A stretch of 64,000 bases of DNA. Origin: Couchioplanes caeruleus. GTDB lineage: Bacteria; Actinomycetota; Actinomycetes; Mycobacteriales; Micromonosporaceae. Shown here one piece after another: positions 1 through 64,000 of the stretch (position 1 is the first letter of the stretch; each line of letters begins with the position of its first letter). Under the pieces are notes generated by a model. The model was not told where the DNA came from. It did no database searches and was given only the letters and a program-made list of their open reading frames with translations. The stretch lies in the NCBI RefSeq assembly GCF_023499255.1, contig NZ_CP092183.1, positions 2,487,501 to 2,551,500 on the forward strand, written 5' to 3'. The translations under genes were made by a program, and so were the position numbers.

Positions 1-123
1 CGGGACACCGGCGAGCCCGGTCCCGCCGAGCCGTACCGCGACCGGGCCCGGCAGATCTTCGCCGACCTGCGCGTGCCGGCCGCGCCCGTCGCCGACCTCC
101 CGACGACCGTGCCGGACAGGTAG
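1..123 (+). CDS. 3' end of a CDS, product unknown
   Basis: An open frame enters from the left edge and ends at TAG 121-123, giving the last 40 residues. They are rich in Arg, Ala, Pro and Asp and end ADLPTTVPDR. Codon use is typical of the neighbourhood, with G or C in nearly every third position. No domain can be assigned from so short a tail. Its stop is immediately followed by the stop of the opposite-strand gene, so the two are convergent with no space between them. Confidence 0.6.
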   Translation, partial: RDTGEPGPAEPYRDRARQIFADLRVPAAPVADLPTTVPDR

Positions 124-609
124 TCAGGCCCGGCGGGCGCCGTCGATCCACAGCACGGTGACCGGGCGGCCGCGGGCCCGGGCGTACGCAACGACGTCGG
201 CCGTGCCGCCCGGTCCGCGGGCCGGGAGGCCGTCCCACACCGCGAACAGGTGGTCGCAGCGGTCCACGAGGGCGTGGCCGGCGGCCAGATATCCCTGCTC
301 GCACGGCTCGGGGTACGGCATCGTGATCACGGTGGCCGCCGCCCGCGCGAGGTTCTCGAACCGGTCCCGGGCGCCGTCCGCGGGCAGCGAGCCGGCGTAG
401 TTCCCGCACGGCAGCACCGCTTCCAGGGTGCCGCCGACGGACAGCGCATGGGCGGCGAACAACTGATCGGCTCCGTCGGCGAGGCTCGACACCGCGAGCA
501 GGCCGGCTCCGGTGGGCAGCGCCCGGCGCCAGTAGTTGACCGCCAGTTCGGCGATGCCCGGCGGGAGCACCCGGTGACCGGTCACACCAAACCGCACATC
601 GACCCCCAT
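124..609 (-). CDS. SLOG-like Rossmann-fold protein
   Basis: A 161-residue protein. The ATG at 609 is chosen because strong family-like sequence begins right after it (RFGVTGHRVL); the longer open frame upstream is the antisense of the PilZ gene. Visible motifs are GVTGHR near residues 8-13, SSLADGADQLFA near 41-52, LPCGNY near 66-71 and a C-terminal strand VTVLWIDG. This pattern (glycine-rich first loop, ADGADxLFA helix, late acidic/tyrosine loops) resembles SLOG-superfamily proteins, which bind nucleotides or nucleotide-derived ligands. The substrate is unknown. It is divergent from the PilZ gene across about 160 bp. Confidence 0.6.
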   Translation of the reverse strand: MGVDVRFGVTGHRVLPPGIAELAVNYWRRALPTGAGLLAVSSLADGADQLFAAHALSVGGTLEAVLPCGNYAGSLPADGARDRFENLARAAATVITMPYPEPCEQGYLAAGHALVDRCDHLFAVWDGLPARGPGGTADVVAYARARGRPVTVLWIDGARRA

Positions 610-768
610 ACGACGGCGCGTCAAGCCGCCAAGAGACGATACGGCTTGCGTGCTTCGTCCGGAAGAGCGCAACCGTACGCCGGGAGCGTGACGGTGCGCG
701 GCGTGGCCACCGGCCGCAACCGGGCCGTGGGACCGTGCGGGGAGCGATCCTACGAGCGGGGAGATTCG

Positions 769-1359
769 ATGGTCACGGTCCCGGCGGGCAGCACACTCGT
801 GCTGCGGTGCCCCGGTGAGCAGCCGCTCGCGCTGATCGCGCTGGCCGAGGTCAGCGCGGCGTTCGTCGCCGAGCTGCCGCCGATCCCGGTGCTCGGCCCG
901 GACGGCCCGGGCAGCCGCCGCTTCGGCATCCTGGAGCTGGTCAGCAGCGCCGGCGTCACCTGGGTCGAGGCCGAGCTGCGCGACGGCACCCTCACGGCGA
1001 CCGGCGCCCCGCCCACCGACGTGGTGCAGCGCCGTGGCGCCGTCCGCCGTCCCGGCATGTACGCCGCCACGGGCACCGCGGAGCTCGACACCGAGCCGGG
1101 CCGACGGCTGGTGGCGGTGTCCGGGCACGTCGAGGACGTGTCCACCACCGGCCTGCTGCTGCGCGCCGCGCCCGCCGACAGCCTGCACCTGCCGCCCGGC
1201 ATCGTGCGGACGCTGCTGCACATCAGCATGCCGTGGGGCGACATGGCCGCCACGGTCGCAACCGTGGACCAGCGTGCGGACCAGTTGCGGGGCACGTACG
1301 AATGGATGGATCCGGCCGACGAGGCGTCCCTGCGGGCCTTCTGCGCCAACAGCGGGTGA
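769..1359 (+). CDS. PilZ domain protein
   Basis: A 196-residue soluble protein. The start is ATG 769, preceded by a GGGGAG ribosome-binding site; earlier in-frame starts lie in non-conserved sequence. The second half carries both PilZ hallmarks: an RxxxR motif (RGAVR, about residues 88-92) and DxSxxG (DVSTTG, about 124-129). These are known to bind cyclic di-GMP. The N-terminal half looks like a YcgR-N/flagellar-brake-type beta domain but is divergent. No signal peptide or membrane segment is seen, so it is probably a cytoplasmic c-di-GMP receptor. It ends 10 nt before the next start. Confidence 0.75.
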   Translation: MVTVPAGSTLVLRCPGEQPLALIALAEVSAAFVAELPPIPVLGPDGPGSRRFGILELVSSAGVTWVEAELRDGTLTATGAPPTDVVQRRGAVRRPGMYAATGTAELDTEPGRRLVAVSGHVEDVSTTGLLLRAAPADSLHLPPGIVRTLLHISMPWGDMAATVATVDQRADQLRGTYEWMDPADEASLRAFCANSG

Positions 1360-1369
1360 CAATGGCGTG

Positions 1370-2393
1370 ATGCGGCAGCGGCTCGGACGGGTGGTGTCGG
1401 CAGACGGCACCGTCCTGGCGTACGCCTCCGCCGGCACGGGCCGCCCGCTGGTGTACGTGATGGGCTGGCTCACGCATCTCGAGCTGGGCTGGGAGCTGCC
1501 GGCCGAGCGGGCGCTCTACGAGGCGCTGGCGCAGGGGTGCCGGCTGGTGCGCTACGACCGCGCCGGCTGTGGCCTGTCGCCCGCCGTGGACCGCCCCGCC
1601 TCCCTGGCGTTCGAGCTCGAGCAACTGGCCGCGGTCACCGCGTCGCTGGACGAGCCGTTCGACCTGATGGGTACGTCGATGGGCGCTCCCGTCGCGGCGG
1701 CGTGGGCGGCGGCGCACCCGGACACCGTACGGCGGCTGGTGCTGTACGGCGGCTGGGTGCGCGGTGCCGAGCTGTCCCCCCCCCGGCGTCCGTGACCACG
1801 TGCTGGGGCTGGTCGGCTCGCACTGGGGGCTCGGCTCCGACGTGCTGACCGACATCTTCGCGCCGGACGCGGACCGCGCGACGCGGGCCGAGCTGGCCCG
1901 CTACCAGCGCGCCTGTTCCAGCGCGGAGACCGCCCGCGCGCTGCTGGCGCTGAGTTACGAGCTCGACGTCAGCGGCTGCCTCGGCCGGGTACGGGCGCCC
2001 ACGCTGGTGGTGCACCGTACCGGCGACCGGGCGGCGCCCGTCGCGCAGGCGGAGGCGCTCGCAAGCGGCATCCCCGGCGCCGGGCTGACACTGCTGCCGG
2101 GCCGCTCCCACCTGCCGTACGCCGGTGACCGCGACGAACTGGTGCGCGTGGTCCGCCGCTTCCTCGGCCTGCCCGTGGCCCGCCGTCGCGCCGGCGGGTT
2201 GACGCCCCGGCAGCGGGAGGTGGCCGAGCTGGTCAGCCAGGGGTGCACGAACCGCGAGATCGCGGCGCGCCTGGGCATCGACGAGCGCTCGGCCGAGGGC
2301 CACGTCGAACGGATCCGTCTGCGGCTGGGTTTCCGGTCCCGCGCGCAGATCGCCGCCTGGTACAGCGAGCGGCGCGACTCGACAGTGGGGTAG
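1370..2393 (+). pseudogene. alpha/beta hydrolase-LuxR fusion, frameshifted
   Basis: Two abutting frames encode one recognisable protein of about 340 residues. The 5' part (from ATG 1370) has the alpha/beta-hydrolase oxyanion region, YDRAGCG and the nucleophile elbow GTSMGA. The 3' part has the late Asp ([10 protein letters not shown]) and His ([10 protein letters not shown]) regions and then a LuxR/GerE helix-turn-helix ([12 protein letters not shown], then [10 protein letters not shown]). The frames are separated by a run of nine C at 1776-1784; eight C would join them exactly. Without the shift this would be a hydrolase-regulator of a type common in actinomycetes. As written, translation stops at 1795. 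A sequencing error in the homopolymer is as likely as a true mutation. A GACAAT -10-like box lies 6 nt before the ATG. Confidence 0.75.
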
Positions 2394-2436
2394 TTCCACG
2401 CCTGACCCGCCGGTGAACCGCCGCGACGATGGGGTC

Positions 2437-3081
2437 ATGTCTGTGACGACCGGTTTCGAGGTGCACAGGGCGCGCGGGCCCTTCAACGCCGCGTTCTTCA
2501 GCGTGATGGGCCCGGTCATCGAGCTCAGCCTGCGGCGGCACAAGCAGCGCGTGTTCGCCGGGCTGCCGTCCACGGTGGTCGAGCTCGGCTCCGGGGTGGG
2601 CGCCAACCTGCGCTACCTGCGGCCCGGCTCGACGCTGATCGCCATCGAGCCGAACTCCGCCATGCACGGCCGGCTCCGGGCCGCTGCCGAGCGCCGCGGC
2701 GTCCGGCTCGACCTGCGAGATCGTGTCGCCGAGCGGACCGGGCTGCCGGACGCGGACGCCGACGCCGTGATCTCCTCGCTGGTGCTCTGCACGGTGAAGG
2801 ATCCCGCCGCCGTCCTCGCCGAGGTGCGGCGCGTCCTGCGGCCCGGCGGCACCTTCCGCTTCGTCGAACATGTCGCCGCCCGGAACGGCACGCCCACCCG
2901 TGCTCTGCAGCGTGCGCTGCGCCGGCCGTGGGCCTGGACCTTCGAGGGCTGCTCGTGCGAACGGGACCTCGCCGGCCTGCTGCGCGGCGCCGGGTTCGCC
3001 GCGGTGGACCTCGAGCCGTACCGGATCCACGGCCCGTTCATCCCGTTCAACACCCAGATCGCGGGCGTCGCGCGTACCTGA
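2437..3081 (+). CDS. class I SAM-dependent methyltransferase
   Basis: A 214-residue protein (ATG 2437; an in-frame GTG at 2413 is the alternative). It has the class I methyltransferase order: motif I VELGSGVGAN, acidic motif II AIEPN, motif post-II SSLVLCTV, and RRVLRPGGTFRFVEH as the strand-4/5 region of the Methyltransf_11 type. It resembles METTL7/UbiE-like small-molecule or lipid methyltransferases, but the substrate cannot be read from sequence. No signal peptide. A GACGAT box 6 nt before the ATG suggests a leaderless transcript. It converges on the GH10 gene, with a hairpin between them. Confidence 0.8.
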   Translation: MSVTTGFEVHRARGPFNAAFFSVMGPVIELSLRRHKQRVFAGLPSTVVELGSGVGANLRYLRPGSTLIAIEPNSAMHGRLRAAAERRGVRLDLRDRVAERTGLPDADADAVISSLVLCTVKDPAAVLAEVRRVLRPGGTFRFVEHVAARNGTPTRALQRALRRPWAWTFEGCSCERDLAGLLRGAGFAAVDLEPYRIHGPFIPFNTQIAGVART

Positions 3082-3087
3082 GGAAGC

Positions 3088-3122
3088 GGAGGGTGCGGCG
3101 GCAGATCGCCGCCACACCCTCC
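3088..3122. terminator. bidirectional hairpin terminator
   Basis: A long inverted repeat lies between two convergent genes. The arms are GGAGGGTG plus GGCGGC on one side and GCCGCC plus CACCCTCC on the other, with one unpaired base each and a 4-6 nt loop. It has no clear T-run, as is usual in high-GC actinomycetes. Confidence 0.7.
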
Positions 3123-3138
3123 GGTCGTACGCCGCCGA

Positions 3139-4860
<1,722 letters not shown>

Positions 4861-5029
4861 TCAAGGAAACGGTGCTGAAAACTTGTTACGTACCGCCCGC
4901 TCAACCCGTCGTGGTCAGCATATTCCCTGCTAGGAGCGCTTTCGCCAGGCGCGGCTCGGGGGCGGGAACGAGACCCCTTGATGTCTGCGAAATGCTCTGG
5001 CAACATGCGAACACCCACTGACCGCCGCT

Positions 5030-5040
5030 CGGAAGTTTCG
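5030..5040. promoter_or_regulatory. near-palindrome CGGAA-G-TTTCG
   Basis: An 11-bp element with one arm mismatch, about 125 bp before the GH62 start. It matches the CGAAA-N-TTTCG pattern seen at xylF and known from actinomycete xylan genes. Confidence 0.45.
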
Positions 5041-5163
5041 ATTACGCCCTGTTGTTACCGTTCACTTTTGCGGCAGCAATGGCCGGCGGCACGGTTACGG
5101 GCCGCGATGTGGCCGCCATTCCCCCCGACCTCGAGGCCGCATTCGAATTCTTGGAGGAGAAGC

Positions 5164-6648
5164 GTGAAACCATCCCTGAGACGCCGCTGGCTGGCGGTGG
5201 CGACCGCGGCGTTCACCGTGCTCGCCGGCGCCGTGGTCACGACCGTGAACGCCCCCGCGGCGTCGGCCGCCACCATCGACACCGGCGCCTGGTACGTGCT
5301 GGTCAATCGCAACAGCGGAAAAGCGCTCGACGTGTACAACCTCGCCACGAACGACGGGGCCCGGATCACGCAGTGGTCCCGCAACGACGGCAACCAGCAG
5401 CAGTGGCAGTTCGTCGACTCCGGAGGCGGCTACTACCGGCTCAAGTCGCGCCTGTCCGGCAAGGTCCTCGACGTCTACAACTGGTCCACAGCCGACGGTG
5501 GCTCCGTCGTTCAGTGGACCGACAACAACGCCGCCAACCAGCAGTTCACCATCCAGGACATCGACGGCTACATCCAGCTGATCAACCGCAACAGCGGCAA
5601 GGCCCTCGAGGTGCAGGGCGCGTCCACCGCGGACGGCGGCAACATCGTCCAGTACTCCGACTGGAACGGCGCGAACCAGCAATGGCAGCTCGCCCGGGTC
5701 GGCGGCGGTTCGGACCCCACGACGCCGCCGCCGAGTGGTTCGTGCACGTTGCCGTCGTCGTACCGGTGGAGTTCCACGGGTGCGCTGGCCACGCCGCGTT
5801 CGGGGTGGGCGTCGTTGAAGGACTTCACGACGGTGCCCTACAACGGCCGGCACCTGGTGTACGCCACCACGCACGACACCGGTTCGAGCTGGGGGTCGAT
5901 GAACTTCGGCCTGTTCACCAACTGGTCGGACATGGCCTCGGCCAGTCAGAACGCGATGGGTCAGGGCACGGTCGCGCCGACGCTGTTCTACTTCGCGCCC
6001 AAGAACATCTGGGTGCTGGCCTATCAGTGGGGTCCGACCGCGTTCAGCTACAAGACGTCGTCGGATCCGACCAACGCCAACGGCTGGTCCTCGGCGCAGA
6101 CGCTGTTCACCGGCAGCATCTCCGGCTCCGGCACCGGTCCGATCGACCAGACGCTGATCGGTGACGGCACCAACATGTATCTGTTCTTCGCCGGGGACAA
6201 CGGCAAGATCTACCGGGCCGGCATGCCGATCGGGAACTTCCCGGGCAGCTTCGGGTCCTCGTACACCACGGTCATGAGCGATTCCACGAACAACCTGTTC
6301 GAGGCGCCGCAGGTGTACAAGGTGCAGGGCCAGAACCAGTACCTGATGATCGTCGAGGCGATCGGCGCGAACGGGCGTTACTTCCGCTCGTTCACCGCCA
6401 CCAGCCTGGGCGGTACGTGGACACCGCAGGCCGCGACCGAGAGCAACCCGTTCGCGGGCAAGGCCAACAGCGGCGCCACCTGGACCAACGACATCAGCCA
6501 CGGCGACCTCGTCCGCGCGACCGCCGACCAGACCATGACCATCGACCCGTGCAACCTGCAACTGCTCTACCAGGGCCGCTCACCCAGCTCCGGCGGCGAC
6601 TACGGGCTCCTGCCGTACCGCCCGGGCCTGCTGACCCGCCAGCGCTGA
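5164..6648 (+). CDS. secreted GH62 alpha-L-arabinofuranosidase with RICIN domain
   Basis: A 494-residue exported enzyme predicted to remove arabinose side chains from arabinoxylan. GTG 5164 follows a strong GGAGGAGA site. Order: signal peptide 1-36 (ends ASAA), RICIN-like beta-trefoil about 40-178 with repeats of [12 protein letters not shown] and QQW, a short Thr/Pro linker, then GH62 about 194-494. Expected catalytic residues are visible: Asp220 (SLKDF, base), Asp328 (GPIDQ, pKa modulator) and Glu380 (LFEAPQ, acid). The binding module is N-terminal, whereas in the neighbouring xylanase it is C-terminal. It ends just before a strong terminator. Confidence 0.95.
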
Positions 6649-6655
6649 CCCCGTC

Positions 6656-6690
6656 CGGCCGCCCCGCCCAGCCACCGGGCGGGGCGGCCG
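6656..6690 (+). terminator. GC-rich hairpin terminator after GH62
   Basis: Perfect 14-bp arms (CGGCCGCCCCGCCC and its complement) with a 7-nt loop, starting 8 nt after the GH62 stop. The sequence TTCG follows. Confidence 0.85.
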
Positions 6691-6736
6691 TTCGTCGGCC
6701 GCGAACCCGCGCCGGGCGGGGCTCGAGCTGTCCGCG

Positions 6737-7441
6737 TCACCCCGCAGCCGCGCCCCGCACGGCGATGACGACGTCATGTCCCACGGCCGCATCGACGACG
6801 CAATGCAGCCCGAGGTCGACGATGCGGCCGTCGCGCACGTTCCATTCCCGGGCACCGGGATCACGTCCCAGCAGCGATCCGAGCGAGTCGATGGTGGGCT
6901 TCCAGAGGTTCGCCCAATTGCGGCGCGGCCCGACCACGAACGCGAGCTGAAGGGCCACACCGCCGTCGGGTAACGGTCGCTGCGCGGCTACCTGATCGCG
7001 GATCTGCTCCTTGTACGCGGTGGTTCCGGCCGACACCGTCGTCCGCACCTCGAACGCGTACGGGCCGCCGGGATCGTCGACCCTGCGCGCCTCGGCCACC
7101 GCCACCGTCGATCGCGCCGCGTGCCGCTTGGTCGCCCACACCGAGGCGAACGGCCGCCCGATGCGCCTCACCACCCGGGGAACGAGCGGGAACAGATAGT
7201 TGTCGAGGTCGTGGAATGCCAGCAGCGGCATGCTCTCCGGCAGCGCGACGTCCAAGCGCAGCGCCAGCTCGGAGGGCGTCGCGCGAGCCTGCTCCGCGAC
7301 GACCGAATGCACCTCGTCGATGAACGCGGCGGAACGCACCTGGCCCGCAGATCCGGCCCTGTCCCAGCTGGCCGGCGCTGACGGAAGGCGCAACCTGCGG
7401 CCCACGGCGTACGGACGGCTGTAGAACACCGGTGTGTTCAT
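6737..7441 (-). CDS. hypothetical protein, possible RusA-like fold
   Basis: A 234-residue soluble protein of unknown function. ATG 7441 is chosen; a TTG two codons earlier is possible and no ribosome-binding site decides it. Two halves look alike: ALRLDVALPE, then DLDNYLFPLVPRV in the first, and ALQLAFVVGP, then NLWKPTIDSLG in the second. The strand, then Asn/Asp-rich helix pattern recalls the RusA Holliday-junction resolvase fold (DLDN...K..DAL), but the spacing and missing acidic residues make this tentative. It lies between the GH62 terminator and the deacetylase, with no obvious link to either. Confidence 0.55.
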   Translation of the reverse strand: MNTPVFYSRPYAVGRRLRLPSAPASWDRAGSAGQVRSAAFIDEVHSVVAEQARATPSELALRLDVALPESMPLLAFHDLDNYLFPLVPRVVRRIGRPFASVWATKRHAARSTVAVAEARRVDDPGGPYAFEVRTTVSAGTTAYKEQIRDQVAAQRPLPDGGVALQLAFVVGPRRNWANLWKPTIDSLGSLLGRDPGAREWNVRDGRIVDLGLHCVVDAAVGHDVVIAVRGAAAG

Positions 7442-7601
7442 GGGCAACGCGGCCGAAGTCGGGGACGCGCGCCATCGTCGGGACGGCCCGGCGGCGGTTC
7501 ATGGCCAGGCCGGGCGGCGTGCAGCAGGCGCTGGGCCCGCGGAGGGAACGCCGCGCCGGCGGTGGTGAGCCGGTTGCCCCGGCTGGTGCGCTTCAGCAGC
7601 G

Positions 7602-8318
7602 CTACGGGCGTACGGCCTGGGCGTGGAAGACCTGGTCGCCGTACGGGATGTCGTTCGGCGTGTACGCGATGCGGCCCGGGCACAGCCCGCGCTCCGCGAG
7701 GTCCTTGGCGATCAGCGGCACCGCTTCGATGGTCGCCGGAGGCCAGTCGTGCATGAGGATGATGCCGCCCGGCTGCAGGGTGTGCGCCGCCGCGGCGATC
7801 TCCTCGGCGCTCGCGCCCGCCCAGTCGCGGGAGTCGACCGTCCACAGGACCTCGAGCAGGCCGATGCGGTCCTCGTCGGCGCGGACCTGGTCGTCGGTCT
7901 CGCCGTACGGCGGGCGGAACAGGGTGGGTTCGCGGCCGGTGACGTCGCGCAGGGCCCACTGGGTGCTGGCGATCTCCTGGAACGCCGCGGGCTCGCCGAT
8001 CTGGGTCAGGTGGGGGTGGCTGTAGGTGTGGTTGCCCACCCACATGCCGGCGCGCAGTTCGGCGCGGACCAGGTCGGGCTGCTCGAGGGTGTGGTTGCCC
8101 TGGTTGAAGAACGTGGCGCGCAGACGGTTGGCGCGCAGCGCGGCGAGCAGTTCGCCGGTGGTGGCGCTCGGGCCGTCGTCGTAGGTGAGGCCGACGTACC
8201 CGTTGTGGCAAGGCCGGTTGTGGGAGGCGGCCTCGGAGGTTCCGGTGAAGCCGAAGACGGCGAGGGTGGAGGCGGCGAGCAGTGCGGTGACCCGGCCACG
8301 GAGACGGCGTTCGGGCAT
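7602..8318 (-). CDS. secreted CE4 polysaccharide deacetylase
   Basis: A 238-residue exported NodB-homology enzyme. ATG 8318 follows AGGAGGAG. A signal peptide (about 1-31, TSEA-A) precedes a compact NodB domain with all five motifs: TYDDGPS (Asp47 base, Asp48 metal), HTYSHPH (His97 and His101 metal), RPPYG (about 135-139), the DxxDW region near 162-167, and LMHDW (His190 acid). Family substrates are acetylated xylan, chitin or peptidoglycan. A CGAAA-G-TTTC box 33 nt upstream and the xylanase neighbours favour acetylxylan, but this is inference. The 150 bp after the stop hold nothing recognisable. Confidence 0.88.
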   Translation of the reverse strand: MPERRLRGRVTALLAASTLAVFGFTGTSEAASHNRPCHNGYVGLTYDDGPSATTGELLAALRANRLRATFFNQGNHTLEQPDLVRAELRAGMWVGNHTYSHPHLTQIGEPAAFQEIASTQWALRDVTGREPTLFRPPYGETDDQVRADEDRIGLLEVLWTVDSRDWAGASAEEIAAAAHTLQPGGIILMHDWPPATIEAVPLIAKDLAERGLCPGRIAYTPNDIPYGDQVFHAQAVRP

Positions 8319-8350
8319 GGCTCCTCCTGGAAAGCACGAGGGGCGGCCGC

Positions 8351-8361
8351 CGAAAGTTTCA
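8351..8361. promoter_or_regulatory. CGAAA-G-TTTCA operator-like box
   Basis: An 11-bp near-perfect inverted repeat (one mismatch) 33 bp before the deacetylase ATG, where a repressor would block transcription. It belongs to the same family as the boxes at 5030 and 9351. Confidence 0.5.
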
Positions 8362-8415
8362 GAGCAGCCGTTCTCCCCGTACGCTAAGGAGCGCAGCGAA
8401 AGCCGTCAATAGGTG

Positions 8416-8428
8416 CCGAAAGTTCCGG
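8416..8428. promoter_or_regulatory. CCGAAAGTTCCGG box
   Basis: A 13-bp inverted repeat with one arm mismatch, about 100 bp before the deacetylase start and directly after the transglycosylase gene's stop at 8433 (opposite end). Confidence 0.4.
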
Positions 8429-8432
8429 GCGG

Positions 8433-9098
8433 TCAGTACGAGTTGTTGCTCTGGAAGTGCGACCACGCGCCGCAGGGCGTGTGGTACCGGCCCTTGATGT
8501 AGCCGAGGCCCCATTTGATCTGTGTCGCGGGGTTCGTCCGCCAGTCCGAGCCGACGGAGCCCATCTTGCTGCCGGGCAGGGCCTGGGGGATGCCGTACGC
8601 GCCGCTGGGGTTGGCGGCGTGCTCGTTCCAGCCGCTCTCGTGGTTCCACAGCTTGTTGAGGCAGGGGAACTCGGCGAGCCCGAAGCCGGCCTCGAGGGTC
8701 AGCGCGCAGCCGATGGCGCGGTTGCCGCTGTATTCCTTGCAGGACGTCGGGATCTCCCCGGCGAAGGCGACCGTGCCCTTCTCCTCGGCCGCCTTGCGCG
8801 CGATCACCTTCTTCTCCTGCTTGCGCGCCTTCGTCGCCGCGGTGCGGACCTGGTCCGCGGCTTCGTCGGCCGCGTCGCTGGTGGCCGCGTGGCGCCAGGC
8901 GCGGGCGGCGATCTGCTGGGTGCGCCGGACCTGGAGGAACTGCAGGCCCTCGGCCTCGGCCTGGACGGCGACCCGGGTGCGCTCGTCCTGCTGCCGGTCG
9001 TCGCGCATCTGTCCTAGGTGGACGCCGCCGATGACCCCTGCCACCAGCAGGCCGACGGAGGTGGCGCGAACACCGACCCGGCTCCAGAGCCCATCCAC
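8433..9098 (-). CDS. membrane-anchored lytic transglycosylase-like protein
   Basis: A 221-residue protein. GTG 9098 is chosen because AAAGGG lies 8-12 nt upstream and a hydrophobic segment (about 10-28, TSVGLLVAGVIGGV) follows. A basic, coiled-coil-prone stretch (about 30-108, rich in Arg, Gln, Lys, Ala, Glu) leads to a C-terminal SLT/lysozyme-like domain (about 125-221). That domain has KLWNHESGWN with the likely catalytic Glu, SGAYGIPQALPG and a late IKWGLGYIKGRY. This is the usual small actinomycete transglycosylase acting on peptidoglycan outside the membrane. A xylan-type box at 9188-9200 lies upstream, so cell-wall loosening during growth on polysaccharide is possible. Confidence 0.8.
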   Translation of the reverse strand: MDGLWSRVGVRATSVGLLVAGVIGGVHLGQMRDDRQQDERTRVAVQAEAEGLQFLQVRRTQQIAARAWRHAATSDAADEAADQVRTAATKARKQEKKVIARKAAEEKGTVAFAGEIPTSCKEYSGNRAIGCALTLEAGFGLAEFPCLNKLWNHESGWNEHAANPSGAYGIPQALPGSKMGSVGSDWRTNPATQIKWGLGYIKGRYHTPCGAWSHFQSNNSY

Positions 9099-9187
9099 GA
9101 AACATCCCTTTCGTCAGCCACGGTGGCGGCACCATACCGGGTGCCGACGACCCAGCCAAGCCCGGCATGATCCGCTCCGGAAAAGTG

Positions 9188-9200
9188 CCGGAATTTCCGG
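9188..9200. promoter_or_regulatory. perfect CCGGAA-T-TTCCGG box
   Basis: A 13-bp perfect inverted repeat in the divergent space between the transglycosylase gene and xylF, 90 bp before the former. Confidence 0.5.
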
Positions 9201-9350
9201 AGACGCGATGCCGCCGCAATCACGGCCGTGTTGCCGAATTGTTATCCCGGTCTGCGGGTCAGTTGCGACCGAGCGCTTGTGCTGGGGCTCCTGATGGTCG
9301 ACCGTTGCCGAAACAACAAAAACTTTCTGATCTGATCGACCGTCGACACC

Positions 9351-9363
9351 CCGAAAATTTCGG
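9351..9363. promoter_or_regulatory. perfect CCGAAA-A-TTTCGG box
   Basis: A 13-bp perfect inverted repeat 31 bp before the xylF ATG. It is the best match in the window to the CGAAA-N-TTTCG xylose/xylan operator pattern. The ROK regulator at the end of this operon is the obvious candidate to bind it (inference). Confidence 0.6.
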
Positions 9364-9393
9364 AACCGATGTCTCGATCATGGAGGGGTCACC

Positions 9394-10497
9394 ATGCGTA
9401 AGGGAGTGTTCGCCCTTGCTGCCGCCGGGCTGCTGGCCACGGGCAGCATCGCGGCCTGCGGCGACAGCGGCGGGTCCGGCAGCGGCAGCACCGGCGGCAA
9501 CTCGTCGGCCGGCAAGGTGGGCGTGATCCTGCCGGACACCAAGAGCTCGGCGCGGTGGGCCACCGCCGACCTGACGTACCTGAAGGCGGCGTTCGCGGCC
9601 GCCGGCGTGCAGGCGGACATCCAGAACGCGCAGGGCGACAAGGCGCAGTTCCAGACCATCGCGGACGGCATGATCTCCAGCGGGGTCAAGGTGCTCATGA
9701 TCGTCAACCTGGACTCGGGTACCGGCAAGGCCGTGCTGGACAAGGCGCGGGGCGCCGGCATCGCCACGATCGACTACGACCGGCTCACGCTCAACGGCGG
9801 CGCGAACTACTACGTCTCCTTCGACAACGTGAAGGTCGGCGAGCTGCAGGGCAAGGGCCTCGTCGACTGCCTGGCCGCCAAGAAGTACGACAAGCCGGTG
9901 GTGGCCGAGCTCAACGGCTCGCCGACCGACAACAACGCGACCCTCTTCAAGCAGGGCTACGACTCGGTCCTCAAGCCCAAGTACGACTCGGGCGAGTTCC
10001 AGAAGGGCCCGGACCAGTCCGTACCCGACTGGGACAACGCGCAGGCCGGCACGATCTTCGAGCAGATGCTGACCCAGAACAAGAACATCAAGGGCGTGCT
10101 CGCCGCCAACGACGGCCTGGGCAACGCGGCGATCTCGGTGCTCAAGAGGAACCGGCTCAACGGGCAGGTTCCCGTCACCGGTCAGGACGCCACCGTCCAG
10201 GGCCTGCAGAACATCCTCGCCGGCGACCAGTGCATGACGGTCTACAAGGCGATCAAGAAGGAGGCCGACGCGGCGTCCGAGCTGGCCATCGCGCTGGCCA
10301 AGAACCAGAAGCCGACCACCGCCACCGGCACCGTCCGGGACCCGGAGTCGGGCAAGGACGTGCCCTCGGTGCTGCTGGAGCCCCAGGCGATCACCAAGGA
10401 CACCATCAAGGACGTCATCGCCGACAAGTACGTCACCAAGGAGCAGCTCTGCACCGGCGACTTCGCCAAGGCCTGCACGGCCGCGGGCATCAGCTGA
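9394..10497 (+). CDS. xylF: xylose-type ABC transporter substrate-binding lipoprotein
   Basis: A 367-residue periplasmic-binding-protein-type lipoprotein. ATG 9394 follows GGAGGGG. A lipobox (GSIAAC, Cys about residue 21) and a Gly/Ser tether precede a Peripla_BP_4 (XylF/RbsB-like) domain. Visible pieces are KVGVILPDTKSSARWATAD near the start, the ATIDYDR hinge region, AANDGLGNAAI and VTGQDATVQGLQNI. It should capture xylose or a related pentose for the following ATPase and permease. The order SBP-ATPase-permease-ROK matches the Streptomyces xylFGH locus beside the ROK gene rok7B7, which supports xylose as ligand. Galactose- or ribose-like sugars remain possible. Confidence 0.88.
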   Translation: MRKGVFALAAAGLLATGSIAACGDSGGSGSGSTGGNSSAGKVGVILPDTKSSARWATADLTYLKAAFAAAGVQADIQNAQGDKAQFQTIADGMISSGVKVLMIVNLDSGTGKAVLDKARGAGIATIDYDRLTLNGGANYYVSFDNVKVGELQGKGLVDCLAAKKYDKPVVAELNGSPTDNNATLFKQGYDSVLKPKYDSGEFQKGPDQSVPDWDNAQAGTIFEQMLTQNKNIKGVLAANDGLGNAAISVLKRNRLNGQVPVTGQDATVQGLQNILAGDQCMTVYKAIKKEADAASELAIALAKNQKPTTATGTVRDPESGKDVPSVLLEPQAITKDTIKDVIADKYVTKEQLCTGDFAKACTAAGIS

Positions 10498-10499
10498 CC

Positions 10500-10522
10500 G
10501 CCGGCCGGCCGGCTGGGTTTTT
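10500..10522 (+). terminator. intercistronic hairpin with T-run after xylF
   Basis: A self-complementary GCCGGCCGGCCGGC lies just after the xylF stop and is followed by TGGGTTTTTC. This fits partial termination, which would make the binding protein more abundant than the ATPase and permease. A second stem (about 10532-10570, CGGCGCCG-T-CCACG paired with CGTGG-G-CGGCGCCG) sits just before the xylG site and might protect or expose it. Confidence 0.55.
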
Positions 10523-10586
10523 CTAGCACCACGGCGCCGTCCACGTGCACCGCGCGTGGGCGGCGCCGCATCGACAAGGAGCATTC

Positions 10587-11405
10587 GTGGCCGCCACACC
10601 CCTCCTGGAGCTGAGCGGGATCGACAAGAGTTTCGGTCCCGTCCAGGTCCTGCACGACGTCGGTCTCTCCGCGTACGCCGGCGAGGTCACCGCGCTCGTC
10701 GGCGACAACGGCGCCGGCAAGTCGACGCTGGTCAAGTGCATCAGCGGGATCTACACGATCGACGCCGGCACCGTCTCCTTCGACGGCCGGCCGGTGACCA
10801 TCCACAGTCCCCGCGACGCCGCCGACCTGGGTATCGAGGTCGTCTACCAGGACCTCGCGCTCTGCGACAACCTCGACATCGTCCAGAACATGTTCCTCGG
10901 ACGGGAGAAGGTACGCGGCATCGTGCTCGACGAGCCGACCATGGAACAGATGGCCGGCGACACCCTCGCCGGCCTGTCCGTCCGTACGGTGAAATCCCTG
11001 CGCCAGTTGGTGGCCAGTCTCTCCGGCGGCCAGCGGCAGACCGTGGCGATCGCCAAGGCCGTGCTCTGGAACAGCCGCGTGGTGATCCTCGACGAGCCCA
11101 CCGCCGCGCTCGGCGTGGCCCAGACCGCCCAGGTCCTCGAGCTGGTCCGCCGGCTCGCCGACAGCGGCCTGGGCGTCGTGCTGATCTCGCACAACATGAA
11201 CGACGTGTTCGCCGTCTCGGACCGCATCGCCGCGCTCTACCTCGGCCGGATGGCGGCCCAGGTCAAGACCAGCGAGGTGACCCACTCGCAGGTCGTGGAG
11301 CTGATCACGGCCGGCCGCAGCGGCGCGTTCGGCCTGCCGCCGGAGCGGCCAGACGGCAACGGTAACGGCGCCGTCGTCGACATCACGCCCGGAGGCGACC
11401 AGTGA
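10587..11405 (+). CDS. xylG: sugar ABC transporter ATP-binding protein
   Basis: A 272-residue single-domain ABC ATPase. GTG 10587 follows AAGGAG; the longer upstream frame has no site. Walker A is GDNGAGKST (about 39-47), signature LSGGQRQ, Walker B VVILDEPTAALG, H-loop ISHNM. It lacks the second half found in the double ATPases RbsA and E. coli XylG, which is normal for the actinobacterial xylG type. It powers xylose import with the adjacent permease. Its TGA overlaps the permease GTG by 4 nt (GTGA), indicating translational coupling. Confidence 0.9.
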   Translation: MAATPLLELSGIDKSFGPVQVLHDVGLSAYAGEVTALVGDNGAGKSTLVKCISGIYTIDAGTVSFDGRPVTIHSPRDAADLGIEVVYQDLALCDNLDIVQNMFLGREKVRGIVLDEPTMEQMAGDTLAGLSVRTVKSLRQLVASLSGGQRQTVAIAKAVLWNSRVVILDEPTAALGVAQTAQVLELVRRLADSGLGVVLISHNMNDVFAVSDRIAALYLGRMAAQVKTSEVTHSQVVELITAGRSGAFGLPPERPDGNGNGAVVDITPGGDQ

Positions 11406-12663
11406 CCACCAGCGCCACCCCCACCACCACGACGGCCGGCGGCCTCCGGGTCGCCCAGCCCACGGTGGCGAGCCATCTGCACGAATACTGGCAGCGGGTC
11501 CGCGGCGGCGACCTGGGCAGCCTCCCGGCCGTGCTGGGCCTGATCGTGCTCTCGCTGATCTTCGCCGTCGCGCGGGAGACGTTCACCAGCCCGCTCAACT
11601 TCGCCAACCTGTTCAACCAGGGCGCGCAGGTCGTCTTCATCGCGATGGGGCTGATCTTCGTCCTGCTGCTGGGCGAGATCGACCTGTCCGCCGGCTTCGC
11701 CAGCGGCGTCTGCGGCGCGGTCATGGCGATCCTGCTGACCAACCACGGCTGGCCCTGGTACGGGGCCATCCCGGCCGCCCTGCTCACCGGCGTGGTGATC
11801 GGCCTGGTCCTGGGCCTGCTGATCGCGAAGGTCGGCATCCCGTCGTTCGTGGTGACGCTGGCGGCGTTCCTCGGCTTCCAGGGCCTGCTGCTGGTGCTGC
11901 TCGGCGGCGGCGTGAACATCTCCATCCGCGACTCGTTCGTGATCGCGCTGAACAACAAGAACATCCCGGTGCTGTGGAGCTGGATCCTGGCCGTCGCGGC
12001 GGTGATCGGCTACGCGCTGGTGCAGCTGAACCGGCGGCGTGCCCGGGCGGCGCGGGGCCTGGTGACCGACCCGGCCGGCGTCGTGCTGCTGCGCGTCGGC
12101 GGGCTCGCGGTGATCGTGCTCGCCATGACGGCCGTCCTGACGCAGGAGCGGGCCGTCAACCCGGCGATCAACTCGCTCAAGGGCGTACCGATCGTCGTGC
12201 CGATCATCGCGGCGTTCCTGATCCTGTGGACGTTCGTGCTGGGGCGCACCACGTACGGCCGGCACGTGTACGCGGTCGGCGGCAACACCGAGGCGGCCCG
12301 CCGCGCGGGCATCCCGGTCGACCGGATCCGCATCTCGGTGTTCGTGATCGGGTCGTTCATGGCGGCGATCGGCGGCATCCTCGCGGTCAGCCGGGCCAGC
12401 TCGGTCGACCCGAACACCGGTGGCAGCAACATCCTGCTGTACTCGGTGGGCGCGGCCGTGATCGGCGGCACCAGCCTCTTCGGCGGCAAGGGCAAGGTCA
12501 TCAACGCCGTGATCGGCGGTGCGGTGATCGCGGTGATCGACAACGGCATGGGGCTGATGGGCTTCTCGTCCGGTCAGAAGTTCATCTTCACGGGACTGAT
12601 CCTGCTCGTCGCGGCCAGCGTCGACGCCCTGGCCCGGCGCAGGGCGGCTGCCACCGGCACGCG

Positions 12664-12667
<4 letters not shown>
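11402..12667 (+). CDS. xylH: sugar ABC transporter permease
   Basis: A 421-residue membrane protein of the BPD_transp_2 (RbsC/XylH) family. A Thr-rich N-terminus is followed by about ten hydrophobic helices. Characteristic sequences are MGLIFVLLLGEIDLSAG (the loop near helices 2-3), GIPSFVVTLA, and the cytoplasmic coupling loop YAVGGNTEAARRAGI, followed by VIGGTSLFGGKG. It forms the pore for sugar uptake with XylF and XylG. The start GTG overlaps the xylG stop, and its own stop overlaps the ROK gene start (ATGA), so the operon is tightly coupled. Confidence 0.92.
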
Positions 12668-16195
<3,528 letters not shown>

Positions 16196-16324
16196 GGCGT
16201 CCCCGTACGGGTGATCGTGGGCGCGGCCGTCCGCGGGTAACGTGGCTGCGCGACCTGTCGGTGGGGGCCGAGGCGTGGGTGCGCCGGTGTGCAGGTGCTG
16301 TCGCAGGCACAGCGGAGGACCCCC

Positions 16325-18091
16325 ATGACGCGATGCGATCGACCGAGTGACCCCGTGCTCGCCGATCCGGCCCGGCTGCGCTCGCTGCACCGGTCCTGCC
16401 TGACCGCGGCGCCGGACGAGACGTTCGACCGGATCGCGGCGATGGTGTGCCGGCTGCTCGGCGCGCCGGTCGCCCTGGTGTCGCTGGTGGACGCCGACCG
16501 GCAGTTCTTCCCCGGCGCGGGCGGGCTGCCGGAACCCTGGGACACCAAGCGGGAGACCCCGCTGAGCCACTCGATCTGCCGGCACGTCGTCGAGCGGGGG
16601 CGGCCGCTGACGTTCCGGGACACGCGCACGGAGCCGCAGGTGCGCGACTGCCTCGCCATTCCCGGCCTGGGCGCGGTGGCGTACGCGGGCTTCCCGCTCA
16701 CCGACGTCGACGGGCGGGTGCTCGGTGCGCTGTGCGCCCTCGACAGCCGCCCGCGCGAGTGGACGCCGGGGGAGCTGGCCATCCTGGAGGACCTGGCCGT
16801 GGCGTGCTCCTCGGAGCTGCGGCTGCGGATCGCGTACGGGCTCGCCGACCAGGCCCGGGCCCAGGAACACGCCGCCCGGACCCACTTCGCCGCCCGCGTA
16901 CGCCTGACCGAGCGCCTGGCCCGCGCGGACAGCGTCGCCGGCATGCTGGAGTGCGTCGTGGCCGCGCTGGCCCCGCAGCCGGCCGACTGGTCGGCGGCCG
17001 TCCTGGCCGGTGAGGCCGGCGAGATCGCGGTCCGGTGTGCCGAGCCCTGCCCGGTCCCGGCCGTCCGCCTCCTGGCCCGCGCCGAGGCCGAGGACTACGC
17101 CGGTGGCAGCCACCTGACCGTCGTCGCGGGCCCGGTGCCGGCCGAGGCACCCCGGGGCATCGCCGTCCGGCGCGCCGACGAGCGTGCCGCCGCCCTGGTG
17201 GAGGCGACCGGCTGCCGGGCGTACCTGAGCGTGCCGATCGTCGCCCCGGTCACCGGCTCGGTCCTCGGCGTCATCCTGCTCGGGCGCAGCCGCGGGTGGT
17301 TCTCCGACGAGGAGGCCGCGACCGCGGTGCACGCCGGCCGGGCCGCCGGGCCGGCGATCCGGGCCATCCGGCAGCACCGCCGGCACCGGCACGTCACCGA
17401 GGTGCTGCAGCGCAGCCTGCTGGGCACGCTGCCGGCGATCCCCGGGATCGAGCTGCACGGCCGGTATCTGCCCGCCGGCCCGGACACCAGCGTGGGCGGC
17501 GACTGGTACGACGCGTTCCAGCAGCCCGACGGCTCGGTGATGCTCGCGGTGGGTGACGTGTGCGGCCACGACATCGAGGCCGCCGCCACGATGGGCCAGC
17601 TGCGGAACCTGGTACGGGGCAACGCGTACGGAAGGGACGACGAGCCCGGCACGGTGCTGCAGCAGGTGCACTCGGCCGTGGACGGCATGGCCGTGCCGGT
17701 GATGGCCACGATGCTGCTGGCCCGGATGGTGCCCGACCGGCGCGGGCACAGCGTCGGCTTCGCCAGCGCCGGGCACCTTCCGCCGCTGGCGGCGTGCCCG
17801 GACGGCGGCGTCGAGGTGTGGTGGGAGAGCCCGGAACCGCTGCTCGGCCCGGTGCCCTGCCCGCAGCGCACCACCCACCGCCGGGCGCTGCCGGCCGGTT
17901 CGACGCTGCTGCTCTACACCGACGGGCTGGTGGAGGAGCCGGGGCAGACCGTCGACGCCGGCATCCGGCGGATCGCCCGGCTGCTCGACGCGAACCGGCA
18001 TCTGCCCGGTGACCGGCTGTGCGCGCTGCTGCTCGCGGCGGCGCCGAGCCGGCGCGACGACATCGCGCTGCTGCTGGTGCGTCCCACGTGA
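16325..18091 (+). CDS. GAF-SpoIIE (PP2C-type) phosphatase
   Basis: A 588-residue cytoplasmic signalling protein. Two GAF-like domains (about 40-180, with VALVSLVDADRQFF and LSHSICRHVV; and about 195-345, with AYLSVPIV) precede a SpoIIE-type Ser/Thr phosphatase domain (about 365-588). Metal-binding motifs are visible: GGDWYD, VGDVCGHD, SAGHLPPL, LYTDGLVE and RRDDIALLLV. Such proteins dephosphorylate anti-anti-sigma factors in partner-switching pathways in response to small ligands, redox or light. No RsbV/RsbW partner is adjacent, so the target is unknown. The 130 bp before it hold no clear operator. Confidence 0.85.
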   Translation: MTRCDRPSDPVLADPARLRSLHRSCLTAAPDETFDRIAAMVCRLLGAPVALVSLVDADRQFFPGAGGLPEPWDTKRETPLSHSICRHVVERGRPLTFRDTRTEPQVRDCLAIPGLGAVAYAGFPLTDVDGRVLGALCALDSRPREWTPGELAILEDLAVACSSELRLRIAYGLADQARAQEHAARTHFAARVRLTERLARADSVAGMLECVVAALAPQPADWSAAVLAGEAGEIAVRCAEPCPVPAVRLLARAEAEDYAGGSHLTVVAGPVPAEAPRGIAVRRADERAAALVEATGCRAYLSVPIVAPVTGSVLGVILLGRSRGWFSDEEAATAVHAGRAAGPAIRAIRQHRRHRHVTEVLQRSLLGTLPAIPGIELHGRYLPAGPDTSVGGDWYDAFQQPDGSVMLAVGDVCGHDIEAAATMGQLRNLVRGNAYGRDDEPGTVLQQVHSAVDGMAVPVMATMLLARMVPDRRGHSVGFASAGHLPPLAACPDGGVEVWWESPEPLLGPVPCPQRTTHRRALPAGSTLLLYTDGLVEEPGQTVDAGIRRIARLLDANRHLPGDRLCALLLAAAPSRRDDIALLLVRPT

Positions 18092-18252
18092 CGCGCGCCG
18101 TGGCCGCCTGGATCGGCTTGCCCGCCCCGCGCATCGCGACTCGAGGTGATGATCCTTTGCTGGGCCGCCCGGCGGCTGACTAGGATCGGGTCAGGCCATC
18201 TCGACCGGAACCGTTGTGCCCTGGTAGGCGGCTTGAGCAGAGGGAGCCTCGC

Positions 18253-19266
18253 ATGCCGACACCGGGTCCGTCCCGGCCGCCGACTCTCGATGAGGTCGCC
18301 GAGCGCGCGGGGGTGTCGCGCACGGTTGCCTCCCGTGTGATCAACAATGGTCCGCACGTGAGCCGGGCCAAGCGGGACGCCGTCGAGAAGGCGATCGGGG
18401 AGCTGGGTTACACGCCGAACCGGACCGCGCGGGCGCTGGCGACCCGGCAGACCGGGGTGGTGGTGCTGGCGGTGTCGGGCGAGGGCCCCGAGGTGTTCGC
18501 CGATCCGTTCTTCGCGCAGGTCATCGCGGGGGCGTCGGCCGCGCTGGAGAAGACCGACCTGCATCTCGTGCTCAGCCTCGCCACGCCGGGTCATGGTCAT
18601 CGGCGGCTGCAGACGTTCCTGCAGACCCGAGGGGCGGACGGGGTGATGCTGGTGGCGATGCGCGGGCTCGACCCGCTGATCGACATCGCCGCGCAGGCGG
18701 GGTTGCCGACGGTCTTCCTCGGGCTGCCGGTGGCGGGGACGCCGGTCTACTACGTGGACGTCGACAACGCCGGCGGGTCGCGGACGGCCACCGAGTACCT
18801 CCTGCGGAACGGTCGCCGCCGCATTGCCATGATCGCAGGGCCGGACGACACTTCGGTGGGGCGGGAACGCGCGCGGGGCTACACCGAGGCGTTGCTGCTG
18901 GCCGGGCTCGAGCCGTTCGCCACGGCGCCCGGCGACTTCCTCGAGACCGGCGGCGCCGAGGCCATGCGCGCCCTGCTGAGCGCCCGGCCGGACCTCGACG
19001 CCGTGGTCGCCGCCAACGACAACATGGCGGCCGGGGCCTTGCGGGTGTTGCGGGACGCCGGGCGTACGGTGCCTGACGACGTTGCCGTGGTCGGCTTCGA
19101 TGATGCGCCCATCGCGGTGCAGACCGCTCCGAGGCTCACCACCATCCATCAGCCGGTGCAGGCTCTGGGCCGGGAGGCGGCCCGCATGCTGACCGAGCTG
19201 CTGGACGGTGGGCAACCGGATTCGTTCACCTTGCCGACGAAGATGGTGGTGCGCGAGTCGGCCTGA
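18253..19266 (+). CDS. LacI-family transcriptional regulator
   Basis: A 337-residue repressor. ATG 18253 follows AGGGAG. The N-terminal LacI helix-turn-helix (TLDEVAERAGVSRTVASRVINN, given here in part: AGVSRTVASRVI) is followed by the hinge RTARALATRQT and a Peripla_BP_3 sensor domain with DVDNAGGSRTATEYLL, AANDNMAAGALRVL and VVGFDDAPIA. It is convergent with the GH26 gene and 16 bp away. The two nearby GGAAGCGCTTCC palindromes at 20341 and 20494 are typical LacI sites, so it likely represses GH26 and GH16 in response to an oligosaccharide. A TAGGAT -10-like box sits near 18181. It shows no such palindrome in its own promoter. Confidence 0.9.
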   Translation: MPTPGPSRPPTLDEVAERAGVSRTVASRVINNGPHVSRAKRDAVEKAIGELGYTPNRTARALATRQTGVVVLAVSGEGPEVFADPFFAQVIAGASAALEKTDLHLVLSLATPGHGHRRLQTFLQTRGADGVMLVAMRGLDPLIDIAAQAGLPTVFLGLPVAGTPVYYVDVDNAGGSRTATEYLLRNGRRRIAMIAGPDDTSVGRERARGYTEALLLAGLEPFATAPGDFLETGGAEAMRALLSARPDLDAVVAANDNMAAGALRVLRDAGRTVPDDVAVVGFDDAPIAVQTAPRLTTIHQPVQALGREAARMLTELLDGGQPDSFTLPTKMVVRESA

Positions 19267-19281
19267 CCGGCGCCGCCCCGG

Positions 19282-20313
19282 CTAACAGGCGTAGTGCGCG
19301 GCGACCCGCGCCAGTTCGGCGCCTCGCCCGTTCATGTATCGCCGATGCACCCACGAGGTGAAGGCGGCGAGCGCGGCCGGCGACGAGCCCGGCGACCACG
19401 GCTCCTCTTTGGTCAGGTCGAAGTAGGTGAGCAGTTTGAGGTCGGGGTACGCGCCGGAGCGCAGCGTCGCGTCCATGTTCGCGAGCCACTGGGCCTTGTC
19501 GCCACCGTCCTCGGTCGAGGCGAACTCGCCGATCATCACCGGCCGGTGCGGTGCGATCGCGCGTGCTTTCGCGTACGCGGTGGCGAAGGTGGCGTCGAAG
19601 GTCGTCCAATGATCGCCGGCCGGATCCCAGGACGGTCCGAAGCCCCAGTTGTAACCGTCGATGCCGATCCAGTCGACGTACTCGTCGCCGGGGTAGGCGA
19701 GGGCCGGGTCGTTGTACGGCTCGTCCGGCGACGAGCCGTTGTTGAAAGCCCACACCCATTGCACGTTCCTGGCCCCGGCTGCCCGCGTGAGGTGGTGGAC
19801 ACGGCGGTAGGCCCGCGCGTACAGGTAAGGGTCGTTGTTGTTGTTCGCGACCCCCCACGGGTACCAGTTGCCGTTGAACTCGTGACCCCAGCGGACCAGC
19901 AGCGGCAGTCGCACGGCAGCGAACTCCCGGGCGCGCGCCGTGACGTAGTCGTCCCAGGCGCCGTCGATGATGTCCGTCAGATGGATCTGTCCCGGATCGG
20001 TGGGGCCGAGGGCGGTGTTCCAGGGCTCCCAGGTGTAGTGCGGCATGATGCCGTGCCGCCAGAGCAGCCTCGCCTCGTCGACCGGGAACGGCCGGCCACT
20101 GGCCCAGCTGTCGAACCACATCACGCTGGCCGGAGTCACGCCGTACTGGCTCCTGACGTCGGCGGCGATCGTGGCAGGGTCCCCGTCGCGGAACACACCC
20201 AGATATCGGGTCGATGATCCGCTGCGGCCGGTCGTGGCCGCGACCGCGGCGGACGGGGTGGCCACGAGTGCGCCGGCAGTCACCGCCGCGCCGAGCAGAG
20301 TTCGTCTCCGCAT
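19282..20313 (-). CDS. secreted GH26 beta-mannanase
   Basis: A 343-residue exported hydrolase. ATG 20313 follows GAGGAG. The N-terminus RRRTLLGAA plus an Ala-rich core ending AVAA looks like a Tat signal. The rest is a single GH26 TIM barrel, with acid/base Glu145 in RWGHEFNGNWYPWG and nucleophile Glu263 in VMIGEFAST, and IGIDGYNWG in between. Expected activity is endo-beta-1,4-mannanase, though some GH26 act on lichenan. No binding module. A perfect GGAAGCGCTTCC palindrome lies 28 bp upstream, and the LacI regulator is next to its 3' end. Confidence 0.9.
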   Translation of the reverse strand: MRRRTLLGAAVTAGALVATPSAAVAATTGRSGSSTRYLGVFRDGDPATIAADVRSQYGVTPASVMWFDSWASGRPFPVDEARLLWRHGIMPHYTWEPWNTALGPTDPGQIHLTDIIDGAWDDYVTARAREFAAVRLPLLVRWGHEFNGNWYPWGVANNNNDPYLYARAYRRVHHLTRAAGARNVQWVWAFNNGSSPDEPYNDPALAYPGDEYVDWIGIDGYNWGFGPSWDPAGDHWTTFDATFATAYAKARAIAPHRPVMIGEFASTEDGGDKAQWLANMDATLRSGAYPDLKLLTYFDLTKEEPWSPGSSPAALAAFTSWVHRRYMNGRGAELARVAAHYAC

Positions 20314-20340
20314 CCTGTCTCCTCGCTAGGTCATCTGGTT

Positions 20341-20352
20341 GGAAGCGCTTCC
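20341..20352. promoter_or_regulatory. LacI-type operator GGAAGCGCTTCC (GH26 side)
   Basis: A perfect 12-bp palindrome 28 bp before the GH26 ATG. It is identical to the site on the GH16 side. Confidence 0.7.
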
Positions 20353-20493
20353 GGTCATAACTTAGGAGTGACCTTCGCCGATGTAAACACCAGGTCTCGC
20401 AGGCTGGGAGGTCGAGCGCAAAGGCGCTGCTGGTTGACAGTCTTGACATCGGCGTAACACGATTGTCATCGACCTTGTTGGATCGAAACGGAT

Positions 20494-20505
20494 GGAAGCG
20501 CTTCC
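20494..20505. promoter_or_regulatory. LacI-type operator GGAAGCGCTTCC (GH16 side)
   Basis: A perfect 12-bp palindrome between promoter and ribosome-binding site of the GH16 gene. TTGACA hexamers at 20434 and 20443 are plausible -35 elements upstream. Centre-to-centre distance to the GH26-side site is 153 bp. Confidence 0.7.
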
Positions 20506-20522
20506 GAAAAGGAGACGTACTC

Positions 20523-21290
20523 ATGCTCAGGCAACGCTCCCTGGCGGCGTCGGCCCTCGCTGCCCTCGCCCTCGTCGCGACCCTGATCGGGGCCGGCGCT
20601 CACCGCGCTGACGCAGCCATCGGACCGAGCTTCGTCGACAACTTCGACTCCTTCGACACCGGTCGCTGGCACAAGGCCGACGGCTACGGCAACGGCAGCA
20701 TGTTCAACGTCGGCTGGCGGGCCGACCACGTGACCTTCGGCGGCGGCGGCATGAGCATCAACCTGGACACCGCGACCTGCCCGGGCGGCTGTTCCGGCAA
20801 GCCGTACGCCTCCGGCGAGTACCGCACCAACGACCTTTTCTCGTACGGCCGTTTCGAGGCTCGCCTGAAGGCCGTCAAGAACCCCGGCACCGTGACGTCG
20901 TTCTTCACCTACACCGGGCCGGGCGACGGCCAGTCCTGGGACGAGATCGACGTGGAGATCCTCGGCAAGAACACCACGCAGATGCAGACCAACTACTTCA
21001 CCGGCGGGGCCGGCGGCCACGAGACCGTCATCAACCTGGGCTTCGACGCCTCCGCCGGCTATCACAACTACGCCTTCGAGTGGTGGAACGGCGGCACCAT
21101 CAACTGGTTCGTCGACGGAGCGCTCGTCCACCAGGAGAACGGTTCCCGCGGACCGCTTCCCACCCACCCGCAACGCATCATGACGAACCTGTGGCCCGGC
21201 ATCGGTGTCGACAGCTGGCTTCAGCCCTTCACCTACCCGGGCCGCCGGCTGACCGCCTCCTATGACTGGGTCAGATACACCAAGTACTGA
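20523..21290 (+). CDS. secreted GH16 endo-beta-1,3-1,4-glucanase
   Basis: A 255-residue exported enzyme. ATG 20523 is chosen because AAGGAGA lies upstream and a signal peptide (1-32, RADA-A) begins there; the longer frame runs through the operator. A single GH16 jelly-roll follows with the catalytic signature EIDVEILG (nucleophile Glu141, Asp143, acid/base Glu145). The EIDxE spacing without the extra Met of laminarinases marks the lichenase type, cleaving mixed-linkage glucan. It shares LacI-type operators with the divergent GH26 gene, so both are probably co-induced. Confidence 0.92.
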   Translation: MLRQRSLAASALAALALVATLIGAGAHRADAAIGPSFVDNFDSFDTGRWHKADGYGNGSMFNVGWRADHVTFGGGGMSINLDTATCPGGCSGKPYASGEYRTNDLFSYGRFEARLKAVKNPGTVTSFFTYTGPGDGQSWDEIDVEILGKNTTQMQTNYFTGGAGGHETVINLGFDASAGYHNYAFEWWNGGTINWFVDGALVHQENGSRGPLPTHPQRIMTNLWPGIGVDSWLQPFTYPGRRLTASYDWVRYTKY

Positions 21291-21377
21291 CGAGCGGATG
21301 AGCTGGGCGTCCCCGGGATGGCCGCCGGCCCTGACCCTCGCCTGGGGGTGTCCTGGGAGGGGTCTCCAGGGTCCTCG

Positions 21378-22001
21378 TCACCAGCGGTCGTGGTGGAGCA
21401 GGCGCTCGAGCGGGGTGCGCGTACGCCAGCCGTGCCGTTCCAGGTCCGGTACGGCCTCGAGGTGGGTCACCGGGCCGAGGCAGAGCCACGCGACGGGCCG
21501 GACGCCGGCCGGGATGCCGAGCAGGTCGCCGAGGAAGTCCTCGCGGTAGAACGACACCCAGCCCACGCCCAGCCCCTCCGCGGTGGCGGCCAGCCAGAGG
21601 TTCTGGATCGCCAGGCACACCGAGTACAGGCCCGCGTCGGCGATCGCGTGCCTGCCGAGCACCGCCGGCGCGCCGCGCTGCGGGTCGTACGTGACCACCA
21701 CCGAGAGGCCCGCCTCCAGCACGCCGTCGATCTTGATGCGGGCGAAGCGTTCCGCCTCCTCGGCGCCGCTCAGCGTGGCGGCGAAGGTCTCGCGCTCGCC
21801 CTGCACGTGGGCGTGGAAGCGGCGGCGGGTGTGCTCGTCGTGGACGAGGACGAAGTCCCACGGCTGCGACAGGCCCACGCTGGGCGCGGCGTGCGCGGCG
21901 GTGAGGATCCGGTGGAGGACGTCGGCCGGCACGGGTTCGCCGGTGAACTCGGCGCGGACGTCGCGGCGACGGCTGATGACGTCGTAGAGGTCGGTATTCA
22001 T
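21378..22001 (-). CDS. bluB: 5,6-dimethylbenzimidazole synthase BluB
   Basis: A 207-residue flavin enzyme of the nitroreductase fold. It matches BluB through the N-terminal RRRDVRAEF, AAHAAPSVGLSQPWDFVLV, AIQNLWLAATAEGLGVGWVS and PVAWLCLGPV. BluB converts reduced FMN with O2 into the lower ligand of vitamin B12 in the cytoplasm. The start is ATG 22001. No cobalamin genes and no B12 riboswitch are visible nearby, so the gene stands alone here, and its neighbours (GH16, PL7) have no evident connection. Confidence 0.88.
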   Translation of the reverse strand: MNTDLYDVISRRRDVRAEFTGEPVPADVLHRILTAAHAAPSVGLSQPWDFVLVHDEHTRRRFHAHVQGERETFAATLSGAEEAERFARIKIDGVLEAGLSVVVTYDPQRGAPAVLGRHAIADAGLYSVCLAIQNLWLAATAEGLGVGWVSFYREDFLGDLLGIPAGVRPVAWLCLGPVTHLEAVPDLERHGWRTRTPLERLLHHDRW

Positions 22002-22054
22002 CGAGGGGCGACTCTAGACCGTTGACAGCCGGGGCCGGACGGAGTTAATTGTTC

Positions 22055-22065
22055 GGCAACTTGCC
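22055..22065. promoter_or_regulatory. inverted repeat GGCAA-C-TTGCC
   Basis: An 11-bp perfect inverted repeat 62 bp before the PL7 gene and 53 bp before bluB, in their divergent space. It could be the operator for the lyase; it is unlike the other operator families here. Confidence 0.4.
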
Positions 22066-22127
22066 AATTCCGGGACGGTTCCCCCACCTGCCCGCCCGGA
22101 GGCGGCCCGTCCCCACGGAAGGTCCCC

Positions 22128-22928
22128 ATGAAACGGATCCTCGCTGTCACCGGCGCGGTCGCCGTCGCGGCCGCTCTCGCCGCCTTCGGCGTCACGAACG
22201 CGACCGCCGCGACCGCCCCCGCCGCCCGCGCCGCCGCACTCGACCCGACCGTGGCGCCCGGCGGCAACTTCAACCTCGCCGTCTGGTCGCTGCAGCTGCC
22301 GATCGGCTCGCCCGGCTCCCCGACGACCATCCCGCCCGCGCAGCTCAAGGGGCCGGACGGGTACACGAACCCGGCGTACTTCTGGACCGACAAGAACGAC
22401 GGCTCGATGACGTTCTGGGCGCCGGAGAAAGGTGTCACCACGCCGAACTCGAACTACGCGCGCTCCGAGCTGCGGGAGATGAACCCGAACGGCAGCGCCG
22501 CCGACTGGCCGCTCGCCGGTAACCACACGCTCAGCGCCACCCTGCGCGTGCCCCAGGTGACCAAGAACGTCTGCGTGGGTCAGGTGCACCTGGGCTCGGG
22601 CGGCTCGTCCACCAAGCCCCTGCTCGAGCTCTACTACCGGCCCAACGGCGACATCCATCTCGGCACGGAGAACTCGCCGGCCGGCGGGCAGACGCTGCAC
22701 CTGGTCGGGAACGTGCCGCTGGGCAAGACGTGGAGCTACGTCATCAACGTCTCCGGAAACCGGATCAACCTGACGGTGAACGGGGCGAACACCAGTTACT
22801 CCATCCCGTCGTCGTTCAACCCGTACAAGCAGTACTTCAAGGCCGGCTCGTACAACCAGTCGTCGTCGGAGAGCACCACCGCCGGTGCAAAGGTCAAGTT
22901 CTACGCGCTGACCGTCTCGCACAGCTGA
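22128..22928 (+). CDS. secreted PL7 alginate lyase
   Basis: A 266-residue exported lyase that should cut alginate or another polyuronate by beta-elimination. A signal peptide (about 1-37, rich in Ala) precedes an Alginate_lyase2 beta-jelly roll. Family motifs are YARSELREM (active-site Arg strand), QVHLG in place of Q(I/V)H, and the C-terminal KQYFKAGSYNQ carrying the catalytic Tyr. The full set of catalytic residues is present. AAGGTCCCC before the ATG is a modest ribosome-binding site. It stands alone beside bluB and corA. Confidence 0.92.
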   Translation: MKRILAVTGAVAVAAALAAFGVTNATAATAPAARAAALDPTVAPGGNFNLAVWSLQLPIGSPGSPTTIPPAQLKGPDGYTNPAYFWTDKNDGSMTFWAPEKGVTTPNSNYARSELREMNPNGSAADWPLAGNHTLSATLRVPQVTKNVCVGQVHLGSGGSSTKPLLELYYRPNGDIHLGTENSPAGGQTLHLVGNVPLGKTWSYVINVSGNRINLTVNGANTSYSIPSSFNPYKQYFKAGSYNQSSSESTTAGAKVKFYALTVSHS

Positions 22929-22959
22929 ATCTCCGGGTGAGGGGGCATAGTGCTGTGTT

Positions 22960-23952
22960 GTGACACAGATCTGTCCCACTACCAGCCGGCTCTATGAGGG
23001 CGGCGGCGTCGTGGCCGAGGGCTTCGGCGTCGCCGACGTCCCGCGGTTGCTGGAGGAGCACCCCAAGGGCGTGGCCTGGCTCGACCTGTTCGACCCGGAC
23101 CTGACGGACCTGGAGGCGATCGCCGCCGACTTCGGGTTGCACCCGCTCGCCGTCGAGGACGCGGTGCACGACCACCAGCGGCCCAAGATCGACCGGTATC
23201 CCGGTCACCTCTTCATGAACGTGTACGCCGTCCACGTCACCACCGGCGACAACCCCGAGGTCCACAAGGCGGAGATCAGCTCGTTCATCACCGAGCGGGC
23301 GCTGATCACCGTACGCAAGTCCGAGAGCGACCTGTCGGGTTTCCTGCGGCGCTGGGACGAGGACAGCGACCTCGCCCGCGACGGCGGGGTCGCGTTCCTC
23401 GTCTACGGCCTGCTCGACGTCGTGGTCGACGGGCAGTTCGCCGCCGCCCGGGCGCTCGACGAGGCGATGGACGACGCGGAGGACGCCATCCTGGAGGAGG
23501 GCGGCGCGCCCCGCCCGGTACGGATGTACGGCTTCGCGCTGCGCAAGGCCATTGCCGCGCTGCGCCGCCCGGTGGCCCCGATGGCCGACCTCATCGCCAC
23601 CGTGCTGCGCGCCGAGACCGGGCTGGTCGACGAGCGCCTGGCGCCGTACTACCGCGACATCGACGACCACGCCCGGCGGGCCACGGAGACCATCGACAGT
23701 GCCCGGGAGCGCATCAACGGGTTGCTCGAGGCGGACCTCAACGAGCAGAGCAACCAGCTCAACGACGTCACCCGCAAACTGGCCGCATGGGCCGCCATCA
23801 TCGCGGTCCCCACCGCGCTCACCGGCTTCTTCGGCCAGAACGTGCCGTACTGGGGGTACGGGCACGTCTCCGGGTTCGTGGCCAGCACCGGCCTCATCGT
23901 GGTGTCGGCCGGCGGGCTGTACGCGTACCTGAAGCGGCGCGGCTGGCTCTGA
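22960..23952 (+). CDS. corA: CorA-family divalent cation transporter
   Basis: A 330-residue protein starting at GTG 22960, with a TAGTGC -10-like box 6 nt earlier (probably leaderless). A long cytoplasmic alpha/beta and coiled-coil funnel (FLVYGLLDVVVD, then RERINGLLEADLNEQSNQ) precedes two C-terminal membrane helices. The pore signature reads GQN (FFGQNVPYWG) where classical CorA has GMN; many actinobacterial homologues show GQNVP, so this is a subfamily trait. Likely substrate is Mg2+, Co2+ or Ni2+. It is followed 46 nt later by the permease operon but has no obvious role with it. Confidence 0.88.
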   Translation: MTQICPTTSRLYEGGGVVAEGFGVADVPRLLEEHPKGVAWLDLFDPDLTDLEAIAADFGLHPLAVEDAVHDHQRPKIDRYPGHLFMNVYAVHVTTGDNPEVHKAEISSFITERALITVRKSESDLSGFLRRWDEDSDLARDGGVAFLVYGLLDVVVDGQFAAARALDEAMDDAEDAILEEGGAPRPVRMYGFALRKAIAALRRPVAPMADLIATVLRAETGLVDERLAPYYRDIDDHARRATETIDSARERINGLLEADLNEQSNQLNDVTRKLAAWAAIIAVPTALTGFFGQNVPYWGYGHVSGFVASTGLIVVSAGGLYAYLKRRGWL

Positions 23953-23998
23953 ATTCGCGTACCCTGCCCGGGAATCTTGAACGGGCGGGGGAGGTGCG

Positions 23999-26900
23999 AT
24001 GCTCGCGTTGGTGCTCGGCGCCGTGCGTGCCCGGAAGGCCCAGGCGCTGACCGTCCTCGTGCTCACCGCGCTCGCCGGCGCCGTGGCGGTGGCCGGTCCC
24101 TGGTACGGCCTCGCCGCCGCCTCCCGGGCCGCCGCCTCGGACGTCGCGCACGCCCCGCCCGCCCAGCGCGTCGTGTCCGTACGCCAGATCACCGGCATCG
24201 GGGGCGACCCGCAGCGCGCGCTCGACGCGTTCGCCGGCACGGTCCGCGGGATGCTGCCCGTCCCGGACCTGGAGCCCGTCCGCGGCATGACGCTCGCCCA
24301 GAACGCCGTCGTCCGCGACCGGACCCCGGCCATGTCGCTGTCCTACCGCGAGGACTTCTGCTCGCACGTACGGCTCACCGGCGACTGTCCCTCCCGGCCG
24401 GGGCAGGTGGCGGTCAGCCGGGACGCCGCCGAGCAGCTCGGCGTGCGCATCGGCGGCGACCTGCACCTGGCCGCCACGGAGCTGAGCGAGCCCGTACGGC
24501 TGCGCGTGGTCGGCACCTACACCGTGCTGGACCCGGGCGGCGCGTACTGGAGCAACCGCCTCTACCGGGCCGGCGACGGGCCGGACCCCGCGTTCACCGT
24601 GATCGGCACGTTCGCCGACCCGCTGCTGCTCGAGCCGACCCTCACGTACGACGTCGGCGTGCCGGAGGCGCTGATCCGCGGCGACGGCGGCTACGACCTC
24701 GCGACGGTGCTGCGGCGGGCCGGCGGCGCCTTCGAGGACGCGGACCTGCGGCTGGTGAACCCGACGGATCCGCTGCTGCAGACGATCGCCCGGGACCGGG
24801 CCATCGTGCGCGACGGCGTGCTCGTCGCCCTCGGCCAGGTCCTCGTGCTCGGCTGGTTCGCGATGGGGCTGGCCGGCCGGTACACCGGCCGCGAGCGCCG
24901 TGGCGACGCCGCCCTGCTGAAACTGCGGGGCAGCACCCGGGCGGGCATGCTGTGGCTCGCCTTCGGACAGCACCTGCTGCCCATGGTGGTGGGTGCGCTG
25001 GCCGGGGCTCCGCTGGGCTGGCTCGCGGCGCGCGCCCTGGCCGGCCCGGTCCCGGCGGACGACCGAGCCCTCGCGGCCCAGCTGTCGGTCGCGGCGCTCG
25101 CGGCGGTGCTGCTCGGCGGCCTGCTCGTCATGGTGGCGGTGGAGACGGCGGTGCTGCGGCTGCCCGTCGCCCAGCTGCTGCGCCGCGTACCGTCCGGGCG
25201 CCGGGACTGGCGTGCCGACCTCGCCGACCTGGTGCTGGTCGCGGTGGCCGTCGCGGCGGTGTACCAGGCCCGTGCCGGCGAGCCGGGCCGCGGGCTCGCG
25301 CTGGTCGCACCCGCGCTGGTGGCGCTCGCGGTGGGGCTGCTGCTCGCCCGGCTGCTCGGGCGGGCCGCCGACCGGGGAGCGGGCGCGGCCCTGCGCGCCG
25401 GGCGCCTGCGGCTGGGCCTGACCGCCGCCCGGGTGTCCCGCCAGCCCGGGAGCGACCGCGTGTTCGCGCTCCTCACCGTGGCCGTGGCCGTGTTCGCCAC
25501 CGCGGCCGGGGCGTGGTCGGCCGGGCGTACGGCCCGCGTCGAACGCGGCGAGGTCGAGCTCGGTGCGCCCCGCGTGCTGACCGTGCAGGCCCCGAACCGG
25601 ACGGCCCTGCAGTACGCCGTCCACAAGGCCGACCCGGCGGGCCGCAGCGCGATGGCCGTCGTCGCGGATCTCGACAGCGTGCCGCCCGTGCTGGCCGTCG
25701 AGAGCTCCCGGCTCGCCGCGATCGCCCGCTGGCAACCCGGGTACGGCGACGTCGCCACGCTCGCCTCCGCCGCCGGTGCGGCACCCCTCCCGGAGGTTCC
25801 CGCGGTCGACGGCGACCGGTTGTCCCTGCGCGCCCGCAACGAGGGCAAGGAGGACCTGCGGATCCGGGTGGTGCTGCAGAACGAGGCGACCGGGCTGCCC
25901 GCCACGGTGACACTCGGCCCGCTGCGCCCCGGCGAGCACACGGTCGGCGCACGGGTCACCGGCTGCACCGGCGCCCCGGGATGCCGCCTCGTGCGCTGGG
26001 AGCTGGCGCGTGCCCCGCGCGCCGGCGAACCCGACGGGCCGCCGTTCGGGGCGCGGGTGACCGTACGCGCCCTGACGCAGCGCAACCCGGCGCGTCCGGT
26101 GCTCGACGAGGCGGCGCTCGGGGACATCCGCCGCTGGCGCCCCGACCTCTCCGGCCCCGCGGTGCAGCTCGCCGCGCGGCCCGGCGGGCTCACCCTGGCG
26201 ATGGATCCGGGGGAGTCCGGTTCCAGCCCCCGTACCCGCGTGTACGCCGTGGACGCACCGCTCCCACTGCCGATCGTGCTGGCCGGCGAAGCCCCCAACG
26301 CCTGGCAGTTCGGCGACCCGCAGCTGTTCTCGATCGGCGGGTCGCCGGTCACCGTACGGGTCGCCGGCACCGCGGGCGTGCTGCCCGTGCTCGGCCGCAC
26401 CGGGGTGCTCGTGGACCTCGACGCCGCCCGCCGGGTGGCCGCGGACGGGGACCTGGGCGGGGCCTTCCAGGTGTGGCTGGCCGCCGACGCCCCCGCCTCG
26501 ACCGTGGACGCGCTGCGCGCCGCCGGGCTCACCGTCGTGGGCGACGACTCGGTGAGCGCCCGCGCCGGGCTGCTGGCCCAGCAGGGCACGGCGATGGGGG
26601 CCACGTTCGCGCTGCTCGCCGCGGCCGTCGCGGTGCTGCTGGCCGCCGCGGCCGTGGCGGTCGCCACGACCGTGGACCGCGGCCCGCTGCTCGACCTCCT
26701 GCGGGCGTTGCGGGTCCAGGGACTGCCGGGCCGGGCCGCCACCCGGATCGGGTACGCCGGCACCGCCGCGCTGGTCGTCGCCGGTGTCCTCGCGGGTGTC
26801 CTGGCCGCGGTGCTGGGCCGGGTCGTCGCCGGGGTGCCCGCAGCGCCGTTCACCGACGGGTGGGCCGTCGTGCCGCTGCCCGACCCCCTTCGCGCGGGTC

Positions 26901-27010
26901 CGCTGGCGGTGGCCGGGCTGCTCGCGTTCGCCGCCCTCGGAGCCGCCGGCTGGCTCTCCGCGCTGCCGATCGTGCGCCGGCTGCGCGCCCGGAACGGAGG
27001 CGACCGGTGA
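23999..27010 (+). CDS. FtsX-like ABC transporter permease (first of pair)
   Basis: A 1003-residue membrane protein with an N-terminal signal-anchor (LTVLVLTALAGAVAVAGPWYG), a large extracytoplasmic domain, clusters of hydrophobic helices at about 275-500 and three more near the C-terminus (860-990). The arrangement fits MacB/FtsX-type permeases of about 1000 residues that work in lipoprotein, peptide or cell-envelope extrusion. FtsX-like core sequences are LLKLRGSTRAGML and LLRALRVQGLPGRAATR. ATG 23999 follows GGGGGAGG. Its stop overlaps the next permease (GTGA), so the two probably form a heterodimer. Confidence 0.85.
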   Translation: MLALVLGAVRARKAQALTVLVLTALAGAVAVAGPWYGLAAASRAAASDVAHAPPAQRVVSVRQITGIGGDPQRALDAFAGTVRGMLPVPDLEPVRGMTLAQNAVVRDRTPAMSLSYREDFCSHVRLTGDCPSRPGQVAVSRDAAEQLGVRIGGDLHLAATELSEPVRLRVVGTYTVLDPGGAYWSNRLYRAGDGPDPAFTVIGTFADPLLLEPTLTYDVGVPEALIRGDGGYDLATVLRRAGGAFEDADLRLVNPTDPLLQTIARDRAIVRDGVLVALGQVLVLGWFAMGLAGRYTGRERRGDAALLKLRGSTRAGMLWLAFGQHLLPMVVGALAGAPLGWLAARALAGPVPADDRALAAQLSVAALAAVLLGGLLVMVAVETAVLRLPVAQLLRRVPSGRRDWRADLADLVLVAVAVAAVYQARAGEPGRGLALVAPALVALAVGLLLARLLGRAADRGAGAALRAGRLRLGLTAARVSRQPGSDRVFALLTVAVAVFATAAGAWSAGRTARVERGEVELGAPRVLTVQAPNRTALQYAVHKADPAGRSAMAVVADLDSVPPVLAVESSRLAAIARWQPGYGDVATLASAAGAAPLPEVPAVDGDRLSLRARNEGKEDLRIRVVLQNEATGLPATVTLGPLRPGEHTVGARVTGCTGAPGCRLVRWELARAPRAGEPDGPPFGARVTVRALTQRNPARPVLDEAALGDIRRWRPDLSGPAVQLAARPGGLTLAMDPGESGSSPRTRVYAVDAPLPLPIVLAGEAPNAWQFGDPQLFSIGGSPVTVRVAGTAGVLPVLGRTGVLVDLDAARRVAADGDLGGAFQVWLAADAPASTVDALRAAGLTVVGDDSVSARAGLLAQQGTAMGATFALLAAAVAVLLAAAAVAVATTVDRGPLLDLLRALRVQGLPGRAATRIGYAGTAALVVAGVLAGVLAAVLGRVVAGVPAAPFTDGWAVVPLPDPLRAGPLAVAGLLAFAALGAAGWLSALPIVRRLRARNGGDR

Positions 27011-30000
27011 TCGCCCTGGTCGCCGCCATGCTGTGGCACCGCCGGGGGCAGGCGGTCACGCTCGCGCTGCTCGCGCTCTTCGCCGTGGCGGCCGCGGTCG
27101 CCGCGCCCGCGTACCTGCAGGCGACGGACCGGGCGGTCGCCGCGGGCCAGGTCGAGACCGCCGCCGCCGGCGACCGCGGACTGGTGGTCACGAAGGTGGA
27201 GGACGACCGGGCCGGCAGCCAGGCGTCCGGGGACGGCAACAGCCTCAGCTTCTCGACCGTCGGGCCGGCCCTGGTGCGGTTCCCCGGCTTCACCAACGTG
27301 TACGCGGCCGAGTACCCGACCGTCGGCATCGAGCCCGACCTGCGCTACCGGTCCCGCTTCGTGTACCGCCAGGACGCCTGCGCCCACCTGACCATGGCGA
27401 CCGGACGCTGCCTGATCGGCGCGGGTGAGGTCGTGCTGGGCGAGCGCACCGCGCAACGGCTCGCCCTGGGCGCCGGCGACCACATCGAGCTCAGCTACGC
27501 CCAGTTCAGCTCGGACCCGCGCACGCCGGTGTTCGAAGCGCACGGCAGGGCGAAGGGCCTCACGGTGGTGGGCACGTACCGGGTGCCGCATCCGGCCGAC
27601 GCGTACTGGGGCACGCACGGGTACTTCGCCGCCGACCCCGGTGACCGGCCGGGCGAGCCGGTGTTCACGAACTCGGCCACGCTCAACGCGATGGACCACG
27701 GCTCGGCGCTCAAGTCCGTCGACGGTACGGCCGGTCCGGGCGCCCTGGACGTCGACCGGCTGGCCGGGGTGCGGGCCGCGCTGGCCGGCCTGCGCGACGT
27801 CACCGCCAAGCTGGGTTCGACGGTGACCGTCCGGACCGGACTTCCGGACCTGCTGGCCCGCATCGACTCCGGGCGGGCCGCGGCCCGGCTCATCGTCCCG
27901 GTCGTCGCGGTGCCGCTGGTGGCGCTCTCCTGGTTCGCGATCTTCCTGGCGGTCGGGTACGGCACCGAGGGCCGCCGCCCGGAGCTGGCCGTGGTCGCGC
28001 TGCGCGGCGCGCGCCGCCGGGAACGCTGGTGGCTGGCCACCGGCGAGAGCCTCGTCGCCATCCTCGCCGGTGCGGTCGCCGGGTGCCTCGCCGGGCAGCT
28101 GCTGGTGAACGTCGCCGCGGCGCTGCTCTTCCCCGGCGTCGGCGCCGCGCCCGGGGCGGCCGCCCTGCGGTACGCGCCGCTCGCCGCGGCGGGTGCCGTC
28201 CTCGCCGCCCTGCTCGCCCAGCGCCGCCAGCTGTTCAGCCCGGTCGCCCAGCTGCTGCGCCGCGCGCCGGTGGCCGGGCGGCGCCCGCCGATCCTCGAGG
28301 CCGCGGTGGCGCTGCTGGCGGTCGTCACCGGCGTCCAGCTGAGCCTCTCCGGCGGCTCGCCCACCGGAGCCGGGCTGTTCGCGCCCGCGCTCATCGTGTT
28401 CGCCATCGCGCTGCTGTCCGCCCGGGCCCTGCTGCCGATCGTCACCCGGCTCGCGGCGCGGGCGCTGCGCCGCGGACAGGTCGGCCTCGCCCTCGCCGGG
28501 CTGCAGCTGTCCCGCCGCCCCGGCGCCCAGGGACTCTTCTCGCTGCTGGTCGCGGCGGTGGCGGTGACCACGTACGCGGCCGGCGCGGTGGACTCCGGCG
28601 CCCAGGACCGCGCCGCGCAGGCGGAACTCGGCACGGGTGCCGACCGGGTCGTGTCGATCGCCCCGGTCACGCCGGGAGAGCTGCTCGGGGCGGTGCGGGA
28701 GATCGACCGGGACGGCCGGTTCGCGATGGCGGTGGCCCGTACGCCCAGCAACGCCGCCGGCGAACCGCCCGGTCTGGCCGTCGACGCCACCCGGCTCGCC
28801 GCGGTCGCGACCTGGCCCGGCGACGGGCCGCCGGCGGGCCGGGTGGCCGCGGCGCTGCACCCGTCCGCGCCCGAGCCGGTGGTGATCCCCGGCCGGGACG
28901 TCACCGTCGAGGCGATGAGCAGCGGCTTGTCCGCGCAGCACCCGCTCAACCTCACGGTCTCGCTGACCTCCGTGTCCGGGCGCGGATCGACGCGGGTGTC
29001 CCTCGGGCAGTTGCGCCCCGGACCCTTCGCGTACACCCAGCGGGTGCCGTCGTGCGCCGGCGGGTGCCGCCTCGACGGCATCCAGATCACCTCGATCGAC
29101 GCGACCTCCGGCATCTCCGGTCACCTGACGATCACCCGGCTGGGCAGCATCAACCCGGTGGCGGACGCCGTGGGCACCGCGCGGCTCGGCGACCGCTCGC
29201 AGTGGCGGATGACGGCGTACGGGGGCCTCACCGCGGCGCCGGGCGGGCTGGGCATCGACATCGACGCCCCCGCCGGGCTGGGCGACAGCGGAGCGTGGAT
29301 CCAGCCGGTGGACACGCCGTACCCGCTGCCGGTGGCGACGGCCGGGAGCCCGGGGGATGCCGTCACCGGGCTGGACGGGCGGCGCGTCGACGTGACCCGG
29401 GCCGTACGGCTGCCGGCCGTGCCCCGGCTCGGCGTCCGCGCCACCCTCGTCGACCTCGAGTACGCCGACCGGGCCGCCACGGCCGCGGCACCGGCCGCGA
29501 TGACCGAGGTGTGGCTGTCCGCCGCCGCCCCCTCCGACATCCTGGACCAGCTCGCCGCGCACGGCCTGGTGGTCACCGGCGACGTCAGCGCCACGGTCGC
29601 CCGGGCCCAGCTCGACCGGCAGGGACCCGCGCTGGCCCTGGCGTTCTACGCCCTCGCCGGCGGCCTCGCGGTGCTGCTCGGGGCGGGGGCGCTGGTGCTC
29701 GCCGCGGCCGTGGACCGGCAGCGGCGCGCCGAGGACCTGTCCGCCCTGCGCGTCCAGGGGCTGGACCGGCGCTCGGCCGGGCGGGCGACGCTGTGGGCGT
29801 ACCCGATGCTCGTGGTCATCGCCGTGCCGGCCGGGCTGCTCACCGGGCTGGCCGGCTACGGCCTGACCGGGTGGGCGCTGCCGCTGGCCGGGCTGGACCC
29901 GCCGCCGCTGCCGCTGCCGCTGTGGCCGCGCCCGGCGGTGGTCGCGGCCGTGGCGGTGCCGGTGCTGCTGGTCCTCGCCGGGGTGGCGGTGCTGACCAGC

Positions 30001-30042
30001 CGGAATCTGCGGAACCTGGTGGCGGGAAGGACGGGCCGATGA
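27007..30042 (+). CDS. FtsX-like ABC transporter permease (second of pair)
   Basis: A 1011-residue paralogue of the preceding gene, starting at GTG 27007 inside its stop. It has the same plan: N-terminal anchor (AVTLALLALFAVAAAVAAPAYL), an extracytoplasmic domain with a Cys pair (DACAHLTMATGRC), central helices, then a second extracytoplasmic domain (about 545-850) and C-terminal helices with DLSALRVQGLDRRSAGRATL. Together with the first permease and the ATPase it should form an ABC exporter or mechanotransmission complex. The substrate is unknown. Its stop overlaps the ATPase start by 4 nt. Confidence 0.85.
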   Translation: MIALVAAMLWHRRGQAVTLALLALFAVAAAVAAPAYLQATDRAVAAGQVETAAAGDRGLVVTKVEDDRAGSQASGDGNSLSFSTVGPALVRFPGFTNVYAAEYPTVGIEPDLRYRSRFVYRQDACAHLTMATGRCLIGAGEVVLGERTAQRLALGAGDHIELSYAQFSSDPRTPVFEAHGRAKGLTVVGTYRVPHPADAYWGTHGYFAADPGDRPGEPVFTNSATLNAMDHGSALKSVDGTAGPGALDVDRLAGVRAALAGLRDVTAKLGSTVTVRTGLPDLLARIDSGRAAARLIVPVVAVPLVALSWFAIFLAVGYGTEGRRPELAVVALRGARRRERWWLATGESLVAILAGAVAGCLAGQLLVNVAAALLFPGVGAAPGAAALRYAPLAAAGAVLAALLAQRRQLFSPVAQLLRRAPVAGRRPPILEAAVALLAVVTGVQLSLSGGSPTGAGLFAPALIVFAIALLSARALLPIVTRLAARALRRGQVGLALAGLQLSRRPGAQGLFSLLVAAVAVTTYAAGAVDSGAQDRAAQAELGTGADRVVSIAPVTPGELLGAVREIDRDGRFAMAVARTPSNAAGEPPGLAVDATRLAAVATWPGDGPPAGRVAAALHPSAPEPVVIPGRDVTVEAMSSGLSAQHPLNLTVSLTSVSGRGSTRVSLGQLRPGPFAYTQRVPSCAGGCRLDGIQITSIDATSGISGHLTITRLGSINPVADAVGTARLGDRSQWRMTAYGGLTAAPGGLGIDIDAPAGLGDSGAWIQPVDTPYPLPVATAGSPGDAVTGLDGRRVDVTRAVRLPAVPRLGVRATLVDLEYADRAATAAAPAAMTEVWLSAAAPSDILDQLAAHGLVVTGDVSATVARAQLDRQGPALALAFYALAGGLAVLLGAGALVLAAAVDRQRRAEDLSALRVQGLDRRSAGRATLWAYPMLVVIAVPAGLLTGLAGYGLTGWALPLAGLDPPPLPLPLWPRPAVVAAVAVPVLLVLAGVAVLTSRNLRNLVAGRTGR

Positions 30043-30689
30043 GGACGGTGACGGTCGAGGGCGCGGACCTCGCGTACGGCGGCGGCGAGCCGGTGCTGCG
30101 CGGCGTGACGGTGACCGCCCGGCCGGGGAAGGTGCTCGCGGTCACGGGAACCTCCGGCGCGGGTAAGACCACCCTGCTGTCGGCGATGGCGGGCCTGCTG
30201 CCTCCCGCCGCCGGCCGGGTCCTGGTCGACGGGAGCGAGCTGGGCGACCGCGACCGGGCGGTGAAGCTCGGCGTCGTGCTGGTCCCGCAGGACAACGGGC
30301 TCGCCGCGATCCTCACGGCGGCCGAGAACATCGCGGTGGCCGTCATCGCGACCGGTGGCACACCGGCGGACGCCCGCCGCGCCACCACGGAGTCGCTGGA
30401 GCGGCTGGGGCTGGCCGGGCAGGCCGACCAGCTCATCGAGGAGCTGTCCGGCGGGCAGCAGCAGCGTACGGCGATCGCCCGTGGCCTCGCCCTGCGCGGC
30501 GACGTCCTGCTGGCCGACGAGGTCACCAGCGAGCTGGACGCCGCGAACCGGCAGAAGGTCCTCGACGTGCTGCGTGCCGAGGCGGCCCGGGGCGCGGCCG
30601 TGGTCTTCGCTACGCACGACCCCGAGGCGGCCGCGGCCTGCGACCACGAGCTGCACCTGGCCGACGGCGGGGCGACGCTGCTGCGCTGA
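30039..30689 (+). CDS. ABC transporter ATPase of the permease operon
   Basis: A 216-residue MacB/LolD-type ATPase. Walker A is GTSGAGKTT, the signature ELSGGQQQR, Walker B VLLADEVTSELD (Val replaces the usual Pro after DE) and the H-loop FATHD. It overlaps the upstream permease by ATGA and is clearly the energy subunit for the pair. A palindrome CACCCTAGGGTG (30690-30701) starts right after its stop and belongs to the next promoter. Confidence 0.9.
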   Translation: MRTVTVEGADLAYGGGEPVLRGVTVTARPGKVLAVTGTSGAGKTTLLSAMAGLLPPAAGRVLVDGSELGDRDRAVKLGVVLVPQDNGLAAILTAAENIAVAVIATGGTPADARRATTESLERLGLAGQADQLIEELSGGQQQRTAIARGLALRGDVLLADEVTSELDAANRQKVLDVLRAEAARGAAVVFATHDPEAAAACDHELHLADGGATLLR

Positions 30690-30694
30690 CACCC

Positions 30695-30700
30695 TAGGGT
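30695..30700 (+). promoter_or_regulatory. -10 box TAGGGT of osmC-like gene
   Basis: TAGGGT lies 7 nt before ATG 30708 and is embedded in a perfect palindrome CACCCTAGGGTG (30690-30701). Spacing implies a leaderless mRNA, and the palindrome could be a repressor site over the -10. Confidence 0.5.
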
Positions 30701-30707
30701 GGCTCGC

Positions 30708-31163
30708 ATGGGATTGGCACACCACGCGCGGCTGGAATGGGACGGCTCCACGGGTCAGGGCTACCGGGCGTACCCGAGGGCCCACACGGCGACCGCCCCG
30801 CCCGCCGACGTCTCGCTGCGGCTCAGCGCGGACCCGCACTTCCGCGGCGACGCCGACCTACTCAACCCGGAACAGCTGCTGGTCCTGGCCGCGAGCTCCT
30901 GCCAGATGCTGTCGTTCCTGTCGCTGGCGGCCCGCAAGCACCTCGACGTGGTCCGCTACACCGACGACGCGACCGGCTACCTCAGCGAGGACCTGCGGGG
31001 CGCCCGCATCGAACGCATCGAGCTGAACCCGGTCATCCACGTCGCGCCGGGCACGGACGAGGAGCTCGTGCAGCAGCTCGTCGAGCAGGGCCACGAAGAG
31101 TGCTACATCGCGAACTCGCTCAATTCCACGATCACGATCAAGGCGACGGTGACGGGAACCTAG
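30708..31163 (+). CDS. OsmC/Ohr-family peroxidase-like protein
   Basis: A 151-residue soluble protein. Two Cys sit in the positions used by OsmC-type peroxidases: Cys65 in LAASSCQMLSFL and Cys132 in EECYIANSL. The family reduces organic hydroperoxides in the cytoplasm; this is the OsmC-like (YhfA) subgroup. ATG 30708 is chosen over a GTG nine bases upstream because of the -10 spacing. Its stop overlaps the stop of the opposite-strand ATPase (31160-31163), so the two are tail to tail with no space for a terminator. Confidence 0.85.
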   Translation: MGLAHHARLEWDGSTGQGYRAYPRAHTATAPPADVSLRLSADPHFRGDADLLNPEQLLVLAASSCQMLSFLSLAARKHLDVVRYTDDATGYLSEDLRGARIERIELNPVIHVAPGTDEELVQQLVEQGHEECYIANSLNSTITIKATVTGT

Positions 31164-31993
31164 GTGTGCTGGCCGGGGACGAGCGTCACCGAGCCGTTCT
31201 CGTGGTCCACCGTGAAGAGCGTGCCCGGCGGGAAGCTCCCCAGCACCTCGGGCGGCAGCTGCACCGTCCCGTCGCCCGCGACCACGGCGAAGTCCTGGCC
31301 GTCGCGGCCCTCCGCGCCGACGCGGCCGTCGCGGATCGTCACCGCCCGGCCGAGGCGGGCGCCCACCTCGTTGTCGTGGGTCACCACCACGATCGTGGTC
31401 TGCCGCTCGGCGTTGACGGTCTCCAGCGCGGTCATCACCTCGTCGCGCCCGGCCGTGTCGAGGCGGCTCGTGGGCTCGTCCACCAGCAGCAGGCCGGGGC
31501 CGGCCGCGATGCCCACCGCGAGGGCGGCCCGCTGCCGGGCGCCCGGGGTCAGCTCGGTCAGCCGTGCCCGGCCCATGCCCGGCAACCCCACCAGGTCCAG
31601 GATGCGGTCCGGGTCGTCCAGCTCCACGCCCCGGGTGTGCGCCGCCCGGCGCTGGGCCAGCTTGATGTTGCGGTGCAGCGACGCGTACGGCAGCAGGTTG
31701 CGCGCCGCCCCCTGCAGCACGACGCCGATCTCGGTGCCGCGCAGCCGGGACACCTCGGCGTCGGAGAGCTTGCCCATGTCGTACGTGCCGATGTTGATGC
31801 GTCCCGCCGACGGCCGCATCATCCCGGCCAGCAGGGCGATCAGCGTCGACTTGCCGGAGCCGGACGGGCCGACCAGGGCCAGCGTCTCGCCCGGCGCGAT
31901 CGACAGGTCCACGCCGGCCAGCGCCACCACGTCGCCCGCCTCCGCGCGGTAGATGTGCACCACCCGGCGGCACGCCACGGCCAGTCCGTTCAT
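31160..31993 (-). CDS. ABC transporter ATPase with degenerate signature
   Basis: A 277-residue LolD/MacB-type ATPase. Walker A GPSGSGKST, Walker B LLLVDEPTSRLD and H-loop VVTHD are intact, but the signature motif reads ELTPGARQR instead of LSGGQ. A C-terminal extension (about 225-277, GTVQLPPEVLGSFPPGTLF) follows. A partner with a normal signature would be needed to complete both sites, and the neighbouring ATPase at 30039 would fit: asymmetric pairs with one degenerate site are known. Start is ATG 31993 with TACCGT 6 nt upstream. It is read opposite to the permease operon. Confidence 0.8.
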   Translation of the reverse strand: MNGLAVACRRVVHIYRAEAGDVVALAGVDLSIAPGETLALVGPSGSGKSTLIALLAGMMRPSAGRINIGTYDMGKLSDAEVSRLRGTEIGVVLQGAARNLLPYASLHRNIKLAQRRAAHTRGVELDDPDRILDLVGLPGMGRARLTELTPGARQRAALAVGIAAGPGLLLVDEPTSRLDTAGRDEVMTALETVNAERQTTIVVVTHDNEVGARLGRAVTIRDGRVGAEGRDGQDFAVVAGDGTVQLPPEVLGSFPPGTLFTVDHENGSVTLVPGQHT

Positions 31994-31999
31994 GGGCCC

Positions 32000-32005
32000 A
32001 CGGTA
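32000..32005 (-). promoter_or_regulatory. -10 box TACCGT, leaderless start
   Basis: On the minus strand TACCGT lies 6 nt before ATG 31993, placing the likely transcription start at the initiation codon. Confidence 0.45.
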
Positions 32006-32055
32006 GTGGATCACAGCACCCGGTGGTCGCCCGTCCGTGTCGGGACCCCGGACAT

Positions 32056-32061
32056 TAGGGT
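32056..32061 (+). promoter_or_regulatory. -10 box TAGGGT of prs-like gene
   Basis: TAGGGT ends 7 nt before GTG 32069, the same box and spacing as the OsmC gene 1.4 kb upstream. Confidence 0.5.
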
Positions 32062-32068
32062 GTGCCCC

Positions 32069-33007
32069 GTGCGTGACATCGCCGTGTTCACCGGAAGCGC
32101 CCACCCCGACCTCGCCAAGGAGATCTGCGAGCACCTCGGCGTGCCGCTGCTGCCCGCGCGGACGTCCCGGTTCGCCAACGACTGCATCGAGGTGCAGCTG
32201 CAGGGCAACTGCCGCGAACGGGACGTGTTCCTCATCCAGCCGCTCGTGCCCCCGGTGCAGGAGAACCTCGTCGAGCTGCTGTTCATGCTCGACGCGGCCC
32301 GGGGCGCGTCGGCCGGGCGGATCACCGTCGTCCTGCCGCATTACGCGTACGCCCGCAGCGACAAGAAGGACGCCCCCCGCATCTCCATCGGCGGCCGCCT
32401 CGTCGCCGACCTGCTGCAGACCGCGGGCGCGCACCGCATCCTCGCGATGACCCTGCACTCCCCGCAGGTCCACGGCTTCTTCAGCGTCCCGGTCGACCAC
32501 CTGCACGCGCTGCGCGAGCTCGCCAACCACTTCCGCGGCTACGACCTGAGCAACACCGTCGTGGTCTCACCGGACCTGGGCAACGCCAAGGAGGCGGCGG
32601 CCTTCGCCCGGATGCTCGGCATCGAGGTGGCCGCCGGCGCCAAGCAGCGGTACGCCGACGACAAGGTCGTGATCAGCTCGGTGATCGGCGAGGTCGCGGA
32701 CCGCGACGTGATCATCCTCGACGACGAGATCGCCAAGGGCAGCACGGTCTTCGAGCTGCTCGGCCGGCTGCGCGAACGGCACACCCGCAGCATCCGGGTG
32801 GCCTGCACGCACGGCCTGTTCGCCGCCGACGCGGTGCAGCGGCTGTCGGCGGAGAAGGACGTCGAGGAGATCGTCTGCACGAACACCGTGCCGATCCCGG
32901 CGGCAAACCGTACGGACAAGCTCACCGTGCTGTCCGTGGCGCCGGCCCTGGCCGAGGCGATCCGCCGCATCCACAACGGAGAGTCCGTCAGCGCGCTGTT
33001 CACATGA
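32069..33007 (+). CDS. prs: ribose-phosphate pyrophosphokinase (PRPP synthetase)
   Basis: A 312-residue enzyme of the Prs family, making PRPP from ribose-5-phosphate and ATP. The fold shows two PRTase-like halves: the N-terminal DIAVFTGSAHPDLA and catalytic flexible region YAYARSDKKDAPRISI, and the C-terminal PRPP loop VIILDDEIAKGST. The loop deviates from the canonical VDDMxDTGGT, so this is the shorter divergent paralogue common in actinomycetes rather than the housekeeping enzyme. GTG 32069 is chosen from the -10 spacing. Its TGA overlaps the next ATG (ATGA). Confidence 0.85.
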   Translation: MRDIAVFTGSAHPDLAKEICEHLGVPLLPARTSRFANDCIEVQLQGNCRERDVFLIQPLVPPVQENLVELLFMLDAARGASAGRITVVLPHYAYARSDKKDAPRISIGGRLVADLLQTAGAHRILAMTLHSPQVHGFFSVPVDHLHALRELANHFRGYDLSNTVVVSPDLGNAKEAAAFARMLGIEVAAGAKQRYADDKVVISSVIGEVADRDVIILDDEIAKGSTVFELLGRLRERHTRSIRVACTHGLFAADAVQRLSAEKDVEEIVCTNTVPIPAANRTDKLTVLSVAPALAEAIRRIHNGESVSALFT

Positions 33008-33924
33008 GCACGCCCGTCCTCACCGCGCTGCTGGCGATGCAACGCCAGTCGTGGGAGCAGGGCGTCGCCGCGCAGGCCGCGCTCGACCTCGGCCACGACG
33101 ATCTCGCCGTGCTGCTCGCCGAGGCGGCCGTGGCGCGGCAGAGCCCCGACGGGCGCCTCGGCGACGTGGACGGCGAGGCCGGGGCGGTCAACGGCGCCTG
33201 CTGCGGGGAGGCGGTGCTGGCGGCGTACGCGCGTACCGGTGATCAGATCTTCGCCGAAGCGGCCCGCCGCCAGCTCGCCTGGCTGGCCACCGACGCGCCC
33301 CGGGCCGCGGACGGCACGCTGTTCCACCTGCTCGGCGGCCGCGAGGCCTGGGCGGACACCGTCTACATGGTGGTGCCGTTCCTCGCGCTCAGCGACCGCC
33401 CGGACCTGGCCTGGCAACAGATCGACGGCCACCGCGCGCGGCTCTGCCACAACGGGCTCTATGCGGCGATCTGGTCCGAGGACACCGGTACGCTGCGCCG
33501 CGCCGACCGATGGGGCGGTGGCAACGGCTGGGTGGTGGCGGCCGTGGCCCGTACGCTGCGCCTGGTCCCGGGGTTCCCGGACGCCGACCGGCTCGCCGCG
33601 CACGCCCGCGAGGTGCTCGACGCGTGCCTGCGGCTGCGCCGCGCCGACGGCCTCTTCCACGACGTCCTCGACGACCCGTCGACCTTCCCGGAGACCAACG
33701 CGGCGCAGATGTTCGCGTACGCGGCCCTCACCGGCGCGGCCGACGGCTGGCTCCCGGCGGCGTACGCGGACACCGGCCACGACCTGCTCACGGCGGCGAC
33801 CCGCAAACTCGACCGGTTCGGCGTCGTCCGCGGCGCGGCGGCCTCCCCGCACTTCGACCGGCCCGGCGCGTCCAGCGAGGCCCAGGCCTTCCACCTGCTC
33901 GCCCGCGCCGCCGCGGGGCTGTAG
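33004..33924 (+). CDS. GH88/GH105-like hydrolase, cytoplasmic
   Basis: A 306-residue (alpha/alpha)6-barrel protein without a signal peptide. It resembles unsaturated rhamnogalacturonyl/glucuronyl hydrolases (GH105/GH88): RQSWEQGVAAQAAL, SPDGRLGD, LFHLLGG, DTVYMVVPFL (the substrate-binding Asp), WGGGNGWVVAAVARTLR and GLFHDVLDDP. Such enzymes remove the unsaturated uronic acid from oligosaccharides made by polysaccharide lyases. It is translationally coupled to prs, an odd partnership. A terminator is not obvious after it. Confidence 0.75.
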   Translation: MSTPVLTALLAMQRQSWEQGVAAQAALDLGHDDLAVLLAEAAVARQSPDGRLGDVDGEAGAVNGACCGEAVLAAYARTGDQIFAEAARRQLAWLATDAPRAADGTLFHLLGGREAWADTVYMVVPFLALSDRPDLAWQQIDGHRARLCHNGLYAAIWSEDTGTLRRADRWGGGNGWVVAAVARTLRLVPGFPDADRLAAHAREVLDACLRLRRADGLFHDVLDDPSTFPETNAAQMFAYAALTGAADGWLPAAYADTGHDLLTAATRKLDRFGVVRGAAASPHFDRPGASSEAQAFHLLARAAAGL

Positions 33925-34344
33925 GCCGGCTTCTCCTCGGCTGCAGACGCTGGGCGACGTGCCGGCCGATGCTGTTGCACGCTTCGACCGAGCACGCGTT
34001 TCGCGCTGACCGCGATGGCCGGGAGCGCCTTGCGGATCCGCGCCGATGACCTCCCCGCGCCAGCAACCGGCCCGAAGCGAGATCGACCCCGCAGGCCTCT
34101 GCTTGCCTCTCCGCGCCGCGGTGACCGGCCAGCGCTGGGCAGCGCGCCGACGGGCGATCCCACCCGTCAACCCGACCAAGCCTCACCGGGCTGCGATCGT
34201 AGATTCGAGTATTCCGCCCGTCCGGCGCGCGGCTTGACCACGCATATTCTGGCCGATCTTCCGGCTGTATCGCTGTGGTGGTCGTCGCATTTCGCGGTGA
34301 TCGATCAGTGTGGTGACGGGGGTCCGGTGCGGGAGAATATACGC
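33925..34344. other. non-coding stretch
   Basis: About 420 bp with short frames of poor codon usage and falling GC towards the right end. A TTGACC hexamer near 34233 could be a promoter element for the following small gene. No convincing gene, repeat or operator is seen. Confidence 0.4.
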
Positions 34345-34980
34345 ATGCGGCAGCTCGAGCTCTTCTCCACTGCGGAATTGACGGTGATGCGTGACCGGAC
34401 GGCGTCGCGTCGCTATTGTGCCGCGCGGGAGGAGTTTCGTCGCGAGCACGCCCGTCGCCGGATGTGGGGGTTGGCGCGACGGCATGCCGCGAAGCTGCGT
34501 CGCCTGCACGAAGATCGGGGCGCGGACCGGCCGGCCGGGGCAGGCAGCCGGGTGCGGCCGAGAGCATGGCGCGGGCTGGCGGCGCCGGCGGAGAGGACGG
34601 CGATGGACTGCAGTCCGATGGAAGGATCGGTGTCGGAGCGCGCGAAGGGGCGGCCTGTCAACGACGCGGAGCCGCACGGTGGCGCGCTGGTGGCAGTGGC
34701 GCGAGCCGCCGCCGCACCGGCAGCAGTCGCGGCTGCCACCACGGCGGAGCCCGGAGCAGTTCCGGCTGTGGCCGCCGCCGCACCGGGTATCGCCACAGCC
34801 CAGCCGGTTGCGCACCCGGACGTCGTCGCCCGCCCGGTAGCCGGGGTTGCCATGGCGTCGACCGTGAAGTCGCCGTTGATGGCGGAGAAAGATTTTCGGC
34901 GGCACGGACGTGCCAGGAGAAGTGCCATTCTGCTGGTGGTCGATTTGTCAACGAAAATCATTTCACATCGCTGGCTGTAG
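34345..34980 (+). CDS. hypothetical protein, basic N-terminus
   Basis: A 211-residue frame. ATG 34345 follows GGGAGA within a lower-GC patch (AGAATATACGC). The first about 55 residues look like a real protein: helix-forming and strongly basic (QLELFSTAELTVMRDRTASR, then EHARRRMWGLARRHAAKLRRLH). The middle is Ala/Pro/Val-rich low-complexity sequence (about 110-160), and the tail uses less typical codons. The true gene may be shorter or degraded. No family recognised. The 177 bp up to the WYL gene are comparatively AT-rich and hold nothing convincing. Confidence 0.4.
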   Translation: MRQLELFSTAELTVMRDRTASRRYCAAREEFRREHARRRMWGLARRHAAKLRRLHEDRGADRPAGAGSRVRPRAWRGLAAPAERTAMDCSPMEGSVSERAKGRPVNDAEPHGGALVAVARAAAAPAAVAAATTAEPGAVPAVAAAAPGIATAQPVAHPDVVARPVAGVAMASTVKSPLMAEKDFRRHGRARRSAILLVVDLSTKIISHRWL

Positions 34981-35157
34981 GAATGAAGGCGTGCGCGCTC
35001 GCATGCGCCGAGTCGACTGTAAATAAAGGACCACCGCGACATTGGCCAACTATGTCGGGCGAGGGTCACCATAATTGCGGAGGAATGCGATACAGCTAGG
35101 TGCGAACGATGCCATCGGGTTCTAGAAACGGCACGCCGCCAACGCGTCAGGTGCACC

Positions 35158-36132
35158 TCAGGGCGCGCCCGTTGCTGCTTTGTGAAAGCGGTCGGCCAGG
35201 TGGGCGAAGGCGTCGGTGAGCTCCGGCGGCCCGACGACCTCGATGTCGGCGTCGTAGCGGGCGAAGGCGGCCGCCAGGGCCGGCCAGGACCACGAGCCGA
35301 GGGTGAGCCGGCAGCGGCCAGGGCCGGCCTCCTCGACGATGCCGTCGCGGGTGTACGTCGCGATCGTGGCGGGCGGCGCGCCGAGGACCACGGTGCCCCG
35401 GCAGGGCCAGGTGCCCGAGGCGTCGGCGGAGCCGCGGAAGACGCCGGTGACGTACGCGGCGACGTCCCCGCCGGGCAGTTCCCGCGGCGTGAAGCGGGGA
35501 CCGTTGGGGGTGCGCAGCCGCAGCCGGTCGGCGCGGAACGTACGCCAGTCCGCGCGGTCCAGGTCGAAGGCGATGAGGTACCAGCGCCCGTCCCACACGA
35601 CCACGTGATGGGGTTCGGCGCGGCGCGGGGGCCCGTCCACGGCGTCGCCGTAGTCGAAGCGCACGGTCTCCCGGGCGTGTACGGCGGAGCTGAGCGCCAC
35701 GAGCACGTCACCGTCGACGGGCGTGGCCGGCCGGGTGGTGGGCCGTTCGACGGCGGTGACCCGTACGGCGTCGATGCGGTGGCGCAGCCGGGACGGAAGG
35801 ACCTGCCGTACGGTGGCCAGCGCGCGGGTGGCGTCCTCGGCGAGGCCCGTGCCGGCGGTGGTGGCGGCGATCTGCAGGGCCACGGTGAGGGCGACGGCCT
35901 GGTCGTCGTCGAACAGCAGCGGCGGCAGCTCGGTGCCGGCCCGCAGCCGGTAGCCGCCGTCGGGCCCCTTGACCGCGGCGATCGGGTAGCCCAGCTCGCG
36001 CAGCCGGTCCACGTCGCGGCGTACGGTGCGCAGGCTGATCTCGAGGCGCTCGGCGAGCAGCGTGCCGGGCCAGTCCCGCCGGCTCTGCAGCAGCGACAGC
36101 AGAGCCAGCAGGCGGGCGGACGTCTTCGGCAT
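35158..36132 (-). CDS. WYL-domain transcriptional regulator
   Basis: A 324-residue regulator. N-terminal HTH_11/DeoR-like winged helix (ARLLALLSLLQSRRDWPGT, LEISLRTVRRDVDRLRELGY), then a WYL domain with the hallmark WYLIAFDLDRADWRTFRADR (here WYL at about 195), and the C-terminal WCX extension. Such proteins sense small molecules or nucleic-acid ligands. ATG 36132 has a CAGAAT box 7 nt upstream. A long inverted repeat at 36151-36177 lies directly upstream and is probably its autoregulatory operator. Confidence 0.88.
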   Translation of the reverse strand: MPKTSARLLALLSLLQSRRDWPGTLLAERLEISLRTVRRDVDRLRELGYPIAAVKGPDGGYRLRAGTELPPLLFDDDQAVALTVALQIAATTAGTGLAEDATRALATVRQVLPSRLRHRIDAVRVTAVERPTTRPATPVDGDVLVALSSAVHARETVRFDYGDAVDGPPRRAEPHHVVVWDGRWYLIAFDLDRADWRTFRADRLRLRTPNGPRFTPRELPGGDVAAYVTGVFRGSADASGTWPCRGTVVLGAPPATIATYTRDGIVEEAGPGRCRLTLGSWSWPALAAAFARYDADIEVVGPPELTDAFAHLADRFHKAATGAP

Positions 36133-36150
36133 GACGGCGATTCTGCCCGC

Positions 36151-36177
36151 GGTAGGTGTCAGTTCCTGGCACCTACC
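36151..36177. promoter_or_regulatory. 27-bp inverted repeat upstream of WYL gene
   Basis: Arms GGTAGGTGTCAG and CTGGCACCTACC around TTC, with one mismatch. Its position 19-45 nt before the start suits an operator for the WYL protein. It also follows the kinase gene stop by 4 nt, but that gene runs towards it on the same strand, so terminator function cannot be excluded. Confidence 0.6.
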
Positions 36178-36180
36178 GCG

Positions 36181-38250
36181 TCAGGGTGTGGGTTTCGGCG
36201 GCTGGGGGCCGCACAACGCCCGGATCGCGCCGAGCAGCGTGGAACGGGTGAACGGCTTCTCCAGCAGCATGCTGTTGGCGTCCAGGTGCAGCTGGGGTCC
36301 GAGGGAGGCCGCGGTGTAGCCGGACATGTAGAGGACCGGCAGGTCCGGGCGGTGCGTCCGCAGCGCCGACGCGAGTTCCGGCCCGGTCATGGTCGGCATC
36401 ACCACGTCGGTGATCAGCAGGTCGGGGTGTGCGCCCGCGGCCACCTGGCTGACCGCGGTGAGCGCGTCCGTGGCCACCGTGATCTCGTATCCGGCCGGTT
36501 CGATGAGGCGCTGCACGAGCTGGGCCACCTCCGGCTGGTCCTCGACGATGAGGACCCGGCCGATGACCGCCGGGGTGACGCGCCGGTCCACCGCGGACGC
36601 GGGGCGTTCCTCGGCCGCCGGCAGGTACAGGTGGACCGTGGTGCCCATGCGCGGCTGCGACTCCAGCGTGATGTGGCCGCCGAGGCCCTGCACGATACCG
36701 GCGGCCGTGGCCAGGCCCAGGCCGGCCGCGGTGGGCCGGGTGGTGAAGAACGGCTCGAGCGCCCGCCGGCGGGTCTCGTCGCTCATGCCCACGCCGGTGT
36801 CCTGGATGACCAGGTGCACGCAGCGGCCGGCCGGGGCGCCCTCGGTGAGCTGGCCGGGCTCCACCACCTCGTTGGTGGCGGCCACGCGCAGCATGCCGCC
36901 GTGCAGCATCGCGTCGCGGGCGTTGGCGGCCAGGTTCACCAGCGCCTGCTCCAGCGGGCCGCGCTCCGCGCGGACCGGCCAGACGTCCGGGCCGAAGGCC
37001 AGGTCGAGACCGATGCGCTCGCCGAGGGTCCGGCTGAACAGGCTCTGGACGTCGGTGAGCAGGTCCGGGATGGGGATGATCTCCGGCCGGTTGCCTTCGG
37101 TACGCCCGAAGGCGAGCAGCTGATGGGTCAGGGTCCGCCCGGTGGCGACCGCCTGCAGGATGTCCTGGGCCATCTGGTGCTGCGGGCTTCCCTCGGCGGT
37201 CGTCGTCGCGATCATGTCGGCGGAGCCGGCGACCACGGTCATGAGGTTGTTGAAGTCGTGCGAGATGCCGCCGATCAGCTGGCCCATGCTGTCGAGCCGG
37301 CGCAGGTGGTCGAGCTGGCGCTTGAGGCCCTTGGCGTCGATGTGGTCGGTGGTGTCGGTGACCATGCAGAGCACGCCGCGGTGCCGCCCGCCGTCCTCGA
37401 GGGGCATCATGCTCATCCGTACGCTGCGCCGGGAGCCGTCGGCGCGCAGCAGGCTGGTGGCGCCCACGGTGGAACGCCCCGCCTTGCACTCGGCCAGCCG
37501 CCGGGTCAGGTCCGCCCGGCCGTGCTCGTCGAGGAAGCCGCGCAGGGAGACGCCGACGAGCTGGGCGCGGGGCAGGCCGAGCACCACCCCGATGGGCTCG
37601 TTGGCGTACGTCGCGACGCCGGTCTCGTCGAGCTGCAGCACCCCCTCGGGGATGGTCTCGAGCACCCGGCGGTAGCGCTCCTCGCTGGCCCGCAGCCGTT
37701 CCGTGGCCCGCGCCGAGGAGAGCGCCAGCGACAGCTCGCCGGCGATGTCGCGGGCCAGCTCCACCTCGGCGGGCGAGTAGATGGTGCCGGGCGTGGCGCG
37801 GGTCAGGGCCAGGTATCCGGCGTACGTGTTGTCGACGATGACCGGGCACAGCACGGCGGCGTGCACCGGCGGCGTGGGCGTGCCCGGGTCCACGTACGCG
37901 GCGTGCCGTGGCTGGGGCAGCTCGGTGAGCGGCTCGGTGCCCTCAGCGGCCAGCACCACCGGGCGCCGGCTCGCGGCGAGGCTGGTGGAGAAGTCGTCGT
38001 CGGGCAGCTCGCCGGCGCGGTCGAGCAGCTGCGCGTACGGCTCCGCCAGGCTGTCGTCGGCGTGGTGGTACGTGATCGCGTCGTAGCGCCCGTCGTCGCG
38101 CAGCAGCTGCACGCCGGCGCCGTCGCCGAGCATGTCCGCGGCGGCCCGCGCGGCGGTCGAGCACACCTTCCCGGTGTCTTCCGAGACGCGGCTCAGCGCC
38201 AGCGCCAGGTCGGCCAGTGCGTACCGGAGGGGATAAGCCATGACACCCAT
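36181..38250 (-). CDS. hybrid histidine kinase (GAF-PAS-HisKA-HATPase-REC)
   Basis: A 689-residue cytoplasmic kinase. ATG 38250 is chosen because GATAGT lies 6 nt upstream; ATG 38241 is an alternative. Order: GAF about 20-170 (VHAAVLCPVIVDNTYAGYLAL), PAS about 185-300 (GVLQLDETGVATYAN), HisKA with phosphoacceptor GGISHDFNNLM, HATPase_c (VNLAANARDAM, DTGVGM, GLGLATAAGIV) and a C-terminal receiver with LLITDVVMPTM and the Lys in LLEKPF. It has no membrane segment. Such soluble hybrids respond to internal ligands. No DNA-binding response regulator is adjacent; the WYL regulator is the next gene downstream on the same strand. Confidence 0.88.
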   Translation of the reverse strand: MGVMAYPLRYALADLALALSRVSEDTGKVCSTAARAAADMLGDGAGVQLLRDDGRYDAITYHHADDSLAEPYAQLLDRAGELPDDDFSTSLAASRRPVVLAAEGTEPLTELPQPRHAAYVDPGTPTPPVHAAVLCPVIVDNTYAGYLALTRATPGTIYSPAEVELARDIAGELSLALSSARATERLRASEERYRRVLETIPEGVLQLDETGVATYANEPIGVVLGLPRAQLVGVSLRGFLDEHGRADLTRRLAECKAGRSTVGATSLLRADGSRRSVRMSMMPLEDGGRHRGVLCMVTDTTDHIDAKGLKRQLDHLRRLDSMGQLIGGISHDFNNLMTVVAGSADMIATTTAEGSPQHQMAQDILQAVATGRTLTHQLLAFGRTEGNRPEIIPIPDLLTDVQSLFSRTLGERIGLDLAFGPDVWPVRAERGPLEQALVNLAANARDAMLHGGMLRVAATNEVVEPGQLTEGAPAGRCVHLVIQDTGVGMSDETRRRALEPFFTTRPTAAGLGLATAAGIVQGLGGHITLESQPRMGTTVHLYLPAAEERPASAVDRRVTPAVIGRVLIVEDQPEVAQLVQRLIEPAGYEITVATDALTAVSQVAAGAHPDLLITDVVMPTMTGPELASALRTHRPDLPVLYMSGYTAASLGPQLHLDANSMLLEKPFTRSTLLGAIRALCGPQPPKPTP

Positions 38251-38256
38251 GTGGCA

Positions 38257-38262
38257 ACTATC
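38257..38262 (-). promoter_or_regulatory. -10 box GATAGT of hybrid kinase
   Basis: On the minus strand GATAGT lies 6 nt before ATG 38250, which supports that start and a leaderless message. Confidence 0.45.
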
Positions 38263-38520
38263 GGCGTAACTGCCGGGCGGTGCGGGCGGTTCACAAGGAA
38301 TGCAACCGTCCGGCCGAGCCCGATCCCAGCGGTCCCACCCGCCCGATCCTTCACTTACGACGTTCCCGCAGCTCAGAGCCACTTCTATGGGCTCGAACGA
38401 GGCGGCGGCCCGGTGGTGACGGGTTGGCGCGGACAACGTCCTGTCGTGCGAACTCCGACGCGAAGAGTTGCGCATTGATACGGACAAACAGCATCATTCC
38501 GGTCGGCCGAGTCGATTGCC

Positions 38521-40287
<1,767 letters not shown>

Positions 40288-40302
40288 GGCTGGGTCCGCA
40301 CG

Positions 40303-40608
40303 GTGCGCAGGACACTGGCCGCCGGCCTCGCCGTCGCCGCCGGGGTGCTGGGCCCGGGCGTGGTGTGGACCCTCTCCACGGACGCCGCGGCGGTGCCGTC
40401 GTACCACCCGGCGGCTCGGCCCGGCGAAGACCCCGCGCATCGTGACGGCGCCGCTCGCCGACATCGGACGCGTGAAATAAGTTCGCGCACTCTGGCGTTC
40501 CGGCCTACCGTGATCGCCATGTTCGCGCCCGGTCTGCAGCTGCCCGCGGGGTTCGCCCCGCCGGTGGCTCCCGCGTGCGTGCTCCGCGGCGCCGATACCC
40601 GAATCTGA
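40303..40608 (+). CDS. doubtful small ORF with signal-like N-terminus
   Basis: A 101-codon frame from GTG 40303. Its first 30 residues look like a signal or membrane anchor ([18 protein letters not shown]). The remainder is low-complexity Arg/Ala/Pro and includes the 29-codon leader-like ORF (ATG 40519) in the same frame. It may be an unused relic; only the leader part has promoter support. Confidence 0.25.
40506..40511 (+). promoter_or_regulatory. -10 box TACCGT upstream of leader ORF and EF-Tu
   Basis: TACCGT ends 7 nt before ATG 40519, with a weak TTCGCG hexamer 18 nt further upstream. This would start a leaderless transcript that runs through the hairpin into the EF-Tu gene. Confidence 0.45.
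40519..40608 (+). CDS. candidate leader peptide (29 aa) before EF-Tu
   Basis: [20 protein letters not shown] plus nine more residues, ending TGA at 40606-40608. The predicted transcription start coincides with its ATG, and the stop codon touches the base of the hairpin at 40608-40649. The arrangement (leaderless short ORF, hairpin, resistance-type or paralogous gene) is that of ribosome-dependent attenuators. Peptide function is inference. Confidence 0.4.
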
Positions 40609-40649
40609 CCCTTCCCCTGCCGCAAGTCCGGCACCACCGGGGGAAGGGT
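40608..40649 (+). terminator. hairpin in EF-Tu leader (attenuator candidate)
   Basis: Ten-base-pair outer stem ACCCTTCCCC with GGGGAAGGGT, enclosing a small GCCG/CGGC hairpin. It sits 64 nt before the EF-Tu ATG. No T-run follows (GGTTCGTCC), so it may terminate weakly or act through folding. Confidence 0.5.
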
Positions 40650-40712
40650 GGTTCGTCCCTGCGCGGGTTCCGGCACCCCTTTCCGTTTCTCGCATCCAGT
40701 GAGGACATTCCC

Positions 40713-41900
40713 ATGGCCAAGAGCCAGTTCGTCCGTACCAAGCCGCACCTGAACATCGGCACGATGGGGCACGTCGACCACGGCAAGACCACCCTGACCG
40801 CCGCCATCACGAAGGTCCTCGCCGACCGCGACCCGGCAACCAACCGGTACGTCGCGTTCGACGGGATCGACAGGTCCCCGGAGGAGCACGACCGGGGCAT
40901 CACGATCACGATCTCGCACGTCGAGTACGAGACCGCGCACCGCCACTACGCCCACGTCGACATGCCGGGGCACGCCGACTACGTGAAGAACATGATCACG
41001 GGGGCGGCGCAGGTGGACGGCGCGATCCTCGTCGTCTCGGCGCAGGACGGCGCCATGCCGCAGACCCGGGAGCACGTGCTGCTCGCCCGCCGGGTCGGGG
41101 TGCCGTACCTGGTGGTGGCGCTCAACAAGAGCGACGCCGTCGAGGACGAGGAGCTGCTCGAGCTCGTGGAGCTGGAGGTCCGCGAGCTGCTCACCGAGTA
41201 CGGCTTCCCCGGCGACGAGGTCCCGGTCGTACGGGTCAGCGCGCTCAAGGCCCTCGAGGGCGACCCGCGCTGGACCCGGTCGGTCGTGGAGCTGCTCGAC
41301 GCGGTCGACGCGTACGTGCCGGTCCCGCCGCGGGAGCTCGGCGAGCCGTTCCTGATGCCGATCGAGAACGTGCTCACCATCAGCGGCCGTGGCACGGTCG
41401 TGACCGGCAAGGTGGAGCGCGGCACGCTGCGCGCCGGCGAGCCGGTCGAGGTCGTCGGTCTCGGGCCGGCGATCGCCACGGTCGCCATCGGCCTGGAGAC
41501 CTTCGGCAAGTCGCTGCCGGAGGCCGAGGCCGGCGACAACGCGGCCGTGCTGCTGCGGGGCATCAAGCGCGATCAGGTGCAGCGCGGGCAGGTCGTGGCG
41601 CTGCCGGGCAGTGTCACGGGGCACCGCAGCTTCCGGGCCCACATGTACGCGCTGACGAAGGATGAGGGTGGGCGGCACACGCCGTTCGTGGCGAACTACC
41701 GCCCGCAGTTCTTCTTCCGCACCACGGACGTGTCCGGCGCGATCGACCTCGGTGACCTGCCGATGGTGATGCCGGGCGACACCGTGGACCTGACCGTGCA
41801 CCTGGGCAAGGAGGTGCCGATGGAGGCCGGTCTGGGCTTCGCGGTCCGCGAGGGTGGCCGTACGGTCGCCGCCGGCACCGTGACCGAGGTGCTCGACTAG
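40713..41900 (+). CDS. tuf: divergent elongation factor Tu paralogue
   Basis: A 395-residue EF-Tu with a complete three-domain layout. G-motifs: GHVDHGKT (P-loop), DMPGH, NKSD (NKxD) and SALKAL. It differs from housekeeping EF-Tu at many conserved places: switch I reads [14 protein letters not shown] rather than DxAPEExxRGITIN, domain 3 has [19 protein letters not shown], and the C-terminus ends [13 protein letters not shown]. It is not next to rpsL, rpsG or fusA, as expected of a second copy. Streptomyces carry such extra genes (tuf2/tuf3), linked to EF-Tu antibiotic resistance or the stringent response. GAGG lies upstream of ATG 40713. A possible attenuator precedes it. Confidence 0.88.
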
Positions 41901-41901
41901 C

Positions 41902-41938
41902 AGGGAAGGGCCGCTCCGTGAGGGGCGGCCCTTTCCCT
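41902..41938. terminator. bidirectional terminator between tuf and PLDc_N gene
   Basis: Arms AGGGAAGGGCCGCTCC and GGGGCGGCCCTTTCCCT pair with one bulge and one wobble around a 4-nt loop. It serves both convergent genes. Confidence 0.85.
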
Positions 41939-42339
41939 TACTGCTGCTCGTCCCGCTTGCGCAGCTCGTCCTCGCGCCGGCGCAGGTCGGCTTCCCACCG
42001 CTTCATCATCGACTCGTCCTCCTTGAGCGACTGGGCCAGGTTGCGCAGGAATTCGGGGTCGTCGTCCGGTGCCACCGGTCCCTTGCGGGGGCGCTCGGCT
42101 TCGGGGAAGCCGCTGCCCGGGCGCCACATCTCGCCGTTGCTCATGCGGACCGCGCGCGGCGGGCGACCGGCCACGAACCAGGCGATCGCGCCGATCGGGG
42201 AGAACAGCAGGATGATGAAGACCCACGCGACGCGCGGCAGGGCGCGGATCGCGTACTCCTCGGCGGAGAGGCAGTCGATCAGGGCGATCACCAGCAGCGC
42301 CAGGTCGAGGAGCATGAAGAGCGAGTAGAGGCGGATCAT
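41938..42339 (-). CDS. PLDc_N-domain membrane protein
   Basis: A 133-residue protein. ATG 42339 begins two close membrane helices (YSLFMLLDLALLVIALIDCL, and VAWVFIILLFSPIGAIAWFV). The second includes the FSPIGAIAWF signature of the PLD-nuclease N-terminal domain, followed by GRPP. The charged C-terminus (about 95-133, Glu/Arg/Lys) can form a cytoplasmic coiled coil. These small proteins are common in actinomycetes; function is unknown and no phospholipase domain is attached. Confidence 0.8.
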   Translation of the reverse strand: MIRLYSLFMLLDLALLVIALIDCLSAEEYAIRALPRVAWVFIILLFSPIGAIAWFVAGRPPRAVRMSNGEMWRPGSGFPEAERPRKGPVAPDDDPEFLRNLAQSLKEDESMMKRWEADLRRREDELRKRDEQQ

Positions 42340-42589
42340 GGCGGAGATGGTCGCAGAATCCCCGGCGCTGCGTGGTCCCACGAACGGCCGAGGCGCGGGC
42401 GCCGGGCGCGTCGCGGCCGGGCCGGCGCGGTAGGCCGGCCGGGTCCCCCGTACACCTCGTGCTCCCGGCCGGCGCCACGCACTGGAGAAACGCACGGGAG
42501 CCGGTTTTCGCTGCACCGGCGACTGTCGGCTAAGCGACACTCACGCACGCAGCGATATCGATGACAATCGGCGTCTGCCCGGCGAGGGG

Positions 42590-43117
42590 GTGGGGCACTT
42601 GGACGCCGAGGCCGAGGGAGCCGACGAGTTCGCGCGTACCCGGCTGGACGCGTTGCGGCGCTTCGCGTACCTCATCTGCGGCAGCGCGGCGGAGGCCGAC
42701 GACCTCGCCCAGCTCGCGGTGGTCGAGGTGTGGCGGCGCTGGTCCTCGGTGCGGGTGGACCCGGAGGCCTACGCCCGGCGCATCATCGTCACCCGCAACG
42801 TGAGCCGGTGGCGGCGCTGGCGCCGCGAGGTGCCCGCCGACATCGCCGACCGCGACGGCGACGACCCGGCGCGCGGCCGCGTGACCGACCCGGTGCTGTG
42901 GGAGGCGCTGCACGCCCTCGGCAAGCCCGAACGCACCGTCGTCGTGCTGCACGTGCTCTACCGGTACACCTTCGACGAGATCGCCGCGATGTCCGGTGAG
43001 CCGCGGGGCACGGTGTCGAGCCGGTATTCGCGTGCGCTGCGGACCCTGCGTGACCGGCTGCGGGGGACCGGGGACGCGACCGCGGAGGACAGCTGGACGA
43101 TGAGGTACGCGCTGTGA
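42590..43117 (+). CDS. SigE-family RNA polymerase sigma factor
   Basis: A 175-residue ECF sigma factor of the actinobacterial SigE/SigL (M-like) family. Region 2 (about 15-80) has RRFAYLICGSAAEADDLAQL and region 4 (about 110-165) has RTVVVLHVLYRYTFDEIAAM with the recognition helix PRGTVSSRYSRALR. GTG 42590 follows GCGAGGGG. It overlaps the next gene by 4 nt (GTGA), so sigma and its membrane partner are co-translated. Binding by that partner is likely but inferred. Confidence 0.88.
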   Translation: MGHLDAEAEGADEFARTRLDALRRFAYLICGSAAEADDLAQLAVVEVWRRWSSVRVDPEAYARRIIVTRNVSRWRRWRREVPADIADRDGDDPARGRVTDPVLWEALHALGKPERTVVVLHVLYRYTFDEIAAMSGEPRGTVSSRYSRALRTLRDRLRGTGDATAEDSWTMRYAL

Positions 43118-44508
43118 ACGCCGACCGCGACCTCACCGACCGGCTCGCCGCCACGCTCGCCGAAGCGGGGCAGGCGCTGCCGTACGCACCGGCCGGCACC
43201 GTAGCCGGCGTACGGCGCCGCTTCGTGCGACGCCGGCGGCTGCGGGCGGTCGCAGCCGCGGTGGCCGCCCTGCTCGCCCTGACGGTGTCCTCGATCGCGC
43301 TGCGCCCGATGGCGGCGCCGACCGCCACCCCGGGCGGCCACCTGCGCATGTGGGCCCTCACCGACGTGGAGCGCAACCCCGGGCTGCGCGGCTGCCTCGA
43401 TGACGCCGGCGTCCCGGTCGAGCTGACCACGTTCGGCAACGACACGTACCAGCAGCTCATGGCCGCCCCGGGCGCGCCGGGGCAGCGGCCCGACGTCTTC
43501 GAGAACTGGGGCGGCGCGGACCTCGGCCGGCAGGCGCACGCCGGGACGGTGGCCGATCTCACCGGTGTCGCCGGTGACGCGGCGGATCTCTTCCTGCCCG
43601 GGGTCATGGCCGGCGGCCAGGTCGGCGGCCGGCAGTACGGGCTGCCCGTCACCGGCACCCAGCCGATCGTGCTCTTCTACGACAAACGCCTGTTCGCCGA
43701 GGCCCACCTGAGCCCGCCCCGCACGTACGCGGAGCTGCTCAGCGCCGTGGACACCTTCCGGGCCCGCAAGGTCACGCCCATCGCGCTGGCCGGCGCCGCG
43801 CGCTGGCCGGCGCTGATGTACCTGATGTACCTGACCGACCGGCTCGGCGGTCCGCAGGTCTTCGCCGACATCGCGGCCGGCCGGCCGGGCGCGTGGCGGC
43901 ACCCGGCGGTCCGGGAGGCCGCGCGGCTCACCCAGCAGCTGGTCCGCCGCGGCGCCTTCGGCGAGCCCGGCGACGCCCTGAACCTCGAGACGGGCGCGGC
44001 CACCGGGATGCTCACCCGCGGCGAGGCGGCCATGCAGCTCATGGGCAGCTGGGAGTACGGCGCCCAGGCCGCCGACGATCCCGCGTTCGCCGCCACCGGG
44101 CTCGGCTGGACACCGTTCCCCTCGGTGGCCGGCGGTGCCGGTGACCCGGCGGACCTCGTCGGGGTGCCGGCCAACTACCTCTCCGTCGACGCCGGCAGCC
44201 CGTACCGTGCCGAGGCTGCGCAGTTCGTCGCCCGGACCGTCACCTCCGACGCGTTCCTCGACGGGCTGCTCGCCGCCGGCGAGGTGCCGGCGGTCCGGGA
44301 CCTGGAGCCCCGGCTGGCCGGGCACCCGCACGCGGAGTTCGCCCGCTTCGTCCATCGCCTCGCCGTGGCCGCGCCGAGTTTCACGCTGGCCTGGGACCAG
44401 GCCCTGCCACGGCCGGTCGCGTCCGTCCTGCTGGACCGGACGCGGCAGCTCTTCCAGCTCACGATCACACCCGATGAGTTCGTGGCCGCCATGGCCGCGA
44501 CCGCCTGA
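43114..44508 (+). CDS. membrane-anchored extracellular sugar-binding protein, possible anti-sigma sensor
   Basis: A 464-residue protein starting at GTG 43114 within the sigma gene stop. Residues 1-43 are a charged, helix-forming cytoplasmic segment (DLTDRLAATLAEAGQALPY, then RRRFVRRRRLR). One membrane helix spans about 44-64. The outer part (about 75-464) is an ABC-type family-1 solute-binding domain: PDVFENWGGADL, GLPVTGTQPIVLFYDKRLF, TYAELLSAVDTFRARKVTPIAL, GEAAMQLMGSWEYG and FLDGLLAAGEVPAVRDL. There is no lipobox, no permease gene nearby, and the short cytoplasmic tail sits where anti-sigma segments occur in this sigma family. It may relay sugar binding to the sigma factor (inference). Confidence 0.75.
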   Translation: MNADRDLTDRLAATLAEAGQALPYAPAGTVAGVRRRFVRRRRLRAVAAAVAALLALTVSSIALRPMAAPTATPGGHLRMWALTDVERNPGLRGCLDDAGVPVELTTFGNDTYQQLMAAPGAPGQRPDVFENWGGADLGRQAHAGTVADLTGVAGDAADLFLPGVMAGGQVGGRQYGLPVTGTQPIVLFYDKRLFAEAHLSPPRTYAELLSAVDTFRARKVTPIALAGAARWPALMYLMYLTDRLGGPQVFADIAAGRPGAWRHPAVREAARLTQQLVRRGAFGEPGDALNLETGAATGMLTRGEAAMQLMGSWEYGAQAADDPAFAATGLGWTPFPSVAGGAGDPADLVGVPANYLSVDAGSPYRAEAAQFVARTVTSDAFLDGLLAAGEVPAVRDLEPRLAGHPHAEFARFVHRLAVAAPSFTLAWDQALPRPVASVLLDRTRQLFQLTITPDEFVAAMAATA

Positions 44509-44526
44509 CCCGGCCCGACCCGAGGG

Positions 44527-46143
44527 ATGGTTCCCGTGCCGATGAAACGCGCCCTGATCGCCGTCACCACCACCGTCGCCCTCGTCCTCGCGCTGGTCGG
44601 CCCGGCGCGCGGGAGCCGCCCTCCCGGTACGCCCGGCGCCGAGCGTGCCGCCGTGCCGGCCACGGACTGCACCGCCCATGTGGGCTACCACCAGGACGCC
44701 GACCTGCCCGGGTACGCGGTGCCCGGTGCGGGCGGGAGCCGGGTCTGCGTACCGTTCACTTGGATCGACTGGGCGCCGGCCGGCTATCGCGGGGACTACC
44801 GGGTGCGGGAGTTCTCCTTCGCCGCTGCCGAGCGCCGGCTGGACGCGTGCAAGGCCGATCCGGCGTGCACGGCACTGTCCGATGTGGCCGGTTACCGGCC
44901 CGCCGAGTTCCGCAGCACCGGCGAGATCGTCGGCTTCGGCAAGGTCGATCCGTACGCCTCGAACCTCGACCTGACCCGGATCCGCCGGCCGGGCTTCTTC
45001 GCGCGGGCGCCGTACGCGGAGCGCATCGCCGCTGCCGAGCCGCAGGCGTGGACGGTGGAGTTCACGGTGCCGGCCGAGCCGTACGAGGTGATCAACCGCG
45101 GGATCACCACGCCGGTGCGGCTGCGGGGGTGGTACCTGCGCGGGGACGGCGTACGCGACCCGAGTGGGCGGCGGACCCGGGCGCTGGCCGTGCTGCTCGG
45201 CGGCCGGACCATCGAGACGACCGCGGTGCAGGACCCCGCCGACCCGCTGTACCTGCCCGGCGCTGCCGGCGGCCACGACGGCGTGGCGTACCCCTCGCGG
45301 GGCACCGAGAAGTGGGGCGCGCGGCAGTGGCGTGAGTATCTGGACGCGTTGCGCCGCGCCGGGTTCGACGTGCTCACCGTGGACAAGCGTGGTCACGGGA
45401 TCTCCGGCGGCCACAGCGCCGACAACACGCTCCAGCAGGGCCTGGACATGTTGCGCATGGTGGACGCGCTGGCGGACGGCGACGGGGTGCGCGCGCTGGG
45501 CCCGGACCGGGTCACCCGTACCGGCCGGGACGCCGTGCGGCGGATGACCGGAGCGGCCGACGCCCGCACCATGCCGATCCTGCTGGGCGGGGCGAGCCAG
45601 GGCGCGTACGCCACCCAGTGGGCGATGGACGCCAACCTGCACCGCTGGTGCGCGCTGGACACCCCCGGCCGCCCGTGTTCGCCGCCGTGGGGCCACCGCA
45701 ACATCCGCGGTGCACTGCTGCTGTCCACGTTGTGGGGCATGCCGTTCGGCGACCCGGGCGACCTCGTCTACACGGCGGCGCACGCGGAGGTCAACCACTC
45801 CATCTACACGCCGACGTCCGAGCCGCTGGCCGGCATCGGCGACTGGCCGGCCGTGTTCATCGGCAAGGGGATCTGGGACGAGTACGAGGGCCCGCTGGGT
45901 GTGTTCAGCGCGTACCAGCGTTCCGCGGGCCGGGCCGAGCTTGTGCTCGTCCGGGGGCCGCACTCGGAGAACGAGCACGGCACGGCCAACGTCGCCGTCA
46001 TGCGTGACCGGCTCGTCCGGTTCGCGGTGCGCGCGGTCACCGGGACCCGCGTGGCCGGCCCCCGCTACGCCACGTTGCGCGACGCGATCGCGGCGAGCCC
46101 GCCGACGTGGGAGCCGTCGACCACGCCGACGCCGGTGGGCTGA
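44527..46143 (+). CDS. secreted alpha/beta hydrolase
   Basis: A 538-residue exported enzyme lying 18 nt after the sensor gene and probably in the same operon. The start is ATG 44527 or, five codons on, ATG 44542; the CGAGGG site is close to the first. The signal peptide is about 10-30. The N-terminal about 150 residues are specific to this type (Cys-rich, VCVPFTWIDWAP). The alpha/beta-hydrolase core has TVDKRGHGISGG, the nucleophile elbow GGASQGA and a late PHSENEHG with the likely His. Substrate unknown; esterase, lipase or peptidase are all possible. It is a plausible output gene of the sigma factor. Confidence 0.7.
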   Translation: MVPVPMKRALIAVTTTVALVLALVGPARGSRPPGTPGAERAAVPATDCTAHVGYHQDADLPGYAVPGAGGSRVCVPFTWIDWAPAGYRGDYRVREFSFAAAERRLDACKADPACTALSDVAGYRPAEFRSTGEIVGFGKVDPYASNLDLTRIRRPGFFARAPYAERIAAAEPQAWTVEFTVPAEPYEVINRGITTPVRLRGWYLRGDGVRDPSGRRTRALAVLLGGRTIETTAVQDPADPLYLPGAAGGHDGVAYPSRGTEKWGARQWREYLDALRRAGFDVLTVDKRGHGISGGHSADNTLQQGLDMLRMVDALADGDGVRALGPDRVTRTGRDAVRRMTGAADARTMPILLGGASQGAYATQWAMDANLHRWCALDTPGRPCSPPWGHRNIRGALLLSTLWGMPFGDPGDLVYTAAHAEVNHSIYTPTSEPLAGIGDWPAVFIGKGIWDEYEGPLGVFSAYQRSAGRAELVLVRGPHSENEHGTANVAVMRDRLVRFAVRAVTGTRVAGPRYATLRDAIAASPPTWEPSTTPTPVG

Positions 46144-46155
46144 GCGCCGGGCGGG

Positions 46156-46710
46156 TCAGCGGCCGGCCGCGGCGTCGTACCGGCGCCGCAGGTCGGCCAT
46201 CTCCCCGTCGGAGAGCGCCTCCTTCTGCGCGAGCTCGGCGTACCTGCCCGGGAACATCTGCTTCAGCCGGTCGATGTACGGCACGCCGTCGGTGGCCTCG
46301 ACCACCTGGATGCCCGGCGGGTCGGTGGACATGTCGAGGATGACCGGGCCGGCCAGCTTGACCGCCACGTCCCAGGGGCGGCCCTGCTCGGCGACGCCGC
46401 ACAGGTGGAAGCCGTAGACGGTCCGTACGTCGGCGAGCGCGCTCGCCCCGGCCGGCTCGTACCCGTAGACCCGGACGCCGCAGATCACCGCGGGCTTCGC
46501 GTCCTCGGCGCCGGCGGGCTGGTGCCCGGCGTGGTGGTGCTGCCCCGGGTCCGACCGCTCGAGCGTCGTGCGCATCCGGTCGGTGATCTGGCCGGTCAGG
46601 TCCGTACCGTGCGCGTCCGAGCCCGCCGTGGTGGCCAGCGCGACCGCGCCGGCCGTCGCTGCCACGACCAGCCCCGCCGCCCACCTGGTGCGCGTGCGGT
46701 TCCACGTCAT
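46156..46710 (-). CDS. exported small protein of unknown function
   Basis: A 184-residue protein with an N-terminal membrane helix or uncleaved signal (WAAGLVVAATAGAVALATTAG), a His-rich stretch (DPGQHHHAGHQ) that could bind metal, and a Cys pair (AVICGVRV and FHLCGVAE). The C-terminus is helical and charged (GEMADLRRRYDAAAGR). No family recognised. A CebR-like palindrome lies 32 nt upstream, which would put it in a cellulose-responsive regulon. Confidence 0.65.
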   Translation of the reverse strand: MTWNRTRTRWAAGLVVAATAGAVALATTAGSDAHGTDLTGQITDRMRTTLERSDPGQHHHAGHQPAGAEDAKPAVICGVRVYGYEPAGASALADVRTVYGFHLCGVAEQGRPWDVAVKLAGPVILDMSTDPPGIQVVEATDGVPYIDRLKQMFPGRYAELAQKEALSDGEMADLRRRYDAAAGR

Positions 46711-46741
46711 GAGCTTCTCCGTCGTCGGCGACCGGGAGCCG

Positions 46742-46755
46742 TGGGAGCGCTCCCG
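46742..46755. promoter_or_regulatory. CebR-like operator TGGGAGCGCTCCCG
   Basis: Matches the 14-bp CebR box in 13 positions; the inner 12 bp are a perfect palindrome. It is 32 bp before the ATG of the small exported protein. Confidence 0.6.
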
Positions 46756-46785
46756 GTCGCAGCATTTCATCAATATGTCTCGATA

Positions 46786-46980
46786 TCAACCAGCCGCCTT
46801 CGACGCGTACGCCGTGGTGTACGTCTTGCTCAGGTCGACCTGGTCCTTCTTGCCCCGCACGTTCGGGGAGAACTGGCTGAGCACCTCCAGCACGTTCGCC
46901 GCCCCCTCGGGCTTCATCAGGCCGTCGCCGTTGAACATGCCGACGCTGTCGTGGATCGCCTGCACGTCGCCGTGCTGGAG
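46786..46980 (-). pseudogene. C-terminal remnant of an ABC substrate-binding protein
   Basis: The minus strand encodes the last about 60 residues of an NMT1/SsuA-type solute-binding protein: HDSVGMFNGDGLMKPEGAAN, VLEVLSQFSPNV and the typical end VDLSKTYTTAY. Upstream (to the right) homology stops abruptly where plus-strand kinase-like sequence begins. No start, signal peptide or the other about 300 residues remain. Confidence 0.6.
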
Positions 46981-47028
46981 GCCCGGCTGCCCGGCGCCCT
47001 GCATCCCGCGCCGGCGGGTGTGCCGTGA
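46972..47028 (+). pseudogene. 3' remnant of a sensor histidine kinase
   Basis: The plus strand just before the response regulator reads VLEARLPGALHPAPAGVP and stops at TGA 47026-47028. The piece EARLPG is typical of the final strand of a histidine kinase ATPase domain. The stop overlaps the response regulator GTG, as kinase-regulator pairs usually do. Everything upstream of about 46972 is missing. Confidence 0.45.
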
Positions 47029-47681
47029 TCCGGGTGCTGGTGGTGGAGGACGACTTCCGCGTCGCGAAGGTGCACGTCGGCTTCACCCAGCGGGTCGACG
47101 GCTTCACCGTGACGGGTGCGGCCCGGACCGCCGCCGAGGCCCGCTCGATGCTCGCCGCCGGGGGGATCGATCTCGTGCTGCTCGACACGTTCCTGCCCGA
47201 CGAGTCCGGGCTGGACCTGCTGCGCGAGCTGACCGCCGACGCCATCATGCTCACCGCCGCCTGCGACGCCGCCACGGTCCGCACGGCGTACGCCCGTGGC
47301 GCCCTCAACTTCCTCGTCAAGCCGTTCACCGCCGAGCAGCTCGCGGACCGGCTGGTGGCGTACCGGCACTACCGCTCGGTGCTGTCCGGCGACCGTACGC
47401 TCAGCCAGGACGAGATCGACCGGTGCTGGCGCGTGCTGCACGAGGGCGACCGCCCGGCCGCGCCGAAGGGCCAGTCCGCGGTGACGCTGCGCCTGGTGAG
47501 CGAGGCGTTGCGTTCCGCCGGTACGCCGCGCACGGCCGCCGACGTCGCCGATGAGCTGGGAATTTCCCGGGCGACCGCCCAGCGCTACCTGGCGGCCCTG
47601 GCCCGTGACGGGGCGGCGGAGATGCGGCTGCGGTACGGCGCCACCGGCCGCCCCGAGCACCGGTACCGCTGGGCGGGGTGA
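47025..47681 (+). CDS. CitB/DcuR-type response regulator
   Basis: A 218-residue regulator: receiver domain about 1-120 (VVEDDFRVAKVHVGF, phosphoacceptor in LVLLDTFLPDESG, Lys in FLVKPF) followed by a linker and a winged helix (TAADVADELGISRATAQRYL). This is the CitB family, which partners PAS-type membrane kinases sensing di- or tricarboxylates. GTG 47025 overlaps the kinase remnant. With the kinase gone it is an orphan and may be inert. Confidence 0.85.
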   Translation: MIRVLVVEDDFRVAKVHVGFTQRVDGFTVTGAARTAAEARSMLAAGGIDLVLLDTFLPDESGLDLLRELTADAIMLTAACDAATVRTAYARGALNFLVKPFTAEQLADRLVAYRHYRSVLSGDRTLSQDEIDRCWRVLHEGDRPAAPKGQSAVTLRLVSEALRSAGTPRTAADVADELGISRATAQRYLAALARDGAAEMRLRYGATGRPEHRYRWAG

Positions 47682-47722
47682 CGGGCCGGCGGGGTGGGGA
47701 CTCCCCGCCGGACCGCCGCGCG

Positions 47723-48529
47723 TCAGCGCAACGCCGAGGTCAGCGCCGGCAGGTAGCCGTACCGGTAGCCGTTGCCGGTGGGGTGGAAGGAATCGGTCGG
47801 GGGCAGCACCGTCAGGCCATGCAGCCACGGGCTGGCGCCGCAGATCCCGTGCCCGGCGAACTCATCGGTGACGTCGGCCCACGTCGCGCCGGCGGCCCGG
47901 GACCGCTCGGCGATGACCCGGTTGAGCTCGACCGCGCCCTTGTTGATGGACTTGCGCTTGGGGATGCTCATGCCGGCGAAGCCGCAGCTCGGTGCGGTCT
48001 CGTCGAAGAGGATGGGGTAGCCGAGCACGACGATCCGCGCGTTCGGGGCCTTGCGCTGGATGTCGCGGTACGTCGCGTCGAGCTTGCCCGGGATGTCGTC
48101 GGAGAGCGCCTTGATCGCGATGTCGACGGTGGCCGCGCAGGCCGCGTCGCTGACCAGCGTGCAGGTGATGATCGTGGGAGCGAACCCGACGTCGTTGCCG
48201 CCGATCGTCAGCGTCACGAGATCGGTGCCGCTGGAGAGCGCGGAGAGCTGGGTGGCCCGCAGCGTGTCGGTGGTGGCCCCGCTGCAGGCGGCCGAGCGGT
48301 ACGACTTCGGGTCGTTCGCGGCGTCCCACAGGCCGGGGTAGCCGTTGGGGCTGCGCAGGCAGAGTCCGCTCTGCCCGGAGGCGCCGACGCCGGACGAGTA
48401 GGAGTCGCCCAGGGCGACGTAGTCCCACTCCGAGGGGGATGACGGGGCGGCGGCCGCGGGGGCCGCCGTGAGGAGGGTCAGCAGGGTCGAGAAGACGAAG
48501 CAGGCGAGGACGGTGGTACGTCTGCTCAT
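47723..48529 (-). CDS. secreted SGNH/GDSL lipase-esterase
   Basis: A 268-residue exported hydrolase of the Streptomyces-lipase SGNH type. Signal peptide 1-28 (AAAA-P). Block I is ALGDSYSSG (Ser43), block III IGGNDVGF, and the Asp/His block is PPTDSFHPTGNGY. Six Cys at the usual places would form three disulfides (GLCLRS, SAACSG, TCTLVS, AACAAT, PSCGFA, GICGAS). Likely acts on lipid or acetyl esters outside the cell. Upstream lie an AGCGCT palindrome and two TTAC-N6-GTAA sites. Confidence 0.9.
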   Translation of the reverse strand: MSRRTTVLACFVFSTLLTLLTAAPAAAAPSSPSEWDYVALGDSYSSGVGASGQSGLCLRSPNGYPGLWDAANDPKSYRSAACSGATTDTLRATQLSALSSGTDLVTLTIGGNDVGFAPTIITCTLVSDAACAATVDIAIKALSDDIPGKLDATYRDIQRKAPNARIVVLGYPILFDETAPSCGFAGMSIPKRKSINKGAVELNRVIAERSRAAGATWADVTDEFAGHGICGASPWLHGLTVLPPTDSFHPTGNGYRYGYLPALTSALR

Positions 48530-48561
48530 CGGGGTGGCCTCCGGTCCGCGGGGGATGGGGG

Positions 48562-48575
48562 CCGGAGCGCTCCGG
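48562..48575. promoter_or_regulatory. palindrome CCGGAGCGCTCCGG
   Basis: A perfect 14-bp palindrome centred on AGCGCT, 33 bp before the SGNH hydrolase start. It keeps the GGAGCGCTCC core of CebR boxes but the outer bases differ. Confidence 0.5.
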
Positions 48576-48641
48576 TTACCGAACAGTAAGTCAAGGGTCC
48601 AGGGAAAGAAACACAGTGACTTTCCGGTTACCTCGTAGTAA
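48576..48641. promoter_or_regulatory. two TTACC-N4-AGTAA sites
   Basis: TTACCGAACAGTAA at 48576-48589 and TTACCTCGTAGTAA at 48628-48641 are both TTAC-N6-GTAA inverted repeats, each preceded by CCGG, 52 bp apart. This shape is typical of TetR-family operators, for instance in fatty-acid genes. The first abuts the AGCGCT palindrome. Confidence 0.45.
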
Positions 48642-48697
48642 CATCCGTCGATGTGACCTGCATCTATGCCATGCAGTCATGTTCCATGTGCGGAGCG

Positions 48698-48928
48698 CTA
48701 TGACGTGGTCGGCAGCTCGCAGCTGATCAGAACCCGCGTTTCCGTGCCGGGCATCGTGTCGATGTGGAGCCCGCCGCAGATCTGCCCCGCCACCCAGATG
48801 CTGTGCCCGCCGATGTGTCCCGCCCGGCGGCGCAGCGTCTCGTCCAGCCGCTCCGACGCGATGCCGGGGCCGTCGTCCCTCACCTGGCACCACAGGGTCG
48901 AGCCCTCCCGCCACAGCCGGGGCAGCGG
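48698..48928 (-). pseudogene. C-terminal fragment of a HATPase_c regulator
   Basis: The last about 76 residues of an RsbW-like or MEDS-type ATPase: WCQVRDDGPGI (G1 box), then GGHSIWVAGQICGGLHI and PGTETRVLISCEL. The N-box part expected upstream is absent; to the right the frame is only the antisense of another fragment. No start codon or ribosome-binding site. Confidence 0.6.
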
Positions 48929-49017
48929 GTCCGGCTCATCGACATGGCCGGGTCCGGTCGCAACCCGGGCCGGATCATCCCGGTGGTGCTCCGCGCCGTC
49001 GCCGGTGCCCGCGGGCG

Positions 49018-49290
49018 CGGTCACCGACGCCTTCGACGCGGACACCTTCCACGCCTGCGCCGCATCGTCGTCGACCGTGCCCGGTCGGGTGGTACGCCGC
49101 CGGAGCGCCTGAACGACGTCGCGGTCGCGGTGAGCGAGCCGGCCACCAACGCGGTGGTCCACGGCGGCGGAGCGGGCCTGCTGCGCTCGTGGACCGACAG
49201 CCGGTACTTCGTCTGCGAGATCGTCAGCACGGGACGGACCGCCGACGTCCTCGCCGGGCGCCGTCCGGTGCCGCCGACCGAGGTGAGCGG
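49018..49290 (+). pseudogene. internal fragment of a HATPase_c regulator, frameshifted
   Basis: VTDAFDADTFHA in one frame continues as RLRRIVVDRARSGGTPPERL, VAVAVSEPATNAVVHGG (N box) and YFVCEIVSTGRTADVLAGRR in the next. The shift lies near 49050 and adding one C (TTCCACCGCCTG) would repair it. The fragment stops after VPPTEVSG, before the G2 box, and has no N-terminal domain. Confidence 0.6.
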
Positions 49291-49353
49291 ATGGTGCCGG
49301 CGCCGCGCTGACAACGCACAGCCGTTTGTCAGCGTGTGCACAGCCCCGCGGAT

Positions 49354-49359
49354 TAGCGT
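49354..49359 (+). promoter_or_regulatory. -10 box TAGCGT, leaderless start
   Basis: TAGCGT ends 7 nt before ATG 49367. Confidence 0.4.
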
Positions 49360-49366
49360 CGGTGGC

Positions 49367-49753
49367 ATGGACGAGAACAGGGCCCGCCGGGTGGTCGAGA
49401 CGCTCCGCGCTCGCAACGTCTTCGCGCACGTGAAGCTGCCGCACGCCGGCATCACGCAGTACGGCATCCGCGTCGTCCTGCCCGACGGCCGTGAGGCGAT
49501 CTGGGACAACGACGGCACCGCGGGACTCGAGGCGCAGATCATGCGCAACGGGGTGCTCGTCGGCTTCGTCCCGTCGATCCCCGGCTCCGAGAACTTCACC
49601 GACGAGCAGATCATCGAAGCCGTCGCCGCCGCGGACTACGACCAGCCCATCGGCCGGTCCCGTCCCACCCGTCCGGCGCGGGCCGAGCGCGTCCCCGCGG
49701 CCCCCCGCCCGGCCGGACTGGCCGAGCGGCTACGCCGGACCTTCCGCGACTGA
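49367..49753 (+). CDS. hypothetical protein
   Basis: A 128-residue soluble protein. The first about 85 residues form a compact alpha/beta unit (RARRVVETLRARNVFAHVKL, YGIRVVLPDGREAIWDNDG, GVLVGFVPSIPGSE). The tail is basic and Pro/Arg-rich (about 100-128). A leaderless start at ATG 49367 is supported by the -10 box. No family recognised. Its 3' end overlaps the 3' end of the DUF6510 gene by 24 bp. Confidence 0.65.
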   Translation: MDENRARRVVETLRARNVFAHVKLPHAGITQYGIRVVLPDGREAIWDNDGTAGLEAQIMRNGVLVGFVPSIPGSENFTDEQIIEAVAAADYDQPIGRSRPTRPARAERVPAAPRPAGLAERLRRTFRD

Positions 49754-50023
49754 CTCCTCCGGCAGCGCGATCCGCAGCGACACCGCGCCGCGCACGTCGA
49801 GCCAGGCCCGCCCCGGCGCGCGGACCAGCCGCAGGACCACGTCCTCGCAGCCCGGGCAGCGGGCCACCAGCCCGGGCGCCGGGCCCCACACCAGCAGGGC
49901 GGCCACGGCGCTCGGCCGCCCGCACCCGGCGCAGGTCGCCACCGCCTCGGTCAGGTCGACCGCGAAGATCTCCCGCAGGTCGCCGGCCATGGCGTTGCCG
50001 TCGAGCTCGAAACCGGTGGTCAT
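49730..50023 (-). CDS. DUF6510 family protein
   Basis: A 97-residue soluble protein with two CxxC pairs, TCAGCG and RCPGCE, which should bind one zinc ion in a ribbon. It resembles DUF6510 proteins. ATG 50023 overlaps the stop of the reductase gene (ATGA), so it is the last gene of a three-gene operon with a molybdopterin oxidoreductase and an FAD reductase, a grouping often seen in actinomycetes. Its function is unknown; a scaffold or maturation role would fit. Confidence 0.7.
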   Translation of the reverse strand: MTTGFELDGNAMAGDLREIFAVDLTEAVATCAGCGRPSAVAALLVWGPAPGLVARCPGCEDVVLRLVRAPGRAWLDVRGAVSLRIALPEESVAEGPA

Positions 50024-50769
50024 GCCGTACCCCCGAATCGCTCGGTCCTGATCGTGGACGCGTCATGCCCCAGCGCGACGAGGATGTCCGCGGCCGCCTC
50101 CACGAACGACGTGGGCCCGCAGACGAAGACGTCGGGCGCGAAGTCCGGCGGCCAGCCGTGCGTGTTCAGTGTCGCGACGCCGATCCGGCCCGGCGGCTGC
50201 GGCCAGTCGTCCGGCGTCTTGCGGGTGTAGGCGATGTGCACGTCCAGGCCCGGGTCGTCGCGGACCCGCCGGGCCAGCTCGGCCGCGTAGAGGGTGTCCT
50301 GCGGGGTGCGCACGGAGTGGACCAGCCGGAACGGCTGGCGCCCGCGGGCGTCGCCGCGCGCCCGGATCATCGCCATGAGCGGGACGACGCCCGAGCCGCC
50401 GGCCACCAGCAGCACCGGCGCCGGCGTGCCGCGCCAGACGAACCATCCGCCGACCGGGCCGCGCAGCTCGAGTTGCTGACCGGGCTCCAGCACGTCCGTC
50501 AGGTACGACGACACTTCGCCGTCCGCGACCCGCTGGACCGTCAGCTCCACCCGGCCGCCGTCACGCCACGCGGACGCGATCGAGTAGCTGCGCTGGGCCG
50601 AATAGCCGTCCGGGGCGGTCAGGCGGACGTCGACGTGCTGGCCCGGCAGGTGACCGGGCCACTGCGGGATGTCGAGGACCAGGGTGCGCGCCGACGGCGT
50701 CTCCCACCGGGCCTCGGCGACGGTGGCGACCCGCCAGATCAATCGCCCTGGTACCGCTGCTCGCGCCAT
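50020..50769 (-). CDS. FAD/NAD(P)-binding ferredoxin-reductase-like protein
   Basis: A 249-residue flavoprotein of the FNR family. FAD domain (about 20-110) with RSYSIAS as the flavin-binding RxYS motif, then an NAD(P) domain with LLVAGGSGVVPLMAM and the C-terminal VFVCGPTSFVEAA. It has no iron-sulfur domain, so a separate acceptor is needed. The start ATG 50769 lies 31 nt inside the upstream oxidoreductase gene; later starts are possible. It is likely to pass electrons between NAD(P)H and the adjacent molybdoenzyme. Confidence 0.82.
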   Translation of the reverse strand: MARAAVPGRLIWRVATVAEARWETPSARTLVLDIPQWPGHLPGQHVDVRLTAPDGYSAQRSYSIASAWRDGGRVELTVQRVADGEVSSYLTDVLEPGQQLELRGPVGGWFVWRGTPAPVLLVAGGSGVVPLMAMIRARGDARGRQPFRLVHSVRTPQDTLYAAELARRVRDDPGLDVHIAYTRKTPDDWPQPPGRIGVATLNTHGWPPDFAPDVFVCGPTSFVEAAADILVALGHDASTIRTERFGGTA

Positions 50770-51338
50770 GGGTCCCCGTACATGTGGTAGCCGGCCTCTT
50801 CCCAGAAGCCGGGCTCGTCCTGCTGGAGCATCTCGATGCCGTTGACCCACTTCGCGGACTTCCAGAAGTACAGCGCGGGGACGACGAGGCGGGCCGGGCC
50901 GCCGTGCTCCGGGTGCAGCGGCTCACCGTCGAAGGTGTGCGCGATCCACGCCTTGCCGTCGAGCAGGTCCTCCAGCGGGACGTTCGTGGTGTAGCCGCCG
51001 TAGCTGTGCACCATCGTGAAGTCCGCGGTGGTCTCCACGTTCTCGAAGAGCGCGTCCAGCGGGACGCCGCGCCACGTCGTGCCCAGTTTGGACCACTTCG
51101 TGACGCAGTGGATGTCGACCGTGAAGTCCTCCTGCGGCAGCGCGTTCAGCTCATCCCACGACCAGCTCGTCCTCGCGCCGGTCTCGTCGGTGATGGCGAA
51201 CGACCACCGCTCGAGCGGGACCCGCGGCGTCGGCCCCGCCGAGAGCACCGGGAAGTCGTGCGTGAGGTACTGCCCGGGCGGCAGGTCGGGGCGCGAGGAG
51301 CGCCGCCGCCCGCCGAAGCCGGGAGAGATGATGCTCAT
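50739..51338 (-). CDS. sulfite-oxidase-like molybdopterin oxidoreductase
   Basis: A 199-residue Oxidored_molyb (SUOX/YedY-like) protein consisting only of the cofactor domain. The molybdenum ligand is Cys78 in DIHCVTKWS; the pterin-binding GTTWRGVPL and the HPEHGGPARLVVP segment follow. No signal peptide or dimerisation domain, so it is likely cytoplasmic, unlike MsrP. First gene of the operon with the FNR-like reductase and DUF6510 protein. Substrate unknown. Confidence 0.85.
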   Translation of the reverse strand: MSIISPGFGGRRRSSRPDLPPGQYLTHDFPVLSAGPTPRVPLERWSFAITDETGARTSWSWDELNALPQEDFTVDIHCVTKWSKLGTTWRGVPLDALFENVETTADFTMVHSYGGYTTNVPLEDLLDGKAWIAHTFDGEPLHPEHGGPARLVVPALYFWKSAKWVNGIEMLQQDEPGFWEEAGYHMYGDPWREQRYQGD

Positions 51339-51377
51339 GCCCAGCAGTAAACCCCACGATCACGTGACGCGACAGGC

Positions 51378-52109
51378 TCAGCCCACGCCGAACGAGGCGC
51401 CGGACCCGGTGAGCAGCCCGCCGTCCTTGTCGAACGCGGAGAGCTTCGTCAGCGCCGCGCCGGGCTTGATCTCGGCCGGGTCGAACCAGAACACGACGAT
51501 CGAGGGGTCCTCGCTCCACACCGCGGTACGCGCCTGCACCTGGCGGCCCTTCGTGGTCACGGTGATCTTCGCGACGCCGGGGCCGGCGTAGTAGCCGAAG
51601 GCCGGCGTGGGAACGCCGTTCACCTCCATCGGACCCTCCGGCGAGTGGAACCCGGGCGCGCGGTCGGAACCCTCCGTCTCGTTGATGAGGATGTCGCTGA
51701 CGAGGCCGCCCTGCGCCGTACGCCGGCCCAGCACCAGGCCGAACGTCACACCCGGCAGCGCGTCCTCCTCCAGCGGCTTGACCCAGAGCACCTGCTCACC
51801 GGCGGAGGTACGCAGCCCGGTCTCGATGACGTCGCCGAGCACGTCGCCGGCCGGGGAGACTGCCACCCGGCCGGGCGACCCGGCGGCTGGCACCGAGCCC
51901 GGTGCGCCCTCGTCGCCGCCGAGCCGGGCCACCTGCGCGCCGCCCACGAGCAGCGCCAGCACGGCGACGCCCGCGGTGGCGCCCACGGCGAAGCGGCGCC
52001 GGCGGCGCAACCGGCCGCCCTGCGCCAGGACGGCGTCGAGATCGAGGGGGCGCGGCTCGAAGTCCGGCGTCGAGTGCATGGCGTCCTTCAGGTCCTCGAG
52101 GTCGTTCAT
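51378..52109 (-). CDS. one-TM partner protein of SigE-type sigma factor
   Basis: A 243-residue protein. A cytoplasmic N-terminus of 40 residues (LEDLKDAMHSTPDFEPRPLD, then GGRLRRRRRF), one membrane helix (about 41-62) and an extracellular domain (about 95-243). ATG 52109 overlaps the sigma gene stop by ATGA. The layout is that of the anti-sigma-like proteins paired with SigE-family factors, although no classical zinc anti-sigma motif is seen. The outer domain (ETEGSDRAPGFH, PMEVNGVPTPAFGYY, VWSEDPS) is shared with the exported protein at 52737. Confidence 0.75.
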   Translation of the reverse strand: MNDLEDLKDAMHSTPDFEPRPLDLDAVLAQGGRLRRRRRFAVGATAGVAVLALLVGGAQVARLGGDEGAPGSVPAAGSPGRVAVSPAGDVLGDVIETGLRTSAGEQVLWVKPLEEDALPGVTFGLVLGRRTAQGGLVSDILINETEGSDRAPGFHSPEGPMEVNGVPTPAFGYYAGPGVAKITVTTKGRQVQARTAVWSEDPSIVVFWFDPAEIKPGAALTKLSAFDKDGGLLTGSGASFGVG

Positions 52110-52627
52110 CGGATGGCTCCGCTCTCCATGCTGTGCCGGGGCGAGGGGATCGAGACCCGCAGCTTCGCGAGCGCCCGGGAGTTGAGGCTCTTCACCGTGC
52201 CCAGCGAGAGGTTGAGCTCGCGGGCCACGTCCACCTCGGTGATGTCGAAGAAGTGCCGCATCACCACGACCGCGCGCTCGCGGGGCGACAACGCCTTCAG
52301 GGCGCCGATCAGCCAGCGGCGGCGGGTCACGTCGTCGGCCACGTCGCGGGCGACCGGCTGCTCGGGCAGCTGCTCGGTCGCGTACTCGCGCATCGGGCGG
52401 CGCCACTGGTCGGTCAGCAGGTTGGCCAGGACGGTACGGGTGTACGCGTACGGGTCCTTGCGGCGTACCCGGCCCCAGGAGGCGTACACGCGCACGAGGG
52501 CCGCCTGGGCCGCCTCCTCCGCCTGGTGCCGGTCCCCGGTCAGCAGGTATGCGGCACGCTGCAGCCGCGCCGAGTTCGCACGCGCGAACTCGACGAACTC
52601 TTCGTCGCTTCGTCGGCCTGATCTCAC
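52106..52627 (-). CDS. SigE-family RNA polymerase sigma factor
   Basis: A 173-residue ECF sigma factor, start GTG 52627. Region 2: FVEFARANSARLQRAAYLLT, QAEEAAQAAL, then RVYASWGRV; region 4: LSPRERAVVVMRHFFDITEV with recognition helix LGTVKSLNSRALAKL. No clear ribosome-binding site before the GTG. It overlaps its membrane partner downstream. A divergently read paralogue of the partner's outer domain begins 110 bp away. Confidence 0.85.
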   Translation of the reverse strand: MRSGRRSDEEFVEFARANSARLQRAAYLLTGDRHQAEEAAQAALVRVYASWGRVRRKDPYAYTRTVLANLLTDQWRRPMREYATEQLPEQPVARDVADDVTRRRWLIGALKALSPRERAVVVMRHFFDITEVDVARELNLSLGTVKSLNSRALAKLRVSIPSPRHSMESGAIR

Positions 52628-52736
52628 GGCGTCAACGACGAGCGGGAGGCGGAAAAGGTTGCGGCAACCTTCCGGGTTCCCCAGCCGTCTCGATCTGCGG
52701 TCCGTACCATCCGCCCATCCTGCAGGAGCGCAGCCC

Positions 52737-53351
52737 ATGAATCTCTCCCGGAACCGCTGGATCCTCGCCGCCGGGGTGACCGGCGTGGCCGTCTCGGTCG
52801 CGATCGCCGGCGCCGTCGCCGCCAACGCCGCCCAGGATCCAGCCCCGGTCACGTCGCAGGCACCGGGCCGCCCGTCCACGCCGGAGGCGCCCCCGGCCGC
52901 GCCGAAGACGATCGGCGACGTCATCGACACCGGGATCGCCGCGAAGCAGGGTGCCTGGGTGCTGTGCTTCGTACCGGTCAAGGGCATGGCCGGCACGTCC
53001 TTCGGCGTGATGGCCGGCCGCCGGCAGGCGAGCGGCGCGGTCACCGCCGACATCATGACGAACGAGACCACCGGCTCCGACCGGGCGCCCGGCTTCCACG
53101 CCGTGGAGGGCGCCATGGAGGTCAACGGCGAGCCCTCGCCCACGTTCGGCTACTACGTCGGCCCGGTCACGAAGATCACCGCGCGGGCCGGCGGCCGGAC
53201 GGTCACCGCGACCACCGCGGCGTGGAGCGAGGACGCCTCGGTGAAGGCGTTCTGGTTCGCCCCGGACGCCGGCGCGGTGTCCGACCTCAAGGCGTTCGAC
53301 GCGGCCGGCAAGGCGCTGCCGGAGGGCAACTCCGGCGTGGCCGTCGGCTAA
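52737..53351 (+). CDS. exported paralogue of the sigma partner's outer domain
   Basis: A 204-residue protein. ATG 52737 follows AGGAG. A signal peptide or anchor (about 8-32), a Pro/Ala linker, then a domain (about 58-204) closely similar to that of the 51378 gene: VIDTGIAAKQGAWVL, ETTGSDRAPGFH, AMEVNGEPSPTFGYY and AWSEDASVKAFWF. It lacks the long cytoplasmic Arg-rich tail, so it cannot hold the sigma factor. It may compete with or modulate the membrane partner (inference). Its stop overlaps the stop of the patatin gene. Confidence 0.7.
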   Translation: MNLSRNRWILAAGVTGVAVSVAIAGAVAANAAQDPAPVTSQAPGRPSTPEAPPAAPKTIGDVIDTGIAAKQGAWVLCFVPVKGMAGTSFGVMAGRRQASGAVTADIMTNETTGSDRAPGFHAVEGAMEVNGEPSPTFGYYVGPVTKITARAGGRTVTATTAAWSEDASVKAFWFAPDAGAVSDLKAFDAAGKALPEGNSGVAVG

Positions 53352-54181
53352 CCCCACACCTCGCGGACCCGCTCGGCCGCGTCCGCCGCCTGCTCCCGCC
53401 CCGCCCGCGCGGCCGGGGCCCGGCGCGACGGGTCGAGCGGGTTGCGCCCGATCGCGGTCAGCGCGGCATCGCTCGGGCTCACCACGGCGGACCGTACGCC
53501 GGGCCCCAGCGCCCGTGCCTGCGCCCCCGGACGATCGGCGCGCCGGGCGGCGGCGACGAGCGGCGCGATCACGACGACCCGGTCGTACCCCCGGGCCAGG
53601 TCGACGTTCGCCACCGACCGGACGCCGCCGTCCACGTAGCGCCGGCCCGCCACCGTCATCGGCGGCCACACCAGCGGCACCGCGCAACTCGCGGCGACCG
53701 CGTCGATGAGCGACACCCCGCTCTGCGCGTCGAAGACGGCCACCTCGCCCGTCTGGGCCTCCACCGCCGGCACCAGCAGCCGGGCCGCGGGCCACTCGTC
53801 GCGGCGTACGCGGGCCGCGATGGCCGTACGCCGCTCGGACTCCGGCACGGTCCGGGCCCGCAGCGCGGCACGGCCCAGCCGGGCTCGCCCCCGCGCACGG
53901 TCACCCGGCCAGAGCGCGGCCAGCACGAAGCCGAGCAGCACCCGCGACCCGATCGTCGCGTCCGGGTCGCCGCTGGTGTCGGCGAGCTCGTGCTCGTACA
54001 GCTCGGCGACACCGGTGCCGCCGGTGAGCTGGGCGGCGACGACCGACCCGGCGGACGTGCCGACGAACAGGTCCGCGGTGGTGAGGTCGACACCCCGCTC
54101 GGCGAGACCGTGCAGCAGGCCGATCTCCCAGGCGACGCCGGTGACGCCGCCACCGCCCAGCACGAGCGCGCGCTTCTCCAT
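53348..54181 (-). CDS. patatin-like phospholipase
   Basis: A 277-residue cytoplasmic hydrolase. Patatin motifs in order: oxyanion loop LGGGGVTGVAWEIG, GTSAG nucleophile (Ser43), and the DGG catalytic Asp in RRYVDGGVRS. It should release fatty acids from phospholipids or lysophospholipids. ATG 54181 has GATAGT 6 nt upstream and is probably leaderless. Tail-to-tail overlap of 4 nt with the exported protein gene. Confidence 0.88.
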   Translation of the reverse strand: MEKRALVLGGGGVTGVAWEIGLLHGLAERGVDLTTADLFVGTSAGSVVAAQLTGGTGVAELYEHELADTSGDPDATIGSRVLLGFVLAALWPGDRARGRARLGRAALRARTVPESERRTAIAARVRRDEWPAARLLVPAVEAQTGEVAVFDAQSGVSLIDAVAASCAVPLVWPPMTVAGRRYVDGGVRSVANVDLARGYDRVVVIAPLVAAARRADRPGAQARALGPGVRSAVVSPSDAALTAIGRNPLDPSRRAPAARAGREQAADAAERVREVWG

Positions 54182-54187
54182 GCGCCC

Positions 54188-54193
54188 ACTATC
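54188..54193 (-). promoter_or_regulatory. -10 box GATAGT of patatin gene
   Basis: On the minus strand GATAGT lies 6 nt before ATG 54181, the same box and spacing as at the hybrid kinase. Confidence 0.45.
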
Positions 54194-54308
54194 CCGCATC
54201 CGGGGTTCGCCGTTCGGACCCGCTATGTCCGATTCGTTTGGGACGATGGCGGTTCGGGGCCTGCGCCCGCGAGACCGCGGGGCCGACCCAGTCGAGAACC
54301 CGCAAAGG

Positions 54309-55037
54309 ATGAGCATGCGCAACGAAGTGCACGACGACGACCCGGCCGTCTCCGACTCGGTGGTCGCACGCCGCAACCGTCGCCGCAAGCAAGCACTGGC
54401 CGGGGTGGCCGGCCTGGCCGTGCTGGGCGCCGCCGCGTTCGCGGTGACCTCGCACGTCACCGCCGAAACCCGCACCCACGAGACCGCCGGGGAGGCGCAG
54501 GCGCACGCCCAGGCGCACGCGCCGGCGGACGCCGGGGCGACCTCGTCGCCGGCCGCCGCCGACGGGGTCGGGACAGCGCCGGACGACGCGGCCTCCGCGG
54601 CGGCGAAGCCGAAGACCACGAAGGAACAGATCGAGGCCGTCAAGGGCGCGGCCGTGAAGAACACCACCCAGCGGATCCGCCGGCCGCTGCCGCCGGCGGC
54701 GGATGCCGTCTCGGATGAAGACCTCACGGTCGCCACGATCGGCTCGCTCAAGGACGACAAGTCCTCGATCAGGGTGGTGTCCGCCCGGCTCGACCTCACC
54801 GGGCAGCGGGAGCTGGGCTGGGTGGCGGACAAGGGGCAGAAGGTGGGCGCGGCGAGCTGCACCCAGAAGATCCGGGTCAGTCCCGACATGCCGGCGCGGG
54901 TCCGGCCGACGCTGCTGCTCTGCTGGCGGACCAGCGCGAGCCGGAGCGTCTACACCGTCGCTGTGGACCTCAAGGGCAAGCCCTCCGCCAAGGCGAGCGT
55001 CGCGCAGATCGACAAGGCCTGGTCGGCGCTTTCCTGA
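54309..55037 (+). CDS. one-TM protein with extracellular domain, unknown function
   Basis: A 242-residue protein. A short cytoplasmic basic stretch (ARRNRRRKQ) precedes one membrane helix (about 30-47), an Ala/His/Glu-rich stalk (AQAHAQAHAPADAG) and an extracellular domain with two Cys (AASCTQKI and LLLCWRTS). Start ATG 54309, or ATG 54315, which is better spaced from AAAGGA. No family recognised. Followed by a strong terminator. Confidence 0.65.
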   Translation: MSMRNEVHDDDPAVSDSVVARRNRRRKQALAGVAGLAVLGAAAFAVTSHVTAETRTHETAGEAQAHAQAHAPADAGATSSPAAADGVGTAPDDAASAAAKPKTTKEQIEAVKGAAVKNTTQRIRRPLPPAADAVSDEDLTVATIGSLKDDKSSIRVVSARLDLTGQRELGWVADKGQKVGAASCTQKIRVSPDMPARVRPTLLLCWRTSASRSVYTVAVDLKGKPSAKASVAQIDKAWSALS

Positions 55038-55051
55038 TCGGTCCGTACGTC

Positions 55052-55083
55052 ATCGGCCGGCCGCACTCCTGCGGCCGGCCGAT
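55052..55083 (+). terminator. hairpin terminator (plus-strand gene)
   Basis: Perfect 13-bp arms ATCGGCCGGCCGC and complement with a 6-nt loop, followed by TGTCAT, 15 nt after the stop. Confidence 0.85.
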
Positions 55084-55108
55084 TGTCATATGCCTGGCGT
55101 CAAAGGGC

Positions 55109-55139
55109 GGTGGCCCGGAGCGGAACGCTCCGGGCCACC
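55109..55139 (-). terminator. hairpin terminator (minus-strand IPT gene)
   Basis: Perfect 14-bp arms GGTGGCCCGGAGCG and complement with a 3-nt loop, 50 nt beyond the stop of the IPT-domain gene. Confidence 0.8.
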
Positions 55140-55189
55140 GTTTCGTGCTCTGCGCTGTCATGACTGTCAGGTGAAGCGGTACCGATCGA

Positions 55190-56950
55190 TCAGTACGGGG
55201 CGACGGTGAACGTCGAACCGCTGGAGATGATCGAGGTCGCGTTGGCCGCGAGCGTCGCACCGGGCTCGGCGTCGGTCACCACCTCGATGGTGTAGCTGCC
55301 CTCAGCCGGGTCGCTCGTGGACGTCGTGCCGGCGGCGACGAGCGTGTTCGCCAGGTCCAGCTGGCAGATGATCTCCGTGTCGCTGATCGGCACGACGTTG
55401 GTGCACTCCGTCACCGGTGGGGCGTTCCAGGTGCCCGAGCCCGGGCTGGCCTCCGCCGAGCTGTACCGGTCGTCGACCATGAACACGTGGGTGTCGTTGT
55501 CCTGCGGCGAGGTGCCGAAGGTCAGGCTCGAGAAGCCGGCGCCCAGGATGTCGATGTACGGAGTGGTGCCGGCCGGGGCCGTGTTCGGCGCCACCGTGAT
55601 GCCGTACGTGTAGGTGTACGGGGTGCCGACAGCGTTCTTGGTGCCGGCCGCGGTGGTGACGCTGACGTTCGCGCTGCCCGGTGCGTGCGCGGTGGTGTAA
55701 CCGGTGATCGTCGTGCCGTTGACCACCCGCACCCGGGTCAGCGGGCTGCCGCCGACCGAGGCGCTGACGACGGCGTCGGCGGCGGTCGGGAAGCCGCTAC
55801 CGGTGATCGTCACCAGGCTGCCGCCCTGCGCCGGGCCGGCGGTCGGGGCGATGCTGGTGACCCCGAGCGCCGGAGCGATCGTGTAGGTCGCCGGCACGGC
55901 GACCAGCGCGTCCGACGACGAGGTGCCGGTGTAGATGCACACGTTGTACGGGGCCGTGGTCTCGCCGCCGTTGAGGACCACGCCGATGGGCACCAGGATG
56001 GCGACCTTGTTGTCCGTGATCCGGTTGACCGTGACCGAGGCGATCGGCGTGCCGGTCTGCGGGTAGTACGGCGTGCAGTTGTCCCGGGAGAAGACCACCT
56101 TCGGCGTGGCCACGCCGGTGAGGAACGCGGTCGTGGAGGACACCGTGATGGTGTTGCCACCCGCGTCCGGGCCTACCGCCGGGCTCAGCGAGACGGTCGG
56201 CAGCGCGCTGTAGGTGGTGCTGCCGATCAGGGCGCTGGTACCCGCCGTGCCGTTGTAGATGCAGACGTTGTAGACGTTCGGAGCGACCAGGCTCGTGGGC
56301 GTGGTGATGCTGGCTACCGACGTCGACGTCTTGGACGCCGTCGCGACGATGTTGCCCGCCGTGGTCGTGTACGTCGTTGGGCAGGCGGCGGTCGAGAACG
56401 TCGCGCCGACGGCCGTGGCGGCGCCGATGAACGTGTTGCCGGCCGGCGAGCCGGTGGCGGTGACGGTGGTCGCGGTGCCGGCGGCGCCGGCGGTCGAGCT
56501 GAGGGTCGGCGACGCCAGCGACACGGTGTAGGTGTTCGTGGAGTGGCCGATCAGCGCGCCGGTCGTGGACGTGGTGGCCACGTTGTACAGGCACAGCCGG
56601 TAGGCGCCCACCGGCAGGCTCGGGGCGATGAAGCTGCCGTCGTTGTCGTTGCCGACCTTCGACACGGCGACGGTCACGTTGGTGGTGGTGTTCGCGGTGC
56701 CCGGAGCGGCCGCACAGGAGCCGGCACCCGGGATCAGCCGGCCACTGTAGGTGGTGGAACCGGTGAAGACGCCGGTACCGGTGAAGGTCACGGTGTTGCC
56801 GCCACCGGTGGGGCCGGTGGTGGGGCTGAGCACGACCGCGGTGTCGGCTGCGAACGCGGGCGTGGCGGTCGCGAGCACGGCGGCCGCGATCACCCCGGTG
56901 GCGATCCCGGCGCGCGTCAGCCGGGATCGTGTGGACGTGGACTTGCGCAT
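55190..56950 (-). CDS. secreted IPT/TIG-repeat surface protein
   Basis: A 586-residue exported protein. ATG 56950 follows AGGAGG. Signal peptide about 1-33 (AFAA). The rest is tandem immunoglobulin-like IPT/TIG modules: VVLSPTTGPTGGGNTVTFTG, TVSLSPAVGPDAGGNTITVS and GVTSIAPTAGPAQGGSLVTI start three of them. The first modules each carry one Cys pair, the second Cys in a repeated YRLCLY/YNVCIY motif. Composition is Thr/Ser/Ala-rich with almost no Lys. No sortase or CBM motif, so it is probably a secreted or loosely attached binding or structural protein. Confidence 0.8.
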   Translation of the reverse strand: MRKSTSTRSRLTRAGIATGVIAAAVLATATPAFAADTAVVLSPTTGPTGGGNTVTFTGTGVFTGSTTYSGRLIPGAGSCAAAPGTANTTTNVTVAVSKVGNDNDGSFIAPSLPVGAYRLCLYNVATTSTTGALIGHSTNTYTVSLASPTLSSTAGAAGTATTVTATGSPAGNTFIGAATAVGATFSTAACPTTYTTTAGNIVATASKTSTSVASITTPTSLVAPNVYNVCIYNGTAGTSALIGSTTYSALPTVSLSPAVGPDAGGNTITVSSTTAFLTGVATPKVVFSRDNCTPYYPQTGTPIASVTVNRITDNKVAILVPIGVVLNGGETTAPYNVCIYTGTSSSDALVAVPATYTIAPALGVTSIAPTAGPAQGGSLVTITGSGFPTAADAVVSASVGGSPLTRVRVVNGTTITGYTTAHAPGSANVSVTTAAGTKNAVGTPYTYTYGITVAPNTAPAGTTPYIDILGAGFSSLTFGTSPQDNDTHVFMVDDRYSSAEASPGSGTWNAPPVTECTNVVPISDTEIICQLDLANTLVAAGTTSTSDPAEGSYTIEVVTDAEPGATLAANATSIISSGSTFTVAPY

Positions 56951-57098
56951 GCGTGGTCCTCCTACGGTCATCAGTGACCGCGTCGGTTGGGTTGGTGGGC
57001 CCGCGCGTGAGAACCAGTGCCGGGCCGTCTCAGCAGGGAGCGTAACTTGGCGTATGCGGGGGTTTGCCCAGAGTGACAAAGTTCAGTGGAATTGCACC

Positions 57099-58277
57099 CT
57101 ACGTACCGAACAGGTCCGCGTAGCGCGCCGCCGATCCGGGGTTCTTGCGGCATGCGTCGTCGGTGCGGAACAGGCTGGACTGCACGCCGCCCTCGCTGCA
57201 GTCGGAGAAGTACGCCTCGTACGCCAGGTGCGCCGCGTGGGCCGCGAACCACTCGTGCATCCACTGCACGTAGCCGGGGTTCTCGCGCCCGGCGTCCGCG
57301 GTGGGCACCACGCCCCACTCGCCGACCGCGAACGGCTTGCCGTGGGCGCGGGCGAACTCGTACAGCCAGGTCAGGCCCTCCGGGCGGGCGGCCGTACGGT
57401 CGAACGCGGCCTTCGACGGGGACCACGGGTAGTGGTCGTAGTTGTCGATGCCGATGATGTCGACGTAGTCGTCGCCGGGGTAGCAGTTGGTGCTCACCCC
57501 GCCGCACACGCCGGCCGGGGTGTTGTGCGCGTTGATCGTCCAGTCCAGCAGCACGTCGGGGTTCGTGGCCCGGATGTTGTCCGCGGCCCGCCGGTAGCAG
57601 GCGAGCCAGGTCCGCGGGTCGTCGGCGCGCCAGGACGACGTCTGCTCGTTGAACTCCCAGCCGAGGCGGACCACCGAGTCGCCCCGGTAGTGGCGGCGCA
57701 TCAGCGTGCCGAACGCGCGCCACTGCTCGTCGTGGTCGCCGGCGGCGCAGGATGCGAGGTCGTCCTTCGCGCCCTCGGGCACCAGGCCCTGGGAGACGAC
57801 GAGCACGCCGTCGAAGTCCGAGAACAGGTCGAAGGTCCAGGCCGTACCGCTGGTCATGGTCTCCCACGAGCTGCGGTCGGTGTAGGTCTGCGCCACCCGG
57901 CACGGGCGCCCCCGCGCCGTGCAGAAGGCGCGGACCGCGGCGGTGTCCAGAACCGGGTCGCCGTTCACGCCGGAGAGGCCGTCCGCCCCCGGCCAGGCCC
58001 CGTTCGCGCGGTGCAGGGCGATCTGCTGCCGGGCCGATCGGGGATCCGCTTTTCCGGCGGTACGGCTGACCGCGGGCGACGACGATGCCCGAGGCGATGC
58101 GGTGGCCGGCGCCGGACCCGACGTGGCGGCGGACGGGGCGGGGGCGGGCGGGCCGTCGAGGGCGGTGTCCTCGGGGGTCGTGGTGGCGACGCCGACGCCG
58201 AGGCCGGACAGCACCACGAGCGCGGCGAACCCGGCCAGCGCCAGCGACCGGCGTCCGCGCAGTCGACCCTCGGCCAT
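57099..58277 (-). CDS. secreted GH26-like glycoside hydrolase
   Basis: A 392-residue protein. ATG 58277 follows GGGAGG. N-terminal anchor or signal (about 11-32), a Pro/Ala/Ser linker (about 42-75), then a TIM barrel. Probable acid/base is Glu208 in VVRLGWEFNEQTSSW and nucleophile Glu320 in PFAVGEWG, with IIGIDNYDHYPW between; these fit GH26-like mannanases. Three likely Cys pairs (FCTARGRPC, ASCAAG, VCGG...NCYPG and SDCSEGG...DACRKN) set it apart from the GH26 enzyme at 19282. Exact substrate unknown. Confidence 0.8.
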   Translation of the reverse strand: MAEGRLRGRRSLALAGFAALVVLSGLGVGVATTTPEDTALDGPPAPAPSAATSGPAPATASPRASSSPAVSRTAGKADPRSARQQIALHRANGAWPGADGLSGVNGDPVLDTAAVRAFCTARGRPCRVAQTYTDRSSWETMTSGTAWTFDLFSDFDGVLVVSQGLVPEGAKDDLASCAAGDHDEQWRAFGTLMRRHYRGDSVVRLGWEFNEQTSSWRADDPRTWLACYRRAADNIRATNPDVLLDWTINAHNTPAGVCGGVSTNCYPGDDYVDIIGIDNYDHYPWSPSKAAFDRTAARPEGLTWLYEFARAHGKPFAVGEWGVVPTADAGRENPGYVQWMHEWFAAHAAHLAYEAYFSDCSEGGVQSSLFRTDDACRKNPGSAARYADLFGT

Positions 58278-58383
58278 GCGCGAACCTCCCGGACGTCGAG
58301 TGCTTTGCCCCATTCTGACAACTTCGTACGGTTCCGGGGCCGGATTCGGGGTGAGGGTTGACCTCAGGGTGAGAAGAAGCTAC

Positions 58384-58422
58384 GTTGTTCTCAGGTCGAG
58401 TCCTACTGACTATGAGAACAAC
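58384..58422. promoter_or_regulatory. long inverted repeat GTTGTTCTCA-N19-TGAGAACAAC
   Basis: Ten-base perfect arms 13 bp before the Nudix start. The centre-to-centre distance is 29 bp, close to three helical turns, so two dimers or one large dimer could bind the same DNA face. The Nudix protein has a possible DNA-binding C-terminal domain and is the candidate regulator. Confidence 0.65.
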
Positions 58423-58435
58423 TTGGGAGGCGAGC

Positions 58436-59185
58436 ATGGACGAGCGGACGTTCCTCGAGGGCTACGACCCGGCCGGCTTCCCGGCGGTCGCCGTGACGGT
58501 GGACGTGGTCGCCCTGACCATCCGCGACGGCCGGCTGCACGTGCTGCTCGTGGAGCGGGGCGCGCACCCGTTCGCGGGGTGCCGGGCGCTGCCCGGCGGC
58601 TTCGTCCGCGACGAGACGCTCGACGCCGCGGCGCTGCGGGAGCTCGGCGAGGAGACCGGCCTGCGGCCCGGCGAGGGGGCGCTCGACCGGGTGCACCTGG
58701 AGCAGCTGCGGTCGTACGGCGACCCCGGGCGCGACCCCCGCATGCGGGTCGTCTCGGTGGCCTACCTGGCGTTCGCGCCGAGCCTGCCCGATCCGCGGGC
58801 GGGCAGCGACGCCGCGGGCGCCTTCTGGGTCCCGGTGGACGAGGTGGCCGAGCTGGCCTTCGACCACGCGGCCATCCTCGCCGACGGGCTCGACCGGGCC
58901 CGCGCCAAGCTCGAGTACACGCCGCTGGCCACCGCGTTCGTCGGCCCCGAGTTCACGATCGCCGAGCTGCGCGCGGTGTATGCGGCGGTGTGGGGCGAGG
59001 AGCTGCACGCCGGCAACTTCCACCGCAAGGTGCTCTCCGTTCCCGGCTTCGTCGAGAGCACGGGCGAGACCGCACCCCGCGCCGGCGAACGCGGCGGCCC
59101 CAAGCCCCGTCTCTACCGCGCCGGCGACGCGCGCCTGCTGCACCCGGCCCTGTTGCGGCCGGCCAGGGAGGACGGGATCCGATGA
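58436..59185 (+). CDS. Nudix protein with C-terminal winged-helix-like domain (NrtR-like)
   Basis: A 249-residue protein. ATG 58436 follows GGGAGGCGAG. The Nudix domain (about 15-150) has a full Nudix box: GGFVRDETLDAAALRELGEE followed by TGL, fitting Gx5Ex7REUxEExGU, so hydrolysis is possible. The C-terminal part (about 165-249) matches the winged-helix region of NrtR/COG4111 regulators: TPLATAFVGPEFTIAELRAV and NFHRKVLSVPGFVES. NrtR proteins bind ADP-ribose and repress NAD genes. Here no NAD gene follows; instead it heads a four-gene operon and may autoregulate through the inverted repeat. It overlaps the next gene by ATGA. Confidence 0.82.
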   Translation: MDERTFLEGYDPAGFPAVAVTVDVVALTIRDGRLHVLLVERGAHPFAGCRALPGGFVRDETLDAAALRELGEETGLRPGEGALDRVHLEQLRSYGDPGRDPRMRVVSVAYLAFAPSLPDPRAGSDAAGAFWVPVDEVAELAFDHAAILADGLDRARAKLEYTPLATAFVGPEFTIAELRAVYAAVWGEELHAGNFHRKVLSVPGFVESTGETAPRAGERGGPKPRLYRAGDARLLHPALLRPAREDGIR

Positions 59186-60159
59186 TGTCTTTTGAGGACG
59201 CTGTTGCGGCGATCGGGCGCGCCGATGCCTTTCCTGACCTGCTGAACGGGGAGCTTGCGGTTGTCGACCCGGGCTACGCGTACCGGATGCTTGTCAAGAT
59301 CGTGCACCCGGACGTCGTGCCGGCCGCTCGGCGGGCGACCGCGACGCAGGCCGCCGCCAAGCTCTCCACCCTGTGGGGGCGGGCGCAGAACCGGACCCTC
59401 ACCACCCGGCGGGCGACCTACCGCCTGGGTGACCGGGTCGCGAGCGGCGACATCGCCGACCTGTGGGAGGCCGGCGACGACGCGCTGCTCAAGCTGCCCC
59501 GGCAGCCCGGCGACAACGACCTCATGCGGGCCGAGATCACCGCGCTGACCACGCTGTGGCGCGACGGTGATCCGCGGCACCGGGCGTACGCGCCCCGCCT
59601 GATCGAGTCCTTCACCCACGAGGACGACAGGGGCTGCCGGCGCACCGCCGCGATCCTGGAGCGGCAGCGGGGGTTCGTGCCGCTGACCGGCCTGGAGCGC
59701 CGCCTCGACCCGCGCGACGTGGCGTGGATGTGGCGGCGGCTGCTGACCGGGCTGGGCTGGGCGCACCGCGCGGGCGTGGTGCACGGCGCGGTGCTGCCGG
59801 AGCACGTCCTGATCCACCCGGGTGAGCACGGCCTGGTGCTCGTCGACTGGTGCTACAGCGTGGCGCCGGGCGGGACCGTGCCGGCCGTCGTCGCACGGCA
59901 CCGAGCCGCGTATCCGCCGGAGGTGACCGGCAAGCGGCCGGCCACCGCGGCCACCGACATCTTCATGGCGACCGGGCTGATGCTGCGCCTGATCGACGAC
60001 CCGCCCGCGCGGATGCGGCGCTTCGCCGCGGGCTGCCGCTACGACGCGCCGCGCATGCGCCCGCAGGACGCGTGGCAGCTGCTCGCGGAGTTCGACGCGC
60101 TGCTGGAAGACCTGTACGGGCCGCGGACGTTCCGTCCGTTCGCCCTGCCGAACCGATAG
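59182..60159 (+). CDS. J-domain-like protein fused to a pseudokinase
   Basis: A 325-residue protein. The N-terminal about 75 residues resemble a J domain with the HPD tripeptide (KIVHPD, residues 42-44). A kinase-like domain follows (about 80-320) with a possible nucleotide Lys104 (ALLKLP), but the catalytic loop reads HGAVLPEH where active kinases have H(R/G)D...N, and DFG is replaced by VDW. The essential Asp is therefore missing at residue 203 and phosphotransfer is unlikely. It may recruit chaperones or bind nucleotide as a scaffold. It is coupled to the Nudix gene; 14 nt separate it from the vWA gene. Confidence 0.75.
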   Translation: MMSFEDAVAAIGRADAFPDLLNGELAVVDPGYAYRMLVKIVHPDVVPAARRATATQAAAKLSTLWGRAQNRTLTTRRATYRLGDRVASGDIADLWEAGDDALLKLPRQPGDNDLMRAEITALTTLWRDGDPRHRAYAPRLIESFTHEDDRGCRRTAAILERQRGFVPLTGLERRLDPRDVAWMWRRLLTGLGWAHRAGVVHGAVLPEHVLIHPGEHGLVLVDWCYSVAPGGTVPAVVARHRAAYPPEVTGKRPATAATDIFMATGLMLRLIDDPPARMRRFAAGCRYDAPRMRPQDAWQLLAEFDALLEDLYGPRTFRPFALPNR

Positions 60160-60173
60160 CAGAGGAGATCATC

Positions 60174-61136
60174 ATGGGAAGTGGACGCTGGTCCACCGAC
60201 GTGTACTCGGCCGCGGCCTCCTACCGCGCCGCCACCGGGACGAGCGCGTTCGCCTACAGCGACAGCGGCGCCCGCAAGGCCCACCCCGCCCTGGACCCGC
60301 TCGGGGTCGCCGCGCGGGAGAGCCGGGACAGCGACGAGCACCCGGACAGCACGCCCATCGCCGTGCTGTTCGACGTCACCGGCTCGATGGGCACCGTCCC
60401 GCGGACGCTGCAGACGAAGCTGCCGCAGCTGCTGGGCCTGTTGACCCGCAAGGGCTACGCGACCGACCCGCACATCATGTTCGGCGCGGTCGGCGACGCG
60501 ACCTGTGACCGGGTGCCGCTGCAGGTCGGGCAGTTCGAGTCGGACAACCGGATGGACGACGACCTGGCCCGGATCGTGCTCGAGGGCGGCGGGGGCGGGC
60601 AGCGCACCGAGTCGTACGAGCTGGCCATGTACTTCATGGCGCGGCACACCAGCCTGGACAGCGTGACGAAGCGCGGGCGGCGGGGCTACCTGTTCCTGAT
60701 CGGCGACGAGATGCCGTACGGGCAGGTCAAGCCGAAGGAGGTCAAGCGCTTCATCGGCGACGACCTGCGCGAGCCGATCGCCGTCGAGCAGATGATCGCG
60801 GAGCTGCAGCGCACCTTCGACGTGTACTTCATCGTGCCGACCGCGGCCGGCTGGGGCGGGGACGCGCAGATCCTGGCGCACTGGAAGCGGCTGCTCGGCC
60901 AGCAGGTCATCGAGCTGGACGACCTCGACGCGGTGTGCGAGACGATCGCGCTCACGGTCGGGCTCGGCGAGGACGCGATCGACCTCGATGCCGGGCTGGC
61001 CGACCTGGTGGAGGTCGGTTCCGCCGCGGGCGCGTCGGTCGGCCGGGCGCTCGCGCCGATCGGGCCCGGCCGCGGTGCCGTGGTCCGGGCCGCCGTGGAC
61101 ACCGGCACCGCCGGTTCGGGGAACGAGCGGCTGTGA
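60174..61136 (+). CDS. von Willebrand factor A domain protein
   Basis: A 320-residue soluble protein. ATG 60174 follows AGAGGAGA. A vWA domain starts near residue 60 with the metal-ion site DVTGS (Asp67, Ser71; a Thr variant of DxSxS), then an acidic LFLIGDEMPYG loop that could complete the site. The N-terminal WSTDVYSAAASYRAATG is distinctive. Such cytoplasmic vWA proteins usually act as adaptors with ATPases or kinases. Its stop overlaps the PurA-like gene start (GTGA). Confidence 0.82.
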   Translation: MGSGRWSTDVYSAAASYRAATGTSAFAYSDSGARKAHPALDPLGVAARESRDSDEHPDSTPIAVLFDVTGSMGTVPRTLQTKLPQLLGLLTRKGYATDPHIMFGAVGDATCDRVPLQVGQFESDNRMDDDLARIVLEGGGGGQRTESYELAMYFMARHTSLDSVTKRGRRGYLFLIGDEMPYGQVKPKEVKRFIGDDLREPIAVEQMIAELQRTFDVYFIVPTAAGWGGDAQILAHWKRLLGQQVIELDDLDAVCETIALTVGLGEDAIDLDAGLADLVEVGSAAGASVGRALAPIGPGRGAVVRAAVDTGTAGSGNERL

Positions 61137-62350
61137 ACGGGCACATCGCGGTCGCCGACCTCGGCTACGGCGATGCGGGCAAGGGGACGGTGGTGGACGC
61201 GATCTGCGCTTCGGGCCGGATTGCTGCGGTGATCCGGTTCAACGGGGGAGCGCAGGCCGCGCACAACGTCGTCGCCGGCGGGCGGCACCACACGTTCGCG
61301 CAGTTCGGGGCGGGCACCTTCCACGGGGTGCCCACCCACCTGTCCCGGTTCGTCGTGGTCGATCCGCTCGCGCTGGCCGCCGAGGCGGCGTCGCTCGGCA
61401 ATCCGTTCCACCTGCTCACCGTCGATGGCGAGGCCCTGCTCGCCACCCCGTGGCATCGCGCCGCGAACCGGGCCGCCGAGCGCCGGCGCGGCGGGGCGCG
61501 GCACGGTTCGTGCGGCATGGGCATCGGGCAGACCATGGCGTACGCCCTCAGCCACGCCGACGCCCCCCGGGTCGCCGACGTGCTCTCGCCCGCCCGCCTG
61601 CGCCGCCGCCTCGCCGCGGTCCGGGACCGGCTGACGGCGGCGTACGGCGAGCTGGACGGGCCGCCCCTCGAGGACGTGGTCACCGCCTTCACGGCGTTCG
61701 GCGCCGCGGTGTCCATCGTGGACGGCACCTGTCTGGATCGTCTGCTGGGCAACGGGCCGTGCGTCTTCGAGGGTGCGCAGGGCGTGCTGCTGGACGAGTG
61801 GCGGGGCTGGCACCCGTACACGACGTGGTCCACGACGACGTTCGCCAACGTGGCGGCGCTGTGCGACTCGTTCGAGCGGCTCGGGGTGGTCCGCACGTAC
61901 ACGACCCGGCACGGCGCCGGCCCGTTCGTCACCGAGGCGCCGCTCGACCTGCCCGAGCCGCACAACGGCGCGGGGGAGTGGCAGGGCGCGTTCCGGGTGG
62001 GCCACTTCGACGCGGTCGCCCACCGGTACGCGGTCGAGGTGGCCGGCGGCGTGGACGCGCTCGCCGTCACCCACCTCGACGCCCCGGGGCGCTGCCCGCA
62101 GTTGCGGGTCTGCACGTCGTACGACGTCGCCGGGGAGCGCTGGGACCGCATCGAGCCGGGCCCGTTCCAGGACCTGGAGCACCAGGCCCGCCTCACCGAG
62201 GCGATGGCCGGTGCGCGCCCGCGGGACCTGCACCGCCCGGCGGACTGGGCCGGCGAGATCGGCGACCTGCTCGGCGCGCCGGTACGGCTGGAGTCGTGGG
62301 GCCCCGACCGCGCCGACAAGCGCACGGCGTTCGCCGTCGCCGCTGCCTAG
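61133..62350 (+). CDS. adenylosuccinate synthetase-like protein (PurA paralogue)
   Basis: A 405-residue GTPase-fold enzyme resembling PurA. Active-site motifs are recognisable but altered: GYGDAGKG (residues 11-18; PurA has GDEGKG, the catalytic Asp14 is kept), QAAHN with His44 in place of NAGHT, GMGIGQ for GRGIGP, FEGAQGVLLD, STTTFANV and TRHGAGPFVTE. Housekeeping PurA joins IMP and aspartate with GTP; this paralogue may ligate an amino acid to a different nucleotide. It keeps the Asp reported to be lost in phage PurZ. It ends the Nudix-pseudokinase-vWA operon and overlaps the convergent epimerase stop by 4 nt. Confidence 0.8.
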   Translation: MNGHIAVADLGYGDAGKGTVVDAICASGRIAAVIRFNGGAQAAHNVVAGGRHHTFAQFGAGTFHGVPTHLSRFVVVDPLALAAEAASLGNPFHLLTVDGEALLATPWHRAANRAAERRRGGARHGSCGMGIGQTMAYALSHADAPRVADVLSPARLRRRLAAVRDRLTAAYGELDGPPLEDVVTAFTAFGAAVSIVDGTCLDRLLGNGPCVFEGAQGVLLDEWRGWHPYTTWSTTTFANVAALCDSFERLGVVRTYTTRHGAGPFVTEAPLDLPEPHNGAGEWQGAFRVGHFDAVAHRYAVEVAGGVDALAVTHLDAPGRCPQLRVCTSYDVAGERWDRIEPGPFQDLEHQARLTEAMAGARPRDLHRPADWAGEIGDLLGAPVRLESWGPDRADKRTAFAVAAA

Positions 62351-63315
62351 AGGACAGCCCCGCCCAGGTCGAGCCGGTCGTGCTCGGCGAGCCACCGTAC
62401 GGCTTCGCGGAGCGCGTCCAGCGAGGAGTATCGCGGCTGGTAGCCGAGCACGGCCCGGGCCCGCTCGATGCTCGCCGCGATGCCGCGTTCGATGTGCTCC
62501 CGGGTCGTGCCGGCGTGCTCGGCGCCGACCCGCTCCTCGAACTCCGCCCAGTCGACCAGGTCGAGCACGGCTTCCCGGCCGAACCACCCGGCCGCCCCGG
62601 TCGCCAGGCCCCGGCAGGTCATCGCCTGCTCGGCGACCACGTGGAAGCTGGACCCGGTGGCGGCGGGCCGGGTGAGCGCCCGCTCGAACGCCTGCGCCAC
62701 GTCGTCGGCGTGCACGTGGTTGAGCACGCCCTGGCCGAGCGCGGGCAGGGCCAGCGGTTCGCCGGTCGCGAGCCGCCGCCACACGTCCGGGTCGAGGTTG
62801 CCGGCCGGGGTGATGACCGGCCATCCCGGGCCGCTGATGTGGCCGGGATGCAGCACGACCGACGGCACGCCGCCGGCCAGCGTCTCACGGTGCAGCAGTT
62901 CCTCGATCGCCGCCTTGCCCGTGCCGTAGTCGCCGTACGCCGTCCGCGGTTCGTCCTCGGTGACGGGCACCCGGGCCGCGTGCCCGTGCACCCAGATCGT
63001 GCCGCAGTGCAGCAGCAGCGGGCGGGACGGCCGGAGCGCGTCGACGAGCTGCCGGGCCGACTCGGGCGTGAAGCAGATCATGTCGATCACGGCGTCCGGG
63101 CGCAGGCCGGCGATCCGGGCCCCGAAGGTGCCGGCCGCGTCCTCGGCCTCCCGGTCGGCGGTGACCTTGCGTACCGAGCGCCACTCGGGCGCGTCGTGGT
63201 ACGGCTCGCGCCCGCCCCGGCTCACCGCGACGACCTCGTACCCGGCGCGGACCAGCCGCGGAACCAGGTAGGTGCCGACGTGCCCGGTCGATCCGATCAC
63301 CACTACTCGACGCAT
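62347..63315 (-). CDS. NAD-dependent epimerase/dehydratase (SDR)
   Basis: A 322-residue extended SDR protein. Rossmann motif VVVIGSTGHVGTYL at the N-terminus, and the active-site YGDYGTGK with YxxxK at about 145. It resembles nucleoside-sugar or mycothiol-independent reductase families, but the substrate is not readable. ATG 63315 has TAGGCT 7 nt upstream and is probably leaderless. Read towards the PurA-like gene, it may have no link to that operon. Confidence 0.85.
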   Translation of the reverse strand: MRRVVVIGSTGHVGTYLVPRLVRAGYEVVAVSRGGREPYHDAPEWRSVRKVTADREAEDAAGTFGARIAGLRPDAVIDMICFTPESARQLVDALRPSRPLLLHCGTIWVHGHAARVPVTEDEPRTAYGDYGTGKAAIEELLHRETLAGGVPSVVLHPGHISGPGWPVITPAGNLDPDVWRRLATGEPLALPALGQGVLNHVHADDVAQAFERALTRPAATGSSFHVVAEQAMTCRGLATGAAGWFGREAVLDLVDWAEFEERVGAEHAGTTREHIERGIAASIERARAVLGYQPRYSSLDALREAVRWLAEHDRLDLGGAVL

Positions 63316-63322
63316 GCCGTGC

Positions 63323-63328
63323 AGCCTA
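63323..63328 (-). promoter_or_regulatory. -10 box TAGGCT, leaderless start
   Basis: On the minus strand TAGGCT lies 7 nt before ATG 63315. Confidence 0.45.
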
Positions 63329-63390
63329 TGACGCCCGGCGCGGATGGCGGGAAAAACCGGTTCAGTCGACGCGTGTAGGAACCCGCCGCC

Positions 63391-63765
63391 GTGGAAACGC
63401 ATGGAGGCATGTCTATTGATGCTCAGAAGCCGGTGATCTGTCCCGCCCGTGTCACGCTGGACGCGGCCCAGCTGGCCTTCTTCGGCAGCCTCCCGGCGGA
63501 GGCGCCGAGCGTGCAGTCCGAGCTGGGCTGCGAGCTGGAGCGGGGGCACGAGGGCTCGCACGCCGCCCTCGGCGCGCAGGTGGGCGCGACGATGTGGTGG
63601 ATCCAGTGGACGCTGAGCGCGTCGGAGATCAACCCGTACACCTGGTGCCCGGCCGGCGGGCCCGCCGCGCCGAGCCGCGACGAGATGGACTGCACGCTGT
63701 TCCTCGGGCATCCCGGCCGGCATGCACCGGCCGGGCGGCCCTGGCAGGTGAGCGAGATGACCTGA
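63391..63765 (+). CDS. hypothetical protein with Cys/His pairs
   Basis: A 124-residue protein, start GTG 63391 or the in-frame ATG 63409. Two similar segments each hold a Cys and a His: LGCELERGHEGSHAAL and MDCTLFLGHPGRHAPA. The repeated C-x3-4-L-x-x-GHxGxH pattern could bind a metal ion and is seen in small actinobacterial proteins of unknown function. Trp-rich middle (TMWWIQWTLS). No signal peptide. Confidence 0.6.
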   Translation: METHGGMSIDAQKPVICPARVTLDAAQLAFFGSLPAEAPSVQSELGCELERGHEGSHAALGAQVGATMWWIQWTLSASEINPYTWCPAGGPAAPSRDEMDCTLFLGHPGRHAPAGRPWQVSEMT

Positions 63766-63789
63766 AACGGTTCAGTCCGGGCGGTCCGG

Positions 63790-64000
63790 CTAGAGGTACA
63801 TGCCCGTCGGCGGGTCGGTCGCCGGGACGGTGACCGGCTGCGCGCCCGTCTTGAGCGCGTACAGCTCGGCGAGGGTCGCGCCGTCCGGGCCGATGCCGTG
63901 CGGGGTGCCGAGCCAGGCGGTGGCCTCCGCGTACGGCAGGCGCCCGACCTGGATGCTGGCCAGGCACCGCCCCGGCCGGACCACCGCGGGGTGCAGCGAG
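63790..64000 (-). CDS. 3' part of a hypothetical gene
   Basis: A minus-strand frame open to the right edge, stop at 63790-63792. The last 69 residues include CLASIQVGRLPYAEATAWLG, then IGPDGATLAELYALKTGAQP and end DPPTGMYL. A GTG at 63984 lies inside a continuing open frame, so the true start is probably outside the window. Not recognised. Confidence 0.5.
   Translation of the reverse strand, partial: SLHPAVVRPGRCLASIQVGRLPYAEATAWLGTPHGIGPDGATLAELYALKTGAQPVTVPATDPPTGMYL

Follow-up and report, generated by a model that had tools for sequence, protein, structure and literature searches.

A putative membrane-tethered xylo-oligosaccharide sensor paired with an ECF sigma factor in Couchioplanes caeruleus

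In the 64,000-nucleotide stretch of Couchioplanes caeruleus DNA analysed here (the window), an ECF sigma factor gene overlaps a gene for a solute-binding protein that carries a membrane helix in place of a lipid anchor. It is probable, at roughly 60%, that the second product is a membrane-tethered xylo-oligosaccharide sensor controlling its own sigma factor, the two forming a one-component signalling pair. Judged from sequence comparison, the pairing of sigma factor and sensor goes beyond chance, since it recurs in 14 of 354 family genomes and residues 9-44 of the sensor are conserved. The genes and elements involved are the following.

42510..42514, + strand: left box GCTGC, which mirrors the right GCAGC box and is exact in three of the 14 pair loci
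42524..42553, + strand: composite motif TGTCGG-N5-YGACA-N9-GCAGC, a candidate promoter or operator 45 nt before the sigma start, defined by upstream alignments
42599..43117, + strand: ECF sigma factor gene, 172 aa from TTG, defined by Pfam, NCBIfam and the alignment of relatives
43114..44508, + strand: membrane-tethered solute-binding protein, the proposed sensor and sigma regulator, GTG start, 464 aa
43114..43245, + strand: predicted cytoplasmic part, residues 1-44, combining a conserved helix with an Arg-rich end; proposed to bind the sigma factor
43246..43299, + strand: membrane helix, residues 45-62, from sequence and model
43342..44499, + strand: predicted extracellular domain of the family-1 solute-binding type, residues 77-462, with xylobiose-binding BxlE as its closest relative
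44542..46143, + strand: alpha/beta hydrolase with a signal-peptide-like start, a possible output; third gene of a probable operon, 33 nt behind the sensor

Sigma factor and tethered partner

The sigma open reading frame spans 42590-43117 and encodes 175 aa when counted from GTG 42590, the start used in an earlier note on this DNA. TTG 42599 is probably the true start, since of the four closest relatives three have an aligned ATG. The protein contains sigma-70 region 2 (PF04542, 1.9e-08) and region 4 (PF04545, 4.1e-10), with no other sigma domain in Pfam, and belongs to the ECF sigma factors. Its score against the NCBIfam SigE family (TIGR02983) is 107.3 bits, under the curated cutoff of 141.55, so the name "SigE-type" given to it by the earlier note serves as a loose label. 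The orthologue in Nucisporomicrobium flavum (L069, 5537-6247) is 236 aa long against 172 here, being extended at the C-terminus by RLRGTE-like repeats, possibly a repeat expansion. In a metagenomic protein (P0192), the front of the sigma factor is fused directly to parts of the hydrolase without the sensor gene, by deletion or assembly error.

The second gene overlaps the sigma gene by 4 nt, as had been reported and as is read directly in the open reading frames (43117 against 43114). Its product matches SBP_bac_1 (PF01547, 3e-25) and SBP_bac_8 (PF13416, 2.3e-19). The AlphaFold2 model (mean pLDDT 86.2, pTM 0.78) has a helix at residues 3-21, a long helix at 29-62 that combines the Arg-rich stretch with the membrane span, and a binding-protein fold at 77-462; Pfam, the model and its fold matches together assign the product to the family-1 solute-binding fold. 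The earlier note's plan of a complete outer binding domain joined by one membrane helix to a basic segment in the cytoplasm is thereby confirmed, with a segment of 44 residues instead of 43. By the positive-inside rule, the N-terminus would lie inside the cell. The reported lack of a lipobox also holds, both in direct reading of the window protein and in its near-identical relative P0001 (94% identical).

No known anti-sigma domain (zinc finger, RskA or RsgI_N) is detected in the second product, for which Pfam at E<=0.001 gives only PF01547 and PF13416, and 44 residues is short for such a domain. Residues 9-44 are conserved about as much as the binding domain (0.69 and 0.71, with 0.58 for the helix and 0.43 for the linker); the segment is thus constrained within the family. 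Four of its residues, L15, A18, P23 and R36, are invariant across 43 aligned membrane-type rows.

The position of the gene is that of the membrane partner in such sigma systems, as the first reading had assumed. This genome has 85 further SigE-like matches, and at the 31 sigma loci that score best the next gene is on the same strand in 29 cases. Its early membrane helix starts at residue 33-50 in 20 loci and at residue 90-104 in five others, and its overlap with the sigma gene is exactly 4 nt in 14. Since the 33-50 helix and the 4-nt overlap are this frequent, the binding protein fills the usual second-gene slot with the usual layout. For most partners with an early membrane helix behind SigE-like sigma factors, no signal is known; here signal, sensor, promoter and output are testable together, because solved xylobiose complexes exist for the class of the outer domain.

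When the segment is compared by hhalign, for possible homology, with the N-termini of the second genes at 20 of the 31 loci, start Met included, the match has 82% probability and a score of 26.5 over only 8 columns at the very start (control maxima 0.6% and 10.3). Without the start residue the values are 45% and 22.3; lipoprotein N-termini score 19.5, and none of 30 shuffles exceeds 19.2. The window holds a second SigE-type pair on the - strand: behind a sigma gene (52106-52627), whose product exceeds the TIGR02983 cutoff with 155.6 bits, a gene overlapping it by 4 nt (51378-52109) encodes a one-helix protein whose N-terminus is basic.

Relation to importer proteins and the ligand pocket

A protein search gives 113 relatives among 7994 candidates scored. 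The plan of a basic stretch of ~40-65 residues, one helix and a binding domain is shared by 42 of them, six of which match a loose lipobox pattern inside the helix, while 63 have a lipobox-like cysteine near the N-terminus; the eight left out are fragments without an N-terminus or starts without the pattern. The tree includes 54 of the 63 lipobox relatives, the other nine being very distant (P0105-P0113). This quick tree, built from 99 binding domains, groups all 43 membrane-type rows in one clade (SH-aLRT 99), which under midpoint rooting lies among 56 lipoproteins. Since the membrane type forms one clade among lipoproteins, a single conversion of an importer protein into the membrane type is the simplest reading of the tree.

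The other 29 SBP_bac_1 genes of the genome have a lipobox-like N-terminus in 27 cases, and a similar sigma is absent from the 1.5-2.8 kb fetched around the start of each. One binding-protein gene without a lipobox (L163, G000:C1:4029087-4029962) is apparently anchored by an N-terminal helix and has no similar sigma nearby.

The first five PDB sequence matches of the second product, and likewise the first seven fold matches, are binding proteins for xylo-oligosaccharides or xylan utilisation. Among solved proteins, BxlE of Streptomyces thermoviolaceus (PDB 3vxb and 3vxc), the xylobiose-binding protein of an ABC importer, resembles the sensor in fold and in the residues Trp204 and Trp286; it is 38% identical to the binding domain, with a TM-score of 0.90 on the target. 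The BxlE site residues Trp204, Tyr264 and Trp286 (PMC8233162) align with W231, L291 and W313, so that two of the three ligand aromatics are kept, whereas Tyr264 is replaced by Leu. Among the 43 membrane-type rows, W231 is kept in all and W313 in 42; position 291 is Tyr in 37 and Leu in the window protein and two others. N131 and N354 are kept in 22 and 29 of these rows, against 51 and 52 of 52 lipoproteins. The outer domain is therefore a putative xylo-oligosaccharide receptor, and since Tyr264 has become Leu291 and N131 and N354 are looser than in lipoproteins, ligand specificity may have shifted. BxlE-like control proteins differ from the sensor in being lipoproteins with permease genes behind them in six of seven cases, whereas the sensor extends into the cytoplasm, spans the membrane by a helix and is partnered with a sigma factor.

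Linkage, composite motif and downstream genes

At E<=1e-35, with ten candidates per genome scored, the sigma orthologue is found in 14 of the 354 family genomes, distributed over three genera, and is not found in the other 340. Each of the 14 has, directly behind the sigma gene, a binding protein with a membrane helix and no lipobox. By genus, five of these genomes belong to g1, seven to g61 and two to g50; among them are Nucisporomicrobium flavum, Jidongwangia harbinensis, Plantactinospora (g61) and Micromonospora (g50), the genus names being inferred from contigs and protein names in common. At NCBI, both Plantactinospora and Nucisporomicrobium are classified under Micromonosporaceae. The 14 sigma factors form one clade (SH-aLRT 100) against 32 other sigma factors, 31 of them from the genome of the window.

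In the reverse direction, a binding-protein search with the Plantactinospora member as query at E<=1e-80, a threshold that more divergent membrane-type proteins would escape, gives 52 matches in 49 of the 354 genomes. Thirty of these matches were fetched, and the alignments of the other 22 start at query residue 18 or later and so leave the N-terminal segment out of view. Of 68 binding-protein loci fetched, the sigma gene stands beside a membrane-type protein at 21 (representing 14 genomes, as some places are included twice) and 47 have no similar sigma within their flanks, so the same 14 genomes are recovered from both sides. The survey for sigma-adjacent proteins with a membrane helix and a binding domain, proposed in the earlier note and run here within the 354 family genomes, finds 14 genomes with the pair; bacteria of other families are covered through protein searches. 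The concern that homologues occur mainly in importer operons applies to the wider family, which consists of ABC importer proteins, but not to the membrane-helix clade, which lies beside the sigma gene in every genome examined.

The composite motif has a fixed spacing across the upstream alignments. Its exact form occurs once per genome in 13 of the 14 pair genomes, always at the pair locus, and with one mismatch in the remaining one (G291); it occurs in 17 of the 354 genomes, the other four being among the 340 without the pair. The reversed motif, used as a control, has 7 matches in the 354 genomes. In g1 and g50 the motif lies 40-45 nt before the sigma start (the distance in G038, where the called start is over-long, is unused), while in g61 it is not before the sigma gene but 113-119 nt before the start of a GH10 gene. 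The left GCTGC box is exact at three loci only: the window, G012 and G018, the last with its spacing one base longer. The motif is a candidate promoter of the sigma factor, perhaps a bidirectional one.

Sites away from the locus are at chance level. The looser pattern TGTCGG-N19-GCAGCRA gives 8 matches in seven of the 14 pair genomes, five of them at the locus, against 5 for the reversed control, and no motif is near the four best GH10 loci (of five GH10 matches) of the window's genome. One GH10-domain protein of that genome is encoded in the window itself (3139-4614, - strand), ~38 kb from the pair and with no motif near. At the four non-pair sites (L133-L136), no sigma gene is seen by eye among the adjoining genes; three of them (L134, L135 and L136, in g50) are at one shared, unrelated place between genes of 350-370 aa and 176-177 aa.

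A GH10-family or hydrolase gene is found behind the pair in 12 of the 14 genomes. In all seven g61 genomes, the next gene, 205-332 nt behind, belongs to a single family whose scanned member is GH10 (PF00331, 3.6e-96). In all five g1 pair genomes, the third gene follows 27-41 nt behind and encodes an alpha/beta hydrolase whose start resembles a signal peptide. The two g50 (Micromonospora) loci have neither, and share a divergent upstream protein that is beta-lactamase-like by eye. The suggestion that a secreted hydrolase is a possible output is in line with the gene order in g1 and, with GH10 as the enzyme, in g61; the g50 loci speak against it.

The window hydrolase has only a sub-cutoff Pfam match, and its best solved relative by sequence has E=0.11; of its 267 relatives, few have a Pfam domain among the 120 listed. 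Across 31 rows, Ser352 (within a G-x-S-x-G pattern) and His474 never vary, as expected for an alpha/beta hydrolase. The fold is nearest to diverse peptidases and esterases, and the 50 fold matches listed include feruloyl esterases and one acetyl xylan esterase. Whole-model TM-scores are just ~0.3, so that a xylan esterase is no more than a possible assignment. Two genes upstream of the pair is an elongation factor Tu gene (40713-41900, + strand, 395 aa).

Proposed mechanism, alternatives and known systems

The receptor may descend from the binding protein of a xylo-oligosaccharide importer. On this view the lipid anchor and the adjoining permease genes disappeared, while an N-terminal helix on the cytoplasmic side, a patch rich in Arg and a single membrane span were added. 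Outside the cell, the two-lobed domain would close on a xylan fragment, and the change on closure would pass through the single helix. Inside, the 44-residue segment most likely holds the ECF sigma factor and would free it on ligand binding; the negative sign is a guess made by analogy with other ECF systems. Free sigma factor would then transcribe from the motif-bearing promoter, the target being its own sigma-sensor-hydrolase operon in the window genome and four relatives and the adjacent GH10-family gene in Plantactinospora. The comparisons show the conserved plan, the linkage, a single clade for either partner, the pocket aromatics, the motif and the order of the genes; sigma binding, sign, ligand and promoter recognition are all parts that we infer. 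The one-component sugar sensor of the earlier note is supported in part: it agrees with the linkage in 14 of 14 genomes, the usual slot, the two pocket aromatics and the motif at the locus in 13 of 14, but the two g50 loci without an enzyme gene do not fit it. Chances are about even for the fuller version, in which a Venus-flytrap protein of an ABC importer left transport once in the Micromonosporaceae, was fused to a minimal 44-residue segment and became an anti-sigma factor that reports xylan sugar to RNA polymerase, with a secreted xylanase or hydrolase as output.

A helix-anchored transport receptor that serves permeases encoded elsewhere, the sigma factor merely transcribing its gene, is an improbable alternative. 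Its closest kin are indeed importer binding proteins, and the same genome has a related importer at 5117109 (34% identity to the second product) with two permease genes behind. However, of the two permease families followed, F2 and F4, whose scanned members are of type BPD_transp_1, neither has a member among the genes called in window 36001-52600, in line with the initial observation of no permease gene nearby. Thirteen of the 14 pair contexts (6-17 kb fetched each) contain neither family; the exception is G025, where an F2 gene lies upstream of the pair, one gene away and on the opposite strand. Six of the seven lipoprotein control loci have F4 and F2 genes directly behind and the seventh has an F4 gene ~5.5 kb off, while none of the seven contexts contains the sigma family. 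In addition, transport would not need a conserved 36-residue cytoplasmic segment, and the confinement of the sigma orthologue to pair genomes, with none in the 340 others searched, also argues against a transport receptor. Somewhat less remote, though still unlikely, is a sensor that, instead of being a simple anti-sigma factor, co-activates or localises the sigma factor, or works by having its cytoplasmic part cut free by proteolysis. The shortness of the segment and its lack of a known Pfam anti-sigma domain are consistent with this, as is the stepwise proteolysis by which the sugar-sensing RsgI anti-sigma factors are described to act (PMC12203970), but membrane partners of ECF sigma factors are described as usually negative regulators (PMC8999054).

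The motif itself might be the operator of an unrelated repressor, with another regulon for the sigma-sensor pair; of the three alternatives this is the least unlikely, though doubtful. Given the palindromic core (TGTCG-N6-CGACA), the motif would suit some other regulator's operator as well as a promoter, and in the window and G012 the GCTGC/GCAGC flanks are symmetric too. The ECF41 promoter is given as TGTCACA-n16-CGTC, with a TGTC -35 element (PMC3426412); TGTC is present in both, which favours a promoter, but the spacing to GCAGC in the motif is two bases longer. Against an operator, the exact motif is found in 13 of 14 pair genomes and only 4 of 340 others, and no gene family other than the pair is common to any two of the three genera in the fetched contexts, so that the pair alone is shared by all three.

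The kind of system preferred here, a sugar-sensing anti-sigma factor, is already known, since RsgI and ECF52 already sense sugars (PMC12203970, PMC8999054). RsgI/SigI of Clostridium thermocellum is described as a sigma factor with a protein that has its N-terminus inside, one helix and an outer sugar-binding domain (PMC12203970), and the sensor beside its sigma gene has the same layout, its orientation following from the positive-inside rule only. The outer domains of RsgI, as described there, are different, namely CBM, GH10, PA14 and the like, combined with an N-terminal anti-sigma and a periplasmic domain (PMC12203970); neither an RsgI N-terminal domain nor a SigI-type sigma factor is found here by Pfam, and the sigma factor has ECF regions. 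ECF52/ECF53 proteins such as SCO4117 of Streptomyces coelicolor also join an actinobacterial ECF sigma factor to an extracellular carbohydrate-binding part, but according to the published description sigma factor, zinc finger, membrane span and carbohydrate domain are one protein (PMC8999054), whereas here there are two genes, no zinc finger in Pfam and an ABC-type binding protein. A search of openly licensed papers turned up no case in which an ABC solute-binding protein forms the basis of an anti-sigma factor. Within that literature, the use of a whole ABC-type binding protein as the outer module, together with the lack of a known anti-sigma domain, is apparently new. If correct, the proposal would show a path from a transport protein to a transcription sensor and would offer a modular sugar-responsive switch for xylan conversion. 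An outer domain that is solute-binding-like by Foldseek is also reported for CisA, a membrane protein of the contractile injection system of Streptomyces coelicolor (PMC12237407); the cited account connects CisA with docking of the injection system, not with a sigma factor, and the domain compared there comprises residues 310-468.
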